From Lentzea sp. NBRC 102530 (GTDB lineage Bacteria > Actinomycetota > Actinomycetes > Mycobacteriales > Pseudonocardiaceae), in NCBI RefSeq assembly GCF_030269365.1, contig NZ_BSTF01000002.1:372001-436000 (forward strand): 64,000 bases of DNA. Reading direction: 5' to 3'. Both the position numbers and the translations under genes were made by a program. Below are positions 1 through 64,000 of the stretch, in pieces. Below the pieces are notes generated by a model, which made no database searches, was not told the DNA's origin, and saw only the letters and a program-made list of their open reading frames with translations. Position 1 is the first letter of the stretch. Each line of letters starts with the position of its first letter.

Positions 1-224
1 TCGGTCTGTTGTTCGGGCTGTTCAGCACGGACACGGCCTGGGGCTGGTTCCTGGCGATCAGCGTCGTCGTCGGCGCGTTCTGGGGTGCCGTCTTCGGGTT
101 CGTCGCGCACTGGAGCACGCGTGGCCGTCGTGACTTCGCGAGCACCATGACGTTGCAGGCACGCCGGTACGAGGTGCACGTCGACCGGGAACGGGCCGCC
201 GAGGCAGCGCGTTACGTGCTCTGA
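1..224 (+). CDS. General stress protein-like membrane protein, C-terminal fragment
   Basis: The reading frame is open from the left edge, so only the C-terminal part of the gene is present; no true start is visible. The remnant has a hydrophobic segment rich in Gly/Ala/Phe (TM-like), a basic patch (TRGRRDF) and then a RYEV motif followed by a short tail. This order resembles the end of actinobacterial proteins annotated as general stress protein 17M-like/YflT-domain, which carry two glycine-zipper-like helices followed by a repeat of the N-terminal fold. The stop overlaps the next ATG by one base (TGATG), suggesting translational coupling. The function is not established; the family assignment comes from the pattern of this fragment only. 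Confidence 0.55.
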   Translation, partial: GLLFGLFSTDTAWGWFLAISVVVGAFWGAVFGFVAHWSTRGRRDFASTMTLQARRYEVHVDRERAAEAARYVL

Positions 225-724
225 TGCAGACCTTCCTGCCGTACCCGGACTTCGCCGCCAGCGCCCGCGTGCTGGACCGGAGCCGGCTCGGCAAGCAGCG
301 GGTCGAGGCGCTGCAGGTGCACCGGGCGTTGGTGGTGCCTGGCCACGGCTGGCGCCACCACCCGGCCGTGAAGATGTGGGTGGGCTACGAGGAGGCCCTC
401 GTCCGGTACGGCCTCGACGTCTGCGCGGAGTGGCGGTCGCAGGGCTTCCGCGACACCTGCGAGGCCACGATGCGAGCGGACCTGGCCCGCGCCACCGGCG
501 TCGTGCTCGTGCGCACGCAGGACGAACTGGCCGCAGCCGGGGACCTGCCGCCGTGGCTCGGTTACGACGAGGTGCACCGCAGCCACCAGTCGGCGTTGGT
601 GCGCAAGGACCCCGCGCACTACCGCCGGTTCTTCCCCGCGGTGCCGGACGACCTGCCCTACGTCTGGCCGCCCACGCTCACCCGCACGGTGAACCCGTCC
701 CCGTCGCGGCCCATCGCCACGTAG
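224..724 (+). CDS. MSMEG_6728-type protein (pyrimidine-dimer glycosylase-like fold)
   Basis: The 166-aa protein begins MQTFLPYPDF and continues with a Leu-Asp-Arg-x-Arg-Leu-Gly-Lys-Gln-Arg motif, then HHPAVKMW. This N-terminal arrangement is characteristic of a conserved actinobacterial family (MSMEG_6728-like) distantly related to T4 endonuclease V-type pyrimidine dimer DNA glycosylases. DNA repair activity is inference from that relationship and is not shown for this protein. The ATG overlaps the stop of the preceding gene. Its 3' end overlaps the convergent MEDS/HATPase gene by about 67 bp, so the two transcripts are antisense at their ends. Confidence 0.7.
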   Translation: MQTFLPYPDFAASARVLDRSRLGKQRVEALQVHRALVVPGHGWRHHPAVKMWVGYEEALVRYGLDVCAEWRSQGFRDTCEATMRADLARATGVVLVRTQDELAAAGDLPPWLGYDEVHRSHQSALVRKDPAHYRRFFPAVPDDLPYVWPPTLTRTVNPSPSRPIAT

Positions 725-1575
725 TCGCACGTGCGGTGCAGGATCCACAGTCCGAGCCCGGCCGACAGCGTCTCCTTGGTCGGCATCAGCCCCGCGAGCG
801 GGTCGCCCGGGCCGGGGCCCTGGTCGGTCACCGACACGACCACCCGCGACCCACCGGCCCAGAGCCGGAACCGGACCGGGGCGACACCGTGCGTCAGGCC
901 GTTCGTGACGATCTCGCTGGCCGCGTAGACGACGTCGTGCGCGTCGTCCTCGTCCAGACCCAACGGCTCGATGGCCGTGCCGACGGCCTCCCGCACCGCG
1001 CTCGCCGTCGCGTCGAAGAGCTCGACCAGCGGCGTTCCCGCCTCGAGCGCGTCGCTGACCTGCGGGGTGGCGGCAAGACCCTCGCGGTATCCGGGGTTGG
1101 CCTCGTGCGTGCCGGGCGCGGACATGATGTTCGGGTGTGTGCTGAGCACGTCGGCGAGCACGTCCGCGGGAGTCGTCCTCGTGTCGTACGGGCACAACCC
1201 CCACACGGGGAACTCGGCGTACGCCCGGTTCACCGCGGCCTCGTACCGCGCCCACCAGTCCCAGCACGCGCCCACACCGGAGTGCGGCACGTCGCCGACC
1301 ACGCGCATCTGCTGCGCGCCGCTCGCCGTGTGCTCCGCGAACAGGGCGCGGAAGCGGGCGATCGACTCGGACGGCCGGGAGTACTGGTCGGCACCCGGCA
1401 GGTACATCACGGCGGCGTCGCCGAGCGCACCGCGCAGCAGGGCAGAGTTCCGCTCCGTGCACGCCACGACCGACGGTTCGCCCGCGCGCAGGCCGCCCTC
1501 GACGAACGGCACGGCGTGCGCGAGGAACTCGTCGTCAGAGCCGTAGAAGGCGGTCTCGTGGAAGAAACCGGTCAC
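658..1575 (-). CDS. MEDS-domain anti-sigma factor / histidine kinase-like ATPase (RsbA family)
   Basis: The 305-aa protein has an N-terminal MEDS domain (about residues 1-165: an FF-H start, 'VYLPG'-like and 'WWARYE' segments). A C-terminal HATPase_c_2 domain follows (about 195-305) with the N-box region EIVTNGLTHG and a GPG motif. Family members act as sensor-linked anti-sigma regulators that bind STAS antagonists. The open frame extends further upstream, but homology begins at the GTG at 1575 and the upstream part is repetitive and low in homology, so that start is chosen. It is divergent from an STAS gene 190 bp away, a natural partner-switch pair. The signal sensed is unknown. Confidence 0.8.
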   Translation of the reverse strand: MTGFFHETAFYGSDDEFLAHAVPFVEGGLRAGEPSVVACTERNSALLRGALGDAAVMYLPGADQYSRPSESIARFRALFAEHTASGAQQMRVVGDVPHSGVGACWDWWARYEAAVNRAYAEFPVWGLCPYDTRTTPADVLADVLSTHPNIMSAPGTHEANPGYREGLAATPQVSDALEAGTPLVELFDATASAVREAVGTAIEPLGLDEDDAHDVVYAASEIVTNGLTHGVAPVRFRLWAGGSRVVVSVTDQGPGPGDPLAGLMPTKETLSAGLGLWILHRTCDYVAMGRDGDGFTVRVSVGGQT

Positions 1576-1592
1576 GCCGACCGATGTTACGC

Positions 1593-1650
1593 GCGCGAGG
1601 CCTGAGCCCGTCACGCACGCGAGGCCTTCCGTGCACGCGAAGCCTGAGCC
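1593..1650. repeat. Three imperfect copies of an 11-bp GC-rich repeat
   Basis: The motif (A/G)CGCGAGGCCT (the third copy has AAGCCT) occurs at 1593-1603, 1617-1627 and 1635-1645. The first and third copies are followed by GAGCC. It lies in the divergent gap between the MEDS/HATPase and STAS genes. It could be an operator array or a simple duplication; nothing else in the sequence decides between these. Confidence 0.5.
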
Positions 1651-1765
1651 GTCCGAGGGAACCTGCCACGAACGGCACTCACACACCGGGTGCGCTACGG
1701 TACTCACGGGTTGAGCAGCCAGCCCGGTGACGGCCGTGCGTGCCGTCCCACCTGGAGGTTGCCGC

Positions 1766-2140
1766 GTGCTCCCCATCAGCCCGATCCCCTTTCGCACGAG
1801 TTGCGAGACCATGGGCGTCTCCACCCTCGTCCGCGTCGGCGGTGAGGTCGACTACACGACGGCCCCTGAACTGGCCGAATGCCTCGTCCAGGCGGTCGAG
1901 GCGGTCATCCCGCCCGCGCCCGTCGTCGTGGACCTGAGCGGTGTCCGGTTCCTCGGCGCCCAGGGCATCGGCCTGCTGCTCGACCACCAGGACCTGTGCC
2001 TGCGCCGCGGCAGCGCGCTGGTGGTCGTCGCGAACACCGCCGCCGTGCTGCGGCCGTTGCAGGCGCTGGAACTGATGAGCGTGCTGGGCGTCCGGTCGTC
2101 GGTGCTCGACGCCGCGGTGCCGCCGGAGGTGCCGGCTTAG
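1766..2140 (+). CDS. STAS-domain anti-sigma factor antagonist
   Basis: The 124-aa protein has a single STAS domain. The phosphorylatable Ser region of the canonical DSSG loop is replaced here by 'LSGVRFLGAQGIGLL', so the usual serine is not at the standard place and regulation may differ. A GTG at 1766 is chosen as start because a GGAGG Shine-Dalgarno sits at 1754-1758, 7 nt upstream; upstream in-frame codons lack one. STAS antagonists bind HATPase anti-sigma factors and free sigma factors. The divergent neighbour is such a HATPase protein. A strong hairpin follows the stop. Confidence 0.8.
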   Translation: MLPISPIPFRTSCETMGVSTLVRVGGEVDYTTAPELAECLVQAVEAVIPPAPVVVDLSGVRFLGAQGIGLLLDHQDLCLRRGSALVVVANTAAVLRPLQALELMSVLGVRSSVLDAAVPPEVPA

Positions 2141-2148
2141 GTCTGTCC

Positions 2149-2189
2149 GGGATGCGGAGGGCAACGGAACACGTTGGCCTCCGCATCCC
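2149..2189. terminator. Long bidirectional hairpin terminator
   Basis: A 12-bp perfect stem (GGGATGCGGAGG with CCTCCGCATCCC) encloses a second 5-bp stem (CAACG/CGTTG) separated by a single G-G mismatch, with a 5-nt loop. It lies between the convergent STAS and PRC-barrel genes. There is no U-tract, as is usual for actinomycete terminators. Confidence 0.85.
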
Positions 2190-2205
2190 GCGTCATGTCG
2201 TGGAC

Positions 2206-2601
2206 TCAGAGCATCGGCGGCATCAGCCGGTAGCTCTCGGAGTAGTACTCGCCGGTGCGGTCGCGGTAGCCGTCGTGGTCGTCGGGGTCGTACGGCGGCG
2301 CGTTCTTGATCTGCTCCTTGGTGCGGTCGACGTGGACCTTGCGTTCCTCGTGGTCCACGTGCCGTACGGTGCCGACGGGCAGCACCACCTTGTTCCCGAA
2401 GATCCACGGCCCGGTGTCGACCATCAGGCAGTCGTGCGGCACCTTGGCGTTGTCCTCGTGGATCTTCCCGATGCCGCCGTCGGTCGCCTCGACCTCGTAA
2501 CCGATCAGGCCGGTGTCGGGCCGATCTGCCAGGTCCGGCTCCGGTTCGCCGGCCCAGGACGGATCGCGCCACAGCCACGGGATGAACGGGACGGGTTGCA
2601 T
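2206..2601 (-). CDS. PRC-barrel domain protein
   Basis: The 131-aa protein has a PRC-barrel-like core (about residues 30-95: 'GYEVEATDGGIGKI' and a 'WIFGNKVVLP' strand, then 'VHVDRTKEQI'). An acidic, Tyr-rich tail ends the chain. PRC-barrel proteins bind partner proteins or RNA; in actinomycetes small stand-alone versions are common stress-associated proteins of unknown role. The start is supported by GAGGAGG directly upstream of the ATG. It is convergent with the STAS gene across a terminator hairpin and is probably the last gene of the minus-strand run LPMO-DUF305-PRC. Confidence 0.75.
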   Translation of the reverse strand: MQPVPFIPWLWRDPSWAGEPEPDLADRPDTGLIGYEVEATDGGIGKIHEDNAKVPHDCLMVDTGPWIFGNKVVLPVGTVRHVDHEERKVHVDRTKEQIKNAPPYDPDDHDGYRDRTGEYYSESYRLMPPML

Positions 2602-2635
2602 GTCGGCCTCCTCAGGTCCGTCCCGGGGTACCCCG

Positions 2636-3169
2636 TCACACCCGGTCGAGGAACTTCCTCATCATCGAGATCTGTGCGGTCCGCGACTTGTCGATGCGGT
2701 CCGCGAGGGCCTTGACCTCCTGGCTCGCGCCGCTGCCGGTCTCCCAGCGGGCCATCTGCACGGCGTCGTCCTGGTGGGCGATCATCACGTTGGCCAGGCG
2801 CTGGTCGAACTCGGCGCCCTTCAACGCCGTCAGCCGTTCGACCTCCTCGGGGTCGGACTCGCGCATGCCGCCGTGGCCCGCGTGCGCGTCGGGTGGTGCC
2901 GTCAGCGGTTCGCCCCACGACGTCAGCCAGTTCCGCATCGTGTCGGCCTCGGTCACCTGGGTCTGCTCGATCGCGGCGGCGAGCATGCGCAGTTCCTCGT
3001 CCTGCGCGCGGTCTTTCGCGAGCGCGACCATCTCCACTCCCTGCTGATGATGGGGGAGCATCATCTGCAGGAACATCACGTCCAGCGGATCGCCGCGCAA
3101 CACGGTGTCCGGCTGCGTGGAGGCGCAGCCGGACACCACGAAGGCGAGCGCCAGCAAGAAGAACCGCAT
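2636..3169 (-). CDS. DUF305 lipoprotein (ferritin-like four-helix)
   Basis: The 177-aa protein opens with a lipoprotein signal peptide ending in a VSGC lipobox (Cys about residue 15), so it should be anchored outside the membrane. The mature part is a DUF305 domain with paired motifs 'FLQMMLPHHQQ' and 'NVMIAHQDDAVQMA', which are rich in His and Met. DUF305 proteins are often near metal-handling genes, but substrate binding is unproven. The ATG overlaps the stop of the upstream LPMO gene by one base (TGATG), so the two are probably co-translated. This may be meaningful because LPMOs need copper; that link is inference. Confidence 0.85.
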   Translation of the reverse strand: MRFFLLALAFVVSGCASTQPDTVLRGDPLDVMFLQMMLPHHQQGVEMVALAKDRAQDEELRMLAAAIEQTQVTEADTMRNWLTSWGEPLTAPPDAHAGHGGMRESDPEEVERLTALKGAEFDQRLANVMIAHQDDAVQMARWETGSGASQEVKALADRIDKSRTAQISMMRKFLDRV

Positions 3170-4023
3170 CAGAGGCGTCGCCACAGGGCGGGCGTGTTCG
3201 GCGGTTCCCAGCCGGCGATGGCGGTGTGCGCGAGCTGGCACTCGTAGTTCACGCCGCCGTAGGTGACGCGGTTGCCGATCGAGTACGTCGTGCCCGCGGC
3301 CCACGTGCCACCGGCGGGCGGCTGCGTAGTGGTGGTCGTGGTCGTGGGTGGCTGGGGCGTCGTGGTGGTCGTCGGCGGGTTGGTGGTGCCGCCGCCGAAG
3401 TCGACGTCCGAGCACGTGTAGAACGCCTCGTTGCTGCCCACCACGCGCTGCCAGATCGAGTAGACGATGTGGCGGCCCGAGCGGTTCGGCAGGTTCAGCG
3501 TCCAGTTGGTGAACGTGGAGGGGTTCTGGTTGTTGAACGTCTGGAGGTGCACGAGGTCCGACCAGCGCAACGGCATGGTCGGGTTCCAGCCGTCCCTGGT
3601 GATGTAGAACTCGAAGTTGCTGTTCGAGTGAGGTGCGGACGCGTGGTACGTCACGGTCAGCGCCCCCGGCGAGACCCGCTTGGCCGGCCAGTCCGCGCGT
3701 TGCAGGTCGAGGCCGCGGTACTTGTCGCGACCGGCGCTGCAGAGCTTGCCGTCGGGGATGAGCTGGCGGTGGCGCCCGCCGGCCTCGAGCAAAGAGACCT
3801 CGTTCCAGTCGTAGTACGCCTGGGTGCCACCGGCGGCGACGGCGGCCTTGCAGGCGTCGGACTTCGGCGTCTCCGGACCCTCGTTCTTGCACGTGTAGAC
3901 CCGGCTGGCCGGATCGGACATCGTGCCGTGGGCGATCGCGGGCGTCGTGGGGACGATGAACGCGACGACGACCGCAGTGGTGGCGGACAGGCTCGCTAGG
4001 GCAAGCCGAGTGCGTGTCTTCAC
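3169..4023 (-). CDS. Secreted AA10 lytic polysaccharide monooxygenase with C-terminal chitin/cellulose-binding module
   Basis: The 284-aa protein has a Sec signal peptide ending AIA, so the mature protein begins with His (HGTMSDPASR), the first ligand of the copper histidine brace. The second brace His is in 'SAPHSNSNFEF'. The AA10 domain spans about residues 36-195, then a Thr/Pro linker (PPTTTTT) and a ~45-residue CBM5/12-like module (GTWAAGTTYS...). It oxidatively cleaves crystalline chitin or cellulose; chitin is favoured by the nearby das locus. The start is a GTG at 4023 with AGGAGG 4 nt upstream. A DasR-like palindrome lies about 100 bp upstream. Confidence 0.9.
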   Translation of the reverse strand: MKTRTRLALASLSATTAVVVAFIVPTTPAIAHGTMSDPASRVYTCKNEGPETPKSDACKAAVAAGGTQAYYDWNEVSLLEAGGRHRQLIPDGKLCSAGRDKYRGLDLQRADWPAKRVSPGALTVTYHASAPHSNSNFEFYITRDGWNPTMPLRWSDLVHLQTFNNQNPSTFTNWTLNLPNRSGRHIVYSIWQRVVGSNEAFYTCSDVDFGGGTTNPPTTTTTPQPPTTTTTTTQPPAGGTWAAGTTYSIGNRVTYGGVNYECQLAHTAIAGWEPPNTPALWRRL

Positions 4024-4115
4024 TGCGCCTCCTGGCAGGCGGAGGTGGCGATCACTTCCCAGTTCAGGAGGTGTTCGCGTGACGGGTCGGCGGCCCTGGT
4101 TCACGAGTGTAAACA

Positions 4116-4130
4116 AGTGGTTGAACCATT
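4116..4130. promoter_or_regulatory. DasR-like (dre-like) palindrome upstream of the LPMO gene
   Basis: AGTGGTTGAACCATT contains the perfect inverted repeat TGGTT-G-AACCA. DasR sites in Streptomyces resemble A(C/G)TGGTCTAGACCA(C/G)T, and this box shares the AGTGGT...ACCA arms. Its position 90-105 bp upstream of the chitin-type LPMO fits a chitin-sugar regulon, but the match is partial. Confidence 0.45.
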
Positions 4131-4226
4131 TCAGTGGACCAACCGGGCGAATCGCCCATCCGGCGATGAGTCCTGGAGCCGCTGGCGGTCTGCCTTCCCG
4201 ACGGAACCGGGGAAGGGTGGATCGAC

Positions 4227-4571
4227 GTGGACCTGCACAGCGTGCTGTGCGTGAGCGACCTGGCGCGCTCGCTGGAGTGGTACGGGGTGTTCTTCGGCCG
4301 GGCGGCGGACGAGGTCATCGGTGAGGAGCACCTGTGGCAGGTGGGGGAGAACGCTTACGTCGTGCTCGACGCCCGTGACGTGCGATCTGCCCGTGTGGGC
4401 GGGTCCATGCTCACTTTCGGGCTGTCTTCAAGCGAGTTCGATGCCGCGTTGGAGCGGTTTGCGGCTCACGGCGTGACGCATGCAGCCGTGGAGACGTACT
4501 CCAACGGCGTGCTGCACGTCGAAGTGCTCGATCCCGACGGCAACAGCCTGTCGCTCGCGGCACTGCCGTAG
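4227..4571 (+). CDS. VOC-family (glyoxalase/bleomycin-resistance fold) protein
   Basis: The 114-aa single-domain protein starts DLHSVLCVSDLARSLEWY, the typical first beta-alpha unit of a VOC domain. It ends with 'HVEVLDPDGNSLSLA', the typical last strand carrying a metal-ligand-type Glu. VOC proteins of this size act as dimers in isomerisation, dioxygenation or drug binding; the substrate cannot be told. The GTG start is preceded by a purine-rich GGAAGGGTGG. It is the first gene of a three-gene plus-strand run with the NTF2-like and DUF2630 genes. Confidence 0.75.
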   Translation: MDLHSVLCVSDLARSLEWYGVFFGRAADEVIGEEHLWQVGENAYVVLDARDVRSARVGGSMLTFGLSSSEFDAALERFAAHGVTHAAVETYSNGVLHVEVLDPDGNSLSLAALP

Positions 4572-4614
4572 GTCTTGCACACTCGACGGTGGGCACCGCA
4601 GAAGGGACCGCGCC

Positions 4615-4920
4615 ATGACCACCGATCCCACCGTCGAGGCGTTCGTCGCCGCCGTGAACGCGGGCGACCGCGACGCGTTCTACGGGCTGTTGACCGACGG
4701 CGCCACGATGTCCGACGACGGTAGCGATCGTGATCTGCGCGCGTGGACCGCCAAGGAGTTGTTCGACGACAACGGGACGATGAAGGTCGAATCGTCCTCG
4801 CCGGACGGAATGTCGTTGATCGTCCACGTGCACAACGACACGTGGGGAGAGATGCGCACCTTCTGGCGGTTCGTCGTAGAGTCGGGCAAGGTCAGCCGCT
4901 TCGAGACGGGACAGGCGTAG
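4615..4920 (+). CDS. SnoaL/NTF2-like small protein
   Basis: The 101-aa protein has the NTF2-like pattern: an N-terminal helix with 'VEAFVAAVNAGDRDAFYGLLTD', a helix with 'DLRAWTAKELF', and a closing sheet 'MRTFWRFVVESGKVSRFETG'. The fold is used for steroid isomerases, cyclases and scaffolds, and no catalytic set can be assigned. The ATG at 4615 has GAAGGGA about 8 nt upstream. The stop TAG directly abuts the ATG of the next gene, so the two are probably in one operon. Confidence 0.75.
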   Translation: MTTDPTVEAFVAAVNAGDRDAFYGLLTDGATMSDDGSDRDLRAWTAKELFDDNGTMKVESSSPDGMSLIVHVHNDTWGEMRTFWRFVVESGKVSRFETGQA

Positions 4921-5166
4921 ATGAGCGACGAGAACGTGCTGGGACGCATCAACGAGCTGGTCGACGAGGAGCACAAGCTCCGTCAGCAGCTCGCGTCCGG
5001 CGAGATCTCCACGGACGAGGAGCACGCGCGGCTGCGGTCGCTCGAGGAGGCACTCGACCAGTGCTGGGACCTGCTGCGGCGGCGCCGGTCGGCGCGGTCG
5101 CTGGGCGAGAACGCCGAGGACGTGCCCGCCCGCTCGGTCGGCGAGGTCGAGGGCTACCTGCAGTAG
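4921..5166 (+). CDS. DUF2630 family protein
   Basis: The 81-aa, highly charged, mostly helical protein has the family pattern of DUF2630: 'INELVDEEHKLR', 'LEEALDQCWDLLRRRR', and an 'ARSVGEVEGYLQ' tail. Function is unknown across the family. The start immediately follows the stop of the NTF2-like gene with no spacer. It is convergent with the GtrA gene; the two stops are adjacent, leaving no room for a separate terminator. Confidence 0.85.
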   Translation: MSDENVLGRINELVDEEHKLRQQLASGEISTDEEHARLRSLEEALDQCWDLLRRRRSARSLGENAEDVPARSVGEVEGYLQ

Positions 5167-5637
5167 TCAGTTCTTCGTGTCGCGGAAGACGACCCAGCGC
5201 AGGACGCTGTACATGAACGCCGCTTCGCACGCCCCGGCCACGATCCGCGACAGGTGGTACTGCAGGCCGAGTTCGGTCAGCGCGCTGCCGACGCCGAGGA
5301 CGAACGCCAGGTAGTTGATCAGGATCGCGACGGCGTACAGGCCTGCCTGCGGGCCGACCGGGGCGTGGGAGCGGAAGTTCAGGGCGCGGTTCAGCACGAA
5401 GCTGAGCCCGAACGCCAGCACGTAGGCGATCGTGAACGCGAGGGGCACCAGCAGGCCGAGGCCGCTGCGCAGCAGCGTGAGCAGCAGCAGGTCGATGCCG
5501 AACGTGAAGCCGTTGATCAGGGCGAACCCGAGGAAGCTCGGCGCCACCACGCGGGACAGGCGCAGCGGCAGCCACCTCACCACGACCTCCATCAGGTCGT
5601 GGAACCTCGTGCCGAGGTCTCTGTCGTTCGCGTGCAT
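5167..5637 (-). CDS. GtrA-family membrane protein
   Basis: About 156 aa with four predicted membrane helices, in the GtrA pattern: a first TM with 'LGFALINGFTFGIDLLLL', a second with 'AFTIAYVLAFGLSFVLNRALNF', a third around 'YAVAILINYLAFVLG', and a last helix ending 'LRWVVFRD'. GtrA proteins are thought to help move lipid-linked sugars across the membrane for cell-wall or O-antigen glycosylation. The start is uncertain: ATGs at 5637 and 5658 are both possible and neither has a clear Shine-Dalgarno. No partner glycosyltransferase is adjacent. Confidence 0.8.
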   Translation of the reverse strand: MHANDRDLGTRFHDLMEVVVRWLPLRLSRVVAPSFLGFALINGFTFGIDLLLLTLLRSGLGLLVPLAFTIAYVLAFGLSFVLNRALNFRSHAPVGPQAGLYAVAILINYLAFVLGVGSALTELGLQYHLSRIVAGACEAAFMYSVLRWVVFRDTKN

Positions 5638-5733
5638 GGTGGGCGTCCCGCCGGTCATGGTCACGACAGTGCCACGTCCGAGAGGGACGAAAACGACGAA
5701 ACGCCCGGTGATCGACAGGTCGACCACGGGTGT

Positions 5734-6654
5734 TCAGCGGGTGTTCAGGTGGTTGAACCGCCGCCAGCGCGTGGGGCTCATCCCGTGCACCTTGCCGAAC
5801 GTGCGGGCGAAGTAGCCGGCGTCCGGGATGCCCACCTGAGCGCCGATGTCGCCCACCGGCAGGTCCGTGACGGCGAGCAGGCGCCGGGCCTGCACCATGC
5901 GGCGTTCGGTGATCCACTCACCGACGGTGCGGCCGGTCCGCCGGCGCACGGACGAGGTGAGGTGGCCGGGGGAGACGCTCACCGCGGCGGCGACCTCCCG
6001 CAACGACAGCGGCTCGGCGTAGCGGCGTTCGATCACGTCGAACACCGAGGCCAGCAACGGTTCCGCGTTCTCGCGCAGGTCGCCGACCACGTCCGCGGCC
6101 AGCCGGGAGACGCCGACCAGCAGCAACGTGAGGTGCGCCGACACCGCCTCGCGGTAGCCGTCGCGGCGATGGTGCAGTTCATCGTGCAACGCCTCGACGC
6201 GAGCGGTCCACTCGGCGCGTGCGGGCGCGGGCACCTTGAGCCGGAGCGCGCCCGTGGCGCCGCCGCGGACGAACGGGAACAACAGCGGGTGCGTGCGCCA
6301 CGCCAGGTGCGTGCCGGGGGTGTCCGAGCTCAGCACGTCGGCGGTGAAGAAGACGCCCCACCCGTGTGCGTCGAGCAGGTCGTCGCCGCGCGCCTGGCCC
6401 ATCACGTCGCCGGGCGCGATGACGAACAGGTCGCCCGCCTCGACGTGCCGGACCTGGCGGCCGTGCCGCACGATGCCGCCGGACTCCTCGAAGTACGCGA
6501 TGCCCGGGAAGTCGTGGGAGTGGGCCTCGTGCGCGCCGTTGATCTCCGCGCCGTGGCCGAGCCGCACGGCCGCCACGGACAGTTCGCCGGGAGCGGGTCG
6601 CCAGGCGTACTGCGCGGGTTCGTCGCCGCTCATCCGCGTTCGTCGGGTGCGCAT
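5734..6654 (-). CDS. AraC-family transcriptional regulator
   Basis: About 306 aa. An N-terminal cupin-like sensing domain (HEAHSHDFPGIAYFEESGG...) is followed by a C-terminal AraC DNA-binding domain with two helix-turn-helix units ('LREVAAAVSVSPGHLTSSV' and 'VGDIGAQVGIPDAGYFARTF', then the family 'GMSPTRWRR' end). The frame is open up to 6726, but that would overlap the divergent methyltransferase start, so the ATG at 6654 is preferred; 6633 is also possible. It probably regulates itself and the divergent methyltransferase gene. The ligand is unknown. Confidence 0.8.
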   Translation of the reverse strand: MRTRRTRMSGDEPAQYAWRPAPGELSVAAVRLGHGAEINGAHEAHSHDFPGIAYFEESGGIVRHGRQVRHVEAGDLFVIAPGDVMGQARGDDLLDAHGWGVFFTADVLSSDTPGTHLAWRTHPLLFPFVRGGATGALRLKVPAPARAEWTARVEALHDELHHRRDGYREAVSAHLTLLLVGVSRLAADVVGDLRENAEPLLASVFDVIERRYAEPLSLREVAAAVSVSPGHLTSSVRRRTGRTVGEWITERRMVQARRLLAVTDLPVGDIGAQVGIPDAGYFARTFGKVHGMSPTRWRRFNHLNTR

Positions 6655-6724
6655 CGTCAAATCGTCCCATTCAAACCGTGGATCGGCACAGAAATCCCAG
6701 TGCTGCTCAGGCCACACTGGGGCC

Positions 6725-7345
<621 letters not shown>

Positions 7346-7468
7346 GGACAGGTCCATTGTCGACCGATTGAACCTGCACGATGTTGCTTTGCTCCCAACG
7401 GATCCAATGGATCACGAAGTTTCCGGTTCCCGTCGTGAGAGCGTGTCCGCCCATCTAAGCTGCGCGCC

Positions 7469-9445
7469 GTGACAGATGCGACGGGAAGCCTGGTGGCGCA
7501 GCGCTACCGGCTCGTTCAGGTGATCGGTGCCGGCGGCATGGGCCGGGTGTGGCTCGGCCGGGACGAGGTCATCGGCCGTGAGGTGGCCATCAAGGAGCTG
7601 TTGCTCCCGGCCGGTCTCGACGCGCAGCAACGGGCGGTGCTGTGCCAGCGCGCCATGCGCGAGGCACAGCTCGCCGGCCAGCTCAACCACCCCGGCATCG
7701 TCACCGTGCACGACGTCGTCGAGTACAACGGCACCCCGATGATCGTGATGGAATTCGTCCGCGGCGGATCGCTGTCCGACGCCATCAAGACCCAGGGCGC
7801 GCTGCCACCCGACCAGGTCGCCTACGTCGCCACGTCGATGCTCAGCGCGTTGCGGGTCGCCCACCAGGCCGGGATCGTGCACCGCGATCTCAAGCCCGCC
7901 AACGTGTTGCTGTCCGGCGACCGGGTCGTGATCACCGACTTCGGCATCGCGCGGCTCACCGGCGACGTGCCGCTGACGACCGACGGCTCGATCGTCGGCA
8001 CGCCCGCGTACATGGCGCCGGAGCAGGGCACCGGCGCGCCGATCACCCCGGCGACGGACCTGTGGTCGCTCGGCGCCACCCTGTACGCCGCGGTCGAGGG
8101 CAGGCCGCCGTACCAGGGCCAGGACTTCATGACGACCCTGTCGATGCTGCTCACCCAGGAACCGCCGCCCCCGCAACGAGCCGGGCACCTCTCGTCGTTG
8201 CTGGGCGGGCTGCTGCGCAAGAACCCCGCCGAACGCGCCACCGTCGACCAGGCTCTCGCGATGCTCGCCGGTGCCCCGGTCGTGCTGCCGGTCGTGGCCC
8301 GGAAGTCCGGTGTCAGCAGGCGCACCGCGCTCTTCGCGGGTATCGGCGCCGTGGCGGCCGTCGGTGGCGGCGCCGCGTGGTGGATCACCTCTCGCGGGAG
8401 CGACGGCGACGGGGCACTGCTGCCGTCCACCAACGACAACAAGGTGGCCTCCGACAAGGAGGGCGGCTCCGAGCAGTCCACGACCTCGGCCAAGGCCGAT
8501 CCGGGCGCGCCCGAGGAGTTCGCCGACCACGTCCAGCTCGTCGACCACAAGGACGCGATCGCGTCCATCGCCTGGAGCCCGGACGGCAAGATCCTCGCGA
8601 GCGCCGAGGACGGCCTCGGCGACGGCGGCGACCTCGTCCGCATCTGGGACACCACCACGAACAAGGTCATCGGCACCGTCCAGCTGCCCGCCGGGCCCGG
8701 CGGCGCCGCGGCCACCGCGGTCGCGATCAGCCCGGACGGCAAGATCCTCGCGGCGGGCGGCAACCGCACCGGCGACTTCACCACGTACCTGTGGAACCTC
8801 GCCGACCGCTCGATGATCGGCGGTCTCGACGAGAGCCGCTCGATCATGAAGACGCTGCGCTTCCACCCCGACGGCAAGACCCTGGTGGGCGTCACCCACA
8901 CCGGCCGCATGCTGGTCTGGGACGTCGCCACGCGCAAGGTCAGGATCGGCCTGACCGAGGCGCGCGGCAGCAGCGAGCTGTCGTTCACCCCGGACGGCAA
9001 GCTGCTCGCGTACGCGGGCAGCAAGTACCAGGAGATCAGGATCGTCGACCCGGCCACGGGCAAGCTGGTCAAGACCATCAACGACTCCACCGGCGACGGC
9101 GGCTCGTTCTCGCCCGACGGCAAGACCCTCGCGGTCGTGGACGGCGACGGCACGAACAGCATGCAGCTCTGGGACGTCACGTCCGGCCAGAGCAAGGCGG
9201 TCTTCCCGCGCGCGGACGACGACCTCACGCTGTCGAGCGCGCTGTTCCACCCGGACGGCGACACGGTCGCGGCCTGGGGGCAGGGCAACTTCGTGCAGCT
9301 GTGGGACGTGGAGACGAAGAAGATCCGCGCCACCGTGATCGGGGCGGCCGGGCAGATCCAGGCGGTGGCGTTCTCGCCGGACGGCAAGCGGATCGCGGCG
9401 GGTGGCGACGACAAGATCGTGCGGATCTGGAAGCTGGCGGACTAG
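7469..9445 (+). CDS. Membrane Ser/Thr protein kinase with C-terminal WD40 propeller
   Basis: 658 aa. The N-terminal Hanks-type kinase domain (about residues 14-270) has GAGGMG, VAIKELL (ATP lysine), HRDLKPAN, DFG and GTPAYMAPEQ, so all catalytic residues are present. One TM segment follows (about 284-306), then an acidic/Ser linker and about seven WD40 blades, each marked by a (S/H/T)PDGK motif. The propeller should lie outside the membrane and could sense ligands or wall components. The start is a GTG at 7469. The gene stands alone between an unrelated methyltransferase and a permease. Confidence 0.92.
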   Translation: MTDATGSLVAQRYRLVQVIGAGGMGRVWLGRDEVIGREVAIKELLLPAGLDAQQRAVLCQRAMREAQLAGQLNHPGIVTVHDVVEYNGTPMIVMEFVRGGSLSDAIKTQGALPPDQVAYVATSMLSALRVAHQAGIVHRDLKPANVLLSGDRVVITDFGIARLTGDVPLTTDGSIVGTPAYMAPEQGTGAPITPATDLWSLGATLYAAVEGRPPYQGQDFMTTLSMLLTQEPPPPQRAGHLSSLLGGLLRKNPAERATVDQALAMLAGAPVVLPVVARKSGVSRRTALFAGIGAVAAVGGGAAWWITSRGSDGDGALLPSTNDNKVASDKEGGSEQSTTSAKADPGAPEEFADHVQLVDHKDAIASIAWSPDGKILASAEDGLGDGGDLVRIWDTTTNKVIGTVQLPAGPGGAAATAVAISPDGKILAAGGNRTGDFTTYLWNLADRSMIGGLDESRSIMKTLRFHPDGKTLVGVTHTGRMLVWDVATRKVRIGLTEARGSSELSFTPDGKLLAYAGSKYQEIRIVDPATGKLVKTINDSTGDGGSFSPDGKTLAVVDGDGTNSMQLWDVTSGQSKAVFPRADDDLTLSSALFHPDGDTVAAWGQGNFVQLWDVETKKIRATVIGAAGQIQAVAFSPDGKRIAAGGDDKIVRIWKLAD

Positions 9446-9624
9446 GCACTGTCCGCCTCCGGCTCGCTCACCCGCGCCTGCCACCGGACAGACCAGCAGG
9501 ACAGGGCCTGAACGTCTTCCAGCGTGTCCGTGAACGCCTCGACGGCGTTGCCGAGGCCCCACTCGCGTCCACCGCGGTCGGTGAACGTAGCGTGACCCGG
9601 CCGTCACAAACCGCGTGAACGCTG

Positions 9625-9638
9625 GAAACGCGCGTTTC
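9625..9638. promoter_or_regulatory. Perfect 14-bp palindrome upstream of the NCS1 permease
   Basis: GAAACGCGCGTTTC, a perfect palindrome, ends 15 bp before the permease ATG at 9654. Its position near the expected 5' end of the message fits a repressor operator. The cognate regulator is not apparent in the window. Confidence 0.5.
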
Positions 9639-9653
9639 GTAGCGTCGGACTCC

Positions 9654-11267
9654 ATGACCCTTGACCAGGTTGCGGAGCGCGCGGAGGCTCCGGCGGCGTC
9701 CAAGGAGACGCTGGAGGACTACACGCTGCGGTTCGCCCCGCGCACGTACCGGCGCTGGACGCCGGCCGTCGTCGGGGCGTCCGCGCTCGGCGGGATCGCC
9801 TACATGGCGGACTTCTCGATCGGCGCGGGCATCGCTCTCACCCACGGCACCGGGAACGCGTTGCTGGCCATCGCGTTCGCGGCCGTCGTCATCTTCGTGA
9901 CCGGTTTCCCGCTGGCCTACTACGCGGCCCGGTACAACATCGACCTCGACCTGATCACGCGTGGATCGGGCTTCGGCTACTACGGTTCGGTGCTCACGAG
10001 CGTCATCTTCGCGAGCTTCACGTTCATCTTCTTCGCGCTCGAAGGCTCGATCATGGCGCAGGGCCTGCGGTACGCGCTGGGCCTGCCGTTGTGGCTCGGG
10101 TACCTGGCGTCGACGCTGGTGATCATCCCGCTGGTGATCTACGGGATGAAGGTGCTCGCGAAGCTCCAGAGCTGGACGAACCCCCTGTGGTTGCTGCTGA
10201 TGGTGGCGCCGCTGCTGTACCTGGTGATCGCGGACCCGTCGTCGGTCAGCCGGTGGCTGTCGTACGGTGACCAGGGGGTGAACCTGGCGGCGGTGATGCT
10301 CGGCGCTGGCGTGTGCCTGTCGCTGATGGCGCAGATCGGCGAGCAGATCGACTACCTGCGGTTCATGCCGCCGCGCACGGCCGAGAACCGCCGGGCCTGG
10401 TGGACGTCGATGGTGATGGCGGGGCCCGGCTGGGTGGTCTTCGGCGCGCTGAAGCAGGCGATCGGCGCGTTCCTCGCGATCTACGTGCTCGACGCGGTCG
10501 GCAAGGTGGCCGCGGTGGAGCCGATCGAGCAGTTCACCGGGGTGTTCAAGCAGTTCATGCCCGTGTGGCTGGTGGTGCCGCTGGCACTGGTGCTCGTGGT
10601 GCTGAGCCAGGTGAAGATCAACGTCACCAACGCCTACTCGGGGTCGCTGGCGTGGACGAACTCGTTCACCCGCGTCACGAAGCACTACCCGGGACGGCTG
10701 GTGTTCGTGCTGGTCAACCTCGCGATCGCGCTCATCTTGATGGAAGCCGACATGTTCAGCTTCCTCAACAACCTGCTGAGCTTCTACTCGAACTGCGCGA
10801 TGGCGTGGGTCGTCACGGTCGCGGCGGACATCGCGATCAACAAGTACCTGCTCAAGCTCTCGCCCAAGCAGCCGGAGTTCCGCCGGGGCATGCTGTTCGC
10901 GGTCAACCCGGTCGGCGTCGGGTCGTTCCTCGCGTCGTCGATCCTGTCCATCTCCGTCTACTTCGGACTGTTCGGCGCGGGCATCCAGCCGTACTCGCCG
11001 CTGGTCGCCGTCGGGATCCCGATCGTGCTCACGCCGCTGCTCGCGGTCGTCACGCGCGGCCGGTTCTACCTGCGGCGCACCGACGACGGCATCGCGGAAC
11101 CGCTGCTGGACCCCGACGGCAACCCGAGCGGCACGCGGTACGACTGCGTGGTGTGCGAGGAGTCGTACGAGCGGCCGGACATGACGGCGAGCGCGCAGGG
11201 TGGCGAGATCTGCTCGTTGTGCCTGAGCACCGACCGTGACGGGCGCCACGTGCTCCCCGCTTCCTGA
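9654..11267 (+). CDS. NCS1-family nucleobase permease with a C-terminal Cys4 tail
   Basis: About 537 aa with 12 predicted membrane segments in the NCS1 (purine/cytosine/allantoin permease) pattern. These include 'RWTPAVVGASALGGIAYMADFSIGA' split over TM1, 'GSGFGYYGSVL' and 'VKINVTNAYSGSLAW'. The unusual part is the cytoplasmic C-terminus: two Cys pairs, CVVC (about 498-501) and CSLC (about 520-523), form a likely zinc-ribbon or metal site. The ATG at 9654 is preferred to a GTG 39 nt upstream because it matches where homology starts and lies after the palindrome. The substrate is not assignable. Confidence 0.8.
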   Translation: MTLDQVAERAEAPAASKETLEDYTLRFAPRTYRRWTPAVVGASALGGIAYMADFSIGAGIALTHGTGNALLAIAFAAVVIFVTGFPLAYYAARYNIDLDLITRGSGFGYYGSVLTSVIFASFTFIFFALEGSIMAQGLRYALGLPLWLGYLASTLVIIPLVIYGMKVLAKLQSWTNPLWLLLMVAPLLYLVIADPSSVSRWLSYGDQGVNLAAVMLGAGVCLSLMAQIGEQIDYLRFMPPRTAENRRAWWTSMVMAGPGWVVFGALKQAIGAFLAIYVLDAVGKVAAVEPIEQFTGVFKQFMPVWLVVPLALVLVVLSQVKINVTNAYSGSLAWTNSFTRVTKHYPGRLVFVLVNLAIALILMEADMFSFLNNLLSFYSNCAMAWVVTVAADIAINKYLLKLSPKQPEFRRGMLFAVNPVGVGSFLASSILSISVYFGLFGAGIQPYSPLVAVGIPIVLTPLLAVVTRGRFYLRRTDDGIAEPLLDPDGNPSGTRYDCVVCEESYERPDMTASAQGGEICSLCLSTDRDGRHVLPAS

Positions 11268-11318
11268 CCGGCGTGGCTCCCCGGGCGAGGTCCGTCCTGA
11301 TCGAGCAAACTGCACGTC

Positions 11319-13016
11319 ATGCAGGAATGGGCCTTGCTCGCGGTCGCGGCCGTGCTGATCATCGTGGCGGTGTCGTACTTCGCGCCGAAGCTCGGCGTCG
11401 CGGCACCGGTGTTGCTCGTGCTGGTCGGCATGGCGTGCAGCCAGCTCCCCGGAGCGCCGCACCTCGACGTGGAACCCGAGTGGATCCTGGTGATCGTGCT
11501 GCCACCGATCCTCTACTCGGCGGCGGTGAACGTGCCGGTCGTGGACTTCCGGCGGGACTTCTCCACGATCGGCTCGCTGTCGGTGCTGCTCGTCGTGGTG
11601 TCGGCGTTCGGGACGGGCCTGCTGATCTGGTGGCTGGTCCCGGACATCGGCTTCGCGGCCGCGCTCGCGCTGGGCGCGGTGATCAGCCCGCCGGACGCGG
11701 TCGCGGCCACCTCGATCGGCAAGCGGCTCGGCCTGCCACCGCGGCTCGTGACCATCCTGGAGGGTGAGGGGCTGGTCAACGACGCTACGGCGTTGGTGCT
11801 GCTGCGCACCGCTGTCCTCGCGATCACGGCCAGCGTCACGTTCGGCGACGCGCTGGGCGACTTCGCCTACGCCGTCACGGTGGGCGTGGCGATCGGGTTC
11901 GCGGTCGGCCTGGTGTCGGTGTGGGTGCGGTCGAAGATCCAGGGCCAGCCCGTGCTGACCACCGCGATCTCGTTCGTGGTGCCGTTCCTCGCGTTCATCC
12001 CGGCCGAGGAGGCGCACGCGTCGGGCGTGATCGCGGTCGTCATCGCGGGTTTGGTGACCGGCCACCTGAGCGCACGCCGGTTCACCGCGCACGACCGCAT
12101 CTCCGAACGCACCAACTGGCGCACGATCCAGCTGCTGCTGGAGAACGGCGTGTTCCTGTTGATGGGCTTCGAACTCACCGCCGTCATCGGTGCCGTGGCG
12201 GACGAGGGCGTGGTGCGCACGTTGCTGATCGGCGCACTGGCCACGGTCGCGCTGGTCCTGCTGCGCGGGGTGTTCGTCATCCCGCTGATCGCCATGCTGC
12301 GCCGCCAGCAACGCCGCGCGGACGCGTTCACCGGTAAGCTCGACTCCTTTTTGGACCGATTCCTCGAACGCGGCCCGCGCCCGGGCGAGGAGAAGCGCTA
12401 CGACCGAGGAGTCCGTGCCCTGCAACGCAAACAGGCCGACGTGGCGTTCTACGCGAGCGAGGGCCTGAGCTGGCGCGGCGGTGCCGTCCTCGCCTGGTCG
12501 GGCATGCGCGGCGTCGTCACGCTGGCCGCCGCCCAGACCCTGCCCACCGACCTGCCGCACCGCGAAGAGCTGATCCTCATCGCGTTCACCGTCGCGATCC
12601 TGACCCTGGTCGTGCAGGGCGGCTCGCTGCCGCTGGTCATCAAGTGGCTCGGCATCCGCGGCAACGACGAGGAACACGGCCGTCGCGAATACGCCCGTCT
12701 GGCCAACGAGCTCGTCGTCGCCACCCAGGACCTGCTGGCCAGCCCCACTTTGTGCCGCGAGAACGGCGACCCGTTCACCGACGACGTGCTGGAGCGGACC
12801 CGCGAGCGCACCGTGTTCATGAGCGAGAACATCGAGAAGATGCTGGTCGAACCGGAGCCGGACAGCGAGGTGCACCAGATCCGGGAGTTGCAGCGGCTGA
12901 TGCTGGACGCGCAGCAGAACGCGTTGCTGGACGCGCGGGCGGGCGGCACCTACAGCTCGCACACGCTGGAGAAGGCGCAGAACTTCGTGGACAGCTTCTC
13001 GGTGCGGTTCACCTGA
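11319..13016 (+). CDS. CPA1-family Na+/H+ antiporter
   Basis: 565 aa, about 12 TM segments. The CPA1 signature regions are visible: 'LPPILYSAAVN', 'GAVISPPDAVAATSIGKRLGL' (the conserved Asp in TM5/6) and 'EGEGLVNDATALVLL' (Glu and Asn-Asp of the ion site). Another is 'WSGMRGVVTLAAAQTLP', with the conserved Arg-Gly. A long soluble tail (about 450-565) is typical of bacterial NhaP/Nhe-like members. It exports Na+ or K+ in exchange for protons. The gene is followed with no gap by the convergent dasR-like gene. Confidence 0.88.
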   Translation: MQEWALLAVAAVLIIVAVSYFAPKLGVAAPVLLVLVGMACSQLPGAPHLDVEPEWILVIVLPPILYSAAVNVPVVDFRRDFSTIGSLSVLLVVVSAFGTGLLIWWLVPDIGFAAALALGAVISPPDAVAATSIGKRLGLPPRLVTILEGEGLVNDATALVLLRTAVLAITASVTFGDALGDFAYAVTVGVAIGFAVGLVSVWVRSKIQGQPVLTTAISFVVPFLAFIPAEEAHASGVIAVVIAGLVTGHLSARRFTAHDRISERTNWRTIQLLLENGVFLLMGFELTAVIGAVADEGVVRTLLIGALATVALVLLRGVFVIPLIAMLRRQQRRADAFTGKLDSFLDRFLERGPRPGEEKRYDRGVRALQRKQADVAFYASEGLSWRGGAVLAWSGMRGVVTLAAAQTLPTDLPHREELILIAFTVAILTLVVQGGSLPLVIKWLGIRGNDEEHGRREYARLANELVVATQDLLASPTLCRENGDPFTDDVLERTRERTVFMSENIEKMLVEPEPDSEVHQIRELQRLMLDAQQNALLDARAGGTYSSHTLEKAQNFVDSFSVRFT

Positions 13017-13017
13017 G

Positions 13018-13779
13018 TCAGAACGGGTCGCCGCTCACCCTCGCCCGCACGCCCACGGTGCTGCGCGGCGACGCCCCGAGCGTCAGCCTCGACACGATCT
13101 TGTACCGGTCGCCCCGGTAGATCGAGTGCACGTACTCCACCTGCCGCCCCTCGGCGTCCGTGGTGAGCCGCTCGAACAGCAGGGCCGGTGCCAGCACGGG
13201 AACCGCGAGCAGCGAAGCCTCGGACTCGTTCACCACGGTGGGCTCGATCGACTGCACCGCCTCGGAAACGTGCACGCCGTGCTCGCGCAGCCGTTCGTAG
13301 AAGTCGCCGGACTCCATGTCGTGCAACGTCAACGCGGGCGCGACGGCAGCCGGCACGTGCAGGTACTCCAACGCCATCGGCTCGCCGTCGACCAGGCGCA
13401 GCCGGGCGATGTAGTGGATCTCGGCGGCGGGGGAGAGGTGCAGCCGCCGGCCGACCCGTGCCCCGGCCGGGATGCGGGCGTGTTCCAGGACGCGCGACGA
13501 CCAGGTGCCGCCCGCCTGGGGCAGCGACATCGCGCCGGTGTCCGACACCATCTCCTGGGTGATCTTGGCGCGGGCCACGAAGGTGCCCCTGCCGTGCTGG
13601 CGCACCAGCAGGCCGGTGTTGACCAGTTCCTCCACCGCGGAGCGGACGGTGGGGCGGGAGACCGAGAGCTGCTGGCACAGCACGCGTTCCGCCGGGATGG
13701 GGGCGCCCGCGGGGTGGGTCTCGATGAGTTCGAGCAGGTAGTCGCGGACGCGCTCGCGCTTCAGGATCGCCTCGGCCAT
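13018..13779 (-). CDS. dasR: DasR-like GntR/HutC regulator
   Basis: The 253-aa protein has an N-terminal winged helix ('RVLCQQLSVSRPTVRSAVEELVN', then 'RQHGRGTFVA') and a C-terminal UTRA ligand domain. In Streptomyces DasR senses glucosamine phosphates and represses chitin and GlcNAc uptake genes. The assignment rests on the domain type and on synteny: it is divergent from dasABCD-like genes exactly as in Streptomyces. The start is the ATG at 13779, with GGAGAGG just upstream. DasR-like palindromes fill the divergent gap. A paralogous GntR regulator of another sugar remains possible. Confidence 0.8.
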   Translation of the reverse strand: MAEAILKRERVRDYLLELIETHPAGAPIPAERVLCQQLSVSRPTVRSAVEELVNTGLLVRQHGRGTFVARAKITQEMVSDTGAMSLPQAGGTWSSRVLEHARIPAGARVGRRLHLSPAAEIHYIARLRLVDGEPMALEYLHVPAAVAPALTLHDMESGDFYERLREHGVHVSEAVQSIEPTVVNESEASLLAVPVLAPALLFERLTTDAEGRQVEYVHSIYRGDRYKIVSRLTLGASPRSTVGVRARVSGDPF

Positions 13780-13815
13780 GCCTCTCCGCTTCGTCGGCGG
13801 CCAGTATGGCATACC

Positions 13816-13832
13816 ACTGGTAAGTAACCAGT
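13816..13832. promoter_or_regulatory. DasR-like operator 1
   Basis: ACTGGT-AAGTA-ACCAGT is a perfect 6-bp inverted repeat with a 5-bp spacer. The arms equal those of Streptomyces dre sites, but the spacing is one base longer than the usual 16-bp site. It lies 37 bp upstream of the dasR ATG, suitable for autorepression. Confidence 0.6.
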
Positions 13833-13844
13833 CCGTTGAAGATC

Positions 13845-13856
13845 GAGAGCGCTCTC
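13845..13856. promoter_or_regulatory. LacI-family-type palindrome GAGAGCGCTCTC
   Basis: A perfect 12-bp palindrome with the CG-centred GAGCGCTC core typical of actinobacterial LacI-family sugar repressors (CebR/CelR sites resemble TGGGAGCGCTCCCA). It lies between the two DasR-like sites in the dasR-dasA gap and suggests a second regulator. No LacI-family gene is in the window. Confidence 0.5.
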
Positions 13857-13885
13857 ATGCGTCCGAGCTGGGTATTGACCTGAGA

Positions 13886-13901
13886 AGTGGTCTATGCCAC
13901 T
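13886..13901. promoter_or_regulatory. DasR-like operator 2 (close match to dre)
   Basis: AGTGGTCTATGCCACT matches the Streptomyces dre pattern A(C/G)TGGTCTAGACCA(C/G)T at all but two central positions. It lies 58 bp upstream of the dasA GTG, just after a TTGACC that could be a -35 element (13875-13880), so binding would block the dasABCD promoter. Confidence 0.7.
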
Positions 13902-13923
13902 TTCTACCTCACCCGTCGAGACC

Positions 13924-13937
13924 TGACCAATTGGTCA
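13924..13937. promoter_or_regulatory. Perfect palindrome TGACCAATTGGTCA near dasA
   Basis: A 14-bp perfect palindrome in the dasA leader, 22 bp before the GTG. Its half-sites (GACCA/TGGTC) are those of dre in the opposite order, so it may bind another regulator or act in the transcript. Confidence 0.45.
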
Positions 13938-13958
13938 CATCCCAGCGAGAGGTGAGTC

Positions 13959-15194
13959 GTGTCGCGCTCCGCTGCCTTACTGGTTCTTGCACTCGCCTTG
14001 TCCGCCTGCGGCACGGAGGCCGGAGGGGGTGAGAAGCAGGAGATCACCGTGTGGCTCATGAAGGACACGGCCACCGAGGAGTTCGTGCAGAAGTTCGAGG
14101 GCGAGTTCGAGAAGGACCACGCGGACCTCGACCTGAAGATCCAGATCCAGGAGTGGAACGGCATCACGCAGAAGGTGACCAGTGCGCTGGCCAGCACTGA
14201 TCCGCCCGACGTGATCGAGGTCGGCAACACCCAGGTCGCGCAGTACGTGGCCAGCAAGGGCGTCACGGACCTGTCCGGCAAGAAGTCCGAGCTGCAGGGC
14301 GACGACTGGATCCCCGGCCTCGCCGACCCCGGCGCGGTGGACGGCAAGCAGTTCGGCGTGCCGTTCTACGCGGCCAACCGGGTCGTGCTCTACCGGACCG
14401 ACCTCTTCGAGGCCGCGCAGGTCAAGCCGCCCAGGACGCGGCAGGAGTGGCTCGAGGCCACCGCCAAGCTCGACCAGGGCGAGCAGCAGGGGATCTACCT
14501 GCCCGGCCAGAACTGGTACACGCTGTCCGGGTTCGTCTGGGACGAGGGCGGCGACCTCGCCGAGCAGGACGGCGGCAGCTGGAAGGGCTCGCTCAACACG
14601 CCCGAGGCGTTGGCGGGCATGGACTTCTACAAACAGCTCCAGGCGCTCGGCGACGGCCCGAAGGACGCCGACGAGTCCAAGCCGCAGCAGACGGACGTGG
14701 TCGCGGGCGGCAAGGTCGCGCAGTTCATCGCGGTGCCCGGCGCGGCGAAGCTCGTCACCAAGGCCAACCCGGCGCTCGAAGGCAAGATCGGCTTCTTCCC
14801 GATCCCCGGCAAGACCGCCGACAAGCCCGGCGCGGTGTTCACCGGCGGTTCCGACCTGATCATCCCGCTGGCGTCGAGCAGGCAGGACGGCGCGTACGAG
14901 GTCGTCAAGGCGCTGGCCGGCGAGAAGTGGCAGGTCGAGCTCGCGAAGGCGATGAACTACGTGCCGAACCGCAAGTCGCTGGCCGGCTCGGTCGGCGGTG
15001 ATCCGGGCACGGCGGCGATGGCGCAGGGCGCCGCGAACGGGTTCGCCACGCCGAACTCGCCGAACTGGGCGGCCGTCGAGGCCCGCAACCCGATCAAGGA
15101 GTTCCAGACGGCGGTGTTGACCGGCGCCGACCCGAAGACGGCCGCGGCGAAGGCCGACGAAGTGATCACCCAAGCGCTCAACTCCGGCAAATGA
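13959..15194 (+). CDS. dasA: Sugar ABC transporter solute-binding lipoprotein, DasA-like
   Basis: 411 aa. Lipoprotein signal peptide with an LSAC lipobox (Cys about residue 17), then a family 1 solute-binding fold: 'EITVWLMKD', 'ITQKVTSALASTDPPDVIEVGNT', 'VPFYAANRVVLYRTDLF', and a C-terminal 'FTGGSDLIIPLAS'. The gene heads dasABCD with a GH20 hexosaminidase downstream and a GntR repressor divergent, which is the chitobiose/chitooligosaccharide uptake locus of Streptomyces. Substrate assignment is by synteny. The GTG start is preceded by GAGAGGTGAG. The ATPase is not in the operon; in Streptomyces a shared MsiK serves. Confidence 0.85.
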   Translation: MSRSAALLVLALALSACGTEAGGGEKQEITVWLMKDTATEEFVQKFEGEFEKDHADLDLKIQIQEWNGITQKVTSALASTDPPDVIEVGNTQVAQYVASKGVTDLSGKKSELQGDDWIPGLADPGAVDGKQFGVPFYAANRVVLYRTDLFEAAQVKPPRTRQEWLEATAKLDQGEQQGIYLPGQNWYTLSGFVWDEGGDLAEQDGGSWKGSLNTPEALAGMDFYKQLQALGDGPKDADESKPQQTDVVAGGKVAQFIAVPGAAKLVTKANPALEGKIGFFPIPGKTADKPGAVFTGGSDLIIPLASSRQDGAYEVVKALAGEKWQVELAKAMNYVPNRKSLAGSVGGDPGTAAMAQGAANGFATPNSPNWAAVEARNPIKEFQTAVLTGADPKTAAAKADEVITQALNSGK

Positions 15195-16135
15195 CGCTCC
15201 TCGCCGAGCGGCCGGTGCGGGAGACCGCACCGGCCCCGCCGCCGAGGCGCAGGCGTCCGGTCCTGCCGTACCTGCTGATCGCGCCCACCCTCCTGACCAC
15301 CGCGTACCTGCTGTTCTACCCGCTGGTGCGCAACGTGATCATCTCGCTGCAGGAGTTCGGGCTGCCGCAGCTCGTCCGGGGCGACGCGGAGTTCGTCGGC
15401 CTGGCGAACTACGCGAAGGTGCTGCAGGACCCCGAGTTCTGGAGCGTGGTCAAGCGGACGCTGTGGTTCACCGCGATCAACGTCGTGCTCATCATGGTGC
15501 TGTCCACCCTGGTCGCGCTGCTGCTGGTGCGGCTCGGGAAGTGGTTGCGGTTCCTGGTGATGGGCGGCCTGGTGCTGACGTGGGCGACGCCGATCATCGC
15601 GGCCACCACGGTGTTCCAGTGGCTCTTCCAGTCGCGGCTCGGCATCGTGAACTGGGCGCTGGTCGCGCTGGGCTTCGAGGAGTACCGCGGCTACACCTGG
15701 TTCGCCGACGGCGACGCGACGTTCGGCATCCTCGTCACGCTGATCGTCTGGCAGTCGGTGCCGTTCGCCGCGCTGTCGCTGTACGCGGCGATGATCACCG
15801 TCCCGCAGGAGCTGTACGAGTCGGCGCGCATCGACGGCGCCGGCGCGTGGCGGGTGTTCACCACCATCACGTTCCCGATGCTGCGGGCCATGTTCGGGCT
15901 GATCACGTGCCTGGAGGTGATCTGGGTCGTCAAGGCGTTCGTGCAGATCTGGGTGATCAGCCAGGGCGGTCCCGGGCAGGCCACGACGACGTTGCCCGTC
16001 TACGCCTTCCAGGTCGCGCAGTCGTTGCAGCGCTACGACCTCGGCGCCGCGGTCTCGATGCTGATGGTCGTGTTGCTGGTGCTCGCACTGCTGGCGTACT
16101 TCCGCCAGCTCTACCGGCAGGAGCGGGAAGCATGA
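15191..16135 (+). CDS. dasB: Sugar ABC transporter permease, DasB-like
   Basis: 314 aa, six predicted TM segments. It carries the inner-membrane EAA loop ('ELYESARIDGAGAWRVFTTI') that docks the ATPase, and a Pro/Arg-rich cytoplasmic N-terminus. It belongs to the MalF/UgpA-type permease half. The ATG overlaps the dasA stop by four bases (ATGA), giving coupled translation. It pairs with the following permease to form the channel for sugars delivered by the DasA-like lipoprotein. Confidence 0.87.
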   Translation: MTLLAERPVRETAPAPPPRRRRPVLPYLLIAPTLLTTAYLLFYPLVRNVIISLQEFGLPQLVRGDAEFVGLANYAKVLQDPEFWSVVKRTLWFTAINVVLIMVLSTLVALLLVRLGKWLRFLVMGGLVLTWATPIIAATTVFQWLFQSRLGIVNWALVALGFEEYRGYTWFADGDATFGILVTLIVWQSVPFAALSLYAAMITVPQELYESARIDGAGAWRVFTTITFPMLRAMFGLITCLEVIWVVKAFVQIWVISQGGPGQATTTLPVYAFQVAQSLQRYDLGAAVSMLMVVLLVLALLAYFRQLYRQEREA

Positions 16136-16956
16136 TGCTCGGGAGGATCTCCCGCACGACGGCGGCGCTGGTGGTGTTCGTGCTCTCCGTCTTCCCCGTC
16201 TACTGGATGGTGCTGACGGCGTTCAAGCCCACCAAGGACATCCAGAGCGAGACGCCGACGTTCCTGCCGATCCCGCTCACGTTCGACCACTTCGGTACGG
16301 CCATCGCCGCGCAGGGGTTCTTCTCGTTCTGGCGCAACAGCCTGCTGGTCGCGGGAGGGGCGGTGCTGCTGGCCCTCGGTGTCGCACTGCTCGCCGCGTT
16401 CGCGATCGCCCGGCTGCGGTGGAAGGGCCGCAGGGCGTTCGTGCTGATGGTGTTCATCGCGCAGATGACGCCCTGGGAGGCGTTGCTGATCCCGATCTAC
16501 GTGATCGCGCGCGACACCGGGATGCTCGACACGCTCTGGATCCTCACGCTGGTCTACTTCATGATGACGCTGCCGTTCACGATCGTGACGCTGCGCGGGT
16601 TCCTCGCCGCCATCCCGGTCGACCTGGAGGAGGCGGCGCAGGTCGACGGCTGCACGCGCGGGCAGGCGTTCCGCAAGGTCGTGTTCCCGCTGCTCGCACC
16701 GGGACTGCTCGCGACCTCGCTGTTCGGGTTCATCACGGCCTGGAACGAGTTCGCCTTCGCCAACGTGCTGATCATCAAGAACCAGGACGACCGCACGCTG
16801 CCGGTGTGGCTGTCGTCGTTCAACAACACCTTCGGCACCGACTGGGGCGCCACGATGGCCGCCTCCACGCTGTTCATGCTGCCGGTGCTGCTGATCTTCG
16901 TCGTGTTGCAGGGCCGGGTCACCACCGGCATCGTCGGAGGGGCGGTGAAGGGGTGA
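16132..16956 (+). CDS. dasC: Sugar ABC transporter permease, DasC-like
   Basis: 274 aa, six predicted TM segments. The EAA loop 'DLEEAAQVDGCTRGQAFRKV' and the end segment with 'FITAWNEFAFANVLI' mark a MalG/UgpE-type permease. The start is at the tandem ATGATG (16132 or 16135) overlapping the dasB stop. The stop overlaps the GTG of the hexosaminidase gene. Role: second half of the membrane channel. Confidence 0.87.
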   Translation: MMLGRISRTTAALVVFVLSVFPVYWMVLTAFKPTKDIQSETPTFLPIPLTFDHFGTAIAAQGFFSFWRNSLLVAGGAVLLALGVALLAAFAIARLRWKGRRAFVLMVFIAQMTPWEALLIPIYVIARDTGMLDTLWILTLVYFMMTLPFTIVTLRGFLAAIPVDLEEAAQVDGCTRGQAFRKVVFPLLAPGLLATSLFGFITAWNEFAFANVLIIKNQDDRTLPVWLSSFNNTFGTDWGATMAASTLFMLPVLLIFVVLQGRVTTGIVGGAVKG

Positions 16957-18356
16957 TCGTGCCACTCCCGACCAGGATGGTCCGTCGCAGCAGGGGTTTC
17001 ACGCTCGACTGCGGCACGAGCGTCCGGGCCACGCCCGGCGCCGAACCGGCCGCGCGGCTGCTGCGCACGCTGCTCAGACCGGCCACCGGCCTGGCGCTGC
17101 CGCTCGCGGACCACGGCCAGATCGTCATGGCGCTCGACGCCAAGCTCGTCGGGCTCGGCGAGGAGGGTTACGCGCTCACCGTCAACGAGCACGGCGTGCT
17201 GCTCAGGGCCGCCACCCGCAACGGCCTGGCGCACGGCGTCCAGTCCATCCGCCAGCTCCTGCCGGCGCAGGCACTGCGCTCGAGCCGGGTGTCCGAAGTG
17301 GAGTGGACGTTGCCCGGCGTCGACATCCGGGACGTGCCGAGGCTGCCGTGGCGCGGGTTCATGCTCGACACGGCACGGCACTTCCAGCCGGTGCACGTGG
17401 TGCGCCGGCTCATCGACCTGATGGCCCTGCACAAGCTCAACGTCCTGCACCTGCACCTCACCGACGACCAGGGCTGGCGGATGCCGGTCCCGGCCCACCC
17501 GCTGCTCACGTCGATCGGCGGCTGGCGCACCGAGACCAACGGCGACGGCGTCCCGCACGGCGGCACCTACACCCGTGCCGAACTGGAAGGACTCGTCGCG
17601 CACGCCGCCGAGCGCGGCATCCGGATCATGCCGGAGATCGAGATGCCAGGACACGCCCGCGCGGCGCTGGCCGCGTACCCCGCTCTCGGCATCGCCCCCG
17701 AGCCGTTGCCCGTCTGGACCCGGTGGGGCATCAGCGACGCCGCGTTCGGGATGCACGCCCTCGGCTTCGTTCGCGAGGTGCTGGCCGAGGTGCTGGACGT
17801 GTTCCCCGGCGAGCACGTCCACCTCGGCGGCGACGAGTGCCTGCTGCCCGAGACCGTCCACGCGCAGTTCCTCAAGCAGGCGAGCAAGTACGTGCTCGAC
17901 CACGGCCGCACCCCGGCGGCGTGGGAACCGACCAGCGACGTGAGGTCCGTCCTCATGCCGTGGAAGGACGAAACCCAGGCCACCAAAGCACTCGAACGCG
18001 GCCAGCCGGTCGTGATGGCCCCGCACACCTCCACCTACCTCGACTACCCGCAGACCGAAGGCGCGCACGAACCACCCGGCCAGCCCGGGTTCGTCGTCAC
18101 CACCCGCGACGTCTACGACGTGCCGCTGCCCGACGGCGTGCTCGGCGCCCAGTGCCAGCTGTGGACCGAGCACGTCCGCTCCAGGGACCACCTGGAGTAC
18201 CTGGCTTTTCCCCGACTTGCCGCGCTGGCCGACACCCTCTGGTCCCAGCGCCCCGAGTGGGAGGGCTTCACCACCCGGATGCGCCTCCACTCGTCCAGGC
18301 TCGCCGCCCTGTCCGTCCCTGCCGAAATGAGGAGAGAACGTTGCGAGCACTCTTAG
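16953..18356 (+). CDS. dasD: GH20 beta-N-acetylhexosaminidase, DasD-like
   Basis: 467 aa. An N-terminal GH20b domain is followed by a GH20 barrel from about residue 130: 'GFMLDTARHFQPVHVVRRLI', 'HLHLTDDQGWR', 'PEIEMPGHARAAL' and the catalytic 'HLGGDEC' (the Asp-Glu pair used in substrate-assisted catalysis). There is no signal peptide, so it should act in the cytoplasm on imported chitobiose, releasing GlcNAc. The GTG start overlaps the dasC stop (GTGA); a second in-frame GTG at 16959 is possible. It completes the das locus. Confidence 0.87.
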   Translation: MIVPLPTRMVRRSRGFTLDCGTSVRATPGAEPAARLLRTLLRPATGLALPLADHGQIVMALDAKLVGLGEEGYALTVNEHGVLLRAATRNGLAHGVQSIRQLLPAQALRSSRVSEVEWTLPGVDIRDVPRLPWRGFMLDTARHFQPVHVVRRLIDLMALHKLNVLHLHLTDDQGWRMPVPAHPLLTSIGGWRTETNGDGVPHGGTYTRAELEGLVAHAAERGIRIMPEIEMPGHARAALAAYPALGIAPEPLPVWTRWGISDAAFGMHALGFVREVLAEVLDVFPGEHVHLGGDECLLPETVHAQFLKQASKYVLDHGRTPAAWEPTSDVRSVLMPWKDETQATKALERGQPVVMAPHTSTYLDYPQTEGAHEPPGQPGFVVTTRDVYDVPLPDGVLGAQCQLWTEHVRSRDHLEYLAFPRLAALADTLWSQRPEWEGFTTRMRLHSSRLAALSVPAEMRRERCEHS

Positions 18357-19708
18357 CCGCGTCCTGCGCGGCGCTGGCGGTGGCCGCACTGGCCGTCGCA
18401 CCGAACGCGTTCGCCGCCGACGCGATCACCGCCCAGTACCGGACCAGCGCGTCCGGTGCGACGACCGACCAGGCGGAACCCTGGTTCAAGCTGGTCAACT
18501 CGGGCAGCACGAGCGTGCCGCTGTCCGAGGTGAAGATCCGCTACTACTTCAAGGCCGACACCCCGGACGTCGGCTACCGGTTCGCCTGCTCGTGGGCCGT
18601 GCGCGGCTGCGGCAACGTCACCGGCCAGTTCGGCACCCTCACCGGTGGCCCCGCCGACCGCTACCTGGAGGTCGGCTTCACCTCCGGCGCCGGCACCCTG
18701 AACGCCGGCGCCGACTCGGGCGACCTGCAACTCCGCTTCTACCGCACCAACTGGGGCCCGATCACCCAGACCGACGACTACTCGTTCCGCGCTGACAGCA
18801 ACTACTCGGCGTCGAACAAGGTGACCGTCCACCGCGGCAGCACGCTGCTGTGGGGCACCCCGCCAGGCGGCAGCCCACCCACCACCACGACGACCAGCTC
18901 CACGCCGCCGAACCCCAACGGCCCCAAGCTGTTCGACGACTTCGCCTACACCAGCTCGAGCGACTCGCGCATCAGCCAGCGCGGCTGGACGGTGCGTTCG
19001 GGCGCGGGTGGCCCCGGCGTCCCCGGCGCGGAGTGGGACGCCTCGCGCGTCACGTTCCCGACCGTCGACGGCCAGAAGGTCATGCGCCTCGACTCGTGGA
19101 ACAACGGCTCCGCCGCCAAGCAGACCGAGATGTTCCACCAGCGCAAGTTCTTCGAGGGCACCTACGCCTCGCGGGTGAAGTTCAGCGACGCCCCGGTCTT
19201 CGGCCCCGACGGTGACCACGTCGTGCAGACGTTCTTCACCATCACCCCGCTCGACGCGCCGATGGCCCCGGACTACGGGGAGATCGACTTCGAGTACCTG
19301 CCCAACGGCGGCTGGGGCGAGCAGGGCAACATCATGTACGAGACCACTTGGGAGACCTACCAGAACGAGCCGTGGGTGGCCGACAACATCCACAACTCCC
19401 AGCGCCAGAGCTACAACGGCTGGCACGACCTGGTCTTCCAGGTGGCGAACGGCCGGGTGAAGTACTACATCGACGGCAACCTGGTCGCCGACCACGGCGA
19501 CAAGTACTACCCGGAGACGCCGATGTCGATCAACTTCAACCTCTGGTTCATCTCGGGCGGCCTGCAGGGCAGCAGCGCCGAACGCGCCTACCAGCAGGAG
19601 GTCGACTACGTGTACTTCGCCAAGGACCAGGTGCTGAGCCCGGCCCAGGTGAAGACGGCGGTGCAGGACTACCGCAACGCGGGCGTCACGCACACCGACA
19701 ACGTCTGA
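18341..19708 (+). CDS. Secreted GH16 glycoside hydrolase with N-terminal CBM3-like domain
   Basis: 455 aa. Signal peptide to about residue 27 (NAFAAD). A cellulose-binding CBM3-like domain (about 28-165: 'WFKLVNSGSTSVPLSEVKIRYYF') comes next, then a Thr/Ser/Pro linker and a catalytic domain with the GH16 signature GEIDFE (about residue 310), whose two Glu residues are nucleophile and acid/base. It should cut a beta-1,3/1,4-glucan-type polysaccharide outside the cell; the exact substrate is open. The start is a TTG at 18341 backed by GAGGAGAG. The gene overlaps the GH20 gene by 16 bp. A hairpin follows. Confidence 0.8.
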   Translation: MRALLAASCAALAVAALAVAPNAFAADAITAQYRTSASGATTDQAEPWFKLVNSGSTSVPLSEVKIRYYFKADTPDVGYRFACSWAVRGCGNVTGQFGTLTGGPADRYLEVGFTSGAGTLNAGADSGDLQLRFYRTNWGPITQTDDYSFRADSNYSASNKVTVHRGSTLLWGTPPGGSPPTTTTTSSTPPNPNGPKLFDDFAYTSSSDSRISQRGWTVRSGAGGPGVPGAEWDASRVTFPTVDGQKVMRLDSWNNGSAAKQTEMFHQRKFFEGTYASRVKFSDAPVFGPDGDHVVQTFFTITPLDAPMAPDYGEIDFEYLPNGGWGEQGNIMYETTWETYQNEPWVADNIHNSQRQSYNGWHDLVFQVANGRVKYYIDGNLVADHGDKYYPETPMSINFNLWFISGGLQGSSAERAYQQEVDYVYFAKDQVLSPAQVKTAVQDYRNAGVTHTDNV

Positions 19709-19714
19709 CCGCGC

Positions 19715-19748
19715 ACGGGCGCCCCGGAACTCCTTTCGGGGCGCCCGT
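19715..19748. terminator. 12-bp perfect hairpin terminator
   Basis: ACGGGCGCCCCG pairs with CGGGGCGCCCGT across a 10-nt loop. It lies between the GH16 gene and the convergent RES-TIR gene and should stop both. It marks the boundary between the sugar locus and the conflict-gene region. Confidence 0.85.
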
Positions 19749-19749
19749 C

Positions 19750-20850
19750 TCAGTCCCGCAGCAACTCGTCCACCAATACCGCGATGTCGTGGTCGCCGTA
19801 CCCGCGGCGCAGGTGGTGGACCTGGACGTGCACCAGGTGGTGCAGCTCTTCCGGCAGCTGCTCGACCCTGAGTGCGCCTCTCAGCCCGACGAGCACTGGA
19901 ACCACCTTCTTTCCCTGCTGGTGTGCGAGAACCAGCTCCCTGCGCACCCAGTCCTGCGGATCGTCGAGGAACCGCACGCCGTCGTTGTTGGTCTGGCTCT
20001 CCCAGCGCCTGCCGACGACGGCGATCAGCGTCTCGCAGTTGCGGACGTTCTCCTCCAGCGCCTCGGTGAAGTCCGGCAGGCCTGGCCGCATCGACCGCAC
20101 GTCGTAGAAGACGGCCTGCTCGCCCAGCCGGCGGACCAGTTCCCGGTGCAGCAGTTCGGGTACGGCCTCCGCGTCACCGGTGCGGAAGTTGATGAAGAAC
20201 CTCGGCGGGGCCGGCGGCAGGTCGACCTCCACCCCGTACGGCTTGAGGAGGTCGCCCAGCCAGGACAGCTGCTCCGGCGTGTCGAGCGCACGCTGGACTC
20301 CCGACACCGGCGGGGCGGTGCACCGGTGGTCGAAGAGCACGACCGTTTCCCGGGGCATGTCCTCGATCGACTGCCAAAGGATCCCGTCCGCCCACGGCAC
20401 CTTCTCGTACAGCCACGCGGCCCACTGCCGGGTCTTGGGGAAGCTGTCCGGTGTGGTCGTGGTGAGCCAGGAGTCCTGGTGCACCTGCCCGAGTTCTGGC
20501 GTCGTGAGGAGGCGGATGAGGTTGAGCGGGCGGGTCGTCCTGACCTCACTGAGCACCTGACCGGCGAGCGCGGCGCCCGGCAGGATGCGCTGGACCCCGC
20601 GGGTGACCGCGAACTCACGCAAGAACCGTTCCGCCACAGCGGTTTCCGGGGCCGCGGACATGCACAGCGTGTGGTGTGAGGCGCCGTTGCACGCGTCGAA
20701 CCGGCCCCCGCCGAACGCGCTGTCGTGCCGGGGATCGAACATCCGCGGGTCGAGCGTGGCGGCGTGCACGCGGTAGAAGGTCCGTCCGGCTTCGATCGTC
20801 TCGCGCTTCGGAGTGCCGGTGAGATGAGGGGGCGGAGCCATGTCGGGCAC
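19750..20850 (-). CDS. RES-TIR fusion toxin (two NAD+-targeting domains)
   Basis: 366 aa. Residues about 20-180 form a RES domain: FYRV (Arg27), GGGRF (Arg50), 'APETAVAE' (Glu69) and 'GILWQS' (Ser161), the Arg/Glu/Ser set for which the family is named. RES toxins phosphorolyse NAD+. Residues about 215-345 form a TIR domain: 'RFFINFR', 'VFYDVRSMRPG', 'CETLIAVVGRRW' and 'DWVRREL' with the likely NADase Glu305. The start is the GTG at 20850 or the ATG at 20841, 3 nt after the stop of the antitoxin-like gene. Joining both domains in one chain is unusual. Activity of either domain is inferred from residues only. Confidence 0.85.
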   Translation of the reverse strand: MPDMAPPPHLTGTPKRETIEAGRTFYRVHAATLDPRMFDPRHDSAFGGGRFDACNGASHHTLCMSAAPETAVAERFLREFAVTRGVQRILPGAALAGQVLSEVRTTRPLNLIRLLTTPELGQVHQDSWLTTTTPDSFPKTRQWAAWLYEKVPWADGILWQSIEDMPRETVVLFDHRCTAPPVSGVQRALDTPEQLSWLGDLLKPYGVEVDLPPAPPRFFINFRTGDAEAVPELLHRELVRRLGEQAVFYDVRSMRPGLPDFTEALEENVRNCETLIAVVGRRWESQTNNDGVRFLDDPQDWVRRELVLAHQQGKKVVPVLVGLRGALRVEQLPEELHHLVHVQVHHLRRGYGDHDIAVLVDELLRD

Positions 20851-20853
20851 GGG

Positions 20854-21486
20854 TCAGCCCTCCGTCAGCGCGACGGCGGCCGCCACCAGCAGGTCGTCGG
20901 GTGTCCGTCCGATCAGCTCGTACGGCGGCTCGGTGAGCCAGGCGTTCGCGCTGAACCACCAGTCGGCCGCGCCCCACGGGTCTTCGTGGGCGCGCAGCAA
21001 CCAGTTCACCCGCAACACGACCTCCAGCGGTGCACCCGACTCGTCGAACTGGAACAGCGGCACGGACGCACTGCCGTCGTCGCGGTGCAGCTTGATCACC
21101 CCGAACGCGTCCGGGGCGTGCCCGCGTTCGCGCAGATCGGCAGCCGATTCCCACTCGTGCGTGAGAATGCGTTCTTTCGCGCTGCGCGGCCGCCCGTACA
21201 GGTTGACGTCACCGGAGATGGCAACGAGCAGGCGGTCGAGCTCGCGAATTTGTCCCGGGTTGGCATAACGGACCCCGGCGTCGGCGAAAACAGGGTCGTC
21301 ATGGGGGAGGAGCTCGCCGAGCAACCGCGTCAGGGCGTGTGCGATGGCGGCCCGCTCGTCGGCGCTTTGAGCGGACCGCAGCGCGTCGACCAGCCCGCGC
21401 AACCGGGTACGCCCGTGGGATCCGAGCAGGTGGGTGACCCTGTCCCAGTCCGCGACGAGCGCGTCGATGATGTGCTGCACCGCCAC
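20854..21486 (-). CDS. DUF2384 (MbcA/ParS/Xre-type)-like antitoxin candidate
   Basis: About 210 aa. The C-terminal ~65 residues resemble the toxin-binding domain of RES antitoxins: 'VNWLLRAHEDPWGAADWWF', 'NAWLTEPPYELIGRTPDDLL', ending in an Ala-rich helix. In MbcA/ParS families this end plugs the RES active site. The N-terminal two thirds is longer than usual and shows no clear helix-turn-helix; it has 'RLRGLVDALRSA' and 'ISGDVNLYGRP' segments I do not recognise. Several GTGs are possible; the one at 21486 has AGGAG 8 nt upstream. The gene precedes the RES-TIR toxin in the same operon, the order usual for this class. The assignment is probable but not certain. Confidence 0.65.
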   Translation of the reverse strand: MAVQHIIDALVADWDRVTHLLGSHGRTRLRGLVDALRSAQSADERAAIAHALTRLLGELLPHDDPVFADAGVRYANPGQIRELDRLLVAISGDVNLYGRPRSAKERILTHEWESAADLRERGHAPDAFGVIKLHRDDGSASVPLFQFDESGAPLEVVLRVNWLLRAHEDPWGAADWWFSANAWLTEPPYELIGRTPDDLLVAAAVALTEG

Positions 21487-21510
21487 GCGCACCACTCCTG
21501 TTCCGTAGAC

Positions 21511-21632
21511 AGGACATTCTGCCCCGGCCTCACCGTGAAATTTTGGTCAGAAAGAGGACATTTGATTGTCGTGCCCGGGAAATGCGTGGAGCGGGACGTA
21601 GCTTCTTTCTTCGTCCGCACATCCAGGACATG
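21511..21632. promoter_or_regulatory. Divergent promoter region with three AGGACAT direct repeats
   Basis: AGGACATT occurs at 21511-21518 and 21555-21562, and AGGACATG at 21625-21632, between the antitoxin-like gene and the seven-gene operon. The region also has the most A/T-rich stretch nearby (GAAATTTTGG). The repeats could bind the antitoxin or another regulator and tie the two divergent operons together. No -35/-10 pair is clear. Confidence 0.45.
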
Positions 21633-21643
21633 CGTGAGGTTCA

Positions 21644-22789
21644 ATGAGCTCATCCGTCGGTTATTACCTCTCTGCCGCTGACGTCGAAGCGCAACGCAGG
21701 CGCGACTTGCGCGCCGGCGTGGCCTCCGCCCTCGCCCGGTACGACGGGGTGCGGGCCAGGGCGCGCGGCATCGGACTCACGATCCCGGCCGTGAGGGCCG
21801 GTTTCACCGACGACACGACCAGTGACGAACTGCAGGAGCTGCTGCGGCGCGTGACCACCGCGCTCGACCACGCCGACGAGTCGATCAACGATGCCTGGCG
21901 GAGCCGGTGGCAGGCCGAGTTCGGGAAGGTCGCGCGGCACACCGTCGTGACCGGACTGTCCGCGCGGGACGAACTGGCGCGCGCCCAGTCCGAACCGGAC
22001 CGCGAGACGCTCGCGGTGCGCAGCGCGGTCGCCGACGCCGAGTCGTTGATCGAGAGCCAGGGCCACCGCTGCGACGAACAGGGCGTCGCGTCCGCGCGAG
22101 AGGCGTTCACGGAACTCGTGGAGGCCACGACGGTGGTGCGCGCCAGGACGCTGTCGCTGGAGATCGCGGTGATCATCCAGAAGTCGGTCGCGCGCCGCCG
22201 CGCCGCCACGACCCTGGAGGCCGAACGGGTGCGGCTGCTGGAGTTGGTGCGCGATGCCGCTGCCGCCGAGCAGGAGTCGTTGCGCGAGCTCGTCATGACC
22301 ACGGCTGACCTCGACGCGGCAGCGGGCGCCGTCTTCGGCTCGATCGAACGTGAGGACCGCGCCCGCCACCGCGAGCAGGTCGCGGACGCGGCCGCCCAGG
22401 CGTTGGAGGAACTCGGGTGCGTGGTCGGCGAGGAGTTCGAGTCGTTGCTGACGACCGAGAACGAAGCCGTCGTCGGGTTCCGCGCCCAGGACGGCTACGG
22501 GTTGCTCGTCCGGCTGCCCGAGGATGGTCAGTCGCTGCTCACGGCCGTGGTCCGCGCCGACGACCGGGCGGCGAGCGGCGTGCATGCCCTGGCGGTGCAG
22601 ACGGCTTACTGCGACGAGACCCTCCCGGAACTGCACGCCAAGCTGCGGGAACGAGGTGTGCACATCGGTGACGCGCCGTTCCTGCGCGGTGAACCGGGCA
22701 GACCCGTCCCCGTCGCGCCCTCGCCGTTGCCCGGCAGGCAGCGCAGGCACGAGACGAAGAGGGTGAAGGAGCGGGAACGTGAACGCTGA
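21644..22789 (+). CDS. Coiled-coil protein of unknown function, first gene of the AAA/radical-SAM/CHAT operon
   Basis: 381 aa, which I do not recognise. Long Glu/Arg/Ala-rich helices (about residues 10-270) look like coiled coil, followed by a compact segment (about 275-345: 'AVVGFRAQDGYGLLVRLPEDG', 'AVQTAYCDETLPELHAKLRERG'). A very basic tail ends KRVKERERER. It has no signal peptide, TM or catalytic motif. It begins at an ATG (21644) and overlaps the AAA+ gene by 11 bp. The layout would suit an adaptor or structural partner of the AAA+ protein; this is inference from position only. Confidence 0.75.
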   Translation: MSSSVGYYLSAADVEAQRRRDLRAGVASALARYDGVRARARGIGLTIPAVRAGFTDDTTSDELQELLRRVTTALDHADESINDAWRSRWQAEFGKVARHTVVTGLSARDELARAQSEPDRETLAVRSAVADAESLIESQGHRCDEQGVASAREAFTELVEATTVVRARTLSLEIAVIIQKSVARRRAATTLEAERVRLLELVRDAAAAEQESLRELVMTTADLDAAAGAVFGSIEREDRARHREQVADAAAQALEELGCVVGEEFESLLTTENEAVVGFRAQDGYGLLVRLPEDGQSLLTAVVRADDRAASGVHALAVQTAYCDETLPELHAKLRERGVHIGDAPFLRGEPGRPVPVAPSPLPGRQRRHETKRVKERERER

Positions 22790-24653
22790 GGTGCCCGCCT
22801 GGGTGCGCGAACTCGACCTCTCACTCATCACCCACCCGCAGGTCCTGCTGGTGGGCAACGTCCGCGACCGCTACTTCCTGCCGGCGGAGACCGGGCCGCA
22901 GCTGCTGCCCTTCGACCTCCCGCAGGTGGTCGAACGGTCGTGCCGGAGGCGGGGGTTCGCCGCGCTCTCGGTGTTCGACGTCGCCCGCGACCGGCTGGAC
23001 GTGTGGCGCCTGCGCGACGACGAACTGCGGTTGCCGGACGCGTTGAAGGAGTTCATCGCCGACGACGCGCTGTCGGCGCCGGGCAGGGACGGAGGGGCGC
23101 CCGACGACCTGGTGCTGCGCCGGACGCGCCGGGTGTTGCGCGACATCGTCACGTTCCGCGCCGCGCCGATCGGTCTGCTGTTCCCGTTCGCGGCCAGGCT
23201 CGGCTCGCCGCGCGCCGAGCTGACCGGGGAGGGCAAGCTGCTGATGGCGGCGGTGGAGGCACTCGCGCACGAGGCCCGTCCGGTGCCGGGGTCGTCGCCG
23301 GTCATGCCCTACAACACGGTCTTCTGGGTCGCTGAACGCGAGGAGCAGCTGCCGGTCGAGTTCGCGATCTCCCCGCGCACCGTCAAGGTGATCACCATCC
23401 CGGCCGCGCCCGCCGAACAACGGCTCGCGGCGGCGAGGCACGCGGTCACCGTGGTCTCGAGCAAGGCGGGCCAGGTCGTCGACCAGCGCACCCTCGACAA
23501 GGCAGCGGAGAACCTCGTCTCGGTGACGCACGGGATGAGCAACGCCGAGGTGCTCGCGGTGAGCAGCGTGGCCGTCGACCGCGGCCTGCCGGTCAGCAGG
23601 CTGGACGAGGCGGCACGGCTGTACCGGGTGGGCGTGCGGGACAACCCGTGGGCCGTGTCGTCCATCGTGGACACGATCGCGAACGCCGACTCCGCCGCGA
23701 TCGGCGTGATGGGCCAGGACCACGCCGTGAAAAAGGCCGTCGAGATCTTCATGCGGTCGGCGGCCGGTCTGACCGGTGCGCAGTCGTCCAGCTCGCCGAA
23801 CCGGCCGCGCGGTGTGCTGTTCCTCGCAGGGCCGACCGGCGTCGGCAAGACCGAGCTCGCGAAGGGCGTGGCACGGCTGATCTTCGGCAGGGACGCGGAG
23901 CCGGTCAGGTTCGACATGAGCGAGTTCCAGCAGGAGCACGCCCGTGAACGGCTCGTCGGCGCTCCTCCCGGGTACGTCGGCTTCGACGCGGGCGGTGAGT
24001 TGACGAACGCGGTGCGCGCCAACCCGATGAGCGTGCTGCTGTTCGACGAGATCGACAAGGCGCACCCGCGGTTGTTCGACCTGTTCCTGCAGGTGCTGGA
24101 GGACGGGAGGCTCACCGACGGCCGCGGCTCGACCGTGTACTTCACCGAGAGCGTGCTGATCTTCACCTCGAACCTCGGCGTGACCGATCCGCACGCACCG
24201 CCGGGTGCGCCGCCGCGGTTCACCCACCGGGACGACCCGGTCGAGGTGCGCAGGGTGTTGCAGCAGTCGTTCGAGTTCTTCTTCGACAACAAGATCGGCA
24301 GACCTGAGCTGCGCAACCGGCTCGGGGACGCGTTCATCGCGATGGACTTCATCCAACCCGAGATCGTCCCCGCGCTGCTGGACAAGGCGCTCACGTCGGT
24401 CGTGCGCCGGATGGACGTCGTGCACCGGGTGCGGCTCGAGATCGGGCAGGCCGCGCGCAGGACGTTGTACGACAAGGCGGTCGAGAACCTCGGGCACGGC
24501 GGACGCGGGGTGAACAACGCGGTCGAGACGGCTTTGATCAACCCGCTGTCGGAGATGGTGCTGCGGCAACCACCGGTACCCGACGAGACCTGGCGAATCG
24601 ATGCGCTGGTCGCGGAAGCGCAGGGGTGGCGGGTTGAGGTGACGCGGTGCTGA
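22779..24653 (+). CDS. ClpB-D2-like AAA+ ATPase with unusual N-terminal half
   Basis: 624 aa. The C-terminal half is a ClpA/B D2-type AAA+ module: Walker A GPTGVGKTELAK (about 351-362), 'RFDMSEFQQEHARERLVGAPPG' cut over pore-loop and dimer regions, Walker B LLFDEIDKAHP, sensor 1 IFTSNLG and an Arg-finger region RPELRNRLGD, followed by the small D2 lid. The N-terminal ~300 residues carry AAA-like strands ('QVLLVGNVRDRY', 'VIT' sensor-like and a helical lid) but no Walker A, so this looks like a dead or non-AAA domain. It should remodel or unfold proteins. It overlaps both neighbours. Confidence 0.85.
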   Translation: MNAEVPAWVRELDLSLITHPQVLLVGNVRDRYFLPAETGPQLLPFDLPQVVERSCRRRGFAALSVFDVARDRLDVWRLRDDELRLPDALKEFIADDALSAPGRDGGAPDDLVLRRTRRVLRDIVTFRAAPIGLLFPFAARLGSPRAELTGEGKLLMAAVEALAHEARPVPGSSPVMPYNTVFWVAEREEQLPVEFAISPRTVKVITIPAAPAEQRLAAARHAVTVVSSKAGQVVDQRTLDKAAENLVSVTHGMSNAEVLAVSSVAVDRGLPVSRLDEAARLYRVGVRDNPWAVSSIVDTIANADSAAIGVMGQDHAVKKAVEIFMRSAAGLTGAQSSSSPNRPRGVLFLAGPTGVGKTELAKGVARLIFGRDAEPVRFDMSEFQQEHARERLVGAPPGYVGFDAGGELTNAVRANPMSVLLFDEIDKAHPRLFDLFLQVLEDGRLTDGRGSTVYFTESVLIFTSNLGVTDPHAPPGAPPRFTHRDDPVEVRRVLQQSFEFFFDNKIGRPELRNRLGDAFIAMDFIQPEIVPALLDKALTSVVRRMDVVHRVRLEIGQAARRTLYDKAVENLGHGGRGVNNAVETALINPLSEMVLRQPPVPDETWRIDALVAEAQGWRVEVTRC

Positions 24654-25273
24654 GAACGAGCAGGGTGCTGCACCCGATCACGTCGCTGGGCCCCGGCCGT
24701 CGACTCGGGATCTGGGTGCAGGGCTGCACATTGGCCTGCAAGGGCTGCATGTCCCGCGACACCTGGGACGCCGGCGCCGGAACTCCGCTGAGCGTCGACC
24801 ATCTGCTGGAGCTGTGGCGAGAGGCCGTGCGGGCAGGTGTCGACGGGCTGACGGTGAGCGGGGGCGAGCCGCTGGAGCAGGCCGCGGCTCTCACCGAGTT
24901 CCTGGCGTCCGTGCCACTCGAGGGCAGGGACGTGTTGCTGTACACAGGACACGAGCTCGGCGAGCTGGACGACGAGCAAAGGGCGGTGCTCGGCCACGTG
25001 GACGCGGTGATCACCGGGCGGTACGTGGCGGGCGAGCAGCCGGGGCTGATCTGGAGGGGGTCGGCGAACCAGCGGCTCGTCCCGCTGACGCCGCTCGGCG
25101 AGGAGCGCTACCGGCCGTTCGTGGACCTGGCGAGCCGGGCGCAGGTGCAGGTCCGGGTGGACGACGGGCTGTTGTGGCTGGTGGGGGTGCCACCGGCCGG
25201 TGTGCTGCCGAAGGTCGAAAAACGCCTGCGCGACAACGGGATCGTGTTCGAGGAGGCTGCATGGCGCCCGTGA
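24647..25273 (+). CDS. Radical SAM / 4Fe-4S single-cluster protein (NrdG/activase-like)
   Basis: 208 aa. The N-terminal CTLACKGC gives the CX3CX2C iron-sulfur motif (Cys27, Cys31, Cys34) preceded by 'GIWVQG', as in NrdG and pyruvate-formate-lyase activases. 'LTVSGGEPLEQ' is the SAM-binding GGE motif. The protein is short and lacks extra SPASM clusters. It should bind SAM reductively and activate or modify a partner protein, but no glycyl-radical enzyme is adjacent, so the partner is unknown. Start GTG at 24647, overlapping the AAA+ stop by 7 bp. Its place inside a kinase/FHA/CHAT operon is unusual. Confidence 0.85.
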   Translation: MLRTSRVLHPITSLGPGRRLGIWVQGCTLACKGCMSRDTWDAGAGTPLSVDHLLELWREAVRAGVDGLTVSGGEPLEQAAALTEFLASVPLEGRDVLLYTGHELGELDDEQRAVLGHVDAVITGRYVAGEQPGLIWRGSANQRLVPLTPLGEERYRPFVDLASRAQVQVRVDDGLLWLVGVPPAGVLPKVEKRLRDNGIVFEEAAWRP

Positions 25274-25737
25274 TCTACCGCTGTCCCGACGACCCCGGAG
25301 GGTGTCCCTCCACGCTCAGCCCCGGTTTCTGCGCGGTCCACCCGGCGACGATGCTGGAGGCGGTCCGCGCGGCGGCGTTCACCACCGGGGAGACGCCGGC
25401 GGCCGCCGAACCCGCTGAGGCGCTGACGTTGCGGTTCCTGGGGCGCCTGATCGAGATCCCGCCCGAGGGCGTGGAGATCGGCCGCGAGACCGGGCCGCTC
25501 GCGTCCGTGCCGGGCATGGCGGAGCTCACCCAGGTCTCCCGACTGCACGCCACGATCTACCCGCTCAACGGACGCCTCTACGTCAGGGACGAGGACTCGG
25601 TCAACCACACCTACCTGGACGGCAGGCGGGTCACCGTTCCGCGCCGCCTGGAGGCCGGCCAGGTGCTGCGCCTCGGCCTGGACGTGGAGCTGCAGGTCGA
25701 AGGAGTGCGGTACGACGAGTTCGGGCTGCCGTCGTGA
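25261..25737 (+). CDS. FHA-domain protein with N-terminal Cys/His cluster
   Basis: 158 aa. The N-terminus has Cys8, Cys15, Cys25 and His28 (CPDDPGGC...FCAVHP), a possible zinc site. The C-terminal part (about 58-150) is an FHA domain with the pThr-binding set: EIGRE, 'SRLHATI' (Ser-Arg-x-His) and 'NHTYLDG'. FHA domains bind phosphothreonine, and the operon encodes a kinase and a phosphatase, so this is the likely reader of that signal. The ATG at 25261 has AGGAGG upstream and overlaps the radical-SAM gene by 13 bp. Confidence 0.85.
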   Translation: MAPVIYRCPDDPGGCPSTLSPGFCAVHPATMLEAVRAAAFTTGETPAAAEPAEALTLRFLGRLIEIPPEGVEIGRETGPLASVPGMAELTQVSRLHATIYPLNGRLYVRDEDSVNHTYLDGRRVTVPRRLEAGQVLRLGLDVELQVEGVRYDEFGLPS

Positions 25738-26456
25738 AGCGCGTGGAGGTCGCGGCGATCACCAGCAGGGGACTCGTGCGCGCAGGCAACGAGGACAGGG
25801 TGTCCGTCTTCGGCTGGCTGGCGCCGCGGGAGATGACCGAGCCCGTGCTGCTCACGCGCGCGACGTCCGAACCCGTGCTGGTCGTCGTGGCGGACGGGCT
25901 GGGCGGGCACCAGGCGGGCGAGGTGGCCAGTGAGTTCGCGGTGACGGCCCTGCACACCGCGCTGCCGGACGTCGTGGCCGACCCCGCGCAGGCGTTCGGG
26001 CGCGTGCACGAGGACCTGCTGGCACTGGGCGCGTCCCAGCCGGAGTTCGAATCGATGGCGACGACGGCCACGGCGTTGCTGATCACCGACGTGATCACGC
26101 TCTGCCACGTGGGCGACAGCAGGGCGTACTACGTCGAACCCGGCTTCGTCACGCAGCTCACGACGGACCACACCGAACCCGGTGGCGCCCTCACCCAGGT
26201 GCTCGGCGGCCGGCCGGGCCGCGAGGTGGTGCCGCAGGTGCGCGAGGTGGATTCGGCCGACTGCCTGCGCTTCCTGCTGTGCTCGGACGGACTTCACTCC
26301 TACGTGGACGCTGCCGTCGTGCGCGAGGAGGCGGCGCTGGAGTCGTCCTTCGGCGCCGCGCGGGCGCTGGTGCGAGCGGCTTTCGAGGCCGGCGCTCCGG
26401 ACAACGTCTCGGTGTGCGTGGTCACCGTGTGGCTCGAAGGGGAACGAGATGACTGA
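25734..26456 (+). CDS. PP2C-family Ser/Thr phosphatase
   Basis: 240 aa. All PP2C metal-site motifs are visible: RAGNEDRV, VADGLGGHQAGE, GDSRAYYV, CSDGLHSYV and GAPDNVSV. It is soluble and metal-dependent, and dephosphorylates Ser/Thr. The GTG start overlaps the FHA gene stop (GTGA), and its own stop overlaps the kinase ATG by 8 bp. It would switch off the phosphorylation set by the adjacent kinase. Confidence 0.92.
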   Translation: MKRVEVAAITSRGLVRAGNEDRVSVFGWLAPREMTEPVLLTRATSEPVLVVVADGLGGHQAGEVASEFAVTALHTALPDVVADPAQAFGRVHEDLLALGASQPEFESMATTATALLITDVITLCHVGDSRAYYVEPGFVTQLTTDHTEPGGALTQVLGGRPGREVVPQVREVDSADCLRFLLCSDGLHSYVDAAVVREEAALESSFGAARALVRAAFEAGAPDNVSVCVVTVWLEGERDD

Positions 26457-29055
26457 GCCCGTACCGAGACCCAGCACGCCGACCGTGCAGCAAGGGTCGA
26501 ACCCGACGGTCGCGCAGCACGGCAAGTCCGTTCCCACCGTGCAGCAGGGCCCGGTGGCCGCGCCGCGGGAGAACCCGGAGACGCCGGAGTTCCCGGACCA
26601 GCTGCGGGACCGGTTCGAACCGCTGGCCGTGCTCGGCACCGGGACCGAGGGCGTGGTCTGGCGGTGCCGCACGCCTCAGGGCGACGAGATCGCGGTGAAG
26701 GTGCACTGGGCGAACCACAAGGCGGACACGGCACTGCTGGCGCACCTGGACAGGAGTGAGTTCCGGCGGCACGTGCCGCAACTGTGCGGGCACGGCTCGT
26801 TCATCAGCCCGTACGGCCCGATCCACTGGGTGGCGATCGAACTCCTCGAAGCCACGCTGGACCAGGAGATCCGCGAGAGGTTCGCCGCCGGGTGGTCCGC
26901 GGGCTGGGCGCTCGGTGTGCTGCGCGAACTCGCGCAGGCGTTGCACTTCTGGCAGACGGAGGTGGGCCGCAACCCGATCGACGTGAAGCCGGACAACTGG
27001 ATGCGACGCGCCAACGGCCAGTACGTCGTCGTGGACTTCGGCGGTGTCGTCGGGTTCACCGCGAGCCAGCAGATCGGCAGCACCACCATGGCCGCGCGGG
27101 CCTACACACCGCCGGAGCAGTACTGGCAGGAGAAGGGCGGGCCCTGGCCGTGGTGGACGCTCGGCGAGATCGCCTACCAGCTGTGCACCGGGCACATGCG
27201 GTTCCAGCGTCCCAACGGCGAGATGCTGTCCGACGAGGTCATCAACCGCATCCGCGCGCTGGGTGAGCTCGACCTGACCGATGTCGCGGACGAGCGGTGG
27301 CGGTCGTTGATCTCCGGCCTGCTCACGACTGATCCCGCCGACAGGTGGGGGTGGGTGCAGGTCGAGGACTGGCTCGCGGGTGGCAACCCACCGGTGGCGG
27401 CGCGGGGGCACGCCGCAGCGCCGGGACGTTCGCCGATCACGTTCGTGGACGGCCGGATGTTCACCGACCCCGCAGACCTGGCCGTGGCGATGCTCGACAA
27501 CCCGCACGCCGCCGAACGCTGGCTGACCGGCGACGGCCGTCAGGTCCTGGACACCTGGTTGAAGAAGGAGGAACTCCAGAACCGGTTCGACGTTCTGCGC
27601 TTGCGCGGAGCCACGACGGGTTCGGCACGGCTGCACAGCGGCGTGCTCGCGTTCGGCGCGGCGTTCGCGCCCGAGGTCACCCCGCGCTACCGGGGCCGTC
27701 CCGTCGACAGCGACGGACTGGTGGCGGTGCTCGCGGAACCCGACGGCTTCGAGTTCGCGGGCGAGGTCGTGCTCGGGGACGTGCTCGGCACCGCGGGTGG
27801 CTATCGCTGCCGTCACCACGGATGCGGTGAGCGGTGCGCCGTGCTGGACCGCGCCGCCGCCGAACTCCCGGTGCTGGTGCAGGACGCCGAACGGATCATC
27901 ACCGGGTCCGGCTCCGGCGCGTTGCAGAGCGGTGAGCGCGAACGCTTGCACGGCATGGCTTTGCTGCTCGTGCTGCGCCCGGACGAGGCCGCGCGGGTGC
28001 TGCGACCGTCGCCGTGGGTGCGGCTGGCGAACGTGCCGTGGTGGCGCCCACTCGCCAAGCAGTTCCCGTCTACCTCGACCGCGCACGGCCGCGCGACCCT
28101 GCTGGCCCAGGGGATCCTGCAGGAACGTGCCGCACTGCAACGGCCTCGGCGTGAGACCGGGAGGTTCTCCGCTCGCGGCGTCCTGCGGAAGATCGGTGCG
28201 GTCGTCGTGCTCTGGTACGTGATGATCGCCGCCGCGTGGGTCGCGGTGGTGCTGAGCAACGGCGACCTGGCGTTCAACGGTGGTCCCGACGGCGAACGCC
28301 AGGCCGCGACGCTCGGCGCGTCGGCTCAGATGGTGCTGGCACTGCCGTTGATGGTGCTGGCCGTCGAGCTCGTGTTGCTGGTGAGGACCAGAGGAGCGGT
28401 CGCGGCCGGCGTGGTGTCGGCCGCGGCGCTGGGCGTCGCGCTGCCCCACCTCCCGCTGTTCACCGCCGCCAGCTCGCCGGACCTGATCGCGAGCCAGGTG
28501 ACCTCGCTCGCCGAGGTGTGGGCGGAGGGCATCGTGGTCGGGCTGGTGCTCATGACCGCCGGTGGCCTCGCGCTGGCGTCGCTGGCCCGGTCGTGGCTAC
28601 CGGAGACGGCGCCGCGCGGGGTGAGCAGGTGGAGCTCCAACCGGGCGGTGATCGCCCTGATGGCCCTGGTGGCACTGGCTTCGCTGTTCTGGGCGGCCGT
28701 CGTGCTGAGGCTGATGATCTACTCCGCCGACGTGAGCACGGCCGACCCCGGTGGCTACGCGGCGTTCCTGCAGAGCGGCTACCTGCTGGCGCTGGCCGCG
28801 GTCGCCGCCGCGATCGCGCTGTCGGGACGGAACACGATCGGCACGCTGACGGTCGCCGTGCCGGCCGTGCTCGTGCTGGCTGCGATCGCGAAGCCGTTGC
28901 CGGAGTTGAGGTTCCTGTGGCTGCTGTTCCTGCGCGAACCGCTGCTGTCGTTCGCCGGGCTGTGGGGCCAGGCCGCGTTCTGGGCCGCCCTGCTGGTGCA
29001 CGTGCCGCTGACCGTGGTGTGCGTGCGCGGGATCCGCCGGGCGGTGGACGCCTGA
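26449..29055 (+). CDS. Multi-pass membrane Ser/Thr protein kinase
   Basis: 868 aa. The first ~30 residues hold three PTVxQ repeats. The kinase domain (about 48-300) has GTGTEG, AVKVHW, an atypical catalytic loop IDVKPDN (Asp, Lys and Asn kept; the HRD His-Arg missing), DFGG and a PPEQYW in place of APE. The middle region (about 330-570) is unrecognised and contains a Cys/His cluster (CRHHGCGERC). The C-terminal ~290 residues form about eight membrane helices. It is probably active, though divergent. It is the signal-input candidate of the operon. It overlaps the CHAT gene by one base (TGATG). Confidence 0.85.
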   Translation: MTEPVPRPSTPTVQQGSNPTVAQHGKSVPTVQQGPVAAPRENPETPEFPDQLRDRFEPLAVLGTGTEGVVWRCRTPQGDEIAVKVHWANHKADTALLAHLDRSEFRRHVPQLCGHGSFISPYGPIHWVAIELLEATLDQEIRERFAAGWSAGWALGVLRELAQALHFWQTEVGRNPIDVKPDNWMRRANGQYVVVDFGGVVGFTASQQIGSTTMAARAYTPPEQYWQEKGGPWPWWTLGEIAYQLCTGHMRFQRPNGEMLSDEVINRIRALGELDLTDVADERWRSLISGLLTTDPADRWGWVQVEDWLAGGNPPVAARGHAAAPGRSPITFVDGRMFTDPADLAVAMLDNPHAAERWLTGDGRQVLDTWLKKEELQNRFDVLRLRGATTGSARLHSGVLAFGAAFAPEVTPRYRGRPVDSDGLVAVLAEPDGFEFAGEVVLGDVLGTAGGYRCRHHGCGERCAVLDRAAAELPVLVQDAERIITGSGSGALQSGERERLHGMALLLVLRPDEAARVLRPSPWVRLANVPWWRPLAKQFPSTSTAHGRATLLAQGILQERAALQRPRRETGRFSARGVLRKIGAVVVLWYVMIAAAWVAVVLSNGDLAFNGGPDGERQAATLGASAQMVLALPLMVLAVELVLLVRTRGAVAAGVVSAAALGVALPHLPLFTAASSPDLIASQVTSLAEVWAEGIVVGLVLMTAGGLALASLARSWLPETAPRGVSRWSSNRAVIALMALVALASLFWAAVVLRLMIYSADVSTADPGGYAAFLQSGYLLALAAVAAAIALSGRNTIGTLTVAVPAVLVLAAIAKPLPELRFLWLLFLREPLLSFAGLWGQAAFWAALLVHVPLTVVCVRGIRRAVDA

Positions 29056-32000
29056 TGGCCGACGACCACCGCGAACGCTTCGACCTGGTCGAGTCGTTGC
29101 TCTCGGAGTTCGAGACGCGACTGGACGAGGGCGAACCCGGCGACCAGGCGCTCCTCGACGACGTCAGGTACCACCTCGACTGGATCCAGGCCGTGGCGGG
29201 AGAACCGTCGTTCGACTGGCTGTGGGCCCATTACCTGAGCGCGTCGTGGCACCGCTGCCGCGCCCAGCTGTGGGAGGACGTGAACGAGATCGACGCCGCC
29301 GTGGCCGAACTGCGCCTGGTGGTCGGCTACTCCGACACGTTCTACTTCCGCCTCGACCTCGTCGAGTTGATCCAGCTCCGCTACCACGTCACCGACACCG
29401 GCGACCGCCCCTACCTCGCCGAGATCGTCGCGGAGCTGCGTGCCCTGTCCCTGCGCGAGCCCGATGACGAGGAAGACGGAGCCAGGGTGTCGTCCCTGCT
29501 GGGGCAGACGCTGCGCGAGCAGTTCCGGCGCGAGCTGAACGCCGACGAGAACCCGGCGCCGGAACTCCTCGACGAGGCCGAGCAGCACCTGTACGCGAGC
29601 CTCGACGTGACCGAGGACGTCGAGACCGTGCTGGACCTCGCGAGGCTGTTGTCGTTCCGGTCCGGCACGACGATCGACCTCTACGCGCGCGACCGGGAAG
29701 CGGACCGGCAGGAGGCGATCACGCTCTACGAGATGGTCGCGCTGGACGTGCCGGACGCCGCCTTCGAACTGAGCGACCTCTTCACCGAGGACCGCGACGA
29801 GATGATCGGCCGTTCGCAGGCGTTGCGGGCGATCGACAGCGTCAAGCACTCGCCCCAGTGGGAGAAGCACAAGGGGCAGTACGCGATCCGGCGCGGCGAC
29901 CTGCTGATCAGCCAGGCCCGCGAGAACCCGGCGGAGCTGCCCTCGCTGATCGACTACCTCGAGGACGCGTTCGACACCCAGCCGGACGAGGGACTGCTCG
30001 GGAGCGCGCTCCTGGAGGCGCACTGGCTGGCGGGCGACGCCGAGGCCACGCTCAGGACGGTCGACCGGCTCACCGGAATCGAGGACGGGCCGCCACCGGA
30101 GGTGCTCCTGCCGTTGCGTGCCGTGGCGACGGCATCGCTGGCGTTGCGCGGGCGCGCCGACCGGGCGGAGGCCGAACGGCTGCTGCGGTCGTGCACGCGC
30201 GAACCCACCGAGCTGAGCTGGACGAAGCAGCTGCCGTTGGCCTTGCTGCCGATGGTGACGAACGAGCTGGCCGAGGTGCCCGAATCCCTTGCCGCGTCGG
30301 TGATCGGCGACGGCGACGTGGAACAGGTGGCGCGGGGCCTGCTCGACTGGCTCACCCGGCACGAGCAGCCCGGTTCCGACTGGCTCTGCGCGGTGGCGAT
30401 GCTGAGGGCCAAGCTGGCGGACGACCAGGACACCAGGCTGGCCGCGTTGCGCGCCCTGGCCGCGGCCCGCGCCGCCGTCACCGCGGAAGGTCCGCTGGCA
30501 CTCGAGCTGCTGGTGCGGCACGCGACAGTGCTCGCGAGCCACGGCGAGGAAACGAACGACCGCGATGCGGAGATCGAGTCCGCCGCGCTGCTGAACGAGT
30601 ACTTCGCCAGGGCGGACGCGGACGATCCACTCCAGACCGTCGCGCTGGCGCTGCACGGCGTGGTCGTGGCGGAGGTGCACGCCCGCGGTGGCGTGGCGAA
30701 CATCCCCCTGAGCCACGCCAAACCCGCCCTGGAGAAGGCGTGCGCGGACCACGAACTCGACCCGGACCTCCGCTCGACCCTGCTGGTCCAGCTCGCACGG
30801 CTGGAGGTGCTGCTGACCGTCCAGGAGCGCGTGGACCACTACCGGGCGGCCATCGGCCACTGCGCGGAGGCGATGAGCCTGGTGGAACCGGGTAGCGAGG
30901 AGCACGACCAGGCCTGGCTCATGCTGGGGCTGGTGCTGCTCAGCAGGTTCCACGAGCACGGCGGCCGCCACGATCACGACGCGGGCTTACGACACCTGCA
31001 CGCGGTGCGCGAGTCGAGGCTCGGGCGCGGGATCGACGTCGCCGATGTCGACGACGTCCTGCGCGCGGTCGAACCGTTCCTCACCGACGGGGGCGGCCTC
31101 GACATCGGCATGACGGTCGCCGAGATCTACGCGAGGCTGGCGGAGCTGGACCGCAGCGAACTGGATCCGGCTCTGCTGGTGGCGGAACGGATGCTGCTCC
31201 TGCAGGGCCTGCTCAAGCACGGCAGCGACGCGAACGACGTGGCGGTGCTGGCGGACGCCCTCGACCAGCTCGGGAAGACCGCCGACGTGTTCCAGGCGGG
31301 CTCGGCGATGTACGCGGCGACCACCGTGGCCGGCCTGTACGGATCCACGGGCGCCGCGGCGGCGAGAGGCGACACCGCGAAGTTCCTCGACGGGATCGCC
31401 AAGCTGGAGGCGGTCCGCGACGACCCGGCGACCACGGGCGTCGACCGCAACCTCGCGTCGTTCGGTCTCTCGATCTGCTGGCACGCCCGGCACATGGCCA
31501 CCCGGAGCACGGCGGACCTGGACAAGGCGTTGCTCCACTACAGCTCCGTGAACACCGACTCGGTGGGCATGCGGGACGCCACCGGGTTGCTGGACGGCTT
31601 GGCGGACAGCTGCTGGAAGCTCCTCCCACTGGGGTACGGCACGGTCGCCGTCTCGATCGGTTTCGACACCCTGAAGGTCAGGGCGCGGCACGTGCTGGCG
31701 CAGAGCACCGGGGAGCACGCGGCTGCGCAGGCTTCGGACGCGGCTGCTCGCGGTCAGCGCGTGGCGTTGCGCTGTGCCGCGTCGGGTGAGCTCCGCCGGG
31801 CCGTCGAGGCGGTGGAGTGGGGGCGTGGACTCGTGTTGCACAGCGCCACGTCCACCGCGGGCATCGCCGCGAAGCTGAAGGCGGCCGGACACCTCGACCT
31901 CGCGGCCGAGTTCGAGGTGGGGGAGGATCAGGACCTGGCGCCCAGCGACGTGCGGCGGCGGGCGTTGGCCGCGCTGGGCAGCGAGGTCGAGACGTTGACG

Positions 32001-33089
32001 CCACCTGCGCTGGAGGAGATCGCCTCCGCGTTGCGGGCGCTGGATGCGGTCGCGCTCGTGCACCTGGTACCCGGTCAGGGTGACCACTCCGGACGGGCGT
32101 TGGTGACGTCGGCGGACGGCTCGGTGTCCGAGGTGCTGCTGCCGTTGCTGTTGGACGGTCCGGACGGCGAAGTCGGGCGGTACCTGGCGCTGGACGACCG
32201 GCGACGACGTGAGGCGCTGCCCTCGTTGTGCGCCTGGGCGTGGCGGGTGGCGGTGGAGCCGTTGCTGCACAGGACTTCCGGCTGGCTCGTACTGGTGCCG
32301 ACCGGTGCGTTGGGGGTGGTGCCCTGGCACGCCGCCTCCGGTGGTGGGCGGACCGCGGTGCACGAGGCCGGGTTCACGTACGCGGCGTCCGCGCGCCAGT
32401 TGTGCGAACTGGCGCACCGGGAACGGCAGCCGGTGGGGGCCTCGCCGGTGGTGGTGAGCAACCCGGCCGGGACGCTGGCGGCGACGCAGTACGAGGCCGA
32501 GTTCCTGCACGGGCTCTACCCGCACGGGCACTTCTACGGTCAGGCCGGGCCCGGAGTACCGGTGCACGGGGTGGGTACTCCCGACGAGGTGCTGGAGGAG
32601 ATCGGGGCCTCGTTGCTGCACTTGGGATGTCACGCCCGTGCGGGTGCCACGCCGGCCCAGTCGGCGTTGGAACTGGCGCGCGCGGACCTGTCCGTTGAGC
32701 GGATGCTGCGGCATGCGGCCGTGCGGCGACACGGGGTGCCGGGTGGGCTTGTGGTGCTGGCGGCGTGTGAGAGCGACCTGACGGCGGGCCTGCACGACGA
32801 GGGGCTCACGTTGGCGGCGGCGTACGGCGCGGCGGGGGCCACCGGGGTCGTCGGTACGAAGTGGAAGGTGGACGACGTCGAGTCGGCGTTGCTGATGTGC
32901 GTGTTCTACGACTTCCTGGCGCGCGGCGACATGCGGCCTCGCGACGCGTTGCGGGCGGTGCAGCTGTGGGCGTTGGACCCGGACCGGGTGGTGCCGGTGG
33001 GCGTGGCGCGGCACCTCGCGGAACGCGGCAGGGCGGCCTCGCTCGCGGATCCCGTGTACTGGGCGGCGTTCGCGCACCACGGGTGGTGA
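29055..33089 (+). CDS. CHAT-domain caspase-like protease with large helical-repeat region
   Basis: 1344 aa. Residues 1 to about 950 are alpha-helical, TPR-like solenoid repeats rich in Leu/Ala/Glu. The C-terminal ~350 residues are a CHAT domain with the catalytic dyad visible: His about 1193 (LHLGCHARAG) and Cys about 1238 (LAACESD), followed by 'GTKWKVDD'. CHAT proteases cut specific protein targets and are known effectors of bacterial conflict systems. It is the last gene of the operon and, at 1344 aa, its largest product. The target is unknown; candidates are encoded upstream in the same operon. Confidence 0.9.
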   Translation: MADDHRERFDLVESLLSEFETRLDEGEPGDQALLDDVRYHLDWIQAVAGEPSFDWLWAHYLSASWHRCRAQLWEDVNEIDAAVAELRLVVGYSDTFYFRLDLVELIQLRYHVTDTGDRPYLAEIVAELRALSLREPDDEEDGARVSSLLGQTLREQFRRELNADENPAPELLDEAEQHLYASLDVTEDVETVLDLARLLSFRSGTTIDLYARDREADRQEAITLYEMVALDVPDAAFELSDLFTEDRDEMIGRSQALRAIDSVKHSPQWEKHKGQYAIRRGDLLISQARENPAELPSLIDYLEDAFDTQPDEGLLGSALLEAHWLAGDAEATLRTVDRLTGIEDGPPPEVLLPLRAVATASLALRGRADRAEAERLLRSCTREPTELSWTKQLPLALLPMVTNELAEVPESLAASVIGDGDVEQVARGLLDWLTRHEQPGSDWLCAVAMLRAKLADDQDTRLAALRALAAARAAVTAEGPLALELLVRHATVLASHGEETNDRDAEIESAALLNEYFARADADDPLQTVALALHGVVVAEVHARGGVANIPLSHAKPALEKACADHELDPDLRSTLLVQLARLEVLLTVQERVDHYRAAIGHCAEAMSLVEPGSEEHDQAWLMLGLVLLSRFHEHGGRHDHDAGLRHLHAVRESRLGRGIDVADVDDVLRAVEPFLTDGGGLDIGMTVAEIYARLAELDRSELDPALLVAERMLLLQGLLKHGSDANDVAVLADALDQLGKTADVFQAGSAMYAATTVAGLYGSTGAAAARGDTAKFLDGIAKLEAVRDDPATTGVDRNLASFGLSICWHARHMATRSTADLDKALLHYSSVNTDSVGMRDATGLLDGLADSCWKLLPLGYGTVAVSIGFDTLKVRARHVLAQSTGEHAAAQASDAAARGQRVALRCAASGELRRAVEAVEWGRGLVLHSATSTAGIAAKLKAAGHLDLAAEFEVGEDQDLAPSDVRRRALAALGSEVETLTPPALEEIASALRALDAVALVHLVPGQGDHSGRALVTSADGSVSEVLLPLLLDGPDGEVGRYLALDDRRRREALPSLCAWAWRVAVEPLLHRTSGWLVLVPTGALGVVPWHAASGGGRTAVHEAGFTYAASARQLCELAHRERQPVGASPVVVSNPAGTLAATQYEAEFLHGLYPHGHFYGQAGPGVPVHGVGTPDEVLEEIGASLLHLGCHARAGATPAQSALELARADLSVERMLRHAAVRRHGVPGGLVVLAACESDLTAGLHDEGLTLAAAYGAAGATGVVGTKWKVDDVESALLMCVFYDFLARGDMRPRDALRAVQLWALDPDRVVPVGVARHLAERGRAASLADPVYWAAFAHHGW

Positions 33090-33095
33090 TCGTGC

Positions 33096-33497
33096 TCAGG
33101 TGCCGGTCACGGCCTCGCAGGTGACCTTCTCACCGGGTTTGCCCGTGGCGGACGCCAGTTCCTTGACGCCGTCGAGCAGGATCCGGCACGTCAGCACCTG
33201 GTCGCCCTTCGGCGTGACGGCGACCTGGGCCTTCTCGCCGGCGTTGACGATGACCTCGGTCGTCCACGGCAGCGGCGCCGCCGTGCTGACGTTCTGCGGG
33301 GTCTCCTTGCGGTTGCGGTCGGGCGACTCGGCGTACGTCACGTCCGCGAGGGTGTCCGCCGGTTGGGCCGACGCCTCGTAGGTGATGGCCCAGGACTTGC
33401 CGATCAGCGTGTTCCAGCCGCCCAGGTGGTTCACCAGCGCGACGGTTCCGCCGCCGAGCACTGCCAGCACGGCGAGGACGACCAGGAGCGTCTTCAT
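33096..33497 (-). CDS. MmpS-like membrane-anchored protein
   Basis: 133 aa. One N-terminal TM/signal-anchor (KTLLVVLAVLAVLGGGTVAL) precedes an extracellular beta-sandwich-like part ('ITYEASAQPADTLADVTYAE', 'EVIVNAGEKAQVAVTPKGDQVLTCRILLDG'), the pattern of MmpS-type transport accessory proteins. No MmpL gene is adjacent, so its partner is unknown. The ATG at 33497 is at the start of the TM segment; upstream in-frame codons would place charged residues before it. It is convergent with the CHAT gene, only 6 bp away. Confidence 0.65.
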   Translation of the reverse strand: MKTLLVVLAVLAVLGGGTVALVNHLGGWNTLIGKSWAITYEASAQPADTLADVTYAESPDRNRKETPQNVSTAAPLPWTTEVIVNAGEKAQVAVTPKGDQVLTCRILLDGVKELASATGKPGEKVTCEAVTGT

Positions 33498-33573
33498 AGG
33501 ACAGACGGTAGTGGTGGCGGCGTGCGCCGGCATCGTTCGGCGGGGTGACCGGTGGGTCATCCCGCAGGACGAC

Positions 33574-34182
33574 TCACTTGAGCAGCAGGCGGACCGTGAG
33601 TTCGAGGCGGTTCGCGACGTCGGTCGCGGTGGCGCGGCGGGTCACCCAGGCGACCAGGTTCGACAGCCACACGTCGCCGATCACGCGGGCGATGGCCTTC
33701 TGCTCGTCGGTGGGGGCGTCGTCGCTCATCGCCTTGGTGAACATGCTCTCCATCAGCAGCGAGACCTTGTCGATCTCGGCGCCGGCGGAGGCGTCGGCGA
33801 AGGTGAACGCGCGCGTCATCGCCTCGGTGAGGTGCGGGTTGCGCTGCAGGCCCCTGGTGATGCGGCCCAGCACGAACAGCAGGCGCTCGTAGGGGCTCTC
33901 GCCGGGAACGGTGGTGCGGTCCATCTTCTCCTGGGCGCGCTCCAGTTCCACCGCGAGGCTCGACACGAGCAGGTGGACCTTCGAGGGGAAGTAGCGGTAC
34001 AACGTGCCCAGCGCCACGTCCGCGCGGTCGGCCACGGCACGCATCTGGACGGCGTCGAACCCGCCCTTGGACGCCAGCGCGATCGTCGCGTCGACGATCC
34101 GCTTGCGACGCTCGCGCTGGGCCGCCGAGCTGAGCTCGTCGCCCGCCATCAACGCGTCCGTGCGCGACTTCGAAGGTGACAC
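33574..34182 (-). CDS. kstR: KstR, TetR-family repressor of steroid catabolism
   Basis: 202 aa. The N-terminal TetR DNA-binding domain ('SAAQRERRKRIVDAT', 'VADRADVALGTLYRYFPSK') and body ('LQRNPHLTEAMTRAFTFADAS', 'ARVIGDVWLSNLVAWVTRRA') closely follow mycobacterial KstR. KstR is released by a steroid CoA thioester and controls side-chain and ring A/B genes. The GTG at 34182 is chosen because AGGAGG lies 9 nt upstream. A KstR box overlaps that Shine-Dalgarno, so the gene is probably autoregulated. It is divergent from fadE34, the order seen in mycobacteria. Confidence 0.93.
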   Translation of the reverse strand: MSPSKSRTDALMAGDELSSAAQRERRKRIVDATIALASKGGFDAVQMRAVADRADVALGTLYRYFPSKVHLLVSSLAVELERAQEKMDRTTVPGESPYERLLFVLGRITRGLQRNPHLTEAMTRAFTFADASAGAEIDKVSLLMESMFTKAMSDDAPTDEQKAIARVIGDVWLSNLVAWVTRRATATDVANRLELTVRLLLK

Positions 34183-34196
34183 GGAGATGATCCTCC

Positions 34197-34210
34197 TGAA
34201 ACGTGTTGCA
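34197..34210. promoter_or_regulatory. KstR box 1 (kstR leader)
   Basis: TGAAACGTGTTGCA fits TnnAACnnGTTnnA at every fixed position. It abuts the kstR Shine-Dalgarno, suited to autorepression. Confidence 0.75.
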
Positions 34211-34254
34211 GCTGCGCTCTCATCATACTCGATCGGTTTGGCGGCCATGATCTG

Positions 34255-34282
34255 TTGCCCGAAATAGAACACGTTCTATAAA
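34255..34282 (+). promoter_or_regulatory. Candidate promoter of the fadE34/side-chain operon
   Basis: TTGCCC (34255-34260) and TATAAA (34277-34282) are separated by 16 bp, an SigA-like pair. The KstR box occupies the spacer and the left part of the -10, so KstR binding would exclude RNA polymerase. Confidence 0.6.
34265..34278. promoter_or_regulatory. KstR box 2 (fadE34 promoter)
   Basis: TAGAACACGTTCTA is a perfect inverted repeat (TAGAAC/GTTCTA) and an exact TnnAACnnGTTnnA match. Confidence 0.88.
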
Positions 34283-34308
34283 CTTCTTCATGTACTGGAG
34301 GAGGCCGC

Positions 34309-36210
34309 ATGCCGATCGCCACGACCGGGGACCAGCGCGCGTTGCGCGACAGCGTGGACGCCGCCGGGGACGAGTGGGCTGATCTCGTCAAGGTCGGGTT
34401 CTTCGAGGTGACGCGGGAGGGCGGCACGGTCGCCGATCTCGCGGTGATGCTGGAACGGGCGGCCGAGAACCTGGTGCCGGGGCCTTTGCTGCCCACGGCG
34501 CTGGTGTCGGTGCTGTTCCCCGGCTTCGACGGGATCGCGGGTTTCGGGTTCTCGTCGAAGCAGGTGGTCGGTGCCGCCGAAGCGACGCACCTGCTGGTCA
34601 GAACGGACAACTGGATGCTGGTGCCGGTGTCCCGGGTTTCGGTGACACCACTGGAATCCGTGGACCACTCACGTTCGCTCGGTTCGGTGCGCGTCGACGT
34701 GCCGGGGGAAACCACGGGTGATCCGACGGACCTCGCGGTGACGCTCATGGCGGCCGAGGCGAGCGGTGTGGCCGCGTGGTGCCTGAACACCGCCGTGGAG
34801 TACGCGAAACAACGGCAGCAGTTCGGGCGTGTCATCGGGTCGTTCCAGGCCGTGAAGCACCTCTGCGTCGAGATGCTGTGCCGCGCTGAACAGGCGTCGT
34901 CGGTCGCGTGGGACGCGGCGCGGTCGGTGGGGGAGGACGAGCACCCGCTGGCCGCGGCGGTCGCGGCGGCGGTGGCGTTCGACGCGGCGGTGCGCAACGC
35001 CAAGGACTGCATCCAGGTGCTGGGCGGGATCGGGTTCACCTGGGAGCACGACGCGCACCGGTACCTGCGGCGGGCGTTGGCGTTGCAGCAGCTCGCGGGT
35101 GGTGTGGCGCACTGGCGCCGGCGCGTCGCCTCGCTGGCTCTCGCCGGAGCGCGGCGGTCGCTCGCCGTCCGGGTCGAGTCGGATCCCGAGGTGCGGGCGT
35201 TCGCCGACGAGATCGCCGGGCTCGATCCGGCCGGTCAGCGGGAACGGTTGGCGCGCAGCGGGTTCCTGGTGCCGGGCTGGCCCAGGCCGTACGGGCAGGA
35301 CGCCGGCCAGGCGCGGCAGCTCGTGATCGACAGCGAGTTCGCGCGGGCCGGGGTGCGGCGGCCGGACCTGATCATCGGTGGCTGGGCGGGGCCGACGATC
35401 CTGCGGCACGGGACCGCCGAGCAGCAGGAACGGTTCGTGCCGCCGACGTTGAGCGGGGAGCTGACCTGGTGCCAGCTGTTCAGCGAACCCGAGGCGGGCT
35501 CGGACCTGGCGTCGTTGCGCACCAGGGCGGACCGCGTCGACGGTGGCTGGAGGCTCACCGGGCAGAAGGTGTGGACGTCGCTCGCACACGAGGCCGACTG
35601 GGCGATCTGCCTGGCCCGCACCGATTCCGGCGTGCCGAAGCACAAGGGCATCACGTACTTCCTGGTCGACATGCGCTCCGACGGCGTGGACGTGCGGCCG
35701 TTGCGGGAGATCACCGGTGACGCGCGGTTCAACGAGGTCTTCCTGGACGGCGTGTTCGTGCCGGACTCGTGCGTGGTCGGGGAGCCGGGTGACGGCTGGA
35801 AGCTCGCCCGCACGACGCTGGCCAACGAACGCGTCGCCATGGGCTCGTCGCTCGGCGAGGCGCTCGAACAGGTCCTGACCTCCCCCGCGGCGCCGGAGCA
35901 CGCGGAACGGCTGGGCGCGCTGGTGGCGCAGGGACTCGCGGTGTCGGTGCTGGACCTGCGGGCGAGCCTGCGGGTGCTGAGCGGGCAGGAACCGGGCGCC
36001 GAGTCGAGCGTGCGCAAGCTCGCCGGCGTGCGGCAACGGCAGGACGTCGCGGAGTTCGCGGTCGAACTGCTCGGCCCGGACGCCGCCGTCGAGGGCCCGC
36101 TGATCCACGAGTTCCTGCTGACGCGGTGCCTGAGCATCGCGGGCGGTACGACGCAGGTGCTGATGAACCTCGCTGGTGAACGGATTCTCGGTCTACCGAG
36201 GGAGCCCTGA
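34309..36210 (+). CDS. fadE34: FadE34-like fused acyl-CoA dehydrogenase (ChsE3)
   Basis: 633 aa made of two acyl-CoA dehydrogenase halves. Residues about 1-275 hold an ACAD alpha-domain end ('QFGRVIGSFQAVKHL', 'VLGGIGFTWEHDAHRYLRR'). Residues about 290-633 form a complete second ACAD ('CQLFSEPEAGSDLASL', 'GQKVWTSLA', 'GGTTQVLMN...GERILGLPRE'). In M. tuberculosis the fused FadE34 sits next to kstR and dehydrogenates steroid side-chain CoA esters at the C24 stage. The start has GGAGGAGG upstream. It is about 80 residues shorter than the mycobacterial protein, mainly at the N-terminus. Confidence 0.85.
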   Translation: MPIATTGDQRALRDSVDAAGDEWADLVKVGFFEVTREGGTVADLAVMLERAAENLVPGPLLPTALVSVLFPGFDGIAGFGFSSKQVVGAAEATHLLVRTDNWMLVPVSRVSVTPLESVDHSRSLGSVRVDVPGETTGDPTDLAVTLMAAEASGVAAWCLNTAVEYAKQRQQFGRVIGSFQAVKHLCVEMLCRAEQASSVAWDAARSVGEDEHPLAAAVAAAVAFDAAVRNAKDCIQVLGGIGFTWEHDAHRYLRRALALQQLAGGVAHWRRRVASLALAGARRSLAVRVESDPEVRAFADEIAGLDPAGQRERLARSGFLVPGWPRPYGQDAGQARQLVIDSEFARAGVRRPDLIIGGWAGPTILRHGTAEQQERFVPPTLSGELTWCQLFSEPEAGSDLASLRTRADRVDGGWRLTGQKVWTSLAHEADWAICLARTDSGVPKHKGITYFLVDMRSDGVDVRPLREITGDARFNEVFLDGVFVPDSCVVGEPGDGWKLARTTLANERVAMGSSLGEALEQVLTSPAAPEHAERLGALVAQGLAVSVLDLRASLRVLSGQEPGAESSVRKLAGVRQRQDVAEFAVELLGPDAAVEGPLIHEFLLTRCLSIAGGTTQVLMNLAGERILGLPREP

Positions 36211-37166
36211 TGGATTTCCAGCTCGACGAGACCCAGCAGGAGATCGCCGCGCTGGCGGCCGACGTGCTGGGCAGGGAGAGCGACACCCCCTGGAAGGCGT
36301 TGGGGGAGGCGGGACTGCTGGCCCTCGCCGTTCCGGAACGGCTCGGTGGCGACGGGCTCGGCGTGCTGGAGACGGCCGTGCTGCTCACCGAGGTCGGACG
36401 GCGGGCGGTGGACGTTCCGGCGCTCGCGACGCTGGCGCTCGGCGTGTTGCCGATCGTGGCGCACGGGACCGAGGAGCAGCAGAACGCCCTGCTGCCGTTG
36501 GTGACCGAGCAGCACGGGGTGCTGACGGCGGCGTTGAGCGAGCCGTCCCGGCCGTTGCCGGTGTCACCGCGGACCACGGCGGGACCGGACGGCATCACCG
36601 GCACGAAGATCAACGTGCCGTACGCCGGTGACGCCGTGCGGATGCTGGTCAGCACGGACAGCGGCGTCTTCGTCGTGGACCCGGAGCAACCCGGCGTGTC
36701 CGTTGTGGACGGTACCGTGACGTTCGAGGACGCCAGGGGAGACCTGCTCGCCGGAGCGGACGTGCGGCGGTTCGCGCTGGCCGGTGCCTGCGCGGTCGCG
36801 GACGGCGTCCTGGCCGGAGCGCTCGACCTCACCGTGAAGCACGTGGGCACCCGCCACCAGTTCGGCAAGCCGCTGGCCACGTTCCAGTCCGCCGCCGCGC
36901 TGGTCGCGGACGTCTACATCGCCTCCCGCACCCTGCACCTGGCCGCGCTGACCGCCGCCTGGAGCCTCGACGACGCCGACCTCGACACGGCGGCCTACTG
37001 GCTCGCGGCCGAAGCGCTGCCCGCCGTGCACAGCTGCCACCACCTGCACGGCGGCCTCGGGCTCGACATCACCTACCCGATGCACCGCTACTACGGCATG
37101 GCCAAGGAGCTGACGCGGTTCGTCGGCGGAGTGGAGCACCGCTTGGGGGCCATCGATGTTCATTGA
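36210..37166 (+). CDS. chsE1: ChsE1 (FadE28)-like acyl-CoA dehydrogenase subunit
   Basis: 318 aa, a compact ACAD ('WKALGEAGLLALAVPERLGGDGLG', 'RHQFGKPLATFQSAAALVADVYIA', 'HHLHGGLGLDITYPMHRYY'). It lacks the usual catalytic Glu context at the C-terminus, as expected for the shorter subunit of an alpha2-beta2 enzyme. Together with the next gene it should dehydrogenate the propanoyl side chain of the steroid CoA ester. Synteny chsE1-chsE2-chsH2-chsH1-ltp2 matches the mycobacterial igr operon. The ATG overlaps the preceding stop. Confidence 0.87.
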   Translation: MDFQLDETQQEIAALAADVLGRESDTPWKALGEAGLLALAVPERLGGDGLGVLETAVLLTEVGRRAVDVPALATLALGVLPIVAHGTEEQQNALLPLVTEQHGVLTAALSEPSRPLPVSPRTTAGPDGITGTKINVPYAGDAVRMLVSTDSGVFVVDPEQPGVSVVDGTVTFEDARGDLLAGADVRRFALAGACAVADGVLAGALDLTVKHVGTRHQFGKPLATFQSAAALVADVYIASRTLHLAALTAAWSLDDADLDTAAYWLAAEALPAVHSCHHLHGGLGLDITYPMHRYYGMAKELTRFVGGVEHRLGAIDVH

Positions 37167-38283
37167 TCTCAACGCCGCACAACGCACACTCCGTGACGAA
37201 CTGCGTGAGTACTTCGCGAACGTCATGTCCGACGCCGAACGCGAGGCGATGCTCACCGAACGCCACGGCACGGTCTACCGCGAACTCGTGCGCAGACTGG
37301 GGCGTGACGGCAGGCTCGGCGTCGGCTGGCCCGTCGAGTACGGCGGCCTGGGGTTCGGACCGGTGGAGCAGCAGATCTTCGTCAACGAGGCGGCCCGCGC
37401 GGACGTGCCGTTGCCGTACGTGACGCTGCAGACGGTCGGCCCGACGCTCCAGACGTACGGGACCCAGGAGCAGAAGGACTTCTTCCTCCCCAGGATCCTG
37501 AGCGGCGACCTGCACTTCGCCATCGGCTACACCGAACCGGACGCGGGCACCGACCTGGCCGCGTTGCGCACCAAAGCCGTTCTCGCCGACGGTGACTACG
37601 TCGTCAACGGCCAGAAGACCTTCACGACCGGTGGTCACGACGCCGACTACGTGTGGCTCGCCTGCCGCACGGGTGCCGCGGACTCGCGCCACAAGGGCAT
37701 CACGATCCTGATCGTCGACACGACCGACCCCGGCTACTCGTGGACGCCCATCATCACGTGCGACGGCGCCCACCACGTCAACGCCACCTACTACAACGAC
37801 GTGCGCGTACCCGAGTCCCGCCGCGTGGGCGAGGAGAACAAGGGCTGGCGCCTCATCACCACGCAGCTCAACCACGAACGCGTGATGCTCGGCCCGTCCG
37901 GCCGCATCGGCGCCCTGATCACCCGCGTCCACGACTGGGCGTCGTCCCGCGGCCTGCTCGACGAGCCGGACGTGCGACGCGCGTTGGCCGAGGCACGGGC
38001 CGTCCACCGCGTGAACGAGCTGCTCAACTGGCAGGTCGCCGGTGGCGAACTCGAGGTGGCGGACGCCTCCGCCACCAAGGTGTTCGCCGCCGACCGCACC
38101 CAGCGCATCGGCCGGCTGCTCGAAGAACTGGTGGGCCGCCACGGAGCTCCCGAGGACCTGGTGCGCTGGCTGGACGTCCAGGCCCGCCGCAACCTCGTGC
38201 TGACCTTCGGCGGTGGCGTGCAGGAGATCCAACGCGAACTGATCGCCAACATCGGCCTGGGACTGCCACGGGTGGTGCGATGA
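37156..38283 (+). CDS. chsE2: ChsE2 (FadE29)-like acyl-CoA dehydrogenase subunit
   Basis: 375 aa, a full ACAD: 'GWPVEYGGLGFGPVEQQIF', 'GYTEPDAGTDLAALRTKA', 'GQKTFTTGGHDADYVWLACRT', 'FGGGVQEIQRELIANIGLGLPR'. It is the FAD-binding, catalytic half of the ChsE1-ChsE2 heterotetramer. It overlaps chsE1 by 11 bp and chsH2 by 4 bp, so the operon is tightly coupled. Confidence 0.88.
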   Translation: MFIDLNAAQRTLRDELREYFANVMSDAEREAMLTERHGTVYRELVRRLGRDGRLGVGWPVEYGGLGFGPVEQQIFVNEAARADVPLPYVTLQTVGPTLQTYGTQEQKDFFLPRILSGDLHFAIGYTEPDAGTDLAALRTKAVLADGDYVVNGQKTFTTGGHDADYVWLACRTGAADSRHKGITILIVDTTDPGYSWTPIITCDGAHHVNATYYNDVRVPESRRVGEENKGWRLITTQLNHERVMLGPSGRIGALITRVHDWASSRGLLDEPDVRRALAEARAVHRVNELLNWQVAGGELEVADASATKVFAADRTQRIGRLLEELVGRHGAPEDLVRWLDVQARRNLVLTFGGGVQEIQRELIANIGLGLPRVVR

Positions 38284-39170
38284 TCGACATCGAGAAGGAA
38301 GCAGCCCGCATCGCCGAACGGGGTGAGTGCGCACCCCGGCTGGCTCGCGACCCGGTGAACCTGCCGATGATCCGCAACTGGCTGGAGGCCATCGGCGACG
38401 AACACCCCGGCTACACCGAGGTGGCGCCGCCCGCGATGGTCCAGGTGTGGACGATGGCGGGCCTGCACGGCCAGCGCACCCTCGACGACCCGCTCGGCGC
38501 GATGATGACCGTGCTGGACGAGGCCGGGTACACCTCGGTGGTCGCCACCAACTCCGACCAGACCTACCACCGGTACCTCGAGGTCGGCGAGCAGCTGTCG
38601 GTCACGACGAGCCTGGAGGACGTGACCGGGCCGAAGCGGACGGGCCTCGGCGAGGGCTGGTTCGTGACGACCCGCAGCACCTGGTGGGTGGGCGACGAGG
38701 CCGTCGCGGAGATGCGCTTCCGGGTGCTGAAGTTCAGGCCCGCGCAGAAGCTCGCTCCCGAACCGGAGGTTCACCAGGCGCCGCAGGCCATCCGTCCCTC
38801 CGTCAACCGCGACACCCAGTACTTCTGGGACGGCTGCAACCAGGGTGAGCTGCGCATCCAGCGCTGCGGCGGCTGCGGCCTGCTGCGCCACCCACCCGGC
38901 CCGATGTGCCCGGAGTGCGGCGCCACCAAGCCGACGTACCTCGTCTCGGAGGGCTACGGCGTCATCTACAGCTACGTCGTGCACCACCACCCGCAGGTGC
39001 CGGGCAAGCAGACCCCGTTCGTCATCGCGCTGGTCGAACTGGACGAGGGCGTGCGGATGCTGGGCGAGTTCGACGGCGAGCCCGGTGTCGGGCAACGCGT
39101 CGAGGTCGTGTTCACGAAGGTCGACGACGACCTGACCATGCCGAGCTGGAGGCCCCGTGCGGATCGGTGA
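38280..39170 (+). CDS. chsH2: ChsH2: MaoC-like hydratase subunit with C-terminal DUF35 (OB-fold) domain
   Basis: 296 aa. The N-terminal ~160 residues are a MaoC/hot-dog domain ('NSDQTYHRYLEVGEQLSVTTSL'). The C-terminal part is a DUF35 domain with a zinc rubredoxin-like knuckle (CGGCG...CPECG, about 195-215) and an OB fold ('GEFDGEPGVGQRVEVVFTKVDD'). In known systems ChsH1-ChsH2 hydrates the C17 side-chain enoyl-CoA, and the DUF35 part holds the aldolase Ltp2. It is followed in the same order by chsH1 and ltp2. Confidence 0.9.
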   Translation: MIDIEKEAARIAERGECAPRLARDPVNLPMIRNWLEAIGDEHPGYTEVAPPAMVQVWTMAGLHGQRTLDDPLGAMMTVLDEAGYTSVVATNSDQTYHRYLEVGEQLSVTTSLEDVTGPKRTGLGEGWFVTTRSTWWVGDEAVAEMRFRVLKFRPAQKLAPEPEVHQAPQAIRPSVNRDTQYFWDGCNQGELRIQRCGGCGLLRHPPGPMCPECGATKPTYLVSEGYGVIYSYVVHHHPQVPGKQTPFVIALVELDEGVRMLGEFDGEPGVGQRVEVVFTKVDDDLTMPSWRPRADR

Positions 39171-39540
39171 TTCCCTGCCCGAGTGGCACGTCGAGGCCAC
39201 GCCGACGTTCGTGATCAGCACCGCGCTGGCCACCCGCGACTTCCAGGACGTCCACCACGACCGCGACCTCGCGGTGCAGCGCGGGTCGAAGGACATCTTC
39301 ATCAACATCCTCACCACCACCGGCCTGGTGCAGCGCTACGTGACGGACTGGGCCGGGCCACACGCACTCGTCCGGCAGGTGAACATCAAACTCGGCGCCC
39401 CCTGCTACGCCTACGACACGCTGAAGTTCTTCGGCCAGGTCGTCGGACGGGAGGACCAGGACCTGACCATCGAGGTCGTCGGCAGGACCGGCCACGGCGA
39501 CCACGTCACCGGAACCGTGCGGATCGAGGTGCCCGCGTGA
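39157..39540 (+). CDS. chsH1: ChsH1: MaoC-like hydratase subunit
   Basis: 127 aa, a single hot-dog domain. 'TRDFQDVHHDRDLAVQRGSKDIFIN' carries the Asp/His hydratase motif in MaoC style and should supply the catalytic residues for the ChsH1-ChsH2 complex. The GTG start has GGAGG a few bases upstream. It overlaps chsH2 by 14 bp and ltp2 by 4 bp. Confidence 0.9.
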   Translation: MRIGDSLPEWHVEATPTFVISTALATRDFQDVHHDRDLAVQRGSKDIFINILTTTGLVQRYVTDWAGPHALVRQVNIKLGAPCYAYDTLKFFGQVVGREDQDLTIEVVGRTGHGDHVTGTVRIEVPA

Positions 39541-40679
39541 ACGCCGCCATCGTCGGGATCGGGGCGACCGACTTCTCCAAGGACTCCGGCCGCAGCGAAC
39601 TCCAGCTCGCCGCCGAGGCCGTCAAGGCGGCCCTGGAGGACGCCGGGCTCACACCGTCCGATGTGGACGGCCTGGTCAGCTTCACCATGGACACCAACGC
39701 CGAGATCGCGGTCGCACGCGAGCTGGGCATCCCGGAACTCACGTTCTTCAGCCGCGTCCACTACGGCGGCGGCGCGGCGTGCGCGACCGTCCAGCAGGCA
39801 GCGATGGCGGTCGAGACGGGCGCGGCGAAGGTCGTGGTCTGCTACCGGGCGTTCAACGAACGCTCCGGGCACCGGTTCGGCCAGGTCCAGACGGCGGCCG
39901 CGGCGAACATCGACAACAGCTGGTCGTACCCGGTGGGCCTGGGCACGCCGGCCGCGATGGTCGCGATGTTCGCGCGCCGGTACATGCACGAGTACGGCGC
40001 GACGAGCGAGGACTTCGGCCGGATCGCGGTGATCGACCGCAAGCACGCCGCCACGAACCCGAACGCCTGGTTCCACAACCGGCCGATCACCCTCGACGAC
40101 CACCAGGCGTCGAGGTGGATCGCCGAACCGCTGCGGCTGCTCGACTGCTGCCAGGAGAGCGACGGCGGGGTCGCCCTGGTCGTCACGACCGCGGAACGAG
40201 CCCGCGACCTGCCGAACAAACCCGCCCACGTCAAGGCGGCCACCCAGGGCAGCGGCACCGACCAGTTCACGATGACCAGCTACTACCGCGACGACCTGAC
40301 CGGGCTGCCCGAGATGGGCGTCGTGGCGCGGGGGCTCTGGGAGAGGTCGGGCATCGGACCGTCCGATGTGGACGTCGCGGTGCTCTACGACCACTTCACC
40401 CCGTTCGTGCTCGTCCAACTCGAGGAGCTGGGCTTCTGCGGCAGGGGAGAGGCGAAGGACTTCATCAGGACCGGCGCCCTCGAACTGGACGGCTCACTCC
40501 CGCTCAACCCGCACGGCGGTCAGCTCGGCGAGGCCTACCTGCACGGCATGAACGGCATCGCCGAGGGTGTGCGGCAGGTCCGCGGCACCGCGGTGAACCA
40601 GGTCGAGAACGTGAACCACGTCCTGGTCACCGCCGGCACCGGCGTCCCGACCAGCGGTCTAGTCCTCGGTCAGGGTTAG
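39537..40679 (+). CDS. ltp2: Ltp2, thiolase-fold steroid side-chain aldolase
   Basis: 380 aa, a thiolase-superfamily protein without the usual catalytic Cys set ('VHYGGGAACATVQQAAMAV', 'VAVLYDHFTPFVLVQLEELGFC', 'NPHGGQLGEAYLHGMNGIAEGVRQ'). The family uses Tyr residues for retro-aldol cleavage of 17-hydroxy-3-oxo-4-pregnene-20-carboxyl-CoA to androstenedione plus propionyl-CoA. The YDH region contains one candidate Tyr. It is the last gene of the side-chain operon. Its end overlaps the convergent MaoC gene by 21 bp. Confidence 0.9.
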   Translation: MNAAIVGIGATDFSKDSGRSELQLAAEAVKAALEDAGLTPSDVDGLVSFTMDTNAEIAVARELGIPELTFFSRVHYGGGAACATVQQAAMAVETGAAKVVVCYRAFNERSGHRFGQVQTAAAANIDNSWSYPVGLGTPAAMVAMFARRYMHEYGATSEDFGRIAVIDRKHAATNPNAWFHNRPITLDDHQASRWIAEPLRLLDCCQESDGGVALVVTTAERARDLPNKPAHVKAATQGSGTDQFTMTSYYRDDLTGLPEMGVVARGLWERSGIGPSDVDVAVLYDHFTPFVLVQLEELGFCGRGEAKDFIRTGALELDGSLPLNPHGGQLGEAYLHGMNGIAEGVRQVRGTAVNQVENVNHVLVTAGTGVPTSGLVLGQG

Positions 40680-41492
40680 CAGGGCGTCCGCGAGCACCGG
40701 ACGGTCCCCGGCGGACGTCGTCAGCACCAGCTGAGCGCCGTCCCGCCACACCCGCGTGGTCAGCGTCTCGCCGGGGAACACCACCCCGGCGAACTTCGCC
40801 CCGAACGAGAGGACCTGCTCCGGCCCGTCCAGCACGGCGTCGATCACGGCCTTGCACACCACCCCGTACGTGCACAGCCCGTGCAGGATCGGCGCGTCGA
40901 ACCCGGCGCGCGCAGCGAAAGCAGGATCCGCGTGCAGGGGATTCCGGTCACCGCACAACCTGTACAGGTAGGCCTGCTGCGGCAAAGTAGGCGTCTCGAT
41001 CACGAAGTCCGGTGCGCGCGACGGCACCTCGACCTTGCCCGACGGTCCGCGCTCGCCGCCGAAGCCGCCCTCGCCACGGGCGAAGATGCTCGACCGGGTG
41101 GTGTACAAGGCGGTCCCGTCAGCGGTGAAGGCCGTGGCCTCCTGCACGATCACCGCGGCCTTGCCCTTGTCCCAGACGTCCGAGATCCGCGTGCGCAGCA
41201 CCGCCCCACCCGAAGCGGGCAACGGGGAGTGCACCGTGATCTCCTGCGTCCCGTGCAGCACCCGAGCGAGATCGATGTCCACGCCGGGGAACGACACGAC
41301 CGGAGCGGCCGTCTCGTGGAAACGCGGCGCCACGACCCCGAACGTCGGCAGCACCCGCAACCCCTGCTCGTACACGTACCGGAGTTCCGTGGCGCCCAAT
41401 GCCAGGTGGTACAGCAACACGTCGGACTCGGACCACGAGAACTCGACCTCGGGCAGCTCCGCCCCGACGGCGACGGCGGGATCGATCGGCAT
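40659..41492 (-). CDS. MaoC-type (R)-specific enoyl-CoA hydratase of steroid side-chain degradation
   Basis: 277 aa with double hot-dog fold. The hydratase-2 signature is clear at about residues 175-203: 'YRLCGDRNPLHADP' then 'FDAPILHGLC', with catalytic Asp and His. The position beside kstD/ksh genes and its length match the mycobacterial Rv3538 hydratase, which hydrates steroid side-chain enoyl-CoA. It is the last gene of the kstD-kshA-ORF79-kshB operon, starting 11 bp after kshB. The exact chain length used is not visible from sequence. Confidence 0.85.
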   Translation of the reverse strand: MPIDPAVAVGAELPEVEFSWSESDVLLYHLALGATELRYVYEQGLRVLPTFGVVAPRFHETAAPVVSFPGVDIDLARVLHGTQEITVHSPLPASGGAVLRTRISDVWDKGKAAVIVQEATAFTADGTALYTTRSSIFARGEGGFGGERGPSGKVEVPSRAPDFVIETPTLPQQAYLYRLCGDRNPLHADPAFAARAGFDAPILHGLCTYGVVCKAVIDAVLDGPEQVLSFGAKFAGVVFPGETLTTRVWRDGAQLVLTTSAGDRPVLADALLTLTED

Positions 41493-41503
41493 TCAGGCGC
41501 CCC

Positions 41504-42472
41504 TCACTCGTAGGTGATCTTCACGGTGTCGGTGACCGGAACCGACTGGCACGCCAGCACGATGCCCTCGGCGATGTCCTCGGAGTCGAGCACGTCGTTG
41601 TTGAGCATCTTGACCTCGCCCTCGACCAACCGGCACGCGCACGCGCTGCACGCGCCCTCCCGGCACGAGTAGGGCGCGTCGAGTCCCTTCTCCAGCAACA
41701 GGTCCAGCAGCTTCGTCCGCGCGGGCCACGGGAACCGGTGCTCCTCGCCGTCCAGCGAGACCTCGACCACGGCGTCCGGCCGGTCGTCGACCGCCACGAC
41801 CTCGGCGGAGAACGGATCGCTCGACAACGACACGAACTTCTCGACGTGCACCACCGCAACGTCGTGCAACGCCTTGCGGGCAGCCTCCATGAACGGCCCC
41901 GGCCCGCATACGAAGGCCTCGTCGCACGAACGCGCGAACGCCCGCAACCCGGCCGCGGAAGGCAGTCCCTGCACCGACTCCAACCAGTGCACGACCGTCA
42001 GCCGCTCGGGGTGGGCGCGAGCCAGCTCGTCCAGCTCGCGCGCGAAGATCACCGAGGACTCGTCCCGGTTGGCGTAGAACAGGAACACCCGCCCGGACCC
42101 CTGCAGGAGCACCGACCGGATGATCGACATGACCGGCGTGATCCCGCTCCCGGCCGCGAACGCGACCACCGACCCGTCCAGCGACGCTGGCGTGAACACC
42201 CCGGCCGGCGCCAGCACGTCCAGTTCCATGCCCTCCAGCAGGGAAGAGCACATCCACACCGACCCGTGCCCGTCCGGCGTGCGCTTCACCGTGATCTTCA
42301 ACGGCTCGCCCGGCGCGCTCGACAACGAGTAGCAGCGCGCCACCTCGCCGGCGCGCACGGTCAGGAACTGCCCGGGTTTCACCGCGAAGGAAGCTCCCGA
42401 CAGCACGAACGAGCGCGCGTCGGCGGTCTCCTCGATCACGGCGTCGACCCGCAGCCGGTGCACCTCAGCCAT
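41504..42472 (-). CDS. kshB: KshB, reductase of 3-ketosteroid 9alpha-hydroxylase
   Basis: 322 aa. An FAD-binding ferredoxin-reductase domain (RCYSLSSAP FAD motif about 46-54, 'VAFAAGSGITPVMSII' for NAD) is followed by a C-terminal plant-type 2Fe-2S ferredoxin domain (CREGACSAC with a later Cys in 'VLACQS'). It passes electrons from NADH to KshA. It overlaps the small upstream ORF by 8 bp and lies in the kstD-kshA operon. The pairing with kshA in the same operon supports the specific name. Confidence 0.92.
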   Translation of the reverse strand: MAEVHRLRVDAVIEETADARSFVLSGASFAVKPGQFLTVRAGEVARCYSLSSAPGEPLKITVKRTPDGHGSVWMCSSLLEGMELDVLAPAGVFTPASLDGSVVAFAAGSGITPVMSIIRSVLLQGSGRVFLFYANRDESSVIFARELDELARAHPERLTVVHWLESVQGLPSAAGLRAFARSCDEAFVCGPGPFMEAARKALHDVAVVHVEKFVSLSSDPFSAEVVAVDDRPDAVVEVSLDGEEHRFPWPARTKLLDLLLEKGLDAPYSCREGACSACACRLVEGEVKMLNNDVLDSEDIAEGIVLACQSVPVTDTVKITYE

Positions 42473-42704
42473 CGGCGACCTCCAGCGTCCCCTCGCGCAC
42501 GGCCTTCTCGATGCTGTCCCGCAAGCGCAGGCAGGTCGGCACCAACGCCGACCGCGACCCGCACAGCTCCACGCACGTCGAGGTGTCGGACAGCCACTGA
42601 ACGGACGTGTGCTGCGGGCTGTTCTTCTTCACCAGCACCCGGTTCCCGCAGTCGCACCCCACCGGAACCATGCCGCCCACCAGGAACTCGTCGCGCTCGC
42701 TCAC
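42465..42704 (-). CDS. Small Cys-rich protein between kshA and kshB
   Basis: 79 aa, which I do not recognise. It has a CDCG motif (Cys17, Cys19) and two further Cys (in TCVELC, about 44 and 48), so four cysteines could bind metal or form disulfides. The rest is hydrophilic with a C-terminal helix. It overlaps kshA by 4 bp (ATGA) and kshB by 8 bp, which argues that it is a real co-translated gene. It might assist cluster assembly or electron transfer in the Ksh oxygenase; this is only a guess from position. Confidence 0.7.
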   Translation of the reverse strand: MSERDEFLVGGMVPVGCDCGNRVLVKKNSPQHTSVQWLSDTSTCVELCGSRSALVPTCLRLRDSIEKAVREGTLEVADG

Positions 42705-43837
42705 GTCGCCTGCTCCTGCGGCTGCTGCTTGGCGAGGTTCTCGGCGACCTCCTTCTCCCAGACCTCGACGGCCCGGCTGGTGTCGACCTCGAACTCGAAG
42801 CGCCGCGTCATGTCCTCGGACACGTCCTCGACGTCGACGTAGAACTGCTCGTACCAGCGCCGGAGTTGGTAGACGGGACCGTCCTCCTCACACAGCAACG
42901 GGTTGTCGACGCGCGACTTGTTCTGCCAGATCTCCACGTCCTGCAGGAACCCGACGCCGATGCCGCGGGCGAACTTCGCCGCGATCTTGTCCGCGTGGAC
43001 GTCGTCCACCCCGGGCAGCTTCTTCACGATCGCGCCCCACTGGAGGCGGAACGACGTCGGCGAGATCGGGTAGTGGCAGTTGATCAGCACCGTCTCGATC
43101 TCGAGGCCCTTGTAGTCGTTCCACAGGTAGTCGATCATGTACGACGGCCCGTGGTAAGCGGCCTCCGACCGCACCTCGACGTCACCGGTGTAGTTCGAGC
43201 CCATCGCCACGTCCGGACGGCCGCGCGTGGTCAGGTACTGAGCGGCGACGTGGCCCTCCATCACGTTCTTGAAGTACGTCGGGAACGCGAAGTGGATGTA
43301 GAAGAAGTGGGCCATGTCGACGACGTTGTCGATGATCTCGCGGCAGTTCGCGTTGTCGATCACGACCGAGTCCCAGGTCCAGTTGCTCCACTCGTCGCTG
43401 AAAGCCGCGTCGATGCGCGGGATCGTCACGTGCTCCGGCGGCGGGTTGCCCTGCGGGTCGTTCCACACGAAGAGCTGCTTGTTCTCCTCCAGCGTGATCC
43501 ACGACCGGGTGCGTGCCCGCAGCGGAACCCGCTTGGCGTAGGGGATGTCGACGCATCTGCCGTTGCCCGCCCAGCGCCAGTCGTGGAACGGGCAGGCGAT
43601 GGTGTCGCCCTTGATCGTGCCCTGGGTGAGGTCGCCGCCCATGTGCCGGCAGTAGCCGTCCAGGACGTTGATCTTGCCGTCCTCGGAGGCGAACACCACG
43701 AGCTTCGTGCCGAACGCCTCGATCGCGTGGGGTTCGCCGTCGCGGAACGCGCTGGCGAGGCCGAGGCAGTGCCAGCCGCGGGCGAACCTCGCCGGGGGCG
43801 TGCCCGCGTCGATCGTCCGCACACCGTCCTGCGTCAT
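42701..43837 (-). CDS. kshA: KshA, Rieske oxygenase of 3-ketosteroid 9alpha-hydroxylase
   Basis: 378 aa. Rieske 2Fe-2S site Cys63-His65 and Cys82-His85 (CRHMGG, CPFHDW). A non-heme iron site is visible in 'NVVDMAHFFYIHFAFP' (Asp, two His). The oxygenase adds the 9alpha-hydroxyl to 3-ketosteroids, which together with KstD opens ring B. The ATG at 43837 has GGAGGAGAG upstream and overlaps the kstD stop by four bases. Confidence 0.94.
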   Translation of the reverse strand: MTQDGVRTIDAGTPPARFARGWHCLGLASAFRDGEPHAIEAFGTKLVVFASEDGKINVLDGYCRHMGGDLTQGTIKGDTIACPFHDWRWAGNGRCVDIPYAKRVPLRARTRSWITLEENKQLFVWNDPQGNPPPEHVTIPRIDAAFSDEWSNWTWDSVVIDNANCREIIDNVVDMAHFFYIHFAFPTYFKNVMEGHVAAQYLTTRGRPDVAMGSNYTGDVEVRSEAAYHGPSYMIDYLWNDYKGLEIETVLINCHYPISPTSFRLQWGAIVKKLPGVDDVHADKIAAKFARGIGVGFLQDVEIWQNKSRVDNPLLCEEDGPVYQLRRWYEQFYVDVEDVSEDMTRRFEFEVDTSRAVEVWEKEVAENLAKQQPQEQAT

Positions 43838-45405
43838 CGCTCTCCTCCAGAGATGTCGAGGCCGGCGAGGTACCCGAACGTCATCGCCGGTCCGAGGGTG
43901 GCGCCCGCGCCCGCGTAGGTGTGGCCCATGACGGACGCGCTGGTGTTGCCCGCCGCGTACAGGCCTGCGATCACCGAACCGTCCTCGCGCAGCACGCGGG
44001 CACGGGTGTCGGTGCGCAGACCGCCCTTGGTGCCGAGGTCGCCGGGCACGATCTTCACCGCGTAGAACGGGCCGGTGGTCAGCGGCGCGAGGTTGGGGTT
44101 GGGCTTGGTGCGCGGGTCGCCGTAGTAGCGGTCGTAGGCGCTGTCGCCGCGGTGGAAGTCCGTGTCCTCGCCGTCGACGGCCAGGGTGTTGAAGCGACGC
44201 ACGGTCTCGGTCAGTTCCGGCAGGTCGGCCTGCTGGGCGAGTTCCGCGAGGCTCGGCGCGGTCAGCACGGACTCCTTCCAGCGCCGGGGAAGCGGCCGTC
44301 GCGGCGGGATGCCGCAGAACGGGTAGCGGCTGCGGTAGGAGTGGTCGAAGACGAGCCAGGTGTCGCCGGTCATCGCGTTGACGACGTCGATGTAGGGCGC
44401 GGCCTCGTTGACGAACCGGCGCCCGGTCTTGTCGACGAGCACGCAGCCGGGCAGCGACCGTTCGGCGAGCAGGAAGAACGGCCCGCGCGGCAACGGCACC
44501 GACGGCCCCCACCAGGCGTCGTCCATCAGCCCGACCGCGGCACCGGCGCGCTGACCCGCCTCGATGCCGTCACCGGTGTTGGCCTTGGCGCCGACCGTCC
44601 ACTCCGTACCGATGTTCTGGTGCTGCTTGCGCAGCCGCTCGTTGTGCTCGAAACCGCCGCACGCCAGCACGACGTGCTTCGCGGTGATCAGCTCGTCGCC
44701 GGCGAGAACGCCCGCGACCTCACCGTTCTCGAAGTGCAGGTCGGTCATGGCGGTGTTGAGCCTGACCTGGACGTCGAGCTTCTGCAGGCCTGCTCTGAGG
44801 CCCGCGGAGAGCGCCTGGCCCATGGTGAGGCGGCGGCCCGGCAGGAACCGGCGCGCGAACACCTTGGCGGCCGTGACGACGCCGCGCGGGTGGCGGCCGA
44901 TCAGCGTGAGCCACCGGTAGTCGGTCTGGGTGATCACGATGCCCGCGGGCGTCGGCACGTACGGCGGTTCGAGGTTGCGGACCTCCTCGCCGAGCAGCGA
45001 GACGTCGAACGGCAACGGCTCGACCGAACGGCCGCGCGGCTGCCCGCCCGGCGCCTCCGGGTAGTAGTCGGAGTAGTCGCGCACCCAGCGGAACTCCAGC
45101 GGCGTGTGCTCGGTGATGAACGCCAGCATGTCCGGCCCGCCGCGCAGGAACGCCTCGCGCAACTCGGCCGGGGTCTCGGGCGCGATGTGCGCGAGGTAGG
45201 TGCTGGCTCGGTCGGCCGAGTCGGGCACGCCGTTGCCCGCGACCACGGCGTTGCCCGGCACCCAGATGCCGCCGCCCGACCGCGCGGTCGAGCCGCCGAA
45301 GTGCGCGGCCTTCTCGATGATCAAGGTCTTCAGGCCGTGTCGAGCGGTGCAGAGCGCGGCTGTCATACCCGCCGCGCCGCTGCCGACGACGATCACGTCG
45401 TACAT
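43834..45405 (-). CDS. kstD: KstD, 3-ketosteroid delta1-dehydrogenase
   Basis: 523 aa flavoprotein. N-terminal GSGAAGM dinucleotide motif, 'GGSTARSGGGIWVPGN', and the C-terminal KstD signature 'YAAGNTSASVMGHTYAGAG' including the active-site Tyr and Gly. It introduces the C1-C2 double bond in ring A. It is the first gene of the operon kstD-kshA-ORF79-kshB-maoC. The ATG has GGAGGG upstream, and a KstR box lies about 25-35 bp before the start over a TATAAC -10-like element. Confidence 0.94.
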   Translation of the reverse strand: MYDVIVVGSGAAGMTAALCTARHGLKTLIIEKAAHFGGSTARSGGGIWVPGNAVVAGNGVPDSADRASTYLAHIAPETPAELREAFLRGGPDMLAFITEHTPLEFRWVRDYSDYYPEAPGGQPRGRSVEPLPFDVSLLGEEVRNLEPPYVPTPAGIVITQTDYRWLTLIGRHPRGVVTAAKVFARRFLPGRRLTMGQALSAGLRAGLQKLDVQVRLNTAMTDLHFENGEVAGVLAGDELITAKHVVLACGGFEHNERLRKQHQNIGTEWTVGAKANTGDGIEAGQRAGAAVGLMDDAWWGPSVPLPRGPFFLLAERSLPGCVLVDKTGRRFVNEAAPYIDVVNAMTGDTWLVFDHSYRSRYPFCGIPPRRPLPRRWKESVLTAPSLAELAQQADLPELTETVRRFNTLAVDGEDTDFHRGDSAYDRYYGDPRTKPNPNLAPLTTGPFYAVKIVPGDLGTKGGLRTDTRARVLREDGSVIAGLYAAGNTSASVMGHTYAGAGATLGPAMTFGYLAGLDISGGER

Positions 45406-45427
45406 CGCACCCTCCCGGAGCTCAGAC

Positions 45428-45441
45428 TAGAACAGGTTATA
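45428..45441. promoter_or_regulatory. KstR box at the kstD promoter
   Basis: TAGAACAGGTTATA fits TnnAACnnGTTnnA at every fixed position. Read on the minus strand it contains TATAAC, a plausible -10 for kstD. Confidence 0.8.
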
Positions 45442-45495
45442 GTTCTGAGGCGGTTTGGCGCTATGGTGTAGGAGTTCCAGGCAAGTCGACTCACC

Positions 45496-45527
45496 AAGAA
45501 CCTGTTTCTCGCCAAGAACGTGTTCCA
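45496..45527. promoter_or_regulatory. Two tandem KstR-like half-consensus boxes before the hsa operon
   Basis: AAGAACCTGTTTCT (45496-45509) and AAGAACGTGTTCCA (45514-45527) both keep the AACnnGTT core but not both outer bases. They are 18 bp apart and the second runs into the Shine-Dalgarno AGGAGGG of the FAD gene. The tandem copies look like a duplication. Confidence 0.6.
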
Positions 45528-45537
45528 GGAGGGTTGC

Positions 45538-46995
45538 GTGGAGGTCACCGCTGACGTGATCGTCATCGGCTTCGGTGCGGCCGGCGCGTGCGCCGCCCTC
45601 GAAGCCGCGGCGGCCGGTGCGTCCGTGGTGGTGCTGGACCGGTTCGCGGGCGGTGGCGCGACCGCGTTGTCCGGCGGCGTCGTCTACGCGGGCGGTGGGA
45701 CGCGGCAGCAGGTCGAGGCCGGCGTGCCCGACTCCGTGGACGCGATGTACTCGTACCTGCGGCACGAGGTCCAGGACGCGGTGTCGCCCGGGACGTTGCG
45801 GCGGTTCTGCGAGGACAGCGCGCAGATGCTGGCCTGGCTGGAGGACCAGGGCGTGCCGTTCGACGCGCGCGTCTCGCCGTTCAAGACCTCGTACCCGACC
45901 GACGACCACTACCTGTACCTGTCCGGCAGCGAGGACGTCTGGCCCGACCCGGCACCGCGCGGGCACCGGACCAGGGCGAAAGGCACGTCGGGCCGCGAGT
46001 TCTTCGCCCGGCTGGCCGAGGCCACGCGCCGGGCCGGCGTGCGGGTCATGCCGCAGACCCGGGCCGTGGAGCTGGTGCAGGAGAACGGCCGGGTCACGGG
46101 CGTGCGGTGCCGGACGCTGACCGGAGTGGTGCGCCTCGTGCACCAGGCGTTGTCCAGGGCGGGCGCGAAGCCGTGGCTCTACTACCCGCCGCTGGGCAGG
46201 AAGCTGTTCGGGCTGGCCGCGTGGCTCGAACGGTTCAGCCGCCCGGTGGTGGTCACGGCCGGGCAGGGCGTGGTCATCGCGGCCGGCGGCTTCATCGCCG
46301 ACCGGGCGCTGGTGCACGAACACGCCCCGGCGTACCGGGGCGGTCTCGCGCTGGGCACGCCGGGCGACGACGGCGGCGGGATCAGGCTCGGCGTCGCCGC
46401 CGGTGGGAAGACCGCGCGGATGGACAAGATCTCGGTGTGGCGCTTCGTCACGCCGCCCAGCGCGTTGCAGCGCGGAGTTCTGGTCGACTCACAGGGTCAA
46501 CGGTTCGGGGACGCGCGGCTGTACGGCGCGGCCAACGGGACGGCGATCGTCGAGCGCGGCGGCAAGGCGTGGCTGCTGATCGACGACGAGATCCTGCGGG
46601 TGGCTCGCGCCCAGGTGAGGACGCAGACCGCGCCGTTCCAGCGTTGGCAGGTCCGCTACCTGCTCGGCCGCGGCCTCGTCACCGCTCCGACGATCGAGGA
46701 AGTGGCCAGGAAAGCCGGAATCGCGACGCCCGAACCGTTCGGGACGCCGCCCTACTCGTTGATCAACGTGTCGGTGCGCGCGGGGTTCGGCTACCCGTGC
46801 CCGATGCTCACGCTCGGCGGACTCGTCGTGGACGAGGACACCGGTCGGGTGCAGGGGGTCGCGGGTCTGTACGCGGCCGGGCGGTCGGCGGTCGGGATCT
46901 GCTCGGAGTCCTACGTGAGCGGCCTCGCGCTCGCCGACTGCGTCTTCTCGGGCCGCCGCGCCGGCGCCCACGTCGTGAGGGAGGCCAGGTGCTGA
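45538..46995 (+). CDS. FAD-dependent dehydrogenase, KstD-like paralogue
   Basis: 485 aa, in the fumarate-reductase/KstD flavoprotein superfamily: GFGAAGACAALEAA FAD motif, 'GGVVYAGGG', and a C-terminal 'LYAAGRSAVGICSESYVSGLALADC'. It lacks the KstD C-terminal signature, so it is not a second KstD by sequence. A related role in steroid ring oxidation or reduction is likely because it heads the hsaEGFADCB operon under KstR boxes. The GTG at 45538 is chosen since AGGAGGG lies 4 nt upstream. The substrate is unknown. Confidence 0.75.
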   Translation: MEVTADVIVIGFGAAGACAALEAAAAGASVVVLDRFAGGGATALSGGVVYAGGGTRQQVEAGVPDSVDAMYSYLRHEVQDAVSPGTLRRFCEDSAQMLAWLEDQGVPFDARVSPFKTSYPTDDHYLYLSGSEDVWPDPAPRGHRTRAKGTSGREFFARLAEATRRAGVRVMPQTRAVELVQENGRVTGVRCRTLTGVVRLVHQALSRAGAKPWLYYPPLGRKLFGLAAWLERFSRPVVVTAGQGVVIAAGGFIADRALVHEHAPAYRGGLALGTPGDDGGGIRLGVAAGGKTARMDKISVWRFVTPPSALQRGVLVDSQGQRFGDARLYGAANGTAIVERGGKAWLLIDDEILRVARAQVRTQTAPFQRWQVRYLLGRGLVTAPTIEEVARKAGIATPEPFGTPPYSLINVSVRAGFGYPCPMLTLGGLVVDEDTGRVQGVAGLYAAGRSAVGICSESYVSGLALADCVFSGRRAGAHVVREARC

Positions 46996-47759
46996 CGACC
47001 CAGAACAGGGAGGCCGCCGCCGAGTTGCTGCGTGCGGCGGAACGGGACCGCGTGCCCATCAAACCGCTGGTGGAGCTGTACCCCGAGATCGACGTGGTGG
47101 ACGCCTACGAGATCCAGCTGCTCAACATCCGCCACCGCAACCGGGACGTCGTCGGCCACAAGGTCGGGCTGTCGTCGCTGGCGATGCAGCAGATGATGGG
47201 CGTGGACGAACCCGACTACGGCCACCTGCTCGACGACATGCAGCTCGCCGGCACCGCGGACGCCTCGGCGTACCTGTACCCGCGGGTCGAGGTGGAGATC
47301 GCCTTCCTGCTGGCCCGCGACCTGCCCGGCGAGGGCTGCACGGTCTCCGACGTGCTGGAGGCCACCGAGTTCGTCGCCCCGGCCATCGAGCTGATCGACA
47401 GCCGGATCGAGAACTGGCGGATCGGGTTGCAGGACACCATCGCGGACAACGCGTCGTCGGCCGGGTTCATGCTCGGCTCCGAACGCGTCCGTCCGTCCGA
47501 ACTGGACATCGGCGCGGTCGCGGCCACGTTGCGGCGCAACGGCGAGCTGGTCGCGGAGGGCCGGGGTGACGCCGTGCTGGGCGATCCGGCGATCGCCGTC
47601 GCGTGGCTCGCCCAGAAGGTCGCGGGCTTCGGCGTCCGGTTGCTCGCGGGCGACATCGTGCTGCCTGGGTCGTGCACGCGCGCGATCGACGCCGGTCCAG
47701 GGGACGAGTTCCACGCCGAGTTCGCCGGACTCGGCTCCGTCGACCTGAAATTCGAATGA
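46989..47759 (+). CDS. hsaE: HsaE, 2-hydroxyhexa-2,4-dienoate hydratase
   Basis: 256 aa, FAH-fold hydratase of the MhpD/HsaE type: 'GHKVGLSSLAMQQMMGVDEPDYGHL', 'YPRVEVEIAFLLARDLPG' (metal-site Glu residues) and 'GDPAIAVAWLAQKVAGFGVRL'. It hydrates the dienoate from HsaD cleavage to a 4-hydroxy-2-oxo acid. The GTG overlaps the preceding stop by 7 bp; hsaG starts 9 bp after its stop. Confidence 0.92.
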   Translation: MLTTQNREAAAELLRAAERDRVPIKPLVELYPEIDVVDAYEIQLLNIRHRNRDVVGHKVGLSSLAMQQMMGVDEPDYGHLLDDMQLAGTADASAYLYPRVEVEIAFLLARDLPGEGCTVSDVLEATEFVAPAIELIDSRIENWRIGLQDTIADNASSAGFMLGSERVRPSELDIGAVAATLRRNGELVAEGRGDAVLGDPAIAVAWLAQKVAGFGVRLLAGDIVLPGSCTRAIDAGPGDEFHAEFAGLGSVDLKFE

Positions 47760-48612
47760 GGTGACTGGGTGAAGGCGGCCATCGTCGGCTCCGGCAACAT
47801 CGGCACCGACCTGCTCTACAAGCTCCTGCGCTCGCCGGTGCTCCAACCCCGCTGGATGGTCGGCGTCGACCCGGCCAGCGAGGGGCTGCGGCGCGCCGCC
47901 GACCTGGGGCTCGAGGTGTCGGTCGAGGGCGCGGAGTGGTTGCTGCGCCAGGACGAACTGCCGGACGTCGTGTTCGAGGCGACGTCCGCGGCGGTGCACC
48001 GGGCCAACGCCCCGCGCTACGCCGAGGCGGGGATCCGGGCGATCGACCTGACCCCGGCGGCGGTCGGCCCGTACGTCGTGCCGCCGGTGAACCTCGGCGA
48101 GCACGCGGACGCCCCCAACATCAACCTGATCACGTGCGGCGGCCAGGCCACGATCCCCATGGTGCACGCCGTGTCCCGGGTGGTGCCGGTGTCCTACGCG
48201 GAGATAGTGGCGAGTGTCGCGTCGGTGTCGGCGGGGCCGGGGACGCGCGCGAACATCGACGAGTTCACCCGCACGACCAGTCGCGGCATCGAGGCGATCG
48301 GGGGTGCCGGGCGGGGCAAGGCGATCATCGTGCTGAACCCGGCCGACCCGCCGATGATCATGCGCGACACGATCTTCTGCGCGATTCCCGAGGACACCGA
48401 TCCCGATCCGATCACGGACTCGATCGCGCGCATGGAGACCGACATCCGTTCGTACGTCCCTGGATTCCGGCTGCTGCGCGAGCCGCAGTACGACGCGGGC
48501 CGCGTGGCGATCTTCGTGGAGGTCGCGGGAGCGGGCGACTTCCTGCCGGAGTACGCGGGCAACCTCGACATCATGACCGCCGCCGCGACCAAGGTGGGGG
48601 AGGAGATCGCCC

Positions 48613-53057
<4,445 letters not shown>

Positions 53058-53072
<15 letters not shown>

Positions 53073-53861
53073 GGCGGTGACCCGCCAGACCGCGCCGGGG
53101 ATGCGGACCTCGTCGTTCCCGACGAACTCGTCGAACGCGCCGCGGACCTCTTCGAGGATCCGGTCGGGGGTGGGTGACTCCCTGAGTGCCCGGGCGATGG
53201 GGCCGAGGTTGCTCAGGTACGGGATCAGCAGCGATTCCGGCATGGTGCAGACGCGGTCGACCGGTTCCAGTTCGACGTCGGTCCAGCCCGCGGCGCCGAG
53301 GATCTCGCGGGTCTTGTCCGGGTCCGCCAAGGCGTGCGGGCCCGGGCCGTCCGGGTCTGGCGGTGGGGCGTCGGGGAAGTACGGGGCGGCCGCTCTGGAC
53401 GCCGTGCTCATGAACGGGTTCTCGTCCGCGGTGCGCCAGGTGACGAAGCACAGGTCGCCGGTCGCCGCCTTGCGGAGGTTGCGGAAAGCGGCGGTGGGGT
53501 CGTCGAAGAACATCACGCCGAAGCGGCTGACGACGAGGTCGAAGCTCTGGTCGAACTCGTGGGTCTGGGCGTCGGCCAGGACGAACTCGCCCGTGTCGTG
53601 GGCCCGGGCGGCGGTGAGCATGGACTCGGCGATGTCCACGCCCAGGCACCGGGCTCCGGTGGCCTCGACGAGGGCCCTCGTCACGGCGCCGGTGCCGCAG
53701 CCCACGTCCAGGACGGTGTGGCGGGGCCTGCTGGTCGCCGTTTCCACGATCAGGTCCTGGTACGGGCGCAGGACCAGGTCCACGATCTCCTGGGCGGTGG
53801 CCCAGCCCCGGCCCGCCGCGTTCCACCAGTCGGCCTGGGCCCGGTTCACGTCAGATGTCAT
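53058..53861 (-). CDS. Class I SAM-dependent methyltransferase
   Basis: 267 aa. SAM motif VLDVGCGTGAVTRAL (about 50-64), 'CLGVDIAESML', 'FDLVVSRFGVMFF', the pattern of UbiE/arsenite-type small-molecule methyltransferases; no arsenic-type Cys set is seen. It is divergent from a MerR regulator with a shared palindromic operator, so it is probably controlled by that regulator. There is no sign that it belongs to steroid breakdown. Confidence 0.8.
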
Positions 53862-53875
53862 GCTCGTACCGTCCT

Positions 53876-53895
53876 ACTTCAAGTCGGCTTGAGGT
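53876..53895. promoter_or_regulatory. MerR/SoxR-type operator
   Basis: ACTTCAAG-TCGG-CTTGAGGT is an 8-bp inverted repeat with one mismatch, near-identical in arms to SoxR sites (CCTCAAG-N4-CTTGAGG). It lies in the 42-bp gap between the methyltransferase and MerR genes. Confidence 0.65.
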
Positions 53896-53903
53896 CAAGT
53901 GTC

Positions 53904-54308
53904 GTGGACTCTGCTGAGATCGGCATCGGGGAAGTGGTCCGGCGGTCCGGGGTGCCGGCGTCCACCCTGCGGTACTACGAGGAGCGCGGGCTGATCGCCG
54001 CTGTCCGGCGGCAGGGGTTGACCCGGGTGTTCTCGGTCGCCGTGTTGCAGCAGCTGGCGTTGATCGCGGTCTGCCGGAATGCCGGGTTCTCGTTGGACGA
54101 GATCGCTTCGATGTTCTCCACTGACGGGCGGCCTTCGCCTGACCGGGGGATGCTGGCGGCGAAGGCCGATGAGCTGGACGCCACGATCTCCCGGTTGGCT
54201 TCGATCCGGGATGAGCTGAGGCACGCCGCTGCCTGCCCGGCGCCGTCACACCTGGAGTGCCCGTCGTTCCGGCGGGTGCTGGCGGCCGAACTGCCGAGGC
54301 CGAGCTGA
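53904..54308 (+). CDS. MerR-family regulator
   Basis: 134 aa. Winged-helix start 'GIGEVVRRSGVPASTLRYYEERGLI' with the MerR wing, then a coiled dimer helix and 'ACPAPSHLECPSF' near the C-terminus. The two Cys do not form the CX2CXCX5C cluster of SoxR. The GTG at 53904 has GAGG 9 nt upstream. It probably controls the divergent methyltransferase and itself through the palindrome in the gap. Confidence 0.82.
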   Translation: MDSAEIGIGEVVRRSGVPASTLRYYEERGLIAAVRRQGLTRVFSVAVLQQLALIAVCRNAGFSLDEIASMFSTDGRPSPDRGMLAAKADELDATISRLASIRDELRHAAACPAPSHLECPSFRRVLAAELPRPS

Positions 54309-54314
54309 GAACGT

Positions 54315-54917
54315 CTAGAGGCTCCACACCTGGGGTGCGACGGTGACCGCGGCCGCCTGGTACGGCGGCAGCGGCCTGCCCTCCACCACGACCTCCAGCG
54401 GCCACTTCTCCTTCAGGACCACCCAAAGCCGGCCCGACAGGCCCGAGAACGCGCCCAGCAGGTTCGCGGCCGGGTTGGTCTGCAGGACGTAGACCCACTT
54501 GGCGACGTCCGGCGCGCCCTCGAGGGGTTCGCGCCACGCTCGGCGCAGGCGGTGGCCTCCGTGGCGGGCCGCGTCCGCCGACAGGACGATGTCCGCCTTG
54601 GACGGGTCCGGGGCCGTCGACGGCGCGTGGGCGGTGAAGCGGTAGGCGACCGGGGGGACCTCGGGGATGGTGGGGACGGCGGCCAGGTCCGTGTCGTGTG
54701 GATCGTCCAGGGTGGACGCGATCAGGTCGCGTTCCTCGGGCGTGAGGCCGATGTTCTCGTACGCCATGGACATCAGCAGGGTGGCCTCGGCCTGGGCGGG
54801 CTCGCCGCCGAAGTAGTCCTCGCGCACCGAGCGGAGGGTGTCGTCCTCCAGGCGTCCGGCCAGGCGGGCGCACACGTCGGTGACGGTGGCGTAGGTCTTC
54901 ACGTCCATGGGGATCAC
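54315..54917 (-). CDS. Putative immunity protein for the EndoU toxin
   Basis: 200 aa, not recognised by family. It is soluble, with an acidic N-terminal helical part ('VTDVCARLAGRLEDDTLRSVREDYF', 'TPEERDLIASTLDD') and an Ala/Pro-rich C-terminus. Its start (GTG 54917 overlapping the toxin stop as GTGA, or ATG 54908) is coupled to the EndoU toxin gene, the usual place of the cognate immunity gene. The role is inferred from position only. Confidence 0.6.
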   Translation of the reverse strand: MIPMDVKTYATVTDVCARLAGRLEDDTLRSVREDYFGGEPAQAEATLLMSMAYENIGLTPEERDLIASTLDDPHDTDLAAVPTIPEVPPVAYRFTAHAPSTAPDPSKADIVLSADAARHGGHRLRRAWREPLEGAPDVAKWVYVLQTNPAANLLGAFSGLSGRLWVVLKEKWPLEVVVEGRPLPPYQAAAVTVAPQVWSL

Positions 54918-55708
54918 TTCTTTTTGTACGGGCCGAGATCGGTTTTGGTGACGTTACCCTGGTCGTCCTGGACTATCCGGATGACGCGGTCGCCCTTGGG
55001 GCCCTCCCAGGTCCAGCTGCCGTTGCCGCCGGTGTCGGGGTGGCTGTAGCGGGGCGGGGTGCCCTGCGGGATGCCCTGCGGGGCCGGGTTCGGGGCCGAC
55101 GGGTTGAGGATCACGCCGGGGTTCGTGGCGTCCGGAGGGAAGGACGTGCGGATCTCGCCGGTGGACAGGACCGTGGTGCGGACCAGCACGCCGTCGACGA
55201 CGCCCTCGTAGTTGTAGGCCCAGGCCGGGTCGCCGTTGGCGTCCTTGGTGGGTTTCGGGCCCGTCACCGGTGGGCCCTGCTGGGTCACCTGGTGCGAGGC
55301 GTCCAGGATCTTGGCCTCGTCCCAGCCCTTCGGGAACTCGGTCTTGCCGGCGAAGCCGGTGCCCGCGATGTGGCCGCCCTGCTTGCCGCCGTCGCCGTGG
55401 ATGATGTGTTCTTTGGACGCGTCGCTGTGGTGGATGTCGTCCGCTTTGGGCGGCGTGGTCGGCTTGGCGGGCAGCGGTTTCTTGGTGGGCTGGTTGTTCT
55501 GCTGGTTGCCGCCCGGCTTGGTCGCCGGGGTGCCCGGGGTGTTGCCGCCGCCCGGGGTGCCGGACTGGGCCGCGGCCTTGGCCGCCTTGGTGGCGCTGGA
55601 GAGGCCCGCGCCCGCGTTGATGTTGCCGTGCTGCTGGGACGGTTTCTTCTTCGGGTTGCCGCCCGAGGGCGTGCCGCCACCGCCTGGGTTCTTGGGTTTG
55701 GGAGGCAT
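54914..55708 (-). CDS. EndoU-type nuclease toxin
   Basis: 264 aa. A low-complexity Pro/Gly/Lys/Asn-rich N-terminus (about 1-90) precedes a bacterial EndoU domain (about 98-205). The catalytic set is visible: His101/His104 (EHIIHGDG), His113 (GGHIAG) and Lys122 in 'GKTEFPKGWDEAKI'. The fold then continues with 'GVLVRTTVLSTGEIRTSFP'. EndoU toxins cut RNA, often tRNA, in rival cells. A C-terminal extension of ~50 residues follows. It lies 6 bp after the WXG100-like gene. Confidence 0.85.
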   Translation of the reverse strand: MPPKPKNPGGGGTPSGGNPKKKPSQQHGNINAGAGLSSATKAAKAAAQSGTPGGGNTPGTPATKPGGNQQNNQPTKKPLPAKPTTPPKADDIHHSDASKEHIIHGDGGKQGGHIAGTGFAGKTEFPKGWDEAKILDASHQVTQQGPPVTGPKPTKDANGDPAWAYNYEGVVDGVLVRTTVLSTGEIRTSFPPDATNPGVILNPSAPNPAPQGIPQGTPPRYSHPDTGGNGSWTWEGPKGDRVIRIVQDDQGNVTKTDLGPYKKK

Positions 55709-55714
55709 CGGGGG

Positions 55715-56416
55715 CTATCCGTTCAGCAGCTTGGTGAGGTTGGTCAGGCTGGAGATCAGGGCCGTCGTGTAGGTGAGGATGCGGCCCGCCCACTTGACCA
55801 CGGCCGCGACGATCTGCGCCGCGATCACCGGGATGGTGACCACGAAGATCGCCTCCACGGCCCAGACGATCACCCTGGCGACCAGGTCGGCGATGAGGTC
55901 GCGGACGATCTCGCGGGTCATCTCGACCAGGCCGCCGGCGCCCTCGGTGGCCGCCGCCATGGCGGCGGCGATGGCGGAGAGGCCGCCGATCGCGTCCACG
56001 TTGTTGACCATCAGGCGCTGGTAGGCCTCGGAGGCCTCGCCCTCCCAGCCGAGCAGGTCGCTCTCGAGGTCCGCGCGCAGGTCGGTGGCCATGTCGGCGA
56101 GTTCGGTCGCCATGTTGTTCCAGGTGGCGGCGTGGGCGCGGACGACGTCGGGCTTGCCGGTCAGCTCGTCGAGCACCTCGCGCAACGGGTCGAAGTACTC
56201 GATGGCCCAGCCGAGGCCGTTGGAGAGCAACGCGCTGATCGGGTCGAGGACGCTCGCGGCGACGTCGACGCCGAGGGACGCGCCGGCGAGCGCGTCGTCG
56301 ACCCAGCCCTCGGTCTTGATGGCGTCGACGACTCCCTGGACGCCGTCGGCGAGGCTGGAGCCGGTCCACGCCCGGCGCGACGACTGGGTCGGCGCGATCA
56401 GGGAACCCTCGGTCAC
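55715..56416 (-). CDS. WXG100-like/LXG-type N-terminal module protein
   Basis: 233 aa, mostly helical. It has a WEG turn in 'LLGWEGEASEAYQRLM', the WXG motif of type VII substrates, flanked by long helices. A hydrophobic C-terminal half ('VIVWAVEAIFVVTIPVIAAQIVAAV') follows. In many polymorphic toxins this module is fused to the nuclease; here it is a separate gene just before the EndoU toxin. It is likely a secretion partner or carrier. Confidence 0.75.
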   Translation of the reverse strand: MTEGSLIAPTQSSRRAWTGSSLADGVQGVVDAIKTEGWVDDALAGASLGVDVAASVLDPISALLSNGLGWAIEYFDPLREVLDELTGKPDVVRAHAATWNNMATELADMATDLRADLESDLLGWEGEASEAYQRLMVNNVDAIGGLSAIAAAMAAATEGAGGLVEMTREIVRDLIADLVARVIVWAVEAIFVVTIPVIAAQIVAAVVKWAGRILTYTTALISSLTNLTKLLNG

Positions 56417-56724
56417 CGGTCACCGCCCGCGGCCTTGACGCGGTCGACGTTGTCCTGGTCGGCGGCGGTGTAGGAGTCCGCGCTGGAACGCAGTTCCTTC
56501 GCCACCAGCTCCAGGTTGTTCTCGACGTGCGCGATCACGTCGTCGATCTCGGTGTGCCTGCCCTCGAGCACGCCGGAGATCCACCCGCACAGCGCGCCGT
56601 ACGCCTGGTCGTCGCCGGTGATGTGCGTGCTGGCGGCCTTGACCTTGGCGAACCGCTGCTTGATGGCGTCGATGCTGGCGGCGTGGGCGCGCAGCTGTTC
56701 CGCCTCGACGCTGAACCCGCTCAC
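56413..56724 (-). CDS. EspC/WXG100-like small secreted protein
   Basis: 103 aa, two-helix protein: 'EAEQLRAHAASIDAIKQRF', a 'GALCGWISGVLEG' turn, then 'VENNLELVAKELRSSADSYTAADQD', which is the type VII tail pattern (YxxxD). It overlaps the next gene by four bases. It should be exported as a partner of the WXG100-like protein. Confidence 0.8.
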   Translation of the reverse strand: MSGFSVEAEQLRAHAASIDAIKQRFAKVKAASTHITGDDQAYGALCGWISGVLEGRHTEIDDVIAHVENNLELVAKELRSSADSYTAADQDNVDRVKAAGGDR

Positions 56725-57173
56725 CAGCGCTCCTCGGTGAAGACCTGGCCGGAGTTGTCCTCGTCGTCCGGCTCGGGACGGGCCTTCGGCTTGTCCGGTT
56801 CGGCGCCGAGTTGCCGTCCGACGCTCTCCGCGATGGCACGGCCCGCCGCGGACTCCGTGCCGATGGTGTCGGCGATGATCTCCTGCGACTTCTGCGCGAG
56901 CTGACGGCGTGCGTCACCGAGGGTGGCCATGATCGTCGAGGCCACGGTCTCGGGGCTCACCCGCGAGATCCGGTCGGTGAGCTTCAGGTCCACCAGCGCG
57001 CCGGTCGAGTCGATCCGGACCTCGGCCATGCCGTCGGCGTCCTTCGCGGTCAGCCGCAGGCCCTGCAACTGGTCGCTCATCGACTTCGTGTCGGCGGCCA
57101 GCTTGTCGATCCGGCCCTTCCACGCTGCCAGACGCTCGCGGGCGTCGTCGGGGTCCAGGATCGCATCGGTCAC
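56721..57173 (-). CDS. YbaB/EbfC-family protein of the type VII toxin module
   Basis: 150 aa. The YbaB/EbfC-like core 'GLRLTAKDADGMAEVRIDSTGALVDLKLTD' is followed by a helix and a charged disordered tail. Such proteins commonly precede WXG100 and EspC genes in actinobacterial secreted-toxin loci. The ATG lies 27 bp after fadE33 in the same direction, so the module may be transcribed by read-through from the fadD3 operon. Its specific role is unknown. Confidence 0.78.
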   Translation of the reverse strand: MTDAILDPDDARERLAAWKGRIDKLAADTKSMSDQLQGLRLTAKDADGMAEVRIDSTGALVDLKLTDRISRVSPETVASTIMATLGDARRQLAQKSQEIIADTIGTESAAGRAIAESVGRQLGAEPDKPKARPEPDDEDNSGQVFTEERW

Positions 57174-57200
57174 GAGTGCGGAGTCTAGGCAGCGTGTTGA

Positions 57201-58163
57201 TCATTTGTGGGCGGAACGAGCGAGCTGCTTCAAGTGGTCCTGCGGGCTGCCGAACAACTGGCGGCTGCCGTGCGCCCGCTTGAAGTAGAGGTGCGCGTCG
57301 TGCTCCCAGGTGATCGCGATGCCGCCGTGCAGCTGCACCATCTCCGCCGCGACCGCGAACAACGCCTCCGAGCAGTAGACCTTCGCCACCGTCGCGCTGG
57401 TCTCGTCGACGACGGCTCCCGCGGCCGACCGCGCCGTCTCGACCAGCACGTGCATGTCGGCCATGCGGTGCTTCAACGCCTGGAACGACCCGATCGGCCT
57501 GCCGAACTGCACCCGCGTCTTCGTGTGCTCGACGGTGAGCTCGAGCGCCCTGGCCGCCGTGCCGACCTGTTCCGCGGCCAGCGCCGCGATCGCCGCCGTC
57601 CGGACCGCCGGGTCCCACGGACCGAGCCGCGTGGCCGGGGCGCGGTCGAGGTGGACGGTGGCCAGCCGACGGGTCCGGTCCATCGCCGGGGTGTGCTCGG
57701 GGGTGACTTCGCGGACCTCGTAGAGGTGCTCCCCGTCGCTGACGACGAGGATCTCGGCGTGGTCGCCGTCGAGGACGTACCGGAAGGTGCCGGTCAGGTG
57801 GTCGCCGCCGGTGACCTGGGTGCCGTCCCACGGCCAGGCGAGGGTGGCGATGGCGCCGTTCGCGATCCTCCGCAGCAGTTCGTCGTGCTTGACGCTGAGC
57901 AGCGCGTGCGTGGCGATGGTCGTGGCCAGCAACGGAGACGGCGTGAGCGTGCGGCCGAGTTCTTCGAGCACGACGCAGGTGTCCTGGGCCGTGGCCCCGG
58001 AACCGCCGAACTCCTCGGGGATCGGCAGCACACCCATGCCGCTGAGGCGCGCCCACACGTCCTCGTCGTAGCCGTGCGGGGTTTCGACGGCGGCGCGGAC
58101 GTCCGAGTGCTTGGCGAGCAAGCCGCGGACCGCGTCCCTGAGTGCCAGTTGTTCGGGGGTCAC
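57201..58163 (-). CDS. fadE33: FadE33-like acyl-CoA dehydrogenase
   Basis: 320 aa, short ACAD ('LPIPEEFGGSGATAQDTCVVLEEL', 'QFGRPIGSFQALKHRMADMHV', 'LHGGIAITWEHDAHLYFKRA'). It has the size of the small subunits FadE32/FadE33, which pair with FadE31 in C/D-ring breakdown. The GTG overlaps the stop of the preceding ACAD gene. The 31/32/33 numbering is by operon order and is less certain than the family. Confidence 0.75.
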   Translation of the reverse strand: MTPEQLALRDAVRGLLAKHSDVRAAVETPHGYDEDVWARLSGMGVLPIPEEFGGSGATAQDTCVVLEELGRTLTPSPLLATTIATHALLSVKHDELLRRIANGAIATLAWPWDGTQVTGGDHLTGTFRYVLDGDHAEILVVSDGEHLYEVREVTPEHTPAMDRTRRLATVHLDRAPATRLGPWDPAVRTAAIAALAAEQVGTAARALELTVEHTKTRVQFGRPIGSFQALKHRMADMHVLVETARSAAGAVVDETSATVAKVYCSEALFAVAAEMVQLHGGIAITWEHDAHLYFKRAHGSRQLFGSPQDHLKQLARSAHK

Positions 58164-59002
58164 AACGCCTCCAGCACGCGGGCTCGGTGCAACGACGGAC
58201 TGCCCCACGCCGTGCGCAGGGCTCGGGTCTGCAGGAGGAACCGGCCCAGCTCGTGCTCGGCGGTGTAGCCGATCGCGCCGTGCACCTGCAGCGCGGTGCG
58301 GGCGGCCTGCCAGGCGGCGTCGGAGGTGGCGACCTTGGCGGCCGACACGTCGCGGGTGGTGAGGGTGACGGCGGCACCCCGGACGAGCGGGCGGGCGAGT
58401 TCGAGTCCTATGAGGACGTTCGCGAGGTGGTGCTTGACCGCCTGGAACCGGCCGATGGGCTGGCCGAACTGGTGGCGCGCCTTGACGTACGCGGTGGTCA
58501 TCTCCAGCACGGCCCGGCCGAGGCCGAGCAGCTGGGCCGAGCAGGTGAGGACGCCGAGGTCGAACGCGCGGGCGGTGGGGACGCCGGTGGCGATCACCGG
58601 GCCGGGGGAGAGTCCGACCAGGTGGCGGGTCGGGTCGACGGACTCCGGTTCGGCGGTGGGGGTGGCCTCGTGGAGGGTGTCGGCGTCGGCGAGGAGGTAG
58701 CGGTCGGCTCGGACCGCGTGGGGGAGCAGGGGCGGGAAGGCCACCGACCAGGTCGCCCCGGGCTCGGCCCCGGTCCCAGCGCCAACCCCTGCCCCACCCA
58801 GCAGCATCGGCACCACCGCCAGCGTCTCGATCCACGGCCCTGCCAGCGCGTGGTGCCCGATCTCCTCGAACACCACCACCAGGTCGACCGGGTCGGTCAC
58901 CTCGTCCACGCCGAGCGAGGCGAGATCGGTCTTGCCCGACCCCAGGAACCCGTGCAGCACGGCCGCGAGGTCCGTCTGCTCCGGTGACAGCGTGAACATC
59001 AT
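58160..59002 (-). CDS. fadE32: FadE32-like acyl-CoA dehydrogenase
   Basis: 280 aa, a short ACAD subunit ('EEIGHHALAGPWIETLAVVPMLLGG', 'HQFGQPIGRFQAVKHHLANVLIG', 'QVHGAIGYTAEHELGRFL'). It lacks the long N-terminal domain of full ACADs, as in known heteromeric steroid ACADs. It starts at a tandem ATGATG overlapping the fadE31 stop. Confidence 0.75.
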   Translation of the reverse strand: MMFTLSPEQTDLAAVLHGFLGSGKTDLASLGVDEVTDPVDLVVVFEEIGHHALAGPWIETLAVVPMLLGGAGVGAGTGAEPGATWSVAFPPLLPHAVRADRYLLADADTLHEATPTAEPESVDPTRHLVGLSPGPVIATGVPTARAFDLGVLTCSAQLLGLGRAVLEMTTAYVKARHQFGQPIGRFQAVKHHLANVLIGLELARPLVRGAAVTLTTRDVSAAKVATSDAAWQAARTALQVHGAIGYTAEHELGRFLLQTRALRTAWGSPSLHRARVLEAL

Positions 59003-60090
59003 CGCGGCAGCCCCAGGATCCGTTCGGCGATCACGTTGCGCTGGATCTCGTTGGTACCGGCGTAGATCGGGCCGGACAGCGAGAACACCCACCCGTCCCG
59101 CCACCCCGGCGCCACCTCGCCGAGCAGGTCGAGCGCCGTCTCGTGCAGCGCCACGTCGAGTTCCGACCAGAACACCTTCGTGACGCTCGCCGCCGGACCG
59201 CTGAGAGGTGACGCCAACGCCCCGTAGGTGTGCAGCCGGTAGGCCTGGGCGCCGATCCACGCGTCCACCACGCGGTCGCGCAACGCCGGGTCGGGGTTCT
59301 TGCGGTACAGCTCCACCAGCCGGGACGCCGCCGCCGTGAACCGGCCGGGGGAGCGCAGGGTGAGGCCGCGTTCGTTGCCCGCGGTGCTCATGGCCACGCG
59401 CCAGCCGTCGCCCACCTCGCCGACGACGTCCTGGTCCGGCACGAAGACGTCGTCCAGGAAGATCTCGGCGAAGCCCGGTTCGCCGTCGAGTTGGTCGATC
59501 GGGCGGACGGTGACGCCGGGGGCGCGCAGGTCGAAGAGCAGGTAGGTCAGGCCGCGGTGGCGTTCGCCGGGGCCCGTGCGGAACAGGCCGAACGCGCGGT
59601 CGGCGAAGGCGGCGCGGGAGCTCCACGTCTTGGCGCCGTTCAGCAGCCAGCCGCCGTCGCAGCGGGTCGCGGTGCCGCGCAACGACGCCAGGTCCGAGCC
59701 CGCCTCCGGTTCGGACCAGGCCTGCGCCCACACCTGCTCGCCGCGGGCCATCGCGGGCAGGATCCGGTCGCGTTGCTCGTCGGTCCCGAAGCCGAACAAG
59801 GTGGGCGCCAGCAGGAAGATGCCGTTCTGGGAGACCCGGCCGGGCGCTCCGGCGGCGTGGTACTCCTCCTCGAACACCAGCCACTGCAGCAAAGACGCCT
59901 CGCGCCCGCCGTACGAGCGGGGCCACGAGACGACCGAGAGGCGTGCGTCCGCGAGCTGACGTTCCCACGCGCGGTGCTCCGCGAAGCCCGCGGCGGTGTC
60001 CATCGAGGACAGTGGACGGACGTGGGTGGCGAGCCACGAGCGCACCTCGGACTGGAAGTCGAGGGTGGCGGCGTCCAGGTCGAGGTCCAT
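58999..60090 (-). CDS. fadE31: FadE31-like acyl-CoA dehydrogenase
   Basis: 363 aa, a full-length ACAD: 'SWPRSYGGREASLLQWLVFEEEY', 'AWSEPEAGSDLASLRGTATRC', and C-terminal 'IYAGTNEIQRNVIAERILGLPR'. It would be the partner of the two short ACADs downstream. The ATG overlaps the enoyl-CoA hydratase stop (TGATG). In mycobacteria FadE31 follows fadD3 directly; here a crotonase lies between. Confidence 0.8.
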   Translation of the reverse strand: MDLDLDAATLDFQSEVRSWLATHVRPLSSMDTAAGFAEHRAWERQLADARLSVVSWPRSYGGREASLLQWLVFEEEYHAAGAPGRVSQNGIFLLAPTLFGFGTDEQRDRILPAMARGEQVWAQAWSEPEAGSDLASLRGTATRCDGGWLLNGAKTWSSRAAFADRAFGLFRTGPGERHRGLTYLLFDLRAPGVTVRPIDQLDGEPGFAEIFLDDVFVPDQDVVGEVGDGWRVAMSTAGNERGLTLRSPGRFTAAASRLVELYRKNPDPALRDRVVDAWIGAQAYRLHTYGALASPLSGPAASVTKVFWSELDVALHETALDLLGEVAPGWRDGWVFSLSGPIYAGTNEIQRNVIAERILGLPR

Positions 60091-60920
60091 CAGCCGGAGG
60101 CCCTCTTCATCGCGCGGGCGTCCATCCCGGCCAGCGCGTCGGAACCGACCTCGGCGTTGTGCGCGTGCGCGAAGTGGTGCAGGCCGAAGACCGAGTCCAT
60201 GCCTGCCCGCAGGCCCATCAGGTCCTCGGACTGGTTCACCGCCTTCTTGGCGAGCGCCAGCCCGAACCGCGGCATCGCCGAGATCCGTCCGGCCAGCTCG
60301 AAAGTCGTCGACTCCAGCGCGTCACGGGCAACGACGCGCGAGACCATGCCCCACTCGTAGGCGCGCTGGGCCGAGAAGCGGTCGCCGGTGAAGAGCACCT
60401 CCTTGGCGGCGCGCGGGCCGAGGACCCACGGGTGCGCGAAGTACTCGACGCCCGGGATCCCCATGCGCACCACCGGATCGGCGAAGAACGCGTCCTCGGC
60501 GGCGACGATCAGGTCGCAGATCCAGGCGAGCATCAGGCCACCGGCGACGCAGGCGCCCTGCACCATCGCGATCGTCGGCTTCGGGATCTCCCGCCACCGC
60601 CGGCACATGCCGAGGTAGACCTCCATCTCGCGGGCGAACCGGAGGTCACCGCCCTCGCGGCCGACGTGGTCCCACCACATCACCGCCCTGCGTTCGAAGG
60701 ACTGGTCGACGTCCCGGCCGGGCGAGCCGATGTCGTGGCCCGCCGAGAAGTGGTCACCGGCGCCCGCCAGGACGATCACCTTCACCTCGTCGTCGTCCAC
60801 CGCGCGGGTGAACGCCTCGTCCAGCGCGTAGGTCATCGCCGAGTTCTGCGCGTTGCGGTACTCGGGGCGGTTCAGGGTCACGACGGCGACCGCGTCCCGC
60901 CGTTCGTACGTGACAGTCAC
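60090..60920 (-). CDS. Enoyl-CoA hydratase/isomerase (crotonase) of HIP-CoA degradation
   Basis: 276 aa crotonase fold: 'HFSAGHDIGSPGR' oxyanion loop, 'VQGACVAGGLMLAWICDLIVAAEDAFFADPVVRMG', which shows the second oxyanion Gly-Gly. A Glu typical of hydratase catalysis is not placed with confidence. It is flanked by fadD3 and fadE31, so it should act on HIP-CoA-derived intermediates. The GTG at 60920 has AGGAG 6 nt upstream and overlaps the fadD3 stop. Confidence 0.82.
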   Translation of the reverse strand: MTVTYERRDAVAVVTLNRPEYRNAQNSAMTYALDEAFTRAVDDDEVKVIVLAGAGDHFSAGHDIGSPGRDVDQSFERRAVMWWDHVGREGGDLRFAREMEVYLGMCRRWREIPKPTIAMVQGACVAGGLMLAWICDLIVAAEDAFFADPVVRMGIPGVEYFAHPWVLGPRAAKEVLFTGDRFSAQRAYEWGMVSRVVARDALESTTFELAGRISAMPRFGLALAKKAVNQSEDLMGLRAGMDSVFGLHHFAHAHNAEVGSDALAGMDARAMKRASG

Positions 60921-62392
60921 GCGTTCTCCTTGCGCAGTCGGGTTTTGAGGACCTTGCCCATGGCGTTGCGGGGGAGCGCGGGCACGAACTCGACCGCACG
61001 CGGCACCTTGTAGTTCGCGAGCCGCTCCTTGCAGAACGAGATCACGTCCGAGGCGTCCAGCGAGGCACCCGGAGCCGTCACGACGAACGCCAGGCCCACC
61101 TCGCCGAGACGTGCGTCGGCCATGCCCACGACGGCCACCTCCGCGATTCCGGGAAGCCGGGCCAGCGCCTGTTCGACCTCGGCCGGGTAGACGTTGAACC
61201 CGCCGCAGATGTACATGTCCTTGAGCCGGTCGGTGATCGAGAGGTACCCGCGCGAGTCGATCGCGCCGACGTCCCCGGTGTGCAGCCAGCCGTCCGCGTC
61301 CACGGCGAGAGCCGTGGCCTCGGGGTCGTCGAGGTAGCCGAGCATCACGTTCGGCCCGCGCAGCAACACCTCGTTCCGCTCGCCGAGCCGCAGTTCGAAC
61401 CCGGCCATCGGCGCCCCGCACGTGTACGCCACCGTCTCCGGTGAGTCACCAGGACGGCACATCGTCGCGACCACGGCCTCGGTGAGCCCGTAGGCCGTCA
61501 GCACGGTCAACGACAACTCGGCGCGCATCCGTTCGACCAGCACCACCGGCACGACCGCGGCCCCCGTCACCGCCAGCCGCAGGCTCGACAGGTCGAACGA
61601 CGACCGCTCGGGGTGGTCGAGCAACGCCTGGAAGATCGTCGGCGGCCCCGGCAGCACGGTGATCCGCTCGCGCTCGATCAGCCGCATCGTCTCCACGACG
61701 TCGAACACCGGCTGCGGCACGATCGTCGCCCCGCTGAGCAGACAGGCCAGAATCCCCGCCTTGTAACCGAAGGTGTGGAAGAAGGGGTTGACGATCAGAT
61801 AGCGGTCGGCGGCGGTCAGCTCGCCGCACGCCGCCCAGGCCTCCGCAACGCCCAACGACTGCCGGTGCGCACTCATCGCACCCTTGCTGCGCCCGGTCGT
61901 CCCGGACGTGTACATGACGTCGCACAGCTGATCCGGCTCCAGCACCGGAAGAGCGGTGTCGGCGTCCACCCACTCGAACGGCAGCCGCACCACCGCGGGC
62001 AGGTCCGCGGACAACGCCCGCAGTTCAGCCTCGCGATCCCGCCCGAGGAACCACCCCTCGACCACGAGCACGCGTGCGGCGCTGCGCCGCAGGACGTCCA
62101 GGGTCTCGGTGGCCGTGAACCGGGTGTTGATCGGCACCAGCGCCGCCCCCGCGTGCAACGCCCCGAGCGCCGCCACCACCCAGGCCCCGGAGTTCGGTGC
62201 GCACAACGCCACCCGGTCACCCGGCCGCACGCCCATCCCGGCGAGCGCCCGCGCGGCCGTCAGCACGGCGGCACGCAACTCCCGGAACGAGAGGCGAACC
62301 TCCCCGTCCACCAACGCCTCCGCGTCGATGTACGAAGCAGCGGCGCCTTCGAGCACGGCTGAAACCGTTTCCCTGCTTGGAACGTTCGACAC
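60917..62392 (-). CDS. fadD3: FadD3, HIP-CoA ligase
   Basis: 491 aa AMP-forming acyl-CoA ligase: P-loop YTSGTTGRSKGAM, 'VLTAYGLTEAVVATMC', 'GWLHTGDVGAIDSRGYLSITDRLKD', 'MYICGGFNVYPAEVEQAL' and Lys in 'NAMGKVLKTRLR'. FadD3 activates HIP, the propionate left after rings A/B are removed. The assignment rests on family, on divergence from fadE30 and on the KstR2 box. The GTG at 62392 with GGAGGG upstream is chosen; upstream in-frame ATGs would run through the KstR2 box. Confidence 0.87.
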   Translation of the reverse strand: MSNVPSRETVSAVLEGAAASYIDAEALVDGEVRLSFRELRAAVLTAARALAGMGVRPGDRVALCAPNSGAWVVAALGALHAGAALVPINTRFTATETLDVLRRSAARVLVVEGWFLGRDREAELRALSADLPAVVRLPFEWVDADTALPVLEPDQLCDVMYTSGTTGRSKGAMSAHRQSLGVAEAWAACGELTAADRYLIVNPFFHTFGYKAGILACLLSGATIVPQPVFDVVETMRLIERERITVLPGPPTIFQALLDHPERSSFDLSSLRLAVTGAAVVPVVLVERMRAELSLTVLTAYGLTEAVVATMCRPGDSPETVAYTCGAPMAGFELRLGERNEVLLRGPNVMLGYLDDPEATALAVDADGWLHTGDVGAIDSRGYLSITDRLKDMYICGGFNVYPAEVEQALARLPGIAEVAVVGMADARLGEVGLAFVVTAPGASLDASDVISFCKERLANYKVPRAVEFVPALPRNAMGKVLKTRLRKENA

Positions 62393-62404
62393 GACGCCCT
62401 CCAA

Positions 62405-62418
62405 AGCAAGTGCTTGGT
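62405..62418. promoter_or_regulatory. KstR2 box between fadD3 and fadE30
   Basis: AGCAAGTGCTTGGT is an exact match to AnCAAGnnCTTGnT, the KstR2 operator. It would control both divergent operons. No kstR2 gene is in the window. Confidence 0.88.
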
Positions 62419-62422
62419 AGGT

Positions 62423-62428
62423 TAGAGT
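62423..62428 (+). promoter_or_regulatory. Candidate -10 for a leaderless fadE30 message
   Basis: TAGAGT ends 7 bp before the fadE30 ATG, so a start at about 62435-62436 would give a leaderless mRNA. No Shine-Dalgarno precedes the ATG. Confidence 0.5.
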
Positions 62429-62435
62429 ATGGCGC

Positions 62436-63506
62436 ATGGAGTCCTTCCGGCGCGAGGTGCGGGAATGGTTGTCCGCCAACCTCGTCGGTGAGTTCGCTGA
62501 GCTTCGTGGCCTGGGTGGTCCCGGCCGCGAGCACGAGGCGTTCGAGGGCAGGCTGCGCTGGCACCGGCACCTCGCGCGGAGCGGCTGGACGTGCCTCGGC
62601 TGGCCCGGCGAGCGCACGGTCGAGGAACAGGTGGTCTTCCACGAGGAGTACGCCGAGGCCGACGCCCCGGCCAAGGTCGACATCGTCGGCGAGGGCCTGC
62701 TCGGGCCGACGCTCGTCGCGTTCGGCACGCGGCAGCAGAAGGAACGCTTCCTGCCCAGGATCCGCAGCCTCGACGAGCTGTGGTGCCAGGGCTACTCCGA
62801 ACCGGGCGCGGGTTCGGACCTCGCCTCCGTCCAGACGAAAGCGCGCCTCGAAGGCGGCAGGTGGGTGATCGACGGCCAGAAGATCTGGACGTCCAACGCC
62901 CACTACTCGGACTGGATCTTCGTGCTGTGCCGCACCGAGCCGGGTTCGCAACGCCACCACGGCCTGTCGTACCTGCTCGTGCCGATGGACCAGCCCGGCG
63001 TCGAGGTCAGGCCGATCCGCCAGCTCACCGGCACGTCCGAGTTCAACGAGGTCTTCTTCGACGGCGCCGTGACGGTCGAGGAGAACGTGGTCGGCGAGCC
63101 CGGCGAGGGCTGGAAGATCGCGATGGCCACCCTGGGGTTCGAACGCGGCACCGCGATGCTCGGCCACCAGGTCGGCTTCCGCCGGCAGCTCGACGCGATC
63201 ATGGCGAACAGCGACGACGAACGCCTCACCAGGGCGTGGGTGGAACTGCACGTCATGCGCTCGCACACACTCAGAACCCTCGACGACGAACCGGGGCCGG
63301 AGGCGTCCGTGCTGAAGCTCTTCTGGGCGGGCTGGCACCGCAGGCTCGGCGAACTCGCGATGGACTCCCTCGGCCCGGAGTCGATGATCGACGACAACGA
63401 GTGGCAGCGGATGTTCCTGTTCAGCCGCGCCGAGACCATCTACGGCGGGTCGGACGAGATCCAGCGCGAGATCATCGCCCACCGCATCCTGGGGCTGCCG
63501 CGATGA
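62436..63506 (+). CDS. fadE30: FadE30, acyl-CoA dehydrogenase of HIP-CoA
   Basis: 356 aa ACAD: 'GYSEPGAGSDLASVQTKARLEG', 'GQKIWTSNAHYSDWIFVLCRT', C-terminal 'IYGGSDEIQREIIAHRILGLPR'. FadE30 dehydrogenates the propionyl side chain of (5-hydroxy-)HIP-CoA. It is the first gene rightward from the KstR2 box, divergent from fadD3 as in mycobacteria. Its stop overlaps the next gene by four bases. The message is probably leaderless. Confidence 0.87.
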   Translation: MESFRREVREWLSANLVGEFAELRGLGGPGREHEAFEGRLRWHRHLARSGWTCLGWPGERTVEEQVVFHEEYAEADAPAKVDIVGEGLLGPTLVAFGTRQQKERFLPRIRSLDELWCQGYSEPGAGSDLASVQTKARLEGGRWVIDGQKIWTSNAHYSDWIFVLCRTEPGSQRHHGLSYLLVPMDQPGVEVRPIRQLTGTSEFNEVFFDGAVTVEENVVGEPGEGWKIAMATLGFERGTAMLGHQVGFRRQLDAIMANSDDERLTRAWVELHVMRSHTLRTLDDEPGPEASVLKLFWAGWHRRLGELAMDSLGPESMIDDNEWQRMFLFSRAETIYGGSDEIQREIIAHRILGLPR

Positions 63507-64000
63507 CCGGTCACGACCTGCTCAAGGGCAAGATCGTCGTGGTCACGGCCGCGGCGGGCACCGGCATCGGCTCGGCCACCGCGCAGCGCTGCCTCGAAGA
63601 GGGCGCGACCGTGGTCATCAGCGACTGGCACGAGCGCAGGCTCGAGGAGACCCACGAGAAGCTCGGCACCGATCACGCCATCCCGTGCGACGTCACCAAG
63701 GAAGAGCAGGTGCAACGGCTCGTCGACGAGACCGTCGCCCGCCACGGCCGCATCGACGTGATGGTCAACAACGCCGGCCTCGGCGGTGAGAAGGCGATCA
63801 CGGACATGGCCGACGAGGAGTGGGCCAGGGTTCTCGACGTCACGCTCAACGGCACGTTCCGCTGCACCAGGGCCGCGTTACGCCACATGGTCGCCCAGCG
63901 AAGCGGTGTCGTCGTTAACAACTCCAGTGTGATCGGCTGGCGGGCCCAGAGGGGTCAAGCCCATTACGCCGCAGCGAAAGCGGGCGTCATGGCGCTGACC
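63503..64000 (+). CDS. ipdF: Short-chain dehydrogenase, IpdF-like (3'-truncated by window)
   Basis: 166 codons are in the window and the frame runs off the right edge. Rossmann motif TAAAGTGIG (about 15-23), 'CDVTKEEQV', NNAG, catalytic Ser in 'VVNNSSVIGW' and YAAAK are all present. In mycobacteria the gene after fadE30 is ipdF, the dehydrogenase of 5-hydroxy-HIP-CoA; the order here is the same. The ATG overlaps the fadE30 stop (ATGA). The C-terminal substrate region is not visible, so the specificity is by synteny. Confidence 0.8.
   Translation, partial: MTGHDLLKGKIVVVTAAAGTGIGSATAQRCLEEGATVVISDWHERRLEETHEKLGTDHAIPCDVTKEEQVQRLVDETVARHGRIDVMVNNAGLGGEKAITDMADEEWARVLDVTLNGTFRCTRAALRHMVAQRSGVVVNNSSVIGWRAQRGQAHYAAAKAGVMALT

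Follow-up and report, generated by a model that had tools for sequence, protein, structure and literature searches.

A probable immune or self-destruct system, so far undescribed, in a nine-gene actinobacterial cassette built around a kinase, a AAA+ motor and a radical SAM protein

The closest published idea to the locus described here is found in the FtsH-type MoxR-vWA ternary conflict systems, whose stand-alone radical SAM protein, in the authors' view, modifies a peptide (Kaur et al. 2020, PMC7159879, in the passages devoted to these systems). According to the same passages, the AAA+ protein of the FtsH-type systems has an inactive first and an active second domain, and the stand-alone radical SAM belongs to the simpler subtype. 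RES-type toxin-antitoxin modules form another described class, exemplified by NatRT and GndRX (PMC12457610).

Our window is the whole 64,000-nucleotide stretch analysed, positions 372001-436000 of contig 2 in the 9.53 Mb genome of a soil actinomycete, Lentzea. It carries a unit of nine genes, a seven-gene operon plus a divergent pair encoding a RES-TIR fusion and a protein we call C6, laid out as follows in window coordinates.

19749..33092, both strands: nine-gene block, which congener G706 lacks at this chromosomal site
19750..20850, minus strand: RES-TIR fusion, 366 aa, a predicted NAD+-consuming protein
20854..21495, minus strand: C6, 213 aa, found with RES in 9/9 RES loci
21644..22789, plus strand: COIL, 381 aa, long helices, then an alpha/beta domain at the C-terminus that holds the invariant Cys323
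22779..24653, plus strand: AAA+ protein, 624 aa, a family-specific N-domain and a ClpB-D2-like motor
24647..25273, plus strand: NrdG-like radical SAM protein, 208 aa
25261..25737, plus strand: zinc/FHA protein, 158 aa, a Cys-containing N-terminus followed by an FHA domain
25734..26456, plus strand: PP2C phosphatase, 240 aa, a member that relatives may lack
26449..29055, plus strand: Ser/Thr-type kinase, 868 aa, eight hydrophobic segments
29055..33089, plus strand: CHAT protease, 1344 aa, with intact His and Cys motifs

The operon (21644-33089) is real and can be read directly from the sequence. An earlier note on this DNA had described seven plus-strand genes overlapping by 1-13 bp, and with the listed starts the overlaps are, in order, 11, 7, 13, 4, 8 and 1 bp; for the kinase, the gene caller favours 26485 (giving 856 aa) over 26449 (868 aa). 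Pfam and motif scans recovered the motifs and domains the note had named, namely the radical-SAM CX3CX2C, the ClpB-D2-like AAA+, FHA, PP2C and the CHAT His/Cys pair, and its eight-TM kinase has eight hydrophobic segments in a Kyte-Doolittle scan. The AAA+ protein matches AAA_2 (6e-43) and ClpB_D2-small (8e-5), with Walker A from residue 351, GYVG from 398 and LLFDE from 420. Fer4_12 (8e-30) and Radical_SAM (8e-8) match the radical SAM protein, which has its CX3CX2C from Cys27, GGEP from 72 and a WRGSxNQ motif. The zinc/FHA protein matches FHA (3.2e-11). The catalytic motifs of the enzymes are intact: D-x-GG, GDSR, DGLH and DNVS in the phosphatase (PP2C_2, 4e-12), AVK, DxKPxN and DFG in the kinase (Pkinase, 2e-12), and HLGCH from 1189 and AACES from 1236, placing the cysteine at 1238, in the protease (CHAT, PF12770, 9e-34). 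COIL has no Pfam match above the cut-off. Across a 148-bp gap from the operon, the divergent pair comprises C6, with no Pfam match, and the fusion, in which RES (PF08808, 8.3e-11, over the cut-off) covers residues 25-177 and TIR_2 (2.8e-9) covers 218-345. We predict that C6 is either a restraint on RES-TIR or a DNA-binding partner.

With the FtsH-type ternary systems, as those passages of PMC7159879 present them, the window has in common a AAA+ protein, a stand-alone radical SAM, swappable effectors and actinobacterial occurrence, but its motor is ClpB-D2-like and its core includes a kinase and an FHA protein. None of the nine proteins has a Pfam match to vWA, MoxR or EAD, and membership in the MoxR-vWA systems was rejected on the absence of vWA and MoxR matches and on the ClpB-D2-like motor. 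By eye, a vWA-like gene is present in relatives L031 and L109. Radical SAM proteins of the same family also lie beside a Ycf46-like AAA protein in operons that encode DUF1257 and DUF2997 (L046, L048 and L050, and plasmids L144 and L148). The COIL C-terminus weakly resembles these two DUF domains; in the Ycf46-like operons, however, both are separate small proteins, and the neighbours are a kinase, Hsp70 or a helix-hairpin-helix protein. CHAT and RES are absent from the 34 Ycf46-like or other NrdG-like loci scanned.

Compared with NatRT and GndRX as given in PMC12457610, the window's RES is fused to TIR and, in the loci observed, always occurs with CHAT; C6 matches neither Xre nor DUF2384. The CHAT domain matches the type III-E TPR-CHAT protein Csx29 of Craspase (6e-8 at 1186-1274), but the nine-gene unit contains no CRISPR gene and its partners differ. 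Likeness to Dodola and PDC-M37 in PADLOC is confined to the ClpB-like motor (DolB 2.7e-15, PDC-M37B 2e-27), whereas the AAA+ N-domain and partners differ, and DolA has no match among the seven operon proteins scanned. The earlier note knew of no named system with this gene set; our searches of open-licence PMC papers likewise found no description, and the available text of PMC10853773, PMC12457610, PMC13118837 and PMC8195603 does not describe it.

We assembled relatives in two ways. A radical-SAM scan yielded 57 loci, and we counted 23 of them as belonging to the system (L009-L029, L031 and L036; the names of L031 and L036, both from MAGs, may be wrong), and the AAA+ N-domain alone yielded another 15. 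Together with the window these make the 39 loci counted, L107 (a 5.7-kb contig of G370) being left out. The N-domain is rare in whole genomes, occurring in 6/396 for the phylum, 8/397 for the order and 9/394 for the class, with some genomes shared among these samples, and in 6/6 phylum hits a radical SAM lies within about 3 kb of it. Counted with profiles trained on the same loci, the 15 N-domain loci (window excluded) hold radical SAM in 15, kinase in 14, FHA in 14 and COIL in 12, the last by profile and without by-eye candidates in L109, L110 and L116; optional genes are PP2C in 6 (a PP2C-like gene in L109 is recognised by eye only), CHAT in 4, and RES and C6 in 1 each. The 23 radical-SAM-found loci hold AAA in 21 (L019 and L021 give no match within the stretch examined), kinase in 20, FHA in 18 and COIL in 17, with CHAT in 11, RES in 7, C6 in 7 and PP2C in 2. 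Our controls were 38 loci totalling 613 kb, 36 of them with an NrdG-like protein: the remaining radical-SAM-scan loci, L067, L104 and two window flanks. Here AAA was found in 2, kinase in 3 and FHA in 1, and COIL, PP2C, CHAT, RES and C6 each in 0.

The genes are conserved together and inherited together. Pairwise distances correlate between AAA and radical SAM (0.81), AAA and COIL (0.92), AAA and kinase (0.92), and radical SAM and kinase (0.80), and 0/2000 permutations gave values as high. Because the same set recurs in other genomes, it is not a chance grouping. The recurrent core is COIL, the ClpB-D2-like AAA+ protein, the NrdG-like radical SAM, the zinc/FHA protein and the kinase. A search for neighbourhoods conserving all seven genes, as the earlier note had suggested, returned these five as a core, contrary to the outcome that the note had named as refuting (genes that fail to co-occur in other genomes), and the full seven in 3/39 loci: the window, L114, which has them in window order on one strand, and L115, with CHAT on the opposite strand. 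L010 and L014 keep the window order minus PP2C, with FHA and kinase as one gene in L014. Elsewhere the layout varies: the radical SAM is several kb from the AAA+ gene in L012-L017 except L014, and lies on the other strand in L113.

Comparison with congeners shows that seven genes are too small a unit and that the minus-strand pair (19750-21495) belongs as well. The flanks at 13998-19708 and 34309-38283 lie near each other in 4/4 congeners at 85-91% identity, with an inter-flank distance of 14.6 kb in the window, 2.7 kb in G706, 3.2 kb in G603, 14.5 kb in G595 and 16.9 kb in G738. In G706, the homologues of window 19000-19748 and 33093-33575 align just 42 bp apart. This genome therefore joins ~19748 to ~33093, and the nine genes have been gained or lost as one block. 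The AAA+ N-domain found no match in any of the four congeners sampled. Two congeners hold other cargo where the window has the block: in G595 it includes TIR-GUN4, nSTAND1-HEAT and phage-sheath-like proteins, while G738 encodes an NB-ARC protein and an OmpA-family protein there. The chromosomal site is thus variable. Judged by eye, the window block begins right after a terminator-like hairpin. Outside the block, G706 and G738 have a gene of 467-469 aa near window position 33575 that the window lacks. The single unified system proposed earlier is borne out by the recurrent five-gene core and by the coming and going of all nine genes as a block, and we regard the nine genes as almost certainly one system.

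The output varies among relatives. In Actinomycetota the optional partners are CHAT, present in 16/39 loci including the window (15/38 without it), the same 16 being recovered by a domain-only profile, and RES with C6, present in 9/39, in 9/9 alongside CHAT. A protein weakly matching the Macro domain is found in 7/9 of these RES loci. In other phyla the core has other partners. A DUF4011-SF1 helicase-MTES_1575 nuclease accompanies it in Providencia (L029), on a Rhizobium plasmid typed as conjugative (L142) and on a Bacillota plasmid (L143), an SF1 helicase with a PLD protein in L036, and a sacsin/NO VEIN protein with a KAP-like NTPase in L031. The best PADLOC matches among non-actinobacterial partners are PDC-S37 (475 bits), TmtA (371), MkoA (351) and PifA (83). 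The radical SAM, FHA, PP2C, CHAT, COIL, RES-TIR and C6 proteins draw no PADLOC match. In seven loci (L018, L020, L023, L026, L117, L119 and L120) the core stands beside the same typA/bipA-like gene, with neither CHAT nor RES; these look inherited and regulatory, not mobile. The locus counts (CHAT 4/15 and 11/23, PP2C 6/15 and 2/23) rule out either gene as core. CHAT, with which the note's putative cascade from membrane kinase through FHA and AAA+ ends, is an optional partner, and PP2C is optional too. Effectors swap while the core stays: CHAT is an attachable output and the core is the machine.

These patterns bear on how the locus as a whole should be read. A conflict or defence role seems probable to us. 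One could instead see two separate things, a kinase/AAA+/radical-SAM operon and a merely co-travelling toxin-antitoxin-like RES-TIR/C6 module, and it is true that the pair is divergent, on its own strand, and missing from 30/39 loci. Against this, RES and C6 occur only with CHAT, leave the site together with the operon and are found in 0/38 control loci, which makes separate modules unlikely. A chaperone-type stress or quality-control system deserves slightly more credit, though we still doubt it. Here phosphorylation and an Fe-S radical SAM redox sensor would tune a ClpB-like motor, toxins would be attached only in some lineages, and invaders would not be the main target. Such a role fits the ClpB-D2-like motor, the seven typA/bipA-adjoining loci and the many loci with no recognised effector (CHAT in 4/15), but fits poorly with a rare, patchy distribution that skips all four congeners sampled, with a variable chromosomal site and with plasmid copies that carry nuclease partners.

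A narrower alternative concerns the radical SAM protein, which might be an ordinary NrdG or glycyl-radical-enzyme activase lying in the operon by chance. NrdG is indeed its closest named family (5.8e-27), and the WRGSxNQ motif is in place. However, its 94.5 bits fall short of the NCBIfam NrdG cut-off of 126.1, and the host genome has 0 matches to NrdD (PF13597), for which the same probe matches in 6/14 genomes; a role as the NrdG of a class III reductase was rejected on this second ground. The genome's one glycyl-radical enzyme, pyruvate-formate-lyase-like, has its own adjoining activase-like gene, named from visual inspection and a blastp match, and service to that enzyme was rejected too. 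With no NrdD, and with the sole glycyl-radical enzyme so provided, the radical SAM is left without an obvious ordinary client. It is also the most constant partner, present in 15/15 AAA-found loci, with 24 invariant columns in 23 sequences that include the three cluster cysteines and GGEP. We therefore disfavour chance placement as very improbable. The earlier view of this protein as a part with no obvious substrate holds in that it has no obvious ordinary client; it is no oddity, and COIL is a candidate substrate.

COIL is divergent: when 27 diverse sequences that share 16-30% identity with the window's are aligned, two columns are invariant, the start Met and Cys323. Its predicted structure (mean pLDDT 85) has long helices followed by a helix-strand-strand-strand-helix domain, whose final helix holds Cys323. 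We compared the last 150 residues of 37 COILs with the DUF1257 and DUF2997 rows of other radical-SAM operons, which singly gave P values of 0.02 and 0.06. The alignment keeps the order of the DUF1257 and DUF2997 genes, and the COIL Cys falls on the invariant DUF2997 Cys. Against an end-to-end DUF1257-DUF2997 profile, COIL gave an E-value of 6e-4 and a score of 29.7, the best of 150 column shuffles, a lenient control, reaching 18.3. When 35 real families drawn from the same loci were ranked by E-value against COIL, DUF1257 (0.0084) and DUF2997 (0.048) came lowest, both marginal singly, with the next at 0.10; by raw score DUF2997 ranked 8th of 35. Neither domain has a Pfam match as a separate protein among the nine. 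The C-terminal domain of COIL is probably a distant relative of DUF1257-DUF2997. Because it weakly matches these partners of related radical SAMs in other AAA+ operons, COIL is the likeliest radical-SAM substrate, and action of the radical SAM on COIL is a possibility that we take seriously while leaning slightly against it.

A second feature of COIL is its N-terminus. M-S followed by G within the next three places (position 3, 4 or 5) occurs in 24/37 COILs and 25/1166 other proteins; as the sequences compared are related to one another, the Fisher value should not be read as a true probability. The count takes the gene caller's starts, with some misses that have a fitting upstream start left uncounted, and it places the COIL of L013 and the candidate of L116 among the 1166 others. 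The window COIL starts MSSSVGYY and lies outside the pattern as counted. Four plasmid copies from Pseudomonadota and Bacillota have MSGPK as the COIL N-terminus.

We tentatively propose a phosphorylation-gated conflict cassette, immune or self-destruct, whose role, substrates and order of events we infer; in its general form, leaving aside the step from CHAT to C6 and RES-TIR, we hold it with somewhat less than even confidence. The radical SAM would modify COIL, the candidate sites being the MS-(x)-G tail that most COILs have at the N-terminus and the invariant cysteine within the DUF1257/DUF2997-like domain. Kinase and FHA protein, here with PP2C, would set a threshold, and once it is passed the AAA+ motor would remodel COIL or a COIL-bound partner. 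In the window variant the output would be proteolysis by CHAT, for which C6, as the predicted RES-TIR restraint, is the most attractive target; freed RES-TIR would consume NAD+, and the cell would stop or die. Action of CHAT through C6 and RES-TIR strikes us as rather unlikely.

Several observations argue for the conflict reading: the co-occurring core and its distance correlations, the empty site that elsewhere holds other cargo including TIR and STAND proteins, the restriction of RES and C6 to CHAT loci, partners elsewhere that match PADLOC defence models, the weak COIL/DUF likeness, and a radical SAM with no obvious ordinary client. Others weigh against it, namely the seven typA/bipA loci free of CHAT and RES, the PADLOC blanks, the marginal COIL/DUF E-values, an MS-(x)-G start in only 24/37 COILs with the window's excluded, and radical SAM genes set apart in L012-L017 or on the opposite strand in L113.

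If correct, the conflict reading would add a kinase-controlled AAA+ class to the immune and self-destruct systems of Actinomycetota, extending with other partners to Pseudomonadota and Bacillota, plasmids included. It would narrow the question of NrdG-like radical SAMs in conflict neighbourhoods to one candidate substrate, COIL, and two candidate sites, and it raises the possibility of a RES-type NADase gated by a CHAT protease. More speculative, and distinctly unlikely in our judgement, is a radical-based immune switch. An orphan NrdG-type activase would mark COIL, at its N-terminal tail or its invariant Cys, with a stable radical or a modification made by radical chemistry, the kinase/FHA-controlled AAA+ motor would read the mark and free swappable effectors (CHAT, then C6, then RES-TIR as a double NADase), and the module would be common to several conflict systems, among them the DUF1257/DUF2997 operons and L104. 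L104 is a second NrdG-like locus of the same genome. Its coiled-coil protein, which has no Cys near the C-terminus, starts with MSGRK and is accompanied by EAD1, AAA and weakly DO-GTPase-like proteins.

Among the loci that pair RES with its small partner C6, seven of nine contain a weakly Macro-like protein. These proteins comprise the one encoded at 10647-11813 of L012, which gave a weak Macro-domain match (3.4e-5), and its relatives. Such a protein alongside RES and C6 would fit the handling of ADP-ribose products.

The core (the coiled-coil protein, AAA+, NrdG-like radical SAM, zinc/FHA protein and kinase) also adjoins a typA/bipA-like gene, with neither CHAT nor RES, in Actinomadura and related genomes (L018, L020, L023, L026, L117, L119 and L120). 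This arrangement is perhaps a domesticated form of the core.

Two congeners carry different cargo at the chromosomal site of the block.
L139 (G595): TIR-GUN4, nSTAND1-HEAT, Band_7 and phage-sheath-like proteins
L140 (G738): NB-ARC, OmpA-family and phosphorylase-family proteins
Besides the block's own kinase, the kinase profile had a match in window positions 1-19000.

Relatives of the radical SAM or of the AAA+ gene were found in the following loci, including plasmids and a viral contig.
L104 (G000:C8:62001-82000), 9136-19999: a further NrdG-like radical SAM, from the genome that holds the window
L046, 4548-12167; L048; L050; plasmid loci L144 and L148: NrdG-like radical SAM with an AAA protein
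L146, 719-13651: related radical SAM on Geminocystis plasmid pGM01
L141, 7980-9866: AAA+ gene of the same family as that of the block, on a 50-kb viral contig

The second radical SAM in the window's genome is adjoined by an EAD1 protein and an AAA protein, and its other neighbours are a coiled coil with the N-terminus MSGRK and a weakly DO-GTPase-like protein. In the L046 group, DUF1257-like and DUF2997 proteins accompany the radical SAM/AAA pair, an arrangement also found on plasmids (L144 and L148), with Hsp70, kinase or helix-hairpin-helix proteins as neighbours. On pGM01, a dCTP deaminase annotated as anti-phage lies within a few kb of the radical SAM, as does a dGTP triphosphohydrolase, and small GTPase-like genes come next. 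The viral contig carries phage-like genes and stops at the AAA+ gene, hiding any further genes of the system.
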